From assembly GCA_017882605.1 (NCBI GenBank), contig JADGPE010000017.1, forward strand, positions 1 through 35,776: 35,776 nt of DNA, given 5' to 3'. Under the pieces are notes generated by a model. That model had not been told where the DNA came from. It saw only the letters and a program-made list of their open reading frames with translations, and did no database searches. Made by a program: the position numbers and the translations under genes. Positions 1-35,776 of this stretch are shown here, piece after piece (the stretch's first letter is position 1; the number at the start of each line of letters is the position of its first letter). The stretch is from Thermoleophilia bacterium. Lineage in GTDB: Bacteria > Actinomycetota > Thermoleophilia > Gaiellales > Gaiellaceae.

Positions 1-44
1 TGCACCGTGGCGAGGACGTACTCGGGATGGATGTCGGTCTTCAT
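1..44 (-). CDS. rpmE: 50S ribosomal protein L31, N-terminus only (runs off window)
   Basis: Reverse complement of 1-44 reads ATGAAGACCGACATCCATCCCGAGTACGTCCTC = MKTDIHPEYVLATV, the typical L31 start. ATGA overlap with the upstream dehydratase stop. Confidence 0.75.
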   Translation of the reverse strand, partial: MKTDIHPEYVLATV

Positions 45-958
45 TGCCGGGCCAGGATAGCAGCGGCGGTTTCCCTGGCGACGTTGCCGCCCGAGACCAG
101 GAGCACCGGTCGCTCGGCTTCGATCTTGCCGGCGAGCCAGGCCGCGCTGGCCGCTGCGCCGGCCGGTTCGCAGGCCAGCTTGGCGCGCGCGTAGAGGAAG
201 CGAAACGCCTCTTCGATCTCCTCCTCGGTGACGAGGACCCGCTCCAGGTTCTTCGTGATCTCGAGCGGCAGCCGTCCGGCGAACGGCGCGTTCAGGCCGT
301 CTGCGATCGAGGTCGGAGTGACGTGAGTCGGCTCGCCGTGTTCGAGACCGGTGTGCAGCGCCGTGCTCGTCTCCGGCTCAACGGCGATCACGCGCATGCT
401 CGCGCCGACGGCGACCTGGATGCCGGAGATGAGGCCGCCGCCCCCCACGGGGACGACGATCGCGTCGGCATCCGGTGCGTCCTCTTCGATCTCGAGCCCG
501 ACCGTGCCGGCGCCCGCAAGCACGAGCGGATCGTCGAACGGGTGCACAAGCGTCCGTCCTGTCTCCTCGATCAACGCGTCCAGGCGGGCAAACGCGTCAC
601 CTGGCCCCGTCGCCTCGAGGTCGACCGTCGCGCCGTAGCTGCGCGTTGCGGTGATCTTCTGCTCGGAGGCGCCTTGCCACATCACGACGAGCGCGTCGAT
701 GCCTTCGGCCGCGGCGGCGTAGGCGGTCGCCTGGGCGTGGTTGCCGGCGCTGATCGCGATCACGCCGCGTCCCTTCTCCGCTGAGGTGAGGCTGCTGATC
801 TTGTTCAGCGCGCCGCGAGCCTTGAACGAGCCCGTGCGCTGGAACAGCTCGCACTTGAGGCGTGCGTTGAGCGTGCGGCTCGAGAGGAGCGGCGTTCGGG
901 GCAGGCGGCTGCCGATCGTCGCGCGCGCGCGCTCGACGTCGTCACGAGTCGGGGTCAC
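41..958 (-). CDS. PLP-dependent threonine/serine dehydratase (no ACT domain)
   Basis: ORF 41..1171 with likely GTG start at 958 (VTPTRDDVERARATIG). Motifs RTGSFKARGA, ISAGNHAQATAYAA, VPVGGGGLISG. Confidence 0.88.
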   Translation of the reverse strand: MTPTRDDVERARATIGSRLPRTPLLSSRTLNARLKCELFQRTGSFKARGALNKISSLTSAEKGRGVIAISAGNHAQATAYAAAAEGIDALVVMWQGASEQKITATRSYGATVDLEATGPGDAFARLDALIEETGRTLVHPFDDPLVLAGAGTVGLEIEEDAPDADAIVVPVGGGGLISGIQVAVGASMRVIAVEPETSTALHTGLEHGEPTHVTPTSIADGLNAPFAGRLPLEITKNLERVLVTEEEIEEAFRFLYARAKLACEPAGAAASAAWLAGKIEAERPVLLVSGGNVARETAAAILARQ

Positions 959-1022
959 GACCGAACCGTAATCGGCCGGACGGCGAATCAGCGCCGTCAA
1001 CCAGCTAGATGGGGGTTTTCCG

Positions 1023-2258
1023 TTGAAGAATCTGAAGACGTCACTCGTCCTGCTCGCCGTCCTGGCTCTGGCCGTGGCGGCAGTCGCCTCAGGGGCGTTG
1101 AACCGCCCGGCCCAGACCGGGCACGGGTCGATGGCGGGGATGAACATGACGATGTCGCATTCGTCCGGCACCGCCTCGTCGAAGGCGGTTCAGCTTCGCG
1201 TCACGTTGAACGAGCTGCTCGGCGAGCATGCGATTCTCGCGATCCAGGCAACCCAGCGCGGCCTCGTCGGAGGCAAGGACTTCCCGGCGATCGCGAAGCA
1301 GCTCGACGCGAACAGCGTCGCGATCTCGAAGGCGATCGCGTCGATGTACGGCGCCGCGGCCGGCAAGCAGTTCCTGAACGGCAAGAACCTGTGGCGCGAC
1401 CACATCAACGACTTCGTCGCCTACACAGTCGCAACCGCCAAGCACGACAAGGCCGGCCAGAAGAAGGCCGTCAACGACCTGATGACCTACATCCAGGTGC
1501 AGGCCGCATTCTTCGCCAAGGCAACCGGGCTGCCGAAGCAGGCACTCGTCAACGACCTCACCGCACACGTCCTCCAGCTCAAGGGCCAGCTGGACGCGTA
1601 TGCCGCCGGGAACTACGCGCAGGCCTACACACTCACGAACGCGGCGTACGAGCACATGGGCATGACAGCCGACGTGCTGGCGGGCGCGATCGCGAAGCAG
1701 AAGGGCCTCGGCCCGATCTCGAGTCGGAAGGCGGATCTTCAGGTCGCGCTCGACCGGCTGCTCGGAGAGCACGCGCTGCTCGCGACGTGGGCAACGCAGG
1801 CCGGCCTGATCGGCGGGAAGAACTTCCCGGCGCTCGCCAAGGCGCTCGACAACAACTCGGTTGCGATCTCCAAGGCGATCGGCTCCCTCTACGGTGCCGC
1901 GGCGGGAAAGACGTTCCTGAACGGCAAGAACCTGTGGCGCGACCACATCAACGACTTCGTCGCCTACACAGTCGCCACTGCGAAGCACGACAAGGCCGGC
2001 CAGAAGAAGGCCGTCAACGACCTGATGAGCTACATCCAGGTGCAGGCCGCGTTCTTCGCCAAGGCGACCGGGCTGCCGAAGCAGGTACTCGTCAACGACC
2101 TCACCGCACACGTCCTGCAGCTCAAGGGCGCGCTCGACGAGTACGACGCGAACCAGTACGCGAAGACGTTCACGCTCGTGCACGGCGCGTATCAGCACAT
2201 GTTCATGACCGGTGCCGCGCTGGCCGGCGGCATCGCGAGCCAGAAGGGGCTCAAGTAG
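1023..2258 (+). CDS. Secreted protein of unknown function, two tandem ~181-aa helical repeats after a Met/His-rich segment
   Basis: TTG start with GGGGG upstream; signal peptide MKNLKTSLVLLAVLALAVAAVASG; HGSMAGMNMTMSHSS; repeats at constant 543-nt offset. Confidence 0.8.
   Translation: MKNLKTSLVLLAVLALAVAAVASGALNRPAQTGHGSMAGMNMTMSHSSGTASSKAVQLRVTLNELLGEHAILAIQATQRGLVGGKDFPAIAKQLDANSVAISKAIASMYGAAAGKQFLNGKNLWRDHINDFVAYTVATAKHDKAGQKKAVNDLMTYIQVQAAFFAKATGLPKQALVNDLTAHVLQLKGQLDAYAAGNYAQAYTLTNAAYEHMGMTADVLAGAIAKQKGLGPISSRKADLQVALDRLLGEHALLATWATQAGLIGGKNFPALAKALDNNSVAISKAIGSLYGAAAGKTFLNGKNLWRDHINDFVAYTVATAKHDKAGQKKAVNDLMSYIQVQAAFFAKATGLPKQVLVNDLTAHVLQLKGALDEYDANQYAKTFTLVHGAYQHMFMTGAALAGGIASQKGLK
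1186..2258 (+). repeat. In-frame tandem duplication within CDS (period 543 nt)
   Basis: Unit 1 ~1186-1728, unit 2 ~1729-2258, no indels at sites checked; core 1371-1586 vs 1914-2129 differs at about 8 of 216 positions by hand count. Confidence 0.93.
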
Positions 2259-2994
2259 CGGCCGCGCGCTGGCGCACGGCTTCGAAGAGCAATACAGCGG
2301 CGGCGGTGCTCGCGTTCAGCGAGTCCGCCGCCGTACCTCTCATCGGGATCACGACCTCGACGTCCGCGAGCGCACGCCACGTGTGGTCGAGCCCCGCGTC
2401 CTCGGAGCCGATCAGGAACGCGGTCGGGACGGTGTAGTCGACCGCGGTGTGGGCTCGAGTCGTGTCGAGCACGGCGGCGATCTTGTTGTGCTGTAGCGCG
2501 GCGACGTCGGTCTGGATCGCTTCGACGATCGGGAGGGTGAAGACGGCGCCGGTCGACGCACGGATCGCGTTCGGGTTCCACGGATCGAAGTTCGGACCGG
2601 CGACGAGCAACGCGTCGACGCCTGCGGCGTCCGCTGTTCGCGCCATCGCGCCGAGGTTGCCCGGCTTCTCGATGTTGACGGCGACGAGCACGAGGGTCGC
2701 GTCCTCGGGCAGTGCTCGCTGCGGGGTCTCGAAGACGCCGAGCAGCCCTTCCGGCTCGGCTCGGTAGGCCATCTTGGCGAGAACGCGCGCGCTGACCTCC
2801 TCGGCGCCCGGCCGCGTCCACTCCGGGAGCAACTCGGGCGCGACGTAGATCGCACGGGGCGCAAGCCCGGCCGCGAGCGCGCGTTCGACCTCCCGGACGC
2901 CTTCGGCGATCAACAACCCGTCCCGCCGCCGCTCCCGCGACTTCCGCAGCCGCAGAACGTCCTTGACGCGAGGATTGTCAGCGGAGGTGATCAC
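2251..2994 (-). CDS. TrmH/SpoU-family RNA 2'-O-methyltransferase
   Basis: 247 aa; SPOUT motifs NIEKPGNLGAMARTADAAG, FLIGSEDAGL, IPMRGTAADSLNASTAAAVLLFE. Confidence 0.92.
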   Translation of the reverse strand: MITSADNPRVKDVLRLRKSRERRRDGLLIAEGVREVERALAAGLAPRAIYVAPELLPEWTRPGAEEVSARVLAKMAYRAEPEGLLGVFETPQRALPEDATLVLVAVNIEKPGNLGAMARTADAAGVDALLVAGPNFDPWNPNAIRASTGAVFTLPIVEAIQTDVAALQHNKIAAVLDTTRAHTAVDYTVPTAFLIGSEDAGLDHTWRALADVEVVIPMRGTAADSLNASTAAAVLLFEAVRQRAAAT

Positions 2995-3018
2995 GACCTG
3001 CCGAATCTAGCCACGTCT

Positions 3019-3031
3019 GGTGTCAGACACC
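3019..3031 (+). repeat. REP-like palindrome GGTGTCAGACACC, left of RAYT
   Basis: Exact 13-mer; inverted relative to the copy at 3668-3680. Confidence 0.85.
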
Positions 3032-3112
3032 GACAAGAGAGGGTGAAAAGAGCGAGTCGAGAGTCAAACGGGACGATGCGCGTGCGCGCTCGTTCGCCTA
3101 CCGTCGCTGCGC

Positions 3113-3676
3113 ATGGGATATCCACTACGCGAGGAGCTCCCCGGGGCGTACTACCACGTCGGAACGCGCGGGAACAACCAACGTGACATCTTCACGCACG
3201 CCCGCTCCTACGAGCTGTTCCTGCTCATCTTTGGAGCCCAGGTGAAGGCGTTCGGCTGGGAGGTCGTCGCTTATTGCCTGATGAGGAACCACTACCACCT
3301 CGTCATGCGGATCTGCGAGCGCGGCCTGTCGCGGGGAATGCAGAAGCTCAACGGCGGCTACGCGCGCGCATTCAATGGTCGCGAGGGCCGGCGGGACCAC
3401 CTCTTCGGCCGACGGTTCTGGAGCCGCGAGATCGAAGACGAAGCCGACCTCCTGGTGACGTGTCGGTACGTCCATCTGAACCCGACACGTTCATTCGGCG
3501 TGCTGCCGGAACACTGGCAGTGGAGCGGGCATCGAGTCGCAGTCGGGCTGGACACGCCGCGGCCATTCCACAGCCCGGACGCGCTCTGGATGCTCCTCCA
3601 CCCCGAGCCTCGGCAAGCGATGGATTCGTACGGGTCTTTCGTCGACGAGGCGCTGTTAGCCATGTCCGGTGTCTGA
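3113..3676 (+). CDS. REP-associated tyrosine transposase (RAYT), Y1/IS200-like
   Basis: YYHVGTRGNNQRDIF, CLMRNHYHLVM (HUH motif), RYVHLNPTRS. Stop codon TGA lies in the right flanking palindrome. Confidence 0.9.
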   Translation: MGYPLREELPGAYYHVGTRGNNQRDIFTHARSYELFLLIFGAQVKAFGWEVVAYCLMRNHYHLVMRICERGLSRGMQKLNGGYARAFNGREGRRDHLFGRRFWSREIEDEADLLVTCRYVHLNPTRSFGVLPEHWQWSGHRVAVGLDTPRPFHSPDALWMLLHPEPRQAMDSYGSFVDEALLAMSGV

Positions 3677-3680
3677 CACC
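3668..3680 (+). repeat. REP-like palindrome GGTGTCTGACACC, right of RAYT
   Basis: Exact 13-mer, reverse complement of the left copy. Confidence 0.85.
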
Positions 3681-3703
3681 GTGAACCCGGGCGCGCGAGA
3701 GAG

Positions 3704-5398
3704 TTACGTGAGCGTGTACTCGGGGCCGCTACCGCCTTCCGGTGGCGTCAGGCGGCCGCCCTTCGCTGTGATGGCGCCGCATTGCACACAGTTGGACGGC
3801 GCGAGCTTCACCTCGACCGTGCCGTCGCCGTCGGCCTCGCCGACCTCGTACACGTGCGCAGGGCACATCCTCGCCCACAGCTCGGCCACCTCCCGCGGCA
3901 CCTTCGTCTGCACGCGGATGTGATTCGGCTGGTCGTCGCGCGTGCGGTTGCCGGACGCGAACACGCTCGACAGCTTGTCGAACGTCAACACACCGTCCGG
4001 AGCCGGATACGACGTCGCGCGGTCCGTGACGATCAGCGACTGCTCGGCATCGCGCTCCGTCTCCAGATCGCCCGGCGGGAATCTCCCCTTCGTGGCCGTC
4101 ATCGCACCTGCGAGCGCACCGCCGGCGTAGAAGCCGCGGCCGAACGCCTGGCGCATGTTCCGCACCTCTCTCAGGTCACTCCAGATGAACGACTCGCGCA
4201 CCGACTCGTCATACGAGCGGAGCGCATCACGAGCAGACGCGCCGCGCTCCAACGTGCGCCACGCCGCCTCCGCGGCGAGCCGGCCCGACTCGATCGCGTA
4301 GTGAATCCCCTTCAGCGCCGGCACGTTCACGAACCCGACACCGTCGCCGCACAGCAAGAGGCCCGGCGCGTGCAGCTTCTTCGGCAGCGCGACGAATCCG
4401 CCTTCGGGGATCGTCTTCGCGCCCCACTGCACCCGCTCCCCACCGTCGAGGATCCTTCGCACTCGTGGATGCGTCTTCAACTCCTGCAACAGATCGTGCA
4501 CGGACAGCTCCGCATCGCGGTAGTCGAGCCCGACGACCATGCCGACGGTGACCATGTCGTCGCCCATCGGGTAGATGAACGAACCGCCGAACTCGCGATA
4601 CTTGCGTCCACCGCGCAGCGGCCAGCCCATCGTGTGCACGACCTCGTGCAAAGGCTTCGCGACCTTCCACACCTCCTTCACCCCGAGCGCCCACACCTGC
4701 GGGTTGTCGCTCCGCAGCCGAAAATGATCGAGCGCCGCACCGGTCAGATGCCCCTGGGTTCCCTCCGCGAGGATCGTCACGCGCGCGACGATGTCCGAGC
4801 CCGGCTCGAAATTGCCGAGCTCCTCCCCGGCCCGCCCGCGGCCGCGATCACCGGTGCGCACGCCGAGCACGCGGCCGCCGTCCACGACCAGTTGCCCGGC
4901 GGTCGTCTCCGGCAGAATCGTCACGCCGAGCGCCTCCGCCTCCTCACCGAGCCAGCGCCCAAGCTGCGACAACGACGCGACGTAATTGCGGTGATTGACC
5001 ATCGTCGGCGGCGTCGGCAGGCGCAGGGCACGCCGCTTCGTCAGGAAGAGCACCGACTCGCCGTGCACCTCACCGTAGAAGGGCATTTCGTCGACGCGCT
5101 TGCGCCCCTTGAACAACCGTTGCAGGCCCCGCGGGTTGATCACCGCTCCCGAGAGCAGGTGCGAGCCCGGCGCCTTGCCCTTCTCGAGCACGGCAACCGG
5201 TACGTCGCCCAGCCGATCCGACATGGCGGGATGCTCCTCCAGCAGCTGCCCGAGGCGAATCGCGGCCGCAAGTCCCGCTGGGCCGGCGCCGACGATCAGG
5301 AACCCGACCTCGATGCGCTCGTCGACCGGATCCGTCGGCGCGGCGATCGCCTCCGGCGGAGACCACGGCGGTGGAAACTCAGATGGACGAACGCTCAC
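3704..5398 (-). CDS. Electron transfer flavoprotein-ubiquinone oxidoreductase (FixC-like with C-terminal FixX-like domain)
   Basis: FAD motif FLIVGAGPAGLAAAIRL, SHLLSGAVINPRGL, C-terminal MCPAHVYEVGE...NCVQCGAITAKGG...PPEGGSGPEY. Confidence 0.93.
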   Translation of the reverse strand: MSVRPSEFPPPWSPPEAIAAPTDPVDERIEVGFLIVGAGPAGLAAAIRLGQLLEEHPAMSDRLGDVPVAVLEKGKAPGSHLLSGAVINPRGLQRLFKGRKRVDEMPFYGEVHGESVLFLTKRRALRLPTPPTMVNHRNYVASLSQLGRWLGEEAEALGVTILPETTAGQLVVDGGRVLGVRTGDRGRGRAGEELGNFEPGSDIVARVTILAEGTQGHLTGAALDHFRLRSDNPQVWALGVKEVWKVAKPLHEVVHTMGWPLRGGRKYREFGGSFIYPMGDDMVTVGMVVGLDYRDAELSVHDLLQELKTHPRVRRILDGGERVQWGAKTIPEGGFVALPKKLHAPGLLLCGDGVGFVNVPALKGIHYAIESGRLAAEAAWRTLERGASARDALRSYDESVRESFIWSDLREVRNMRQAFGRGFYAGGALAGAMTATKGRFPPGDLETERDAEQSLIVTDRATSYPAPDGVLTFDKLSSVFASGNRTRDDQPNHIRVQTKVPREVAELWARMCPAHVYEVGEADGDGTVEVKLAPSNCVQCGAITAKGGRLTPPEGGSGPEYTLT

Positions 5399-6348
5399 GA
5401 CTTGCGCGCGCGCACGAGCTCGATGAGCTTCGGCACGATTGCATGCAGGTCACCGACGACGCCGAGATCGGAAAACTCGAAAATCGGCGCGTTCGGATCC
5501 TTGTTGATCGCAACGATCACGTTCGAGCCCTGCATCCCGACCTTGTGCTGAATCGCGCCGGAGATGCCGAGCGCGACATACAGTTTCGGCGACACCGTCT
5601 TGCCCGTCTGGCCGACCTGCGCCGAATACGGGTACCAGCCGGCGTCGACGACCGCGCGCGTCGCCGCAACTGCACCGCCGAGCGCCTGCGCCAGCTCCTC
5701 TGCAAGCGCGAACTTCTCGGGCTCGCCGAGACCGCGGCCGCCCGCGACGATCACCTCGGCATCCTCGATCGACGGGCCTTGCTGCTCTGCGTGCGCCTGC
5801 TCGACCATCTCGGCCTGCGTCGAGAAGTCTTCGAGCTCGACCGCTGCGTCCTTCACCTCGGCAGTGCCGCCCGTCTCGTTCGCGTCGAACGTTCCGGAGC
5901 GGAAGACCGCCAGCTTCACATCGCTCGACCAGCCGACGTCGACGACGACGGAGTCTGCGAGCGCAGGCCGCTTGCCCACGGCATCGGTGCTCAGGTCGAC
6001 GAGGTCCCAGTTGAGACCCGCGTCGAGACGTGCCGCGAGCCCCGCGGCCACGTCGGCGGCGAGCACCGATTGTGCGAACAGCACGGTGTCGAATCCCTCG
6101 TCGCGAACCAGCTTCGCGAGCACGTCGACGCGCGTTTGCGGCAACGGCGGCGCCAGACGCTCGTCGTCCGCGACGAAGACGGTCGCAGCGCCGAACCTCC
6201 CCGCCGATTCGGCGAGGCCGCGCACGCCGGACCCGATCACCACGCCGGCGACGTCCGCGCCCATCTGCACGGCTTTCGCAAGGACGCCGAGCGATCCCTT
6301 CTGGATCGTGTCCTCGTGATGCTCGAGGAAGACAAGCGTCCCGGCCAT
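5395..6348 (-). CDS. etfA: Electron transfer flavoprotein alpha subunit
   Basis: VIVAGGRGLGEPEKF, VDAGWYPYSAQVGQTGKTVSPKLYVALGISGAIQHKVGM, VAINKDPNAPIFEFSDLGVVGD. Confidence 0.96.
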   Translation of the reverse strand: MAGTLVFLEHHEDTIQKGSLGVLAKAVQMGADVAGVVIGSGVRGLAESAGRFGAATVFVADDERLAPPLPQTRVDVLAKLVRDEGFDTVLFAQSVLAADVAAGLAARLDAGLNWDLVDLSTDAVGKRPALADSVVVDVGWSSDVKLAVFRSGTFDANETGGTAEVKDAAVELEDFSTQAEMVEQAHAEQQGPSIEDAEVIVAGGRGLGEPEKFALAEELAQALGGAVAATRAVVDAGWYPYSAQVGQTGKTVSPKLYVALGISGAIQHKVGMQGSNVIVAINKDPNAPIFEFSDLGVVGDLHAIVPKLIELVRARKS

Positions 6349-7109
6349 CAGACGAGCCGCTTCTCCGTGAGGAACTCGACGATCTGTTCTGCTGCGTTGC
6401 CGTCGTCCTCGATCTTGCGCGCTTCACCACGCGCGGGCGGCGGGTTGAGCGCAATCACGGTCGTGCCCGCGGCCGCCGCGCCGCCGACGTCGGCGGCTGA
6501 GAGGGTGTCCTGCGGCTTCTTCTTCGCGCCCATGATCCCCTTCAGCGACGGATAGCGCGGTGTGTTGATGGCATCCGAGACCGCGATCACCGCGGGCAGC
6601 GGCGCGCGGATCGTGTCGTAGCCGAACTCCGTCTGCCGCTTGCCGATGACCGACGCGCCGTCGTTCGTCAACTCGCTCACCTGCGAGATGACAGGCCGTC
6701 GCAGCCGCTCGGCCACGGCCGACCACAGACACGCGCCTCCGCCGTCCGCCGACTGCTGCCCGAACAGAACGAGATCGGCGCTCTCCCGCTCGATCGCAAC
6801 GGCCAGAGCCCGCGCGGTCCCGAGCAGATCGGCACCCTCCAGGCCCGGATCCGTGATCAGAACTGCCCGGTCTGCGCCCATCGCGAGTGCCTTGCGAAGC
6901 GCGTCCATCGCCTTTTCCGGGCCCATCGAGACCACGACCACCTCGCCGTCACCGCCGGCCTCTTTCAAGCGAAGCGCTTCCTCGACGGCATACGTGTCGA
7001 AGTCGGAGATCGCGAGCTCGACCGAACGGTCGATGCGCTTCGTGGACGGGTCGATGCGCCTTCCCGCGGCCGCATCCGGAACTGCCTTTACGCAGACTGC
7101 GATCTTCAT
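6348..7109 (-). CDS. etfB: Electron transfer flavoprotein beta subunit
   Basis: MKIAVCVKAVPD, DTYAVEEALRLKE, LFGQQSADGG, IKGIMGAKKKP-like segment; 1-nt overlap with etfA. Confidence 0.96.
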   Translation of the reverse strand: MKIAVCVKAVPDAAAGRRIDPSTKRIDRSVELAISDFDTYAVEEALRLKEAGGDGEVVVVSMGPEKAMDALRKALAMGADRAVLITDPGLEGADLLGTARALAVAIERESADLVLFGQQSADGGGACLWSAVAERLRRPVISQVSELTNDGASVIGKRQTEFGYDTIRAPLPAVIAVSDAINTPRYPSLKGIMGAKKKPQDTLSAADVGGAAAAGTTVIALNPPPARGEARKIEDDGNAAEQIVEFLTEKRLV

Positions 7110-7129
7110 GCGGCCACGACTCTAGCTGG

Positions 7130-7525
7130 CTAAACCGGAACGCGGCCCTGCAAGAACTCGACGATCTCGCTCGTCGGTGCGCCGGGGGTGAACACCTCGG
7201 CCACTCCCTGCTTCTTCAGCTCGGTCACGTCGTCCTGCGGGATCGTGCCACCGACGAGCACGAGCAGGTCCTCCGCACCTTGGCTGCGCAGCAAGTCGAG
7301 GATGCGCGGCACGAGCGTCATGTGAGCGCCGGAGAGAATGGAGATACCGACCGCGTCGGCGTCTTCCTGAATCGCCGTCTCGACAATCTGCTCGGGTGTC
7401 TGGTGCAGCCCGGTGTAGATGACTTCCATCCCGGCGTCACGGAGAGCGCGCGCGATGATCTTGGCGCCGCGGTCGTGTCCGTCGAGCCCCGGCTTCGCGA
7501 TCACGACTCTGATCTTTCCTGCCAC
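7130..7525 (-). CDS. Methylmalonyl-CoA mutase, separate B12-binding subunit
   Basis: GTG start; [45 protein letters not shown] contains the DGHDRG cobalamin motif. Confidence 0.93.
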
Positions 7526-7545
7526 GGCGAGCAGTATAGGAACGC

Positions 7546-9159
7546 TCAGAAGACCGGCGTCTCGCGCCAGGTGCCCCAGACCTCGCGGAAGGCGTCGCAC
7601 ATCTCACCCATCGTGACGTAGGCGCGGGACGCGTCGATGATCGGGCCCATCAGGTTGCGGCCGTCGTGGGCGGCGTCGTCTTTCAGCCGCGCGAGCGCCT
7701 GCTCCACCGCCGCCGAGTCGCGCCGGGCGCGGAGCGCCTGCACGCGGTCGATCTGCTGGGCCTCCAAGGCGGGATCGATCTTCAGTAACTCAAGCTCAGG
7801 TTCACCTTTAAGCTTGTAGCGGTTGACACCGACGACCACGCGTTGTTCCGCCTCGACCTCGGCCTGGTAGGTAAACGAGGCGTCCGCGAGCTCGCGCTGG
7901 AAGAAGTTCTCCTTGATCGCGGCGACCACGCCCCCGAGCCGGGCGATCCGGTCGAAGTACTCGTAGGCCTGCCGCTCGAGCTCGTTCGTCAGATGCTCGA
8001 CGTAGTAGGAGCCGCCCAGCGGGTCGATCGTGTTCACCACCCCGGTCTCGTGCGCGATCACCTGCTGGGTGCGCAACGCAATCCGAACCGCGTCCTCGGT
8101 CGGCAGCGCCAGCGCCTCGTCGTAGGAGTTCGTGTGCAGCGACTGCGTGCCGCCCAAGACGGCGGCCAGCGCCTCGATCGCGGTGCGCACGATATTCACC
8201 TCCGGCTGCTGCGCCGTCAGCGACACGCCCGCCGTCTGCGTGTGGAAGCGCATCAGCCACGACTTCGGGTTTTTCGCACCGTACTTGTCTCGCATCAGCG
8301 TCGCCCAGATCCGGCGCGCCGCACGGTACTTCGCGATCTCCTCGAAGAAGTCGAGGTGCGCGTTGAAGAAGAACGACAAGCGCGGCGCGAAGTCGTCGAC
8401 GTCGAGGCCCCGCTCCAATGCCCACTCCACATACGTGAAGCCGTCCGCCAAGGTGAACGCCAGCTCCTGCGCCGCCGTCGAGCCCGCCTCGCGAATGTGA
8501 TAGCCCGAGATCGAGATCGGATGCCACAGCGGCATCTCGAGCGAACAGAACTCGACCATGTCCGTCACCAGCCGCATCGACGGCTCCGGCGGGAAAATGT
8601 ATTCCTTCTGCGCGATGTACTCCTTGAGGATGTCCGTCTGGATCGTCCCGCGCAGCCGCTCCCGCGCAACCCCCTGCTCCTCACCCACGCACAGATAGAA
8701 CGCGAGCAGGATCGCCGCCGGCGAGTTGATCGTCATCGACGTCGACACCTCACCCAGAGGGATCCCCGCAAACAACGTCTCCATGTCCTGAAGCGAATCG
8801 ATCGCCACGCCCTCCCGGCCGACCTCGCCCTCCGACCGCGGATGATCCGAGTCGTAGCCCATCAGCGTCGGCATATCGAACGCCGTCGACAAACCCGTCT
8901 GGCCGTGCTCGAGCAGATACCTGAACCGCTCGTTCGTCTCCGCCGCCGTCCCGAACCCCGCAAACTGACGCATCGTCCACAGCCGGCCCCGATACATCGA
9001 CGGGTACACACCCCGCGTGAACGGAAACTCGCCCGGGAGCCCCAGATCCCGGTCGTGATCCACCGACACCTGCTCCGGCGTATACAACGGCTCGTTCTCG
9101 ACCCCCGAAATCGTCGAGAACAACGTCTCCGGCGCCCGGGGCTCCTCGGTGGTCGCCAC
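7546..9159 (-). CDS. Methylmalonyl-CoA mutase, large catalytic subunit (no B12 domain)
   Basis: [88 protein letters not shown]. Likely GTG start at 9159 ([14 protein letters not shown]). Confidence 0.95.
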
Positions 9160-9197
9160 GCCTGGAGTTTGCCCGAAGCGGCCGTTTGCGGGGTTGC

Positions 9198-9764
9198 TCA
9201 GCGTTCGCCTCCGGGCAGCCACAGCGGCTCGGTGCCACCGGCATTCGCCGCCCGGGCGAGGATGAAGAGCAGGTCGCTCAGCCGGTTGAGGTAGACCGCC
9301 GCCAGCGGGTTCACGGGCCGCGCCCGGCCGGCGTCGAGCACCTCACGCTCGGCCCGGCGGCAGATTGCCCGCGCGACGTGCAGGCGCGCGGCGCACTCGG
9401 ACCCTCCCGGGAGCACGAAGCTCTTCAGCTCCGGCAGTCCGGCATTCGTGGCGTCGCAGTCGGCCTCGAGCCGATCGATCGCAGCCTGGTCGATCCGGAG
9501 TCTTCCGTCTCCGTCCACGAAGGGCACGGACAGGTCGGAGCCCACGTCGAAGAGCTCGTTCTGGATCCGGACCAGCCGTTCGTCCTTCGCTTCGACCTGA
9601 GCCCAGCCGAGGACCGAGTTCAGCTCGTCGACCGCACCGTAGGCCTGGACGAGCGGATCGAGCTTGGAGACGCGCGACAGGTCGCCGAGCGACGTCTCCC
9701 CCGCGTCGCCGCCGCGCGTGTAGATCCGCGTCAGGCGGACCGGCTCGTCAGGACGCCGGGGCAT
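9198..9764 (-). CDS. Cob(I)alamin adenosyltransferase, PduO/MMAB type
   Basis: [37 protein letters not shown]. Confidence 0.95.
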
Positions 9765-10905
9765 TCGTTCGTTGCTCGAGGATCTCGCGGGCGATCACGA
9801 GCCGCTGGATCTCGCTCGTGCCCTCGTAGATCTCGGTGATCTTCGCGTCGCGGTAGTAGCGCTCGACCGGGAACTCCTTGGTGTAGCCGTAGCCGCCGAG
9901 CACCTGGATCGCCTCGGCGGTCTGACGTCGTGCCATCTCCGACGCGAACAGCTTCGCCTTCGCGCCGGCTCCGGTGTGCGGACGGCCTTGTGCCTTCAGC
10001 CACGCGGCGCGCAGCGTGAGCAGCCGCGCGGCGTCGATCTCCATCGACATGTTGGCGAGCTTGTGCTGGATCGCCTGGAACTCCGCGATCGGGCGGCCGA
10101 ACGCCTCACGTTCCTTCGCGTACCGCCGAGCGACGTCGTAGGCGGCCTGGGCGATGCCAACCGCCTGCGCTGCGATCCCGATCCGCCCGCCGTCGAGCGT
10201 GGCCATGGCGATGCGGAAACCGTGGTTGACGTCGCCGAGCAACCGATCCGCCCCGATCTGCGTATCGATGGCGATGTCGTTCGTGACCGACGAGTTGAGC
10301 CCCAGCTTCTCCTCCGTGCGCGTGATCGTGATCTGGTCCGTATCGACGATGAACGCCGACACACCGCGCGCCGTTCTCGTCTCTGCGTCCGTCCGCGCGA
10401 AGAGCAGCACCGTGCCACCGAACGCCGCGTTCGTGATCCATTGTTTCGCCCCACTCACGTGCCAGCCGTCGCCGTCCAGGTCGGCGCGCGTGACGAGTGC
10501 GCCGGCATCGGACCCCGACCCGGGCTCCGTGAGCGCGAAGCAGCCGACACCCTCGCCGCGGGCGAGCGGTGGCACGAACCGGGACCGCTGCGCGTCCGTT
10601 CCGAACTGGAGCAGCGGCAATGTGCACGCCGATGTGTGGACCGCGACGGTGACGCCGACACCGGCATCGGCACGCGACAACTCTTCGAGCACGAGGATGT
10701 ACGAGACGAAGTCCGCGCCCGCGCCGCCGTACTCCTCCGGCACGCAGACGCCCATGAGCCCCAGGTCGCCCAGCCTCGCGAGCAGCTCCCGCGGAAAGCC
10801 ATGCGCACGATCCCACTCGGACGCATGGGGCTCGATCTCGGCGTTCGCGAACTCGCGCGCCAGCGACTGGATCTCCTTCTGCTCCGCCGTCAGATCGAAG
10901 TCCAC
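9748..10905 (-). CDS. Acyl-CoA dehydrogenase
   Basis: GTG start VDFDLTAEQKEIQSLAREFANAEIEP; CFALTEPGSGSDAGAL, QVLGGYGYTKEFPVERYYRDAKITEIYEGTSEIQRLVIAREIL. Confidence 0.95.
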   Translation of the reverse strand: MDFDLTAEQKEIQSLAREFANAEIEPHASEWDRAHGFPRELLARLGDLGLMGVCVPEEYGGAGADFVSYILVLEELSRADAGVGVTVAVHTSACTLPLLQFGTDAQRSRFVPPLARGEGVGCFALTEPGSGSDAGALVTRADLDGDGWHVSGAKQWITNAAFGGTVLLFARTDAETRTARGVSAFIVDTDQITITRTEEKLGLNSSVTNDIAIDTQIGADRLLGDVNHGFRIAMATLDGGRIGIAAQAVGIAQAAYDVARRYAKEREAFGRPIAEFQAIQHKLANMSMEIDAARLLTLRAAWLKAQGRPHTGAGAKAKLFASEMARRQTAEAIQVLGGYGYTKEFPVERYYRDAKITEIYEGTSEIQRLVIAREILEQRTNAPAS

Positions 10906-10923
10906 GGCGGGCAGACTATCCGC

Positions 10924-11352
10924 ATGAGGCTCGCGGCGATCGTGCTCGTCCTGCTCGCGCTGACGGCCTGTGGCGGTCACAAGACGGCCTCGCCGGACGC
11001 GGTCGTCCGGGCCTGGAGCGCCGCACTCGACCGGAACGACAACGACGCTGCCGGCCGATTGTTCGCCGACGGCGCACAGGTGGTTCAGAACAACCGGATG
11101 ACCAGGCTCTCGACGCATGCCGTCGCCGTCGGCTGGAACGCGCTGCTCCCGTGTGGTGGAACGATCGTCTCGCTGGAACCGCGCGGGCCGGAACTCGTGC
11201 TGGTGGTGTTCAAGCTGAGCGAACGGCCGGGACACGCTTGCGACGCGCCCGGCCAGGAGGCCGCTGCGCTCTTCGAGGTGCAGCACGGGAAGATCGTCGT
11301 CTGGCACCAGACCGACGTGCCGACGTCGGCAACCCCGGGCGAGCTCGCCTAG
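10924..11352 (+). CDS. Lipoprotein, NTF2/SnoaL-like
   Basis: ATG at 10924: MRLAAIVLVLLALTACGG (lipobox LTAC), PDAVVRAWSAALDRNDNDAAGRLFADGA. Confidence 0.8.
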   Translation: MRLAAIVLVLLALTACGGHKTASPDAVVRAWSAALDRNDNDAAGRLFADGAQVVQNNRMTRLSTHAVAVGWNALLPCGGTIVSLEPRGPELVLVVFKLSERPGHACDAPGQEAAALFEVQHGKIVVWHQTDVPTSATPGELA

Positions 11353-12047
11353 GTCTTCGGCTCGGGCTCGAGCTTGTAGCCGACACCGAAGCGCGTCTGG
11401 ATGAACGAGTGCTGCGACGCGTTGCGGTCGATCTTCTGGCGCAACCGCCGCACGAAGACGTCGACGGTCCGGTCACGATGCGTCTCGCGCCTCCCCCAGA
11501 CCTTCTGGAGCAGCTCGTCGCGCGTGACGACCCGGCCGCGGTCGAGGGCGAGCGTGTAGAGCAGCCTGAACTCGGTCGGCGTCAGCTCGGCACTCTTGCC
11601 GTCGACGAATGCCTGCACCTCTCTCGGGTCGATGCGTAGCTCCTCGATCTCGATCGCATCGCCACGCCGCTCCTCCTGGGGCCGAACGCCACGTCGTGCC
11701 GCCGCCCCGACACGTGCGACGAGCTCTCGCATGGAAAACGGCTTCACGAGGTAGTCGTCGGCGCCGATCTCCAGCGCGTGCACGCGATCGTGCTCGGTGC
11801 CACGCGCGGAGACGACCACGATGGGCGTGCCGATTCCCTCGGCACGCGCAGTCTCGATCAACTTCCAGCCGTCGAGCTCCGGCAACATCAGGTCGAGCAC
11901 GCAGACGTCGGGGTTCTCGAAGCGGAGCCGCGCGAGCCCGAGCTCGCCGCGCCCGACCACGATCGGGTCGAATCCCGCCGCCACCAGGTGCTTGGCCATC
12001 CCGTCCGCGATCACATTGTCGTCCTCGACGATCAGGATCTTGGCCAC
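11349..12047 (-). CDS. OmpR/PhoB-family response regulator
   Basis: GTG start VAKILIVEDDNVIADGM; VCVLDLMLPELDGWKL; DDYLVKPFSMRELVARV; winged-helix LTPTEFRLLYTLALDRGRVVTRDELLQKVWG. Adjacent to pst genes (PhoP/PhoB role is inference). Confidence 0.93.
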   Translation of the reverse strand: MAKILIVEDDNVIADGMAKHLVAAGFDPIVVGRGELGLARLRFENPDVCVLDLMLPELDGWKLIETARAEGIGTPIVVVSARGTEHDRVHALEIGADDYLVKPFSMRELVARVGAAARRGVRPQEERRGDAIEIEELRIDPREVQAFVDGKSAELTPTEFRLLYTLALDRGRVVTRDELLQKVWGRRETHRDRTVDVFVRRLRQKIDRNASQHSFIQTRFGVGYKLEPEPKT

Positions 12048-12066
12048 ACCCCTACGATAGACCGGT

Positions 12067-12099
12067 GGCAGGTTCTGTCCGGGTTTCAGGATGGTGACG
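12067..12099 (-). promoter_or_regulatory. Candidate PHO-box array upstream of response regulator
   Basis: Minus strand CGTCACCATCC/TGAAACCCGGA/CAGAACCTGCC; AC at unit positions 5-6 in all three; ends 7 nt from TATCGT (12054-12059). Confidence 0.55.
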
Positions 12100-12104
12100 A
12101 TCTG

Positions 12105-12782
12105 GTGTATGACCGCAGCTTCGACGAGCTCCGCACGGGCTTCACAGCCGCGGTCTCGCACGAGCTGAGAACGCCGCTCGCCCGGATCCTCGTGCTGCTC
12201 GACTCCGCCGACCTTCCGGGCGCCGACGTCCAGGCGCTGATCGACCAGGCAAAGGCGGAAGTGGAGAACGCCGGCGCCCTGATCGACGAGATCCTGTTCC
12301 TCTCGGAGCTCGAGAGCGGCAAGGAGGTCGTCTCGCTCGGGCACACCGCGGCCCTGCCGGTGCTACGCGAGGTGGTCGACAGCCTCGACGACGCCGCCGC
12401 GCGCGCGGGCGTGACTGTCACCGTCGAGGGAGACGACTTCGTCGAAGTACCGTTGCGGCCGCGCATGCTGCGCGTCGTCGGCGAGAACCTGGCGGAGAAC
12501 GCAATTCGCTACGCCGGTCACGGCGCGCACTTCACATTCGAGGTGCACCGTGCGGGGGACTTCGCAGTGCTCACCGCCGCCGACGACGGCGTCGGCGTGT
12601 CGCCGGAGAAGCTGCCTCGCCTGTTCGAGCGCTTCTACCGCGCCGACTCGGCGCGCACTTCGCGAGGGACGGGCCTCGGACTCGCGATCGTCAAGCACGT
12701 TGTCGCGGCGGCGGGCGGCGACGTCGAGGCGGACGGCGGCCTGGGCCGCGGGCTGCGCATTCGCTGCACCTTCCCCGCCTGA
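12105..12782 (+). CDS. Sensor histidine kinase core without visible sensor or transmembrane region
   Basis: In frame with ORF 11778..12782, likely GTG start 12105. H box FTAAVSHELRTPLAR, N box GENLAENAIRYAG, DDGVGVSPE, LFERFYR, GTGLGLAIVKHVV. Confidence 0.85.
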   Translation: MYDRSFDELRTGFTAAVSHELRTPLARILVLLDSADLPGADVQALIDQAKAEVENAGALIDEILFLSELESGKEVVSLGHTAALPVLREVVDSLDDAAARAGVTVTVEGDDFVEVPLRPRMLRVVGENLAENAIRYAGHGAHFTFEVHRAGDFAVLTAADDGVGVSPEKLPRLFERFYRADSARTSRGTGLGLAIVKHVVAAAGGDVEADGGLGRGLRIRCTFPA

Positions 12783-12785
12783 CGA

Positions 12786-12811
12786 GGACGGGCGCCCTGG
12801 GGCACCCGTCC
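12786..12811. terminator. Possible bidirectional hairpin between convergent kinase and pstS genes
   Basis: GGACGGG-C-GCC-CTGG-GGC-A-CCCGTCC; no clear T tract. Confidence 0.4.
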
Positions 12812-12836
12812 TGACAGTTACAGATCCGAATTCGAC

Positions 12837-13886
12837 CTAACTGTGCACCGTCTTGAGGAGCTTCTCGGCGAGCACCAGCACCGGCTTCGGGATCGGCACG
12901 TAGCGGAGCTTCACGCCGAGCGGCTGACCCTTGGTCAGCGCCCAGAAGACAAACGTCCTGAGCGCAGACGCGTTCTGCGTCGTCTGCGGGAGGATCACGT
13001 AGGTGTAGGTCGAGATCGGGTACGCGGTCGGCGCCGACTTCGGCGGGTTCACGATGTGCACCTCGCCGGTCGTCCCGACGTTCTTGAACGCCGCGGAAGC
13101 CGCAGTGATCGACTTGATGCCGGGGGTCGTGTACTTGCCGGCAGCGTTCCGGACCGCCATCACCTGGATGTGGTTCGTCACCGCGTAGGCGATATCGGCG
13201 TAGCCGATGGCGCCCGCGGTGTTCTTGACGACACCGGCGACACCGGACGAGCCCTTGCCACCGACGCCGACCGGGAACGGCGGCTGCGTCGAGAGGCCGA
13301 TCTTCGACTTGAACGCGGGGCTGACCGAGGACAGGTAGTCGGTGATGTTGTACGAGGTCCCCGACCCATCGGAGCGGTAGACCGGCGTGATCTTCTCGCT
13401 CGGGAGCGAGATGCCCGGGTTCAGGGCCTTGATCGCGGGGTCGTCCCACGACGTGATCTGGCCCAGGTAGATCCGGGCAAGCACCGGTCCCGTGATGTGG
13501 AGCGGCGCGTGCGCGTTCGTCTGCAGGTTCACCATCACCGAAGTCCCGCCGAGCGCCCACGGGATCTCAATGCACCCCTTGCAGTTCGTGGCCTGATCCG
13601 ACGTCAGGGGGGCGTCAGAGGCACCGAAGTCGACGGTGCGGTTGGTGATCGCCTGGATCCCGCCGCCCGAGCCGATCGGCTGGTAGACGATGTTGGTGCC
13701 ATTGACGGACGGGTAGGCCGCTTGCCACTGGGACACCAGCGGCTGGACGAACGTGCTCCCTGCGCCGACGAGCTGGCCGCCCGTGTGCTTGCTCTGGCTT
13801 GCCGTGGCGCTCGCGGCCACGCAGCCGGCGAGCAGCGCCGCCGAGACGAGCAGCGAGCTGGTCCGCCTCGTAATGCTAAAGCTCAT
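12837..13886 (-). CDS. pstS: Phosphate ABC transporter substrate-binding protein
   Basis: Signal peptide, LVGAGSTFVQPLVSQWQAAYPSVNG, YQPIGSGGGIQAITNRTVDFGASDAPLT, YRSDGSGTSYNITDYLS. RBS AAGGGAG. Confidence 0.96.
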   Translation of the reverse strand: MSFSITRRTSSLLVSAALLAGCVAASATASQSKHTGGQLVGAGSTFVQPLVSQWQAAYPSVNGTNIVYQPIGSGGGIQAITNRTVDFGASDAPLTSDQATNCKGCIEIPWALGGTSVMVNLQTNAHAPLHITGPVLARIYLGQITSWDDPAIKALNPGISLPSEKITPVYRSDGSGTSYNITDYLSSVSPAFKSKIGLSTQPPFPVGVGGKGSSGVAGVVKNTAGAIGYADIAYAVTNHIQVMAVRNAAGKYTTPGIKSITAASAAFKNVGTTGEVHIVNPPKSAPTAYPISTYTYVILPQTTQNASALRTFVFWALTKGQPLGVKLRYVPIPKPVLVLAEKLLKTVHS

Positions 13887-13980
13887 CTGAGAACTTCTCC
13901 CTTCGTTAGCTTCCCGGGGGGTTTCACCTTCGGCTGTTTCCGGGGCAGTCTCGCCGGGCTGCTCGAGCGCATGGGCTTAC

Positions 13981-14013
13981 CTGCAGTGACGTTTTGGTTA
14001 CGACGTGGTAACC
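13981..14013 (-). promoter_or_regulatory. Candidate PHO-box array upstream of pstS
   Basis: Minus strand GGTTACCACGT/CGTAACCAAAA/CGTCACTGCAG, exact 11-nt phasing, invariant AC. Confidence 0.65.
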
Positions 14014-14020
14014 GGCACCG

Positions 14021-14914
14021 CTACCGCGCGCGCAGCTTCCGCTCGCGCCGTGCCAGGATGTAGCGCGCAGTCAGGCTGAGAACGAGCACGAAGATCATCA
14101 GGACGAACGCCGCCGCCCACGCCTGGTTGTTCAGGCTGGCGTCCGGCGACTCGGAGTCGAACAGGATCAGGAGCGGGACCGCCGCCATCGCGTGATGGGG
14201 ATCCGTCTCGATCTGGTTGGGCAGAAAGATCGACGTCGTGAACAGAAGCGGTGCCGTCTCGCCGGCGGCCCGGGCGACGGCGAGCGTCGCCCCGGTCATG
14301 ACCGAGCCGATCGCCGACGGCATGACGACGAAGAGCACCGTGCGCCACTTGCTGATGCCGAGGGCGTAGCTGCCGTAGCGGAGCGCGTCGGGGACGAGCC
14401 GGAGCACCTCGATCGTCGATCGCGCCACCAGCGGCAGCATCACGATGGCGAGAGCGACCGAGGCCTTCCACGCCGCGTAGCCCGAGCCGACCACGAGAAG
14501 GGCATAGGCGAAGATACCGACGACGATCGAGGGCACCCCATTCAGCACGTCGAGCGCCAGTTTCACCACGCGCGCTACCCGGTTCCCGCCGAATTCGGCG
14601 ACGTAGACCGCGGCGAGGATGCCGATCGGCAGGGCAATCGCGGTGGCGATCGCGACCATGATCGCCGTGCCGACGAGGCCGTTCGCGATGCCGCCGCCGG
14701 TCTCACCGTACGTCACCTGATTCTTCGTGAACAAGTCGAGGTTCAGCGCCTTGAGGCCGCGCAGCAGCACCGAGATGACGACGAGCGCGAGCACCCCGAT
14801 CGCGAGGAATGCGGCAAAGATGGAGGCGCCCTGCGCGACGTGATTCGTCCGCTGGCGCCGGCGGGACCGACCGGTCGACTTCAGGGAAATGGAGGCGACG
14901 CCGGAAGCCTCCAT
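14021..14914 (-). CDS. pstA: Phosphate ABC transporter permease
   Basis: Hydrophobic permease; GGGIANGLVGTAIMVAIATAIALPIGILAAVYVAEFG; VARAAGETAPLLFT. Confidence 0.95.
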   Translation of the reverse strand: MEASGVASISLKSTGRSRRRQRTNHVAQGASIFAAFLAIGVLALVVISVLLRGLKALNLDLFTKNQVTYGETGGGIANGLVGTAIMVAIATAIALPIGILAAVYVAEFGGNRVARVVKLALDVLNGVPSIVVGIFAYALLVVGSGYAAWKASVALAIVMLPLVARSTIEVLRLVPDALRYGSYALGISKWRTVLFVVMPSAIGSVMTGATLAVARAAGETAPLLFTTSIFLPNQIETDPHHAMAAVPLLILFDSESPDASLNNQAWAAAFVLMIFVLVLSLTARYILARRERKLRAR

Positions 14915-14915
14915 C

Positions 14916-15887
14916 TCAGACCCTCTGTGCGATGTCGTAGCGGCGCACGATCAACAGCGCAGCGAAGTTCACGATCAGCGAGATCGCAAGCAGGATCACG
15001 CCGAGGTAGAAGAGCGACGCGACTTGGAGATTGGACGCCGCGGCCTGATACTGCGCCGCGATCCGGCTCGCGAGAGTGTCGCCCGTCTCGAACAGGTTGG
15101 CGGTGAGATGTGCAGTCGTCCCGATCACCTGCGTGACGGCGATCGCCTCGCCGAGCGCACGGCCGGCCCCAAGCAACACCGCTGAGATCAGGCCGCCGCG
15201 CGTGTACGGCAGCATGACGCCGCGCACCATCTCCCAGCGTGTCAGCCCGAGCCCAATGGCGCCTTCCTTGATGTCCGGCGGCACCTGCAGGAACAGGTCG
15301 CGGCTGATCGCGGCCGTGATCGGCACGATCATGATCGTCAGAACGAGCACGGCGGTGAACATCGTGCTGCCCGAGATCGGCCTGGTAGCGAAGAACGGAG
15401 TCCAGCCGAGCACGTCGTTCAGCCACGGGCCGAACTCGTTGTGCACCACAGGACCGAGAACGAGGATCCCCCAGAGCCCGAGCACCACGCTGGGGATCGC
15501 CGCGAGCATCTCGACCAGCGATCCGACGACGCCGCGTACACCGCCGGGTGCGAGCTCGCTCAGGTACAGGCCGATCGCGATCGCGACGGGTGCGGCGAGC
15601 AGGACGGCAAGACCCGTGACGTAGAGCGTCGCAACCAGGAAGTCGAGGGCGCCGTACTGGTTGGTGACGGCGTTCCAGGTTTGATGCCAGATGAAGCTGA
15701 TCCCGAAAATTCGGATCGAGGGCCTGGCTTGGTCGAGCACTTCGTAGATGATCAGCGTGATCAGCGCGATCACGCCGACGGCGGCCAGCCCCGAGATCGA
15801 GCGGAGCGAAGTGTCCCCGAAGCGGTCACGCAGCCCGCGCCTCGAAGCGAGGCTGTCAGGCAGCGGGGTGGCGATCGGGTCGTCCAT
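14916..15887 (-). CDS. pstC: Phosphate ABC transporter permease
   Basis: Likely start 15887 ([13 protein letters not shown]); [55 protein letters not shown]. Confidence 0.94.
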
Positions 15888-15931
15888 GCTCCGCGCGCAA
15901 GCCTTGCAGTTTCCTAGGCCCACCAGAGCCG

Positions 15932-15964
15932 GTTCACCAGATCGACACGAGATGGTTACAACTC
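15932..15964 (+). promoter_or_regulatory. Candidate PHO-box array between divergent pstC and pstB
   Basis: GTTCACCAGAT/CGACACGAGAT/GGTTACAACTC; first unit begins with GTTCACC, the Streptomyces PHO-box core. Confidence 0.7.
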
Positions 15965-15976
15965 CTCGACCCGTCG

Positions 15977-16855
15977 ATGGCGACCATGCGCGAAACTCCC
16001 GCCGTGTCCTCCACTTCACAGAGCACGCCGTTGAACCTGTCCGCGAGCATCAAGAGCGGGGAAGGCCCGGAGGCGGCGCGCGAAGTCGTTTTCGGCGTGC
16101 GGGACGTGAGCGTCTCATATGGGCCATCGCCGGCGCTCGCCGGCGTCAATCTCGACATCTACAAGAATGTGATCACCGCGCTGATCGGTCCCTCGGGTTG
16201 CGGTAAGAGCACGTTCATCCGTTGCCTGAACCGGATGAACGACCTGGTCCCCAGCGTCAAGATCGGCGGTCGGATCCTCTACCACGGCATCGACCTCTAC
16301 GGGCGCGACGCGGATCCGGTCGAAGTCCGGCGCCGGATCGGGATGGTGTTCCAGCGGCCAAACGTGTTCCCGAAATCGATCTACGACAACATCGCGTTCG
16401 CCCCGAAGAAGCTCGGCCTGCCGGGCGACATGGACGTCCGCGTCGAGCAGGCGCTGCGTAGCGCTGCGCTCTGGGACGAGGTCAAGAGCCGGCTCAAGAA
16501 GTCCGCACTCAGCCTCTCCGGCGGTCAGCAGCAGCGCCTGTGCATCGCGCGCGCGATCGCCGTCGAGCCCGACGTGATCCTGCTCGACGAGCCCGCGTCG
16601 GCGCTCGACCCGATCTCGACGTCGGCGATCGAGGACCTGATGCACGAGCTCAAGCGCGAGTACACCCTCGTGATCGTCACCCATAACATGCAACAGGCCG
16701 CGCGCGTCGCCGAGATGACGGCGTTCTTCAGCCTCGACGTCAAGGATGACGGGTCCCGCCACGGGATCCTCGTGGAGTACGACGCGACCGAGAAGATCTT
16801 CACGAGCCCATCCGACGAGCGAACGGAGGGATATGTCACAGGTCGGTTCGGGTAG
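15977..16855 (+). CDS. pstB: Phosphate ABC transporter ATP-binding protein
   Basis: Walker [66 protein letters not shown]. Confidence 0.97.
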
Positions 16856-16859
16856 CCCG

Positions 16860-17528
16860 ATGCGCATCTCGTTCACGGAGGAGCTCGCACACCTCGAGGC
16901 CTCCCTCCAGGAAGAAGGTGACCTCGTCCTGCGGGCGCTCCGCTCGTCGCTGAACGCACTCGCGCGCGGCGACGAGGAGCTCGCCGACGAGGTGATCAGC
17001 TTCGACGACGAGGTCGACCGTCGCTACATCGCGCTCGAAGAGGGTGTCCAGTCACTGCTTGCGCGCCAGACCCCCGTCGCCGCCGACCTGCGGCTCGTGC
17101 TGGCGATCCTGCGTGTGAACCTCCACCTCGAGCGCATGGCCGACTACTGCGTGACCGTCGCCAAGCTGACGAAGTTGATGGGCGACCTCAACGTCGCCGA
17201 CGAGCGCATCGGACAGTCGATCGAGGACATGGGCCAGCGCGCCGAGCAGATGATCCGCGTCGCACTCCACTCGTTCGCGTCCCGTGACGCAGACGAGGCA
17301 CTGACGCTCGTCGAGCTCGACGAATTGATCGACCGTGCGAACCGCAACGCGACCGAGGACGTTCTCTCGCTCGGCGACTCGCCGCAAGAGCGTGAGTACG
17401 GCCTGCGGATGCTCGTCGTGTCACGCTGCGTCGAGCGGATCGGGGACCACGCCGTCGATATCGGGGAGCAGGTCGTCTACCTCGTAACGGGCGAGTTTCG
17501 GGAGTTCAGCGACGCTTCTCACCCATAG
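16860..17528 (+). CDS. phoU: Phosphate signalling complex protein PhoU
   Basis: MRISFTEELAHLEASLQEEGDLVLRALRSSLNAL...RCVERIGDHAVDIGEQVVYLVTGE. Confidence 0.95.
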   Translation: MRISFTEELAHLEASLQEEGDLVLRALRSSLNALARGDEELADEVISFDDEVDRRYIALEEGVQSLLARQTPVAADLRLVLAILRVNLHLERMADYCVTVAKLTKLMGDLNVADERIGQSIEDMGQRAEQMIRVALHSFASRDADEALTLVELDELIDRANRNATEDVLSLGDSPQEREYGLRMLVVSRCVERIGDHAVDIGEQVVYLVTGEFREFSDASHP

Positions 17529-17791
17529 GATCTCGTGGATGGCGAGCCCGCCTTTGGGGACAGTCACGAGACGTTCACACGCAGTCGTTTGCACGCCACC
17601 TCCGGCCCGTGGTTGGATGCGGTCGTGACCCTCTCGAGGCTCCACAGGCACATCGACCTGCGCATCGGTTCGGTCGAGCGTGTACAGCGTCGCCTGCGCG
17701 CCCGCCGCGGGCCGGACGCACGGCGAGCGCTGGTCACGATCGTTCGCCGCCGGCCCTAACGCCGGCCCACGGGACTGCCAACGGAGCTTCG

Positions 17792-18409
17792 TCACGCGTT
17801 CTTGACGAGGATGTTGCCGACGCGGCTCGCTGCCGTGTCACAGGCGTCGATCGCGTCCTCGAGCGCCTCGTAGATGTCCTTCCATCGGATCACGATGCCT
17901 GGATCGATGCGGTCGTCCTTGAAGAGGCTCGCCCGCGCCGCGCGGGCGATCTCGTCGGCCTCGTCTTCGATCTCCTTGATCGCCACGACCCGGTCGGCCG
18001 ACCCGCGTTTCTGCTTCAACCCGCCGAGCAGGAGCGAAAGCTCCTCGGTAGCTCGCACCAGCAGGCCGCAGAGCTCGAACGACTGCCGCGTCGGCGTCTC
18101 CACCCCATAGAGGCCGAGCAGCTCGGCGGCGTTCTCGGCCGCGTCGGCGACGTCGTCGACCTTGAACGCGAGCGTGATCAGGTCATCGCGGTCGTATGGC
18201 GTGACGAACATGCTGTTGGTCATCGAAATCAGCTCGGAGACGATGCGGTCGGCCTCGTGCTCGAGCTCCTTGACGTCGTCCTGCGACGGGCCTGACGGCC
18301 ACTGCCTGAAGCGCAGCTCAACCGCGCGGGAAACAGCGAGGACAGCCACTCCCGCCCGCTCGAGCATGACGAAGATCTCGCCGCTGCGCGGCCCGACGCC
18401 GAACTTCAT
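17792..18409 (-). CDS. DUF47 / PhoU-like Pit accessory protein (copy 1)
   Basis: ELEHEADRIVSELISMTNSMFVTPYDRDDLITLAFKVDDVADAAEN...RWKDIYEALEDAIDACDTAASRVGNILVKNA; ATGA overlap with Pit. Confidence 0.92.
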   Translation of the reverse strand: MKFGVGPRSGEIFVMLERAGVAVLAVSRAVELRFRQWPSGPSQDDVKELEHEADRIVSELISMTNSMFVTPYDRDDLITLAFKVDDVADAAENAAELLGLYGVETPTRQSFELCGLLVRATEELSLLLGGLKQKRGSADRVVAIKEIEDEADEIARAARASLFKDDRIDPGIVIRWKDIYEALEDAIDACDTAASRVGNILVKNA

Positions 18410-19392
18410 CCGAAGATCACCTTCACCGGCCACCACATGGCGGCCGCGACGGCCGCCGCCGCCGGAATCGTCAAGACCCAGGCGAACACGATGTTGCCGG
18501 CGACGCCCCAGCGCACCGCCGAGAGGCGCTTCGTGGCGCCGGATCCCATCACCGCACCGGAGACCACGTGGGTCGTCGAGAGCGGGTACCCGTAGTGCGT
18601 CGAGGCGAAGATCACCGCACCGGAGGCCGCCTGGGCCGCGAAGCCGGCCGGCGGGTCCATCTGGAACACGCGCTGTCCCAGCGTGCGCATGATCCGCCAG
18701 CCACCCACGTACGTCCCGGCTCCGATCGCAACGCCAGCCGCGATCTTTACCCAGGTCGGGATGTAGAACGTGTCGATCGAATGGTGGGAGTACAGCGCCA
18801 GCGCGATCACGCCCATCGTCTTCTGCGCGTCGTTCGCACCATGCGTGAACGCGACCCATGTACCGGTGGCGAGCTGGCCGAGCCGGAAGGAGCGGTTCGC
18901 GACACCGGGCGTCAGCCACTGGAAACCCCAGTAGATCGCGAGCAGCAAGAGGAATGCCCCGATGAAGGCGACCGTGGGCGACCAAAGCGCCGGTAGAGCC
19001 ACCTTGTGGGCGAGCCCGTGCCATTGCACGCCTTTCTCTCCCGACTGGGCGAGCGCCGCGCCCACGAGACCGCCGACGAGTGCGTGAGACGAGGAGGACG
19101 GCAGGCCCTGCCACCAGGTGAGCAGGTTCCAGACGATGGCGCCGAGCACCGCGGCCAGCACCGTGCGCGAATTGGCGAGACCGAGATCGATGATCCCCTT
19201 GCCGATCGTCGTTGCGACGGCGGTCGTCACGAACGCTCCGCCCAGATTCGCGATCGCCGCGACGAGCACCGCGAGACGGGGCGAGAGTGCGCGCGTCGAC
19301 ACCGAGGTGGCGACCGCGTTCGCCGTGTCGTGAAACCCGTTCGTGAAGTCGAAGAGCAGCGCGAAGACGATCGTGACGACGAGGAGCGTCAC
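18406..19392 (-). CDS. Inorganic phosphate transporter, Pit family
   Basis: FDFTNGFHDTANAVATSVSTRALSPR, GGLVGAALA, FTHGANDAQKTMGVIALAL, YPLSTTHVVSGAVMGSG. GTG start 19392. Confidence 0.95.
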   Translation of the reverse strand: MTLLVVTIVFALLFDFTNGFHDTANAVATSVSTRALSPRLAVLVAAIANLGGAFVTTAVATTIGKGIIDLGLANSRTVLAAVLGAIVWNLLTWWQGLPSSSSHALVGGLVGAALAQSGEKGVQWHGLAHKVALPALWSPTVAFIGAFLLLLAIYWGFQWLTPGVANRSFRLGQLATGTWVAFTHGANDAQKTMGVIALALYSHHSIDTFYIPTWVKIAAGVAIGAGTYVGGWRIMRTLGQRVFQMDPPAGFAAQAASGAVIFASTHYGYPLSTTHVVSGAVMGSGATKRLSAVRWGVAGNIVFAWVLTIPAAAAVAAAMWWPVKVIFG

Positions 19393-19394
19393 GG

Positions 19395-20012
19395 CTACCG
19401 GTTCTTGACGAGGATCGCTTCGAGGACGTCGGCGGCGTTCTCGCACGCATCGACGGCTTCCTCGAGCTGCTCGTGGATGTCCTTCCAGCGGATGATCGTC
19501 AGTGGATCGGCCCCGGAACGAAAGAGGTCCGCAATCGCCTCGCGCGACAGGCGGTCACCCTCGTCCTCGAGCTCCCGCAGAGCCGCGAGCTCGCGCTTCG
19601 AGTCCTTGAAACCCTCGAGCACGCACACGGCATCGTGCAGCCGCGACGCAGCCCGGTAGATCACCTCCGCCTGCTGCCGTGCCTTCTCGGGCACATCCCG
19701 CACTTCGTACGCATCGATGTTGTCCGCCGCCTCGTCGACGTGGTCGCAAACGTCGTCGATCACCGACGCGAGCCGGTACATGTCGTCACGGTCGAAGGGG
19801 GTCACGAAGGTGCGGTTGAGCAGGTTGATCACCTCGTGTGTGAGCCTGTCCCCCTCGTGCTCGAGCTCGCGGATGTCTCGCAACCGTCCGCGGTCGTCCG
19901 GCCAGCTCTCCAGCAGCTCGACGAGCGCCCGGGCGATGTCGCGCGCATTCGCCGACGCCTGCGTGTACAAGTGGAAGAACTCGCGCCTCTGCGGTGTCAG
20001 CCTGAGCGCCAT
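19395..20012 (-). CDS. DUF47 / PhoU-like Pit accessory protein (copy 2)
   Basis: ELEHEGDRLTHEVINLLNRTFVTPFDRDDMYRLASVIDDVCDHVDEAADNI...RWKDIHEQLEEAVDACENAADVLEAILVKNR; paralogous to copy 1. Confidence 0.93.
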   Translation of the reverse strand: MALRLTPQRREFFHLYTQASANARDIARALVELLESWPDDRGRLRDIRELEHEGDRLTHEVINLLNRTFVTPFDRDDMYRLASVIDDVCDHVDEAADNIDAYEVRDVPEKARQQAEVIYRAASRLHDAVCVLEGFKDSKRELAALRELEDEGDRLSREAIADLFRSGADPLTIIRWKDIHEQLEEAVDACENAADVLEAILVKNR

Positions 20013-20027
20013 CGCTCAAGTACCCCC

Positions 20028-20900
20028 TTACGAGACAAGAAACCAGGCCGTGCACGCGAGGCCGGCCGTGAAGCAGTAGATCGCAAACGGTGTCAGCGTG
20101 TTCGTCTCGAAGTAGCGCATCAGGAACTTCACGGCGAGGTACGCCGTCGCCGCCGAGCACAGTGCGGCGACGAGCGCCTGCCCGCGCACGCCGTCGCCGG
20201 TGGTTCCGAACAGCTCGGGCAGCTTGAGCAGGGCGGCGGCGCCGATGATCGGGGTCGCCAAGAGAAACGCGAAGCGCGCCGCATCCTTGTGCGAGAGCCC
20301 GACGAGGAGGCCGCCGCCCATCGTCGCGCCGGAGCGGGAAAACCCGGGGATCAGCGCGATCGCCTGGGTTGCCCCGACGAAGAACGCGCCGCGCCACGAG
20401 ACCGTCCGTGCGATCCGCGCGTCGTCCTCGACATCGGTGACCGGGGCCCGGCGGCGCAACAATTCGGCACCGTAGAGCAGCAGCCCGTTGAGCATGAGAA
20501 ACACCGCAGCCGAGGTCGGGGAAGCGAAGATCTTGCGCAGCGAATGCTCCAGGGTCAGGCCGAGGATCCCGGCCGGGATCGTTCCGACGACGAGCAGCCA
20601 GCCGAGCCTCGCGTCGGGGTCGTCGTCGGAGATCTCGCGGTCGCGGAGCGACCGGCCAAGCCCCTTGAAGATCCTCATCCAGTCGCGCCGGAAGAAGAGG
20701 AACAACACGATCGCGGTCGCCAGATGGGTCGCGACGAGGAAGGTGAGGAAGTACTTGTCGTTCTGGTGGATGTCCCAGCCCAGGAGCTTCGGGAGGATGA
20801 CGCTGTGCCCGAGGCTCGAGATGGGAAAGAGCTCGGAGACGCCTTGCAGCAACCCCAGCAGGATCGCCTGGGGGTACGAGATCAGGGCGGCGACGATCAC
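20028..20900 (-). CDS. uppP: Undecaprenyl-diphosphatase
   Basis: AILLGLLQGVSELFPISSLGHSVILPKLLG; IALIPGFSRSGATMGGGLLVGLSHKDAARFAFLLATPIIGAA. Confidence 0.94.
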   Translation of the reverse strand: MIVAALISYPQAILLGLLQGVSELFPISSLGHSVILPKLLGWDIHQNDKYFLTFLVATHLATAIVLFLFFRRDWMRIFKGLGRSLRDREISDDDPDARLGWLLVVGTIPAGILGLTLEHSLRKIFASPTSAAVFLMLNGLLLYGAELLRRRAPVTDVEDDARIARTVSWRGAFFVGATQAIALIPGFSRSGATMGGGLLVGLSHKDAARFAFLLATPIIGAAALLKLPELFGTTGDGVRGQALVAALCSAATAYLAVKFLMRYFETNTLTPFAIYCFTAGLACTAWFLVS

Positions 20901-21136
20901 GTGGCGGTCGTCGTGCGCTTCGGCCCCGTCCGGAACCACGCGAACGCAAGACACGCGAGGCCGACCAGGAAGGCGGCGATTCCATGCTTTGCGTGGTGGT
21001 GGCCGGAGCCGGCCTGGTGCCCGGGGAAGAAGCTGGGCAGCGACTTCGCCGGCTCGGCCCAGTAGACGATCGCGATCACGATCAGGACGATCCCGGCAAG
21101 GACGGCGAGCCCGGCGAGCAGGCGATTGTTCCGCAT
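20897..21136 (-). CDS. Small two-TM membrane protein with GSGHHHAKHG loop
   Basis: MRNNRLLAGLAVLAGIVLIVIAIVYWAEPAKSLPSFFPGHQAGSGHHHAKHGIAAFLVGLACLAFAWFR; ATGT-type overlap with uppP start; TATTCT 7 nt upstream. Confidence 0.75.
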   Translation of the reverse strand: MRNNRLLAGLAVLAGIVLIVIAIVYWAEPAKSLPSFFPGHQAGSGHHHAKHGIAAFLVGLACLAFAWFRTGPKRTTTAT

Positions 21137-21173
21137 CGGGCGTAGAATACGGATCGAACAGGCGGGCGGACTC

Positions 21174-21206
21174 GGTAACCAAATCGACACCCACCGTTCA
21201 CGATTG
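21174..21206 (+). promoter_or_regulatory. Candidate PHO-box array between ppk1 and the uppP/Pit operon
   Basis: GGTAACCAAAT/CGACACCCACC/GTTCACGATTG; aligns ungapped to the pstB array at about 21 of 30 positions. Confidence 0.7.
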
Positions 21207-21226
21207 TTCCGGAAGGATGCAGCGAC

Positions 21227-23311
21227 TTGCCCACGACCACTCACCCGCGCGCTGACGAGGACCACGAGACGCTCCTCAACCGGGAGCTGTCACAGGTCGA
21301 CCTGATGCGGCGCGTGCTCGAGCTCGCCGCCGATCCCAACGAGCCGCTGCTCGAACGGGTCAAGTTCTGCGGCATCGTCTCGTCGATCCTCGACGAGTTC
21401 TTCATGGTACGGGTCGCCGGGCTGCAGGACCAGGTCCTCTCCGGCTTGTCGGTGCGCTCGCCGGACGGCCGCACGCCACAACAGGCGCTGGCCGAGATCA
21501 GAGCCAGCGTGCTCGGGTTGACGGCGCAGCAGGCAGCCCTCTGGCGCGAGCAGCTCTGTCCGGCCCTCGCCGCCGAAGGGATCCTCATCGGCGGCGTCGA
21601 GGACGCCACGGAGGCCGAGCGGACCGAGCTGCAGGACGTCTTCTTCCGGCAGATCTTCCCGGTGCTCACCCCGCTGGCCGTCGGCCCCGGACAGCCGTTC
21701 CCGTACATCTCGGGCCTGTCGCTCAGTCTCGGGCTGCTCGTTCGCGACCCGGAGGCCGGCGAGGAGCGGTTCGCACGGGTCAAAGTGCCGGAGGGCCTCG
21801 ACCGCTTCGTTGCGATCGGCGCGCGCGGGCTCCTCGTGCCGCTCGAGTCGGTGCTGTCGCACTTTCTGCCACGCCTCTTCCCGGAGATGGAGGTGGTGCA
21901 ACGAGCACTGTTCCGCCTCACGCGAGACGGCGACACCGAGATCTCGGACGACGCGGACGACCTGCTCGAGGCGGTCGAGTCGGACCTGCGCAAGCGTCGC
22001 TTCGGAGCGGTCGTGCGCATGGAGGTTTCGAGCTCGATTTCGAGCGACATGCTGATGCGCCTCACCGAGCGGCTTGGCATCGCCTCCGACCAGGTCTACG
22101 CGATCTCGGGCTTGCTCGATCTCGCGGATGTCGCTCAGCTCTACTCGCTCGGCCGTCCCGACCTCAAGTACACGCCGTGGCTCCCCTACACACAGCGCAG
22201 GCTCGCCGTCTCGGGTGACGGCCTGTTCGAGCAGATCGCGCGACGAGACATCATCGTTCACCACCCGTACGACTCGTTCGGGTCGAGCGTCGAGGCGTTC
22301 CTCCAGGCGGCCGCTGCGGATCCGCAGGTCGTCGCACTGAAGACGACCGTGTATCGCACGAGCGACGATTCGGCCATCGCGCCGGCGCTGGTCAAGGCAT
22401 CGGAGAACGGCAAGCAGGTGGTCTGCGTGGTCGAGCTGAAAGCGCGCTTCGACGAGCGTCGCAACATCGACTGGGCGCGTGCCCTCGAACAGGCCGGAGT
22501 GCACGTCGTCTACGGCTTCCCGGACATGAAGATCCACGCCAAGACGACGCTCGTCGTCCGGCGTGAGGGCGATGAGCTACGTCGCTACGTGCACATCGGC
22601 ACCGGCAACTACCACGCAACGACGGCACGAACCTACGAGGATGTCGGCATCTTCACAGCCGATCCACAGATCGGCGAGGACATCGCCGACCTCTTCAACT
22701 TCGTCACGGGCTTCGGTCGGCCTCAGCGCTTCCGCCGCCTGCTCGTCTCGCCGTTCAATCTGCGGAGGAACCTGGTCGAGCGGATCAAGGAGGTGGCGGA
22801 CGCCGCGGCCGGCGGCAAGCACGCCCGGATCCGGATCAAGTGCAACAGCCTGACCCACCCGGAAGTGATCGAGGAGCTCTACAAGGCATCTCAGGCCGGC
22901 GTCCACATCGACTGCGTCGTTCGTGCGAACTGCAGCCTCGTGCCGGGTGTGCCCGGGCTGAGCGAGCACATCCGTGTGCGGTCGGTGCTCGGCCGCTTCC
23001 TCGAGCACAGCCGTCTCTACTGCTTCGAAGCGGACGACCGGCGCGACTATCTCCTGGGCAGCGCCGACCTGATGCCGCGCAACCTCGATCACCGCATCGA
23101 GGTCGTCATGCCCATTGAGGACAACCAGGTGCGGAACGAGCTCGAGTCGATCTTCAAGGCGCTCCTCGCGGACAACTGCCAAGCGTGGGAGCTCCAGCCG
23201 GACGGCGTGTGGAAGCGCGTCTCGCCGAAGAAGAACGAGCGTCGCCGCGCTGCTCAAGCGACGTTCATGCGCAGGCGCGAGCGAGCGCGCCGGCTCGCAC
23301 GATCGCGCTAG
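21227..23311 (+). CDS. ppk1: Polyphosphate kinase 1
   Basis: TTG start with GGAAGG upstream; LLNRELSQVDLMRRVLELA, IVHHPYDSFGSSVEAFLQAAAADPQVVALKTTVYRTSDDS, HIGTGNYHATTARTYEDVGIFT. Confidence 0.96.
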   Translation: MPTTTHPRADEDHETLLNRELSQVDLMRRVLELAADPNEPLLERVKFCGIVSSILDEFFMVRVAGLQDQVLSGLSVRSPDGRTPQQALAEIRASVLGLTAQQAALWREQLCPALAAEGILIGGVEDATEAERTELQDVFFRQIFPVLTPLAVGPGQPFPYISGLSLSLGLLVRDPEAGEERFARVKVPEGLDRFVAIGARGLLVPLESVLSHFLPRLFPEMEVVQRALFRLTRDGDTEISDDADDLLEAVESDLRKRRFGAVVRMEVSSSISSDMLMRLTERLGIASDQVYAISGLLDLADVAQLYSLGRPDLKYTPWLPYTQRRLAVSGDGLFEQIARRDIIVHHPYDSFGSSVEAFLQAAAADPQVVALKTTVYRTSDDSAIAPALVKASENGKQVVCVVELKARFDERRNIDWARALEQAGVHVVYGFPDMKIHAKTTLVVRREGDELRRYVHIGTGNYHATTARTYEDVGIFTADPQIGEDIADLFNFVTGFGRPQRFRRLLVSPFNLRRNLVERIKEVADAAAGGKHARIRIKCNSLTHPEVIEELYKASQAGVHIDCVVRANCSLVPGVPGLSEHIRVRSVLGRFLEHSRLYCFEADDRRDYLLGSADLMPRNLDHRIEVVMPIEDNQVRNELESIFKALLADNCQAWELQPDGVWKRVSPKKNERRRAAQATFMRRRERARRLARSR

Positions 23312-23347
23312 ATGGTCTCGCCAGCTGCCGTCTAGGATCGCGCCGTC

Positions 23348-24244
23348 ATGTGGAGCCGTCACCATGAGGGACGAATGGTCGGGGTCATCGACGTCGGCTC
23401 GAACACCGTGCGCCTGGTCGTCGCCCACGGCGGACGCCAGGTGCTGTCACAGCGCGAGATGCTCCATCTCGGCGCGGACGTCGAGCTACACGGATCGATC
23501 CCGCCGGAAAAGCTCGTCACCGCGGCGCAGCTCGTCGGGTCGTACGCGGACGCGGCGCGAGCCGCCGGCGCGGTCGAACTCGCGGTTCTGATCACGAGCC
23601 CCGGACGCCAGGCGGCGAACGGGAAGGAATTGCTTCACGCGATCTCGTCGGCCGCGGGCTGCTCGACGCGCATCCTCAGCGCCGCCGAAGAGGCACACCT
23701 CGGCTTCACCGGCGCCGTTGAGGTCGCGGCTCCCCCCGCTCGCCGTCGCGTCGCCGTCGTCGACGTCGGCGGCGGCTCGGCGCAGGTCGTCGTGGGCTCC
23801 CGGCGAGCTGGGCCGGAGTGGCTGCGCTCGATCGATCTCGGCTCGCAGCGGCTGACGAGCAGGCTGCTCGCGGCCGACCCGCCGGGACCGGCCGCACTCC
23901 ACGCCGCGCGCGCCGAGGCGGCGAGTTACCTGCGCGGATTCGATCCTCCCGAGCCTCGTCTCGCCCTCGCCGTCGGCGGGAGCGCCCGCGCGCTCAAGCG
24001 AATGGTCGGCCCGAGGCTTGGAACCGAGGAGCTCGAGGAGGCGCTCGCGCTGCTCGCCGAGCTGCCGGCGGCAGACGTCGTGCAGCGCTTCGGCATCGAC
24101 GCCGACCGCGTCGACACGCTTCCTGCCGGGGCCGCGATCCTGTCCGAGCTCCAGGCGCTGCTCGGCACGCCGTTGAAGGTCGTGCGCGGCGGTGTGCGCG
24201 AGGGCGCGCTGCTCGAGCTCAGTGACCGGCGCGCGGCCGCCTAG
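23348..24244 (+). CDS. Ppx/GppA-family exopolyphosphatase
   Basis: GVIDVGSNTVRLVVAHG; AEEAHLGFTGA; VVDVGGGSAQVVVG; DTLPAGAAILSELQALLG. Confidence 0.93.
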   Translation: MWSRHHEGRMVGVIDVGSNTVRLVVAHGGRQVLSQREMLHLGADVELHGSIPPEKLVTAAQLVGSYADAARAAGAVELAVLITSPGRQAANGKELLHAISSAAGCSTRILSAAEEAHLGFTGAVEVAAPPARRRVAVVDVGGGSAQVVVGSRRAGPEWLRSIDLGSQRLTSRLLAADPPGPAALHAARAEAASYLRGFDPPEPRLALAVGGSARALKRMVGPRLGTEELEEALALLAELPAADVVQRFGIDADRVDTLPAGAAILSELQALLGTPLKVVRGGVREGALLELSDRRAAA

Positions 24245-24656
24245 CCCGCTCGCGGATCTCGAGCAGCTCCAGGCTCGGACCGAGAACGAAGACGGCGCCC
24301 TTCTTCCACTTCGGCGCCGCCGGCACAACCGCATCGAGACCTCCATGACCGCAGACGACCACGTTCTGCCCGGCGAGCGAGCGGACAAGCGCCGTCCCGT
24401 CCTCCGCCTGCCGGTCCTCGCCCAGCTCCTCCCGAACATCGATTTCGAGGCGGCGTGCTCGCGCAAGCGGGCCGACGGTCTCCAAGCAACGCCGGTAAGG
24501 GCTCGTCAAGATTTCTTCGATCGTGAACGGAGCGAGCCGGTCCACCAGCTCCTTGGCCTCACGGCGGCCGGGCTTGTCGAGCGGGCGATACCGGTCGTCT
24601 TCCTCCCACGCCGCCCGGTCGCCGGCCGACGCATGGCGCACCAGCAGGAGGGGCAT
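24219..24656 (-). CDS. SixA-like histidine phosphatase
   Basis: MPLLLVRHASAGDRAAWEEDDRYRPLDKPGRREAKELVDRLA, ILTSPYRRCLETVGPLA, VVVCGHGGLDAVV. Confidence 0.88.
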   Translation of the reverse strand: MPLLLVRHASAGDRAAWEEDDRYRPLDKPGRREAKELVDRLAPFTIEEILTSPYRRCLETVGPLARARRLEIDVREELGEDRQAEDGTALVRSLAGQNVVVCGHGGLDAVVPAAPKWKKGAVFVLGPSLELLEIRERARRPRAGH

Positions 24657-26071
24657 CAGCGGAGCGCTCTCTGCCCGCGCTCGAGCACGGTCGCCAGCGC
24701 CGCCGGATAGAGCCGCCGCTGCTCGGCCCGCCTCCGCCGCTCGCCCTCGATCAGCCGTCCGGCGGCGAGAGCCGTGCTCGCCTGCGCGAGCTCGCGCAGC
24801 CTCGCCTCGGCAACGACCGCATCCTGATGCTCGCCGACCACGTCCTGAAGCTCCTTGAGCGCGCCGAGGTAGCGCTGTAGCTGCTTGCCCGCACGGCCGA
24901 CCGCCATGAGCTCTGCACCGTAGCGTGCGTGCTTTGCCGTGATCCGCAAGGCGTGCAGGTCGGCATCGGCGGGAATGGGTGCGAGCTGCTTCGCCGCGCG
25001 ACGGAGCTCACGGAACTCGGCTGCTGCGATCTCGCGAGCGTCGTGATCCGAGGTCACCTCCTGCAACGCCGCGACGGCGGACGCGAACGCATCGAGCAGC
25101 TCCAGGTACCGCTCCGAACCGAGCGCATCGAGCAACTCGTCGCGCAACAGCTCTCGCTCGTCTTCCAGCAGCCCGACGAGCGTCTCGCCGCCGGGGCGAT
25201 CGTGATCGAGGTTTCGCACCTCGCCCCGGATCCGCTCGATCAGCACGTCGTGGTCGCGAACGGGCCCGAGCAGCCTGGCGAGCCACTTCAGCTCGCCCTC
25301 GAGGTATGCGAGGCGGTCGCCGAGCACCGGCTTCGTCGCTCGGATGAGCGCACGACTGCGACGTGTGGCGACCCGGTAGCGGTGAACATCCTCGGGCTCG
25401 TCGCCGAGCCGGACACCAGGGTCGTGGCGCAGGAGCTCGCGCAGCTGATCGGCCAACAACACGCGCAGAAGCTCGACCGCGGTCGCATCCTTCGGCGCCT
25501 GCAACCGGGGCGGCGGCGGCAGGACGCGCAGCAACTTCGGCGTGCCGTCGGAAGTCTTCGCCCCTGCCTTTCGTAACCTGCGTCCGAGACGTTCAAGATC
25601 GCCGTCGTCGCCGTCGACGAGCTCGATCTCGATTTCGGCAAACTCACCAGTCGACCGTCCTGCGTCGAGCACCGCCACCGAGTCGAGCGTGACGTCCGCG
25701 ATCGCGCGGCCCTCGTCGGCGACGCGCATGCCCGCGCGGCGTGTCCGCAATGTCGCCACGGGCTCCAGCCGTCCGTGACGAAGATGAGCAACGAGGAGCT
25801 CGGCGAGCGCCGCCGGCGGACCGGCCGGACCGCCCGGAGCTTCGAGCTCGGCGCGTGCGTTGCCGCCACGAGGCAGCTTGAGCTGCCATTGCGAGAGCTC
25901 GTTCTCGACGCGACGGCGCAACGTGATCCCCGCGCCGGTGAGCGAGCGGTCAGGGGTGTCGTAGTAGGTCGATGTGAAGAGGCGCGGCTCGATCGGCTCG
26001 CCCTGCAGGTCGGGGAGGGTGAATCCCGCCTCGGGATCGAGCTTCAGCTCCCGTTCGATGAACGTGCGCAT
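24656..26071 (-). CDS. CYTH-CHAD domain protein
   Basis: CYTH ERELKLDPEAGFTLPDL, STYYDTPDRSLTGAGITLRRR; CHAD DQLRELLRHDPGVRLGDEPEDVHRYRVATRRSRALIRATKPVLG, HALRITAKHARYGAELM. Confidence 0.92.
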   Translation of the reverse strand: MRTFIERELKLDPEAGFTLPDLQGEPIEPRLFTSTYYDTPDRSLTGAGITLRRRVENELSQWQLKLPRGGNARAELEAPGGPAGPPAALAELLVAHLRHGRLEPVATLRTRRAGMRVADEGRAIADVTLDSVAVLDAGRSTGEFAEIEIELVDGDDGDLERLGRRLRKAGAKTSDGTPKLLRVLPPPPRLQAPKDATAVELLRVLLADQLRELLRHDPGVRLGDEPEDVHRYRVATRRSRALIRATKPVLGDRLAYLEGELKWLARLLGPVRDHDVLIERIRGEVRNLDHDRPGGETLVGLLEDERELLRDELLDALGSERYLELLDAFASAVAALQEVTSDHDAREIAAAEFRELRRAAKQLAPIPADADLHALRITAKHARYGAELMAVGRAGKQLQRYLGALKELQDVVGEHQDAVVAEARLRELAQASTALAAGRLIEGERRRRAEQRRLYPAALATVLERGQRALR

Positions 26072-26327
26072 CCAACGCAAAGCGTAGGCCGTCGCTCCGT
26101 CATATGTGTGACAGGCGGGCCCGGAGCTCCAACTCTCCCCCACCACCCCGGGCCCGTCCTGCCGCCTTTTCCCCAGGCAACCCGCCTCGGGCCCACCACT
26201 GCAGGGCGCGATTCGTGTCGTCATCGCGAACATAGGCACGACCGGCTGCCGCAGGGGTTACAGACCGGCATCGATCGGGGGACGAAGCGGCCGCCACCCC
26301 TTCCCAAAGCAGCTGAGGGCCCCGACC

Positions 26328-27167
26328 ATGCCCGCTATGAGCACCTTTGCGGTCGTCGCCCACCGTGTCACGCCGACGAACACCCGGCTCGGCAGCGTGT
26401 TGTCACCGGCACAGGCGCTCGCGCGCCTTGGGCCTGGTGACGTCGCGCTCGGACGCCTCGACGTCCTCGCGTCGCTCGACGGTGTCGAACCGGGGCTCTG
26501 GGCGCTCGAGCGTCTCAGCGCCACCGGTGTGACGGTGCTCAACGGCCGACGCGCACTCGTCGCGGCGCACGACAAGCTCGCCACAGCCCACGCTCTTTTC
26601 GGCGCCGGCGTCCCGCACCCGCGCACCGTGCACGTGGCCCCGTGGTCACCGCTGCCCGAGCTCGAACCGCCGCTCGTGTTCAAGCCGCGCTTCGGCTCGT
26701 GGGGACAAGACGTGATCCGTTGCGACGACGAAGCCTCGATCGCGCGCGCGCTCGCCTACCTCCAAACGAGAGCGTGGTACGTCGCAACCGGAGCCATCGC
26801 CCAGAAGCTGGTCGCTCCGCGAGGCTACGACCTGCGCCTGGTGGTGGCGGGCGGGAAGGTCGTCGGCGCCGTCAAGCGCGTCGCCACCGCGGGTGAATGG
26901 CGGACGAACGTCGCTCTTGGCGCGCGACGCGAGCCGGTACAGCCTCCGGCCGACGCCCGCACCATTGCCGTCGCGGCTGCGCAGGCGATCGATGGGGCAC
27001 TCGTCGGCATCGACCTGCTCCCGGCCGACGTCGGGACCTGGGTCGTGCTCGAGGTGAACGGCGCCGTCGACTTCACGAGTGCGTACTCGCTCGACGACGA
27101 CGTGTTCGCAGCGGCATCGGCGGCGCTGCTCGCGCCCCCGGTCGAGCCCAGCGCACTCGTCGGCTAG
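26328..27167 (+). CDS. RimK/LysX-like ATP-grasp protein
   Basis: PLVFKPRFGSWGQDVIRCDDEASI; YDLRLVVAGGKVVGAVKRVATAGEWRTNVALGA; GIDLLPADVGTWVVLEVNGAVDFTSAY. Confidence 0.85.
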   Translation: MPAMSTFAVVAHRVTPTNTRLGSVLSPAQALARLGPGDVALGRLDVLASLDGVEPGLWALERLSATGVTVLNGRRALVAAHDKLATAHALFGAGVPHPRTVHVAPWSPLPELEPPLVFKPRFGSWGQDVIRCDDEASIARALAYLQTRAWYVATGAIAQKLVAPRGYDLRLVVAGGKVVGAVKRVATAGEWRTNVALGARREPVQPPADARTIAVAAAQAIDGALVGIDLLPADVGTWVVLEVNGAVDFTSAYSLDDDVFAAASAALLAPPVEPSALVG

Positions 27168-27982
27168 TAGGTGTAGAAGCCGCGGCCTGATTTACGGCCG
27201 AGGCGGCCCGCCTGGACGTACTGGCGCAACAGCGGGCACGGGGCATACTTCGGGTTGCCGAGGCCGCGCTGCAGGACGTCCATGATGGCGACACAGGTGT
27301 CGAGCCCGATCAGGTCGGCGAGGGCGAGCGGGCCCATCGGATGCGCAAACCCGAGCTTGGCGATCGTATCGATCGCTTCCGGCTCGGCAACGCCTTCCAT
27401 CAGCGCGTACGCGGCCTCGTTGATGAACGGCATCAGGATCCGGTTCGAGACGAAGCCCGGGAAGTCGTTCGCTTCCGCCGGCTCCTTTCCGAGCTCGCGC
27501 GCGAGCTCGACGATCGCTGCGGTGGTCGCGTCGGATGTCTGCACCGCGCGGATCACCTCGACGAGCTTGAGCACCGGCACGGGGTTGAAGAAGTGCATGC
27601 CGATCACGAGCTCGGGCCGGTTCGTCGCGGCGGCCAGCGAAGTGATGGGAATCGAGCTCGTGTTGGAGGCGAGAATCGCGCCCGCCGGAAGAAGCCCGTC
27701 TGCGCGCCGGAACAGCTCTTCCTTGGCCGAGGGGTCTTCGGTGATCGCTTCGATCATGAGCTCCGCGGATACGAGATCGGCGACCGGCTCAATGCGTGCC
27801 ACGGTTCCCTCGACATCGCCGCCGAGTCTGCCGAGGCTCTTCTGGATCGCGGCGAGGCCTTTCTCGACCGCTCCGGGGAACGGATCGTGCAGCGACACGC
27901 GCCGGCCGGAGACGGCGACGACCTGGGCGATCCCGGCTCCCATCTGCCCGGCCCCGACCACGAGTACGTGCTCGAACTTCAC
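27164..27982 (-). CDS. 3-hydroxybutyryl-CoA dehydrogenase
   Basis: VLVVGAGQMGAGIAQVVAVSGRRVSLHDPFP; LASNTSSIPITSLAAATNRPELVIGMHFFNPVPVLKLVEVI; LGFAHPMGPLALADLIGLD. Confidence 0.95.
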   Translation of the reverse strand: MKFEHVLVVGAGQMGAGIAQVVAVSGRRVSLHDPFPGAVEKGLAAIQKSLGRLGGDVEGTVARIEPVADLVSAELMIEAITEDPSAKEELFRRADGLLPAGAILASNTSSIPITSLAAATNRPELVIGMHFFNPVPVLKLVEVIRAVQTSDATTAAIVELARELGKEPAEANDFPGFVSNRILMPFINEAAYALMEGVAEPEAIDTIAKLGFAHPMGPLALADLIGLDTCVAIMDVLQRGLGNPKYAPCPLLRQYVQAGRLGRKSGRGFYTY

Positions 27983-28007
27983 GGCGAGGGAGCCTACCCT
28001 TCGCGTG

Positions 28008-28511
28008 ATGGAGGTCAGGCTCGCAACCGGCGAGGACGCCGACGGGATCGCCCGCGTGCAAGAGCGGACGTGGCAGGTGGCCTACCGGCACGTCTTTCCG
28101 GTCGCCGAGCTCGACCGCGGCGGCTTCATCCAGCCAGAGCGTTGGCGCGATCGCATCGCCCGGCCGCCGGCCGGCTGGCGGACGTTCGTCGCCGAGCAGG
28201 ACGGTGTCGTCACCGGGTTCGCGTCAGTCGGCCCGAGCCGCGACGAGCGCAAGGTCGGCGAGCTGTACGCGATCTACGTCGACCCCCAGGAATGGTCGAC
28301 CGGGACCGGGCGAGCGTTGCTCGAGCGGGCAGAAGCCGAGTTGCGCGGCAACTACGCGATCGCGACGCTCTGGGTGCTCGAGGACAACCCCCGCGCCCGC
28401 GCGTTCTACGAGCGCGCCGGCTGGTCGGCGGACGGCAAGCGCAAGGCGGAGGCACGCTGGGGCGTGCGCGCGCCGGAGGTGCGCTACCGGAAGGCGCTAA
28501 CTGGTGTCTGA
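28008..28511 (+). CDS. GNAT-family N-acetyltransferase
   Basis: MEVRLATGEDADGIARVQERTWQVAYRHVFP; GELYAIYVDPQEWSTGTGRALLERAEAEL; LWVLEDNPRARAFYERAGW. Confidence 0.93.
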   Translation: MEVRLATGEDADGIARVQERTWQVAYRHVFPVAELDRGGFIQPERWRDRIARPPAGWRTFVAEQDGVVTGFASVGPSRDERKVGELYAIYVDPQEWSTGTGRALLERAEAELRGNYAIATLWVLEDNPRARAFYERAGWSADGKRKAEARWGVRAPEVRYRKALTGV

Positions 28512-28898
28512 CACCGTGCCGGTGTCAGACACCACCTGCTCGAGCAGCCTGCGGTCGTGCTCGTGCGTGAGCAGGTCGCGTGCCTCCTCGAACGGCGCCC
28601 AGCGCACCTCGTCGACCTCATTCTGCGCGTGTGGCTCGCCCTCGCAGGTCATCCGGTAGTAGCGCACCGCCTTCGGGCCCTGCAGCACGAAGTAGCGCGT
28701 CGAGCCGACGAAGGCGCCCACCGAGCAGCGGAGGCCTGTCTCCTCCTCCACCTCGCGCACCGCGCCTTCCTCCCAGGACTCGTCCTCCTCGAGCTTGCCT
28801 TTCGGAAACGACCAGTCGTCGTACTTCGGCCGGTGAACGAGCAGGACCGCACGGTCGCGAACGATGATCCCGCCAGCCGCGCGAACGACCAGGCGCAC
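28497..28898 (-). CDS. NUDIX hydrolase
   Basis: WSFPKGKLEEDESWEEGAVREVEEETGL Nudix box; C-terminus VSDTGTVSDTS encoded by the hairpin repeat. Confidence 0.93.
   Translation of the reverse strand: MRLVVRAAGGIIVRDRAVLLVHRPKYDDWSFPKGKLEEDESWEEGAVREVEEETGLRCSVGAFVGSTRYFVLQGPKAVRYYRMTCEGEPHAQNEVDEVRWAPFEEARDLLTHEHDRRLLEQVVSDTGTVSDTS
28502..28534. repeat. Perfect hairpin: two inverted copies of the RAYT-flanking palindrome, 3-nt loop
   Basis: TGGTGTCTGACACCG-TGC-CGGTGTCAGACACCA. Confidence 0.9.
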
Positions 28899-28904
28899 CG
28901 TGAC

Positions 28905-30059
28905 CTACACCTCGATCAGGAGCGCGTCGCCCTGGCCGCCGCCGGAGCAGATCGCAGCGAGGCCGAGGCCGCCGCCGGAGCGGCGGAGCTCGTGCACCAT
29001 CGTCGAGACGATGCGACCGCCGGACGCGCCGATCGGATGACCGAGTGCGATCGCGCCGCCGTTTGGGTTCACGATCGCCTCGTCCGCACCGAGGAGCTTG
29101 GTCGAGTTCGAGGCCACAGAGGCAAACGCTTCGTTGATCTCGACGCGCCGCACGTCGTCGATCGTCTTGCCGGCGCGCTCGAGTGCCATCGCGCCGGCGT
29201 TCGCCGGCGTGCGCGCGAGGTAGGCGAAGTCGTCGGCGACAAAGCCCTGCGCGACGATCGTGGCCAGCGGCTCGAGACCGCGCTTCGCAGCCCACTCCTC
29301 CGAGCAGACGATCACGCAGCTCGCGCCGTCGTTGACGCCCGGCGCGTTGCCCGCGGTCGTCGTTCCTTCCGGGTCGAAGACCGGCTTGAGCGCAGCGAGC
29401 TTCTCGGCCGTCGTGTCGCGGCGGATGCTCTCGTCCGCCGTCAGATCGCCGACCGGGACGAGCTCGTCGGCGAACCGGCCCGCGTCCTGGGCGGCGGCGG
29501 CGCGCTCGTGCGACCGCACGGCCCAGGCGTCCTGCGACTCGCGAGAGATGCCGAGCTCCCGGGCGACCTGGGAGTTCTGCACGACCATGTGCAGCTGGTC
29601 GAACGTCGAGGTGAGCCCGTCGTAGACCATCGAGTCGAGCAGCTCACCGTGTCCGAGGCGGTACCCGAAGCGGCCCTTCTTCAAGAGGTACGGCGCGTTC
29701 GTCATCGATTCCATCCCGCCGGTGACGACGACGTCGAGGTCGCCGGCGCGAATCATCGTGTCTGCGATCTCGATCGCGCGGATCGACGATGCGCACACCT
29801 TGTTGATCGTGTCCGACGGCGTCTCCTTCGGCAGGCCGGCGGCGATCGCCGCCTGGCGCGCCGGCGCCTGGCCCGCACCGGCCTGGAGCACCTGGCCCAT
29901 GATCACGTACTGCGGCTCGTGCGGCTCGAGCCCGATCCGGTCGAGCGCCGCCTTGATCGCGAAACCACCGAGCTGCGTCGCCTCATAGGCCGCGAGGCCG
30001 CCGCCGAACCTGCCGAACGGCGTGCGGAGCGCGCTGACGATGACGCTGCGCCCCGCCAT
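28905..30059 (-). CDS. Acetyl-CoA C-acetyltransferase (thiolase)
   Basis: VIVSALRTPFGRFGGGL; INKVCASSIRAIEIADTMIRAGDLDVVVTGGMESMTNAPYLL; NPNGGAIALGHPIGASGGRI; AAICSGGGQGDALLIE. Confidence 0.96.
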   Translation of the reverse strand: MAGRSVIVSALRTPFGRFGGGLAAYEATQLGGFAIKAALDRIGLEPHEPQYVIMGQVLQAGAGQAPARQAAIAAGLPKETPSDTINKVCASSIRAIEIADTMIRAGDLDVVVTGGMESMTNAPYLLKKGRFGYRLGHGELLDSMVYDGLTSTFDQLHMVVQNSQVARELGISRESQDAWAVRSHERAAAAQDAGRFADELVPVGDLTADESIRRDTTAEKLAALKPVFDPEGTTTAGNAPGVNDGASCVIVCSEEWAAKRGLEPLATIVAQGFVADDFAYLARTPANAGAMALERAGKTIDDVRRVEINEAFASVASNSTKLLGADEAIVNPNGGAIALGHPIGASGGRIVSTMVHELRRSGGGLGLAAICSGGGQGDALLIEV

Positions 30060-31123
30060 CAGCGCACGAAGGAGTGGTCGGAGGTCAAGCGCTTCGCGAA
30101 CGCGACGACGAGCCTGATGATCGACTCGACGTCGTCGAGGTCACAGATTTCGTTGGGGCTGTGCAGGTAGCGCGTCGCGATCGAGAGCAGTCCGGTCGGA
30201 ATGCCCGCGCGCGCGAGATGGATCTCGTCGGCGTCGGTCATCGTGACGCGCGTGTAGATCTCGTAGGCGTGCGTGATGCCCTCGGCCTCGGCGGCCTCAC
30301 CGAGCAGATCGGTGACGCGCTTGTTCATGGTCGGGCCGCGGGCGATCATTGCGCCCATCCCGAGCTCGACCCGCCCGGCCCGGCGCGCATCACCACCGGG
30401 ATAGTCGGTCGCCGGCGTCACGTCGATCACGATCGCGACCTGCGGCTCGAGCGCGAACGCCGCGGCGTGCGCCCCGTAGAGGCCGATCTCCTCCTGCACC
30501 GCCGCCACGGCGACGACGTCGACCTGCGCGTCACCCGCCTCGGCGACGCGCCGTGCCGACTCGAGCGCGATGTAGGCGCCCAGCCGGTTGTCGAGCGACT
30601 TCGAGAGCAGGCGGTTGTTCGGCAGGTCGACCGGACGCCCCAGCCAGACTCCCGCGTCACCGACGCGGACGAGGCTCTCCGCCTCTTCGCGGCTCTTGGC
30701 GCCGATGTCGATATGCAGGTCGGCGAGCTCGAGGCGGGGACGGTCCCGGACCTGCTCGGGCGCAACTTTCTTGCGGGAGATCGCTCCAGGCACGCGCCCC
30801 TCGCGGGTCAGCAGCTCGATGCGCTGGCCGTGCAGCGTCTCGGATGCGATGCCGCCGATCGGCGTGAACGAAAGAAGGCCGTTCTCCTCGATGTGCGTGA
30901 CGGCGACGCCCACCTCGTCGATGTGCCCGACGATCGCGAGCGTTGGTGCTCCCGCTCCGGCACGCACACGGGCAAACGACGAGCCGAGCGTGTCGGAAGT
31001 CACGTCCGCGAACCCAGCGGCCGCCTCGCGCCAGATCCGGGCCGGCTCCTCCTCGTGACCCGACGGTCCGGAGGCGGCCAGGAGCGCGGTGAGAAGCTCG
31101 GGAGTCGCCATCGGCTTGCGCAT
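30059..31123 (-). CDS. M42-family metallopeptidase
   Basis: LTALLAASGPSGHEEEPARIW; IVGHIDEVGVAVTHIEENG; SKSLDNRLGAYIALESARR; AVQEEIGLYGAHAAAF. Start 31123 or 31111. Confidence 0.92.
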   Translation of the reverse strand: MRKPMATPELLTALLAASGPSGHEEEPARIWREAAAGFADVTSDTLGSSFARVRAGAGAPTLAIVGHIDEVGVAVTHIEENGLLSFTPIGGIASETLHGQRIELLTREGRVPGAISRKKVAPEQVRDRPRLELADLHIDIGAKSREEAESLVRVGDAGVWLGRPVDLPNNRLLSKSLDNRLGAYIALESARRVAEAGDAQVDVVAVAAVQEEIGLYGAHAAAFALEPQVAIVIDVTPATDYPGGDARRAGRVELGMGAMIARGPTMNKRVTDLLGEAAEAEGITHAYEIYTRVTMTDADEIHLARAGIPTGLLSIATRYLHSPNEICDLDDVESIIRLVVAFAKRLTSDHSFVR

Positions 31124-31152
31124 TGAAGCAGGAGCGCTACCCTTCGCAGGAC

Positions 31153-31218
31153 ATGAGCTTCTCGATTCCGACCTGGTGGGCGTGGCACAACGAGCGGGAC
31201 GGGAGCCTGCGCGCGTAG
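31153..31218 (+). CDS. trpL: trp leader peptide MSFSIPTWWAWHNERDGSLRA
   Basis: ATG...TAG, 21 codons, Trp at 8, 9 and 11, between the M42 gene and trpE, followed by an intrinsic terminator. Confidence 0.88.
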   Translation: MSFSIPTWWAWHNERDGSLRA

Positions 31219-31254
31219 AGCCCGACGCGCCGACCAGCCCGAACCGCTCCAACC

Positions 31255-31277
31255 GACGACCCGAGAGGGTCGTTTTT
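31255..31277 (+). terminator. trp attenuator terminator
   Basis: ACGACCC-GAGA-GGGTCGT followed by a T run (31273-31277), 8 nt before the trpE GTG. Confidence 0.88.
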
Positions 31278-31284
31278 CGTATCC

Positions 31285-32517
31285 GTGAACAGCACAACAG
31301 TCCTCAACACCGATCTCCTCACCCCACTCGGGGCGTACCTTCACCTGCGCGGCGCCGGCCGCGGAGCCTTCCTGCTGGAGTCGGTCGAACAGGGCCGGCT
31401 CGGCCGCTATTCGCTCGTCGGCTGCGGCGACCGGCTCGTGTCGTTCGCGGAGGCCGAGGCCCTGGCCGAGCCCGTCGTCGGCTATCTCGGCTACGAGCAC
31501 GTTGCGACGCTCGAGCCGACCGTGCAGCTGCCGGCCGAGGGCAGGGACTTGCCCGAGAGCCGGTTCGTCGTGGCCGACATGCTCGTCCGCTTCGACCACG
31601 CTCGTTCGGTCGCCGAGGTGCTGGCGGGTGATCCGGCCGAGGTGACCGCACTCCTCGAGGGTGCCGTGCCGCCGCTCCCACCCGAATCGGCGCAGGCCGC
31701 GAGCGCGACCGTGCGCCTGCCGAGCCGGGCCGGCTACGAACGCGGCGTCGAGCGTTGCAAGGAGCACATCCGCGCGGGCGACGCGTTCCAGATCGTCCTG
31801 TCGCAGCGGGCAGAGCGCCGCACCGGCGCCTCGGCGCTCTCCGTCTACCGGTCGCTGCGCCGAATCAACCCCTCGCCCTACCTCTTCCTGCTCGAGCTGG
31901 ACGGGATCTCACTCGTCGGCTCGTCACCGGAGACCCTCGTCCGGCTCGACGGCACCCGCGCGTCGGTGAACCCGATTGCCGGCTCGACGAGCCCGGGCGA
32001 AGGCGACGCTGAGCGTCTGCTCTCATCGCAGAAGGACCGTGCCGAGCATGTGATGCTCGTCGACCTGGGCCGCAACGACCTCTCGCGCGTCTGCTTGCCG
32101 GGCACGGTCGAGGTGGAACGCTTTCTCGAGCCCGAGCGGTTCTCGCACATCACGCACCTCGTATCGGAGGTCGTCGGCGAGCTCGCGCCCGGTGTCTCCC
32201 CATTCGACCTCTTGCGCGCCACCTTTCCGGCCGGCACGGTCTCCGGCGCTCCCAAGGTGCGGGCGATGCAGATCATCTCCGAGCTCGAGCAATACCGCCG
32301 CGGGCCGTATGCGGGCGCGGTCCTCTACTCGTTCCCGGGCGGCCCGCTGGACGCGTGCATCGCGATCCGCACGGTTGTCCTGCACGAAGGCGTCGCGCTG
32401 CTGCAGGCAGGAGCGGGGATCGTCGCCGACAGCGACCCGCGGGCCGAGCACGAGGAGTGTCTGCGGAAGCTTGCAGCGCTCGAGAAGGCGATCGACCTCG
32501 CGGAGGCAGGCCGATGA
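31285..32517 (+). CDS. trpE: Anthranilate synthase component I
   Basis: FLLESVEQGRLGRYSLVG, GDAFQIVLSQRAER, SPSPYLFLLELDG-type segment, VDLGRNDLSRVCLPGTVEVE, RATFPAGTVSGAPKVRAM. Confidence 0.96.
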   Translation: MNSTTVLNTDLLTPLGAYLHLRGAGRGAFLLESVEQGRLGRYSLVGCGDRLVSFAEAEALAEPVVGYLGYEHVATLEPTVQLPAEGRDLPESRFVVADMLVRFDHARSVAEVLAGDPAEVTALLEGAVPPLPPESAQAASATVRLPSRAGYERGVERCKEHIRAGDAFQIVLSQRAERRTGASALSVYRSLRRINPSPYLFLLELDGISLVGSSPETLVRLDGTRASVNPIAGSTSPGEGDAERLLSSQKDRAEHVMLVDLGRNDLSRVCLPGTVEVERFLEPERFSHITHLVSEVVGELAPGVSPFDLLRATFPAGTVSGAPKVRAMQIISELEQYRRGPYAGAVLYSFPGGPLDACIAIRTVVLHEGVALLQAGAGIVADSDPRAEHEECLRKLAALEKAIDLAEAGR

Positions 32518-33080
32518 TTCTCCTGATCGACAACTACGACTCGTTCACGTACAACCTCGCGCACCTCTTCGGCGAGCTCGGTGCGGACGTGGTCGTGCAT
32601 CGCAACGATGCGATTACGGCCGACGAGGCAGTGGAGCTGCAGCCGTCCCATCTCGTCGTCTCGCCGGGGCCGGGGCGGCCCGAGGATGCAGGCGCCACGC
32701 CGGAGATCCTGCGGCGGCTGTGCGGCACGGTGCCGACGCTCGGCGTCTGTCTCGGCCACCAGGCACTCGTGCAGGTCTTCGGTGGCGACATCGGCCAGGC
32801 GCGACAGCTCGTTCACGGCAAGGCAACGGCAGTCGCCCACGACGGCCGGGGAATCTTCGCCGGTCTTCCCGAAGACTTCCTCGCCGGCCGCTATCACTCG
32901 CTCGCCGCCACGTCGGTCCCGGATTGCTTCGAGGTGTCGGCAACCGCAGCCGACGGCGAGGTGATGGCCGTGCGCCACCGCGAGCTGCCCGCCGACGGCG
33001 TCCAGTTCCATCCCGAGTCGGTACTGACCCCGAACGGCCGTGACATCGCCCGGAACTTCCTTCAGGGTGTGCGGGGATGA
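32514..33080 (+). CDS. trpG: Anthranilate synthase component II (glutamine amidotransferase)
   Basis: MILLIDNYDSFTYNLAHLFGELGADVVVHRND; VSPGPGRPEDAG; LGVCLGHQAL; GVQFHPESVLTPNG. Confidence 0.97.
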   Translation: MILLIDNYDSFTYNLAHLFGELGADVVVHRNDAITADEAVELQPSHLVVSPGPGRPEDAGATPEILRRLCGTVPTLGVCLGHQALVQVFGGDIGQARQLVHGKATAVAHDGRGIFAGLPEDFLAGRYHSLAATSVPDCFEVSATAADGEVMAVRHRELPADGVQFHPESVLTPNGRDIARNFLQGVRG

Positions 33081-34099
33081 TCCAGGACGCGCTCGCACGG
33101 CTCCTCGACGGCGAGGACCTCACCCGCGACGAGGCGCGCCGGGTGATGGACTCGATCATGTCCGGCGAGGCGACACCCGGGCAGATTGGTGGCTTCCTCG
33201 TGGCGCTGCGCCTGAAGGGCGAGACGGCTGACGAGATCGCCGGCTCGGCCGAGGCGATGCGCGCACACGCGATCACCGTCCATCCGAAGCGCAACGACCT
33301 GGTCGACACCGCGGGCACGGGCGGCGACGGCGGGCGGACGTTCAACATCTCGACCGCGGCCGCGCTCCTCGCCGCTGCTGCGGGAGCGGGCGTCGCCAAG
33401 CACGGGAACCGCTCGGTCTCGTCGGCGTCGGGCTCGGCCGACGTGCTGGAGGAGCTCGGGTTCGAGCTCGACCTCTCGCCGGAGCGGATCGCCGAGTCGA
33501 TCGACGAGCTGGGGTTCGGCTTCATGTTCGCACCAACGCACCACCCGGCGATGAAGCACGCAGGACCTGTGCGCCGCGAGCTTGCGACGCGCACCGTGTT
33601 CAACGTGCTCGGCCCCCTGACGAACCCCGCCGGTGCGCGCGCCCAGGTGGTGGGCGTCTATTCACCGCTGCTCGTGCCGGTGATCGCCGATGTGCTGGCG
33701 CAGCTCGGGGCGCGTCGCGCGTTCGTCGTGCACGGCGCCGGCGGCATCGACGAGCTCTCACCGGCCGGGCCGAACCTGGTCTGCGAAGTTGTCGACGGGA
33801 TGGTGCACAGCCGCGAGATCGACCCACTCGACCTCGGGATCGAGCGCTGCGACCCCGCCGAGCTGCGTGGCGGGACGCCGGCCGCGAACGCCCAGAACAT
33901 CCGCGAGGTCTTCGAGGGTGGCAACGGCGGACGCCGCTCCGCGATCCTCCTCAACGCGGCGGGCGCAATCGCCGCCGGCGGACATGCGCGTGACCTGGCG
34001 GAAGGGATCGGCCTGGCCCGCGAAGCGATCGACAGCGGTGCGGCTGCCGAGCGGCTCGAGGCGCTGGTTGCCTTTTCGCGACAGGGAGCGGCCGCGTGA
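33077..34099 (+). CDS. trpD: Anthranilate phosphoribosyltransferase
   Basis: DTAGTGGDGGRTFNISTAAALLAAAAGAGVAKHGNRSVSSASGSADVLEELG; GPLTNPAGA. Confidence 0.97.
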   Translation: MIQDALARLLDGEDLTRDEARRVMDSIMSGEATPGQIGGFLVALRLKGETADEIAGSAEAMRAHAITVHPKRNDLVDTAGTGGDGGRTFNISTAAALLAAAAGAGVAKHGNRSVSSASGSADVLEELGFELDLSPERIAESIDELGFGFMFAPTHHPAMKHAGPVRRELATRTVFNVLGPLTNPAGARAQVVGVYSPLLVPVIADVLAQLGARRAFVVHGAGGIDELSPAGPNLVCEVVDGMVHSREIDPLDLGIERCDPAELRGGTPAANAQNIREVFEGGNGGRRSAILLNAAGAIAAGGHARDLAEGIGLAREAIDSGAAAERLEALVAFSRQGAAA

Positions 34100-35247
34100 G
34101 GTTCCGCGCTGCTCTGGCGGCCGATGGGTTCGGCGCGATTGCTGAGTTCAAGCGGCGCTCGCCGTCGGCGGGGGACATCCGCCCCTTCGCCGACGTGTCG
34201 GAGATCGCGCGCGGCTACGAGCGCGCCGGGGCGCGCGCGATGTCCGTGCTCGTCGACGAGCGCTTCGCAGGCACCTGGGACGACCTCCGCGCGGCCCGCG
34301 CTGCGACAACGCTCCCACTGCTGGCGAAGGGCTTCTTCTCCACGCCGGCCGACCTCGAGACGGCACGCGCTGCGGGCGCGGACGCAGTGCTCCTGCTGCT
34401 GCGCGACCTCGACGACGGGCAGACGGCGAGCCTGATGGACGTCGCGAGCGGGCTCGGACTGGACACACTCGTCGAGGCACATGACGCGGGTGAGCTCGAA
34501 CGCGCCGTTGCGCTCGACGCACCGGTGATCGGCGTCAACGCGCGTGACCTCTCGACATTCGATCTCGACCGTCGCCACCAGCTCGAGCTTGTAGCTCGCG
34601 CGCCGCGCGACCGCCTGGTGATCGCCGAGAGCGCAATCCAGACGCGTGCGCAAGCCGCCGCCGCAGAGTTGGCCGGCGCAAAGGCGATCCTCGTCGGCTC
34701 GACACTGATGCGCGCGCCCGAGCCGGGAGCAAAGCTGCGCGAACTGCTCACCCGGCCACTCGTCAAGGTCTGCGGCCTGACTCGCCAGGACGACGTCGAC
34801 GCAGCCGTCGGCGCCGGCGCCGACCTCGTCGGCTTCATCCTGGCGGCTGAGAGCCCGCGCCGGACAGACGTGCTCCTGGATGCGCCCGACACGGTGCTGC
34901 GCGTCGCGGTCTTCGTCGGCGAGCGCGAGGAGACCGGCGCGGACCTCGTCCAGTTCTACGCCCGGGAGAACGGGCACCGCGCGCGTGATGGCGAACTGCT
35001 GCGCGGCGACGAGCGCGTCGGCACGGTCGTCGACCTACCGTGGGAAGAGGGAGACCCGACCCACTTCGACCGGGCACGCTCGACCTCCGGTCGCGTGATG
35101 CTCGCGGGCGGGCTCGGACCGGAGAACGTCTCGCAGGCGATCGCGGCGGTGCAGCCGTGGGCGGTCGACTCGGCGCGCTCGACGGAGTCGGCTCCCGGCG
35201 TCAAGGACCATGACCTGGTGCTCGCGTGGGTGGAGGCAGCACGATGA
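34096..35247 (+). CDS. trpCF: Fused indole-3-glycerol-phosphate synthase / phosphoribosylanthranilate isomerase
   Basis: IGPS part [53 protein letters not shown] part [45 protein letters not shown] in one frame. Confidence 0.93.
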
Positions 35248-35776
35248 GCGAATTTGGCGATTACGGCGGGCGCTATGTCCCGGAGACGCTGATCCCGGCG
35301 CTCGACGAGCTTGAGTCCGCGTGGAGCGCGCTCCGCGACGACGACGCGTTCCACGCCGAGCTGCACGGCCTGCGCACGAACTACGCGGGTCGCCCCACCC
35401 CGCTCACGCGCGTCGAGCGCTTCGCACCGAAGCAGCGCATGTACCTGAAGCGCGAAGACCTGATGCACACCGGCTCGCACAAGCTGAACAACGCACTCGG
35501 CCAGGCCCTGATCGCCCAGCGGCTCGGCAAGCATCGGATCATCGCGGAGACGGGCGCGGGCCAGCACGGTGTCGCGACCGCGACGGTGTGCGCGCGCTTC
35601 GGGCTCGAATGCATCGTCTACATGGGGAGCGAGGACATCCGCCGCCAGGCGCCCAACGTCGAGCGGATGAAGCTGCTCGGCGCGGAGGTGCGTCCGGTCG
35701 AATTCGGCACACGCACACTGAAGGAGGCGACAAGCGAGGCGATCCGTGACTGGATTGCGAACGTCGAGACGACGTA
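35244..35776 (+). CDS. trpB: Tryptophan synthase beta subunit, N-terminal part (runs off window)
   Basis: [68 protein letters not shown]. Confidence 0.97.

What the first reader, a model, noticed from the sequence alone, without database searches (positions are those of the whole stretch)
11349..23311. Four phased 11-bp triple-repeat operators define a candidate Pho regulon across the phosphate/polyphosphate island
Seen: four intergenic 33-bp arrays of three 11-bp units: 15932-15964 (pstC/pstB), 21174-21206 (ppk1 and uppP/Pit operon), 13981-14013 minus (pstS), 12067-12099 minus (response regulator). In all 12 units positions 5-6 are AC; units resemble (G/C)(G/T)TNAC(C/N). The pstB and ppk1 arrays align ungapped over 30 bp with about 21 identities, including ATCGACAC. 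Established: Streptomyces PhoP binds PHO boxes of 11-bp direct repeats with a GTTCACC-like core. Inference: the local OmpR-family regulator binds these and autoregulates, tying phosphate uptake to polyphosphate synthesis.
Basis: partly seen in the sequence, partly recalled or inferred. Interest (0 to 1): 0.82.

Follow-up and report, generated by a model that had tools for sequence, protein, structure and literature searches.

The report
Phosphate-starvation operator network in uncultured actinobacterium
Four short triple-repeat DNA sites in this uncultured actinobacterium are very probably the docking sites for its phosphate-starvation regulator; they are nearly the only such sites in the genome, recur before the same phosphate genes across a whole bacterial family, and extend a switch known from Streptomyces to a lineage where we found no published Pho regulon.

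Summary
All four arrays are present letter for letter and all 12 units carry AC at positions 5-6. A matrix trained only on relatives' arrays (own genome and its near-twin left out) returns exactly these four sites as the top four of about 71,000 positions in the window. A whole-genome search of the own assembly gives five hits at E<=10, four of them these arrays.

In held-out genomes of the same family, 50 of 54 hits lie directly upstream of pstS, the response regulator (RR), pstB or DUF47-PiT. A reversed-sequence control finds none. Three-in-a-row hits occur almost only at 11-bp spacing.

Corrections: the RR operator has four units (12067-12110); the best three are shifted by one unit. A divergent, apparently soluble histidine kinase shares it, its GTG start codon inside repeat 1. 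The ppk1 array points at ppk1, not at the uppP/PiT side.

New: a -10-like hexamer lies at fixed phases (about 6, 17-18 or 27-28 nt) after the third repeat, as expected for an activator. A fifth genomic site serves a PHP-like/GlpD/ABC-transporter locus.

This is a PHO box/Pho regulon of the Streptomyces PhoP type: a new member of a known kind. Binding and phosphate response are untested.

The parts
12067..12110 (-). RR/HK operator: four 11-bp units ATACACCAGAT CGTCACCATCC TGAAACCCGGA CAGAACCTGCC; strongest three = 12078-12110
   Evidence: relatives-trained matrix 24.8 bits for 12078-12110, 15.6 for 12067-12099; invariant positions in a five-genome alignment; conserved before the RR in the family
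12054..12059 (-). -10-like hexamer TATCGT of the RR promoter, 18 nt after unit 3, just before the RR start codon
   Evidence: TCTATCGTAG invariant in five genus genomes; offsets 18 or 28 in RR loci
11349..12047 (-). OmpR/PhoB-family response regulator, 232 aa, presumed binder of the arrays
   Evidence: Pfam Response_reg + Trans_reg_C; PhoB is the top NCBIfam hit but below its cut-off; orthologs 90-97% identical in genus, mostly 76-84% in family
12105..12782 (+). Divergent histidine kinase (HisKA + HATPase_c, no transmembrane or sensor domain found); GTG start codon inside operator unit 1
   Evidence: Pfam; no strongly hydrophobic segment; start codon in unit 1 of the array in about 31 of 36 RR-HK pairs
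13981..14013 (-). pstS operator GGTTACCACGT CGTAACCAAAA CGTCACTGCAG; degenerate unit 4 at 13970-13980
   Evidence: 22.7 bits; own-genome hit; conserved upstream of pstS orthologs
13947..13952 (-). -10-like hexamer GAGACT, 28 nt after unit 3 of the pstS operator
   Evidence: sequence; offset 28 in 66 of 70 pstS loci, 55 of 59 after removing near-duplicates
12837..13886 (-). pstS, phosphate-binding protein
   Evidence: TIGR00975 above cut-off
14021..14914 (-). pstA, phosphate permease
   Evidence: TIGR00974 above cut-off
14916..15887 (-). pstC, phosphate permease (start at ATG 15887 inferred from sequence)
   Evidence: TIGR02138 above cut-off
15932..15964 (+). pstB operator GTTCACCAGAT CGACACGAGAT GGTTACAACTC, oriented toward pstB-phoU; unit 4 CTCGACCCGTC at 15965-15975
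   Evidence: 31.3 bits, top of the window; own-genome hit E 0.033; conserved in six or more genus genomes
15992..15997 (+). -10-like hexamer GAAACT, 27 nt after unit 3; suggests the true pstB start is GTG 16004 and leaderless (inference)
   Evidence: same position with GTG shortly downstream in relatives
16004..16855 (+). pstB (proposed start GTG 16004; longer ORFs from 15977 or 15986)
   Evidence: TIGR00972 above cut-off; translation
16860..17528 (+). phoU
   Evidence: TIGR02135 above cut-off
21174..21206 (+). ppk1 operator GGTAACCAAAT CGACACCCACC GTTCACGATTG, three units, oriented toward ppk1
   Evidence: 21.9 bits; own-genome hit E 0.11; aligned footprint in genus
21213..21218 (+). -10-like hexamer AAGGAT, 6 nt after unit 3 (GATGCT or GATCAT at the same place in four relatives)
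21227..23311 (+). ppk1, polyphosphate kinase 1 (TTG start)
   Evidence: TIGR03705 above cut-off

Best explanation
The four arrays are PHO boxes: tandem 11-bp half-sites bound head to tail by the phosphorylated form of the OmpR/PhoB-type regulator encoded at 11349-12047, a functional counterpart of Streptomyces PhoP and mycobacterial RegX3. Under phosphate starvation the regulator fills the three strong units (and a weaker fourth near the -35 position at pstS, pstB and RR), then recruits RNA polymerase to a poor -10 element at a fixed helical phase. It thereby activates pstS, pstB-phoU, ppk1 and its own gene. Shown by sequence: arrays, phasing, conservation, near-exclusive location before phosphate genes, fixed -10 phase, co-occurrence with the regulator. 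Inferred: identity of the binder, activation, and the phosphate signal. The kinase gene starts inside the same operator on the other strand; whether the bound regulator also turns the kinase down is open.
For: Window arrays exact. Relatives-trained matrix puts exactly these four on top. Own genome: five hits at E<=10, four are these. Three-unit hits almost only at 11-bp spacing in held-out upstream regions: pstS 18/27, RR 17/27, ppk 10/24, against 0-2 for other spacings and under 1% of shuffles. In 103 family genomes 75 have a hit at E<=0.02. Of 54 held-out hits, 50 lie same-strand within 350 bp of pstS, RR, pstB or DUF47-PiT; two of the other four precede a phosphodiesterase-like and a metallophosphoesterase-like secreted protein. 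Reversed control model: 0 hits in 41 genomes against about 100. -10-like NANNNT at offset 28 in 55 of 59 non-redundant pstS loci, and at 28 or 18 in 31 of 35 RR loci; maximum in 2000 shuffles 8-9. RR ortholog and strong arrays co-occur, p = 2.5e-4. The Streptomyces PHO box is built of 11-nt direct repeats with core GTTCACC (PMC4415409; PMC6283541).
Against: No binding, expression or phosphate-response data. The RR falls below the PhoB equivalog cut-off, and its nearest solved homologs include BaeR and MtrA as well as RegX3, so its identity rests on linkage. Many compared sites are orthologous, so counts are not independent. Own-genome E-values are modest (0.02-0.35). The MAG is 82.6% complete, so regulon members may be missing. 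The fifth genomic site has its -10-like hexamer out of phase (offset 22).
Confidence: 0.88

Rival explanations
1. The arrays are real operators, but of another OmpR-family regulator encoded elsewhere in the genome (a MtrA-, GlnR- or PhoP-like paralog), with the local regulator acting on other sites.
For: About 20 further OmpR-type matches in the own genome. Cross-regulation of phosphate genes by other OmpR-type regulators is known in Streptomyces (own knowledge).
Against: Strong arrays occur in 24 of 33 genomes with the local RR ortholog and in 0 of 8 without it. The RR's own promoter carries one of the best arrays throughout the family, next to its kinase. The RR-HK pair sits in the pst island in many genomes.
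Confidence: 0.08
2. Chance or composition artefact: short GC-rich motifs with AC in phase, picked by eye.
Against: Everything; the reversed-sequence model with identical composition gives no hit in 41 genomes.
Confidence: 0.01
3. Same operators and regulator, but at ppk1 the array works as a repressor or roadblock because it nearly touches the start codon, so polyphosphate synthesis is turned off rather than on under starvation.
For: The ppk1 array ends 20 nt before the start codon. Boxes placed over or downstream of the promoter are described as roadblock sites in S. coelicolor (PMC7244524).
Against: A -10-like hexamer lies 6 nt after unit 3 in the window and four relatives with the start codon a few nt further, an activator geometry with a leaderless transcript. 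The better-looking TAGAAT upstream of the array reads, on the other strand, as a -10 (TATTCT) 7 nt before the start of the divergent small gene.
Confidence: 0.2

Closest known systems
Streptomyces PhoP PHO box (11-nt direct repeat units, core GTTCACC)
   Same: 11-bp direct repeats, core TTCACC with near-invariant AC, strong core units followed by a degenerate unit, autoregulation, pst and ppk among targets (PMC4415409, PMC6283541, PMC7244524).
   Different: Here three strong units plus a weak fourth recur at nearly every site with a fixed -10 phase. A Streptomyces pst contig scanned with this matrix gave no three-unit hit. The kinase is divergent from the regulator and appears soluble, whereas Streptomyces PhoR is a membrane kinase (PMC6283541).
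Mycobacterial SenX3-RegX3
   Same: OmpR-type regulator with a phosphate kinase; RegX3 is among the nearest solved structures (2oqr).
   Different: Divergent gene pair; no membrane or PAS part in the window's kinase; orthology not established.
E. coli PhoB / pho box
   Same: 11-nt tandem half-sites and activation by binding near -35 (PMC4415409; PMC3348028). PhoB is the top NCBIfam hit of the RR.
   Different: Different core (CTGTCAT in E. coli). Here three units, with -10 phases about one helical turn apart.

Membership tests
PHO box (actinobacterial PhoP type) | Direct repeats of 11-nt units with seven better conserved and four less conserved positions | tested here: met
   11-bp spacing only; information concentrated in the core positions of each unit
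PHO box (actinobacterial PhoP type) | Core GTTCACC | tested here: met
   Family consensus nTTCACCA / CGTCACCA / nGTCACC; window units diverge (GGTAACC, CGACACC) but keep AC
PHO box (actinobacterial PhoP type) | Located before phosphate-starvation genes | tested here: met
   50 of 54 held-out hits; four of five own-genome hits
PHO box (actinobacterial PhoP type) | Bound by the phosphorylated cognate regulator | not testable with these tools
   needs EMSA or footprint
PhoR-PhoP / SenX3-RegX3 two-component system | OmpR/PhoB-family regulator with cognate kinase encoded next to it | tested here: met
   (divergent rather than co-directional)
PhoR-PhoP / SenX3-RegX3 two-component system | Membrane-bound sensor kinase | tested here: not met
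   No strongly hydrophobic segment in the window's kinase or in three relatives; only HisKA + HATPase_c found
PhoR-PhoP / SenX3-RegX3 two-component system | Regulator orthologous to PhoP, RegX3 or PhoB | tested here: inconclusive
   PhoB top but below cut-off; BaeR, RegX3 and MtrA nearest in PDB
Pho regulon | Genes induced at low phosphate | not testable with these tools
   no expression data

The most novel reading that the evidence does not exclude
The operator between the regulator and its kinase is dual-use. Read on the kinase strand, repeat 1 supplies the kinase GTG start codon and repeat 2 a GGTGA ribosome-binding-like sequence 7 nt before it. The regulator binding its own operator would then switch its gene on while blocking the kinase's initiation region, a feedback built into an 11-bp repeat and kept across the family.
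Probability: 0.3. Interest if true: 0.65.

Novelty: new member of a known kind. Interest (0 to 1): 0.48.

Why it matters
It reconstructs a phosphate-starvation regulon in an uncultured actinobacterial family from DNA alone, with a sharp enough operator that new members can be read off genomes: phosphonate uptake, secreted phosphoesterases, and a PHP-like/GlpD/ABC-transporter locus. The fixed phase between repeats and -10 gives a simple promoter grammar that can be tested in a model actinobacterium. The kinase start codon inside the operator is a specific, testable feedback idea.

Tried and rejected
GTTCACC heptamer search in the own genome: far too common to be useful, 402 sites.

Direct regulation of uppP/DUF47/PiT by the 21174 array: not supported by orientation or -10 position; the first divergent gene is a 79-aa small membrane protein. 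In G005, G106 and G092, however, arrays do lie directly next to DUF47-PiT (in G005 the array reads in the opposite orientation).

Palindromic, bidirectional -10 between RR and kinase: rejected as evidence, because any NANNNT overlaps a reverse NANNNT by construction.

Weak array-like stretches at 4325-4357 (inside the ETF-QO gene) and 26252-26284 (before the CYTH-CHAD gene): well below the four real sites.

Extending the strict three-unit matrix to named Streptomyces, Nocardiopsis and Glycomyces pst contigs: no hits. Solirubrobacterales contigs show weaker two- to four-unit boxes, in L010 and L015 before genes for secreted-looking proteins.

Weak hits in other families of the order (L249-L257) mostly lie near unrelated genes and are treated as chance, except a secreted protein in L257 that resembles the L319 one by eye.

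Full report
WHAT IS THERE. The window is one whole 35.8-kb contig of a 2.1-Mb, 82.6%-complete assembly. It holds an OmpR-type response regulator (RR), a divergent histidine kinase (HK), pstS-pstA-pstC on the minus strand, pstB-phoU on the plus strand, PiT and DUF47, uppP, ppk1, a Ppx/GppA-family gene and a CYTH-CHAD gene. The nearest named PstB relatives are mostly Solirubrobacterales and other actinobacterial MAGs; the closest contig carries a Burkholderiales label that looks wrong. All four arrays are present exactly as described.

IS IT MORE THAN CHANCE. A matrix from the 12 window units was scanned in 350 bp upstream of the pstB, pstS, ppk1 and RR orthologs of 60 relatives. Three-in-a-row hits appear at 11-bp spacing and hardly at any other spacing from 8 to 15. 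A matrix retrained on 50 relatives' arrays, with the own genome and its near-twin G008 left out, puts exactly the four window sites on top of about 71,000 positions.

WHOLE GENOMES. A sequence-only model of 43 relatives' arrays finds five sites at E<=10 in the own genome, four of them in this window. In 103 family genomes, 75 have hits at E<=0.02. The reversed model, with identical composition and information, finds none in 41 genomes at E<=0.3. Of 54 hits in genomes never used for training, 50 lie on the same strand within 350 bp upstream of pstS (33), RR (13), pstB (2) or DUF47-PiT (2). Two of the remaining four precede secreted proteins with weak phosphodiesterase/sulfatase or metallophosphoesterase matches. 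Genomes without the RR ortholog lack strong arrays: 24 of 33 with it, 0 of 8 without it, p = 2.5e-4. Missing contigs in incomplete assemblies can contribute to that association.

PROMOTER ANATOMY. Downstream of the third unit a -10-like NANNNT sits at offset 28 in 66 of 70 pstS loci and at 28 or 18 in most RR loci. After removing near-duplicates this is 55 of 59, and 31 of 35; shuffles reach at most 8-9. At ppk1 it is at offset 6 in the window and four relatives (for G002 the string carried three extra array bases, and the corrected offset is 6 from the alignment). These offsets differ by about one helical turn. A degenerate fourth unit (nnnACCC at RR, nnnAGCCCA at pstS) falls at the -35 position of the 28-nt class. 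RR -10s (TATCGT, GATAAT) are better than pstS -10s (GACACT type), consistent with basal regulator expression and activator-dependent pstS (inference). At RR, pstB and ppk1 the start codon follows the -10 by only a few nucleotides, which suggests leaderless transcripts (inference).

THE KINASE. A histidine kinase lies divergent from the RR. In the window it consists of HisKA and HATPase_c only; relatives of the family carry a longer, PAS-like-looking N-terminus (by eye; no Pfam match), and none examined has a strongly hydrophobic segment. In about 31 of 36 RR-HK pairs the kinase frame starts at the codon complementary to positions 4-6 (CAC) of unit 1, GTG in 30 of them (12105 in the window). 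In several, including the window, it is the only start codon before the phospho-acceptor motif. GGTGA of unit 2 sits 7 nt upstream, a plausible ribosome-binding site. The operator may therefore also be the kinase's initiation region; this is proposed, not shown.

REGULON MEMBERS. The fifth own-genome site (G000:C14:30837-30866) lies between a PHP-like gene (sub-threshold Pfam match), followed by a GlpD-like dehydrogenase, and a divergent ABC-transporter substrate-binding protein. The same divergent pair in G006 has two arrays, one per direction. In relatives arrays also lie before phnD-type phosphonate uptake with a divergent type I phosphodiesterase (G010), a PF04185 phosphoesterase (G012), a PHP-like gene and ppk1 (G014), and DUF47-PiT (G106, G092; opposite orientation in G005).

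MECHANISM AND STANDING. The best reading is a Pho regulon under the local regulator, activated at low phosphate (confidence 0.88). It works like Streptomyces PhoP on PHO boxes: 11-nt units, GTTCACC core, extension to weaker units, placement just upstream of -35 for activation (PMC4415409; PMC6283541; PMC7244524). Two-component family membership is open: the regulator falls below the PhoB cut-off and the membrane-kinase criterion is not met. ppk induction by the Pho system is known (PMC4415409, citing Ghorbel 2006), so linking uptake to polyphosphate is not new in itself. A full-text search for Pho regulon with Thermoleophilia returned three papers on other topics, and one with Solirubrobacter returned none.

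LIMITS. All evidence is sequence-based. Sites are largely orthologous within one family, so counts are not independent, although PstS is only about 50% identical over the same range. Several assemblies are incomplete. Gene calls in the relatives used a simple codon-position rule plus Pfam.

Noticed in passing
window 20900-21136 (-): A 79-aa small membrane protein with an HHH stretch, conserved in the genus, precedes uppP; its ATG follows a TATTCT -10-like element by 7 nt, suggesting a leaderless transcript.
   Followed up: partly
window 12105-12782 (+): The kinase start codon lies inside the RR operator's first repeat, and the window's kinase lacks the longer N-terminus present in other genera of the family.
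   Followed up: yes
G000:C14:30837-30866 (L243:2837-2869): Fifth PHO-box-like site of the genome, between a PHP-like gene + GlpD-like dehydrogenase and a divergent ABC transporter substrate-binding protein (PF13343); its -10-like hexamer is out of phase with the other sites.
   Followed up: partly
L247 (G010:C171), L260 17756-17788 (G012): Arrays before phosphonate-binding protein/phosphodiesterase genes and before a PF04185 phosphoesterase: likely regulon members in relatives.
   Followed up: partly
window 23348-24244 (+) and 24656-26239 (-): Ppx/GppA-family and CYTH-CHAD genes continue the polyphosphate island; only a weak 8-bit array-like stretch at 26252-26284 lies before the latter.
   Followed up: no
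L009 (JAICUZ010000007.1): A contig titled Burkholderiales carries the same actinobacterial pst/RR island and has the same length as G001:C348; the taxonomic label is probably wrong.
   Followed up: no
window 3113-3676 (+): IS200-like Y1 transposase gene.
   Followed up: no
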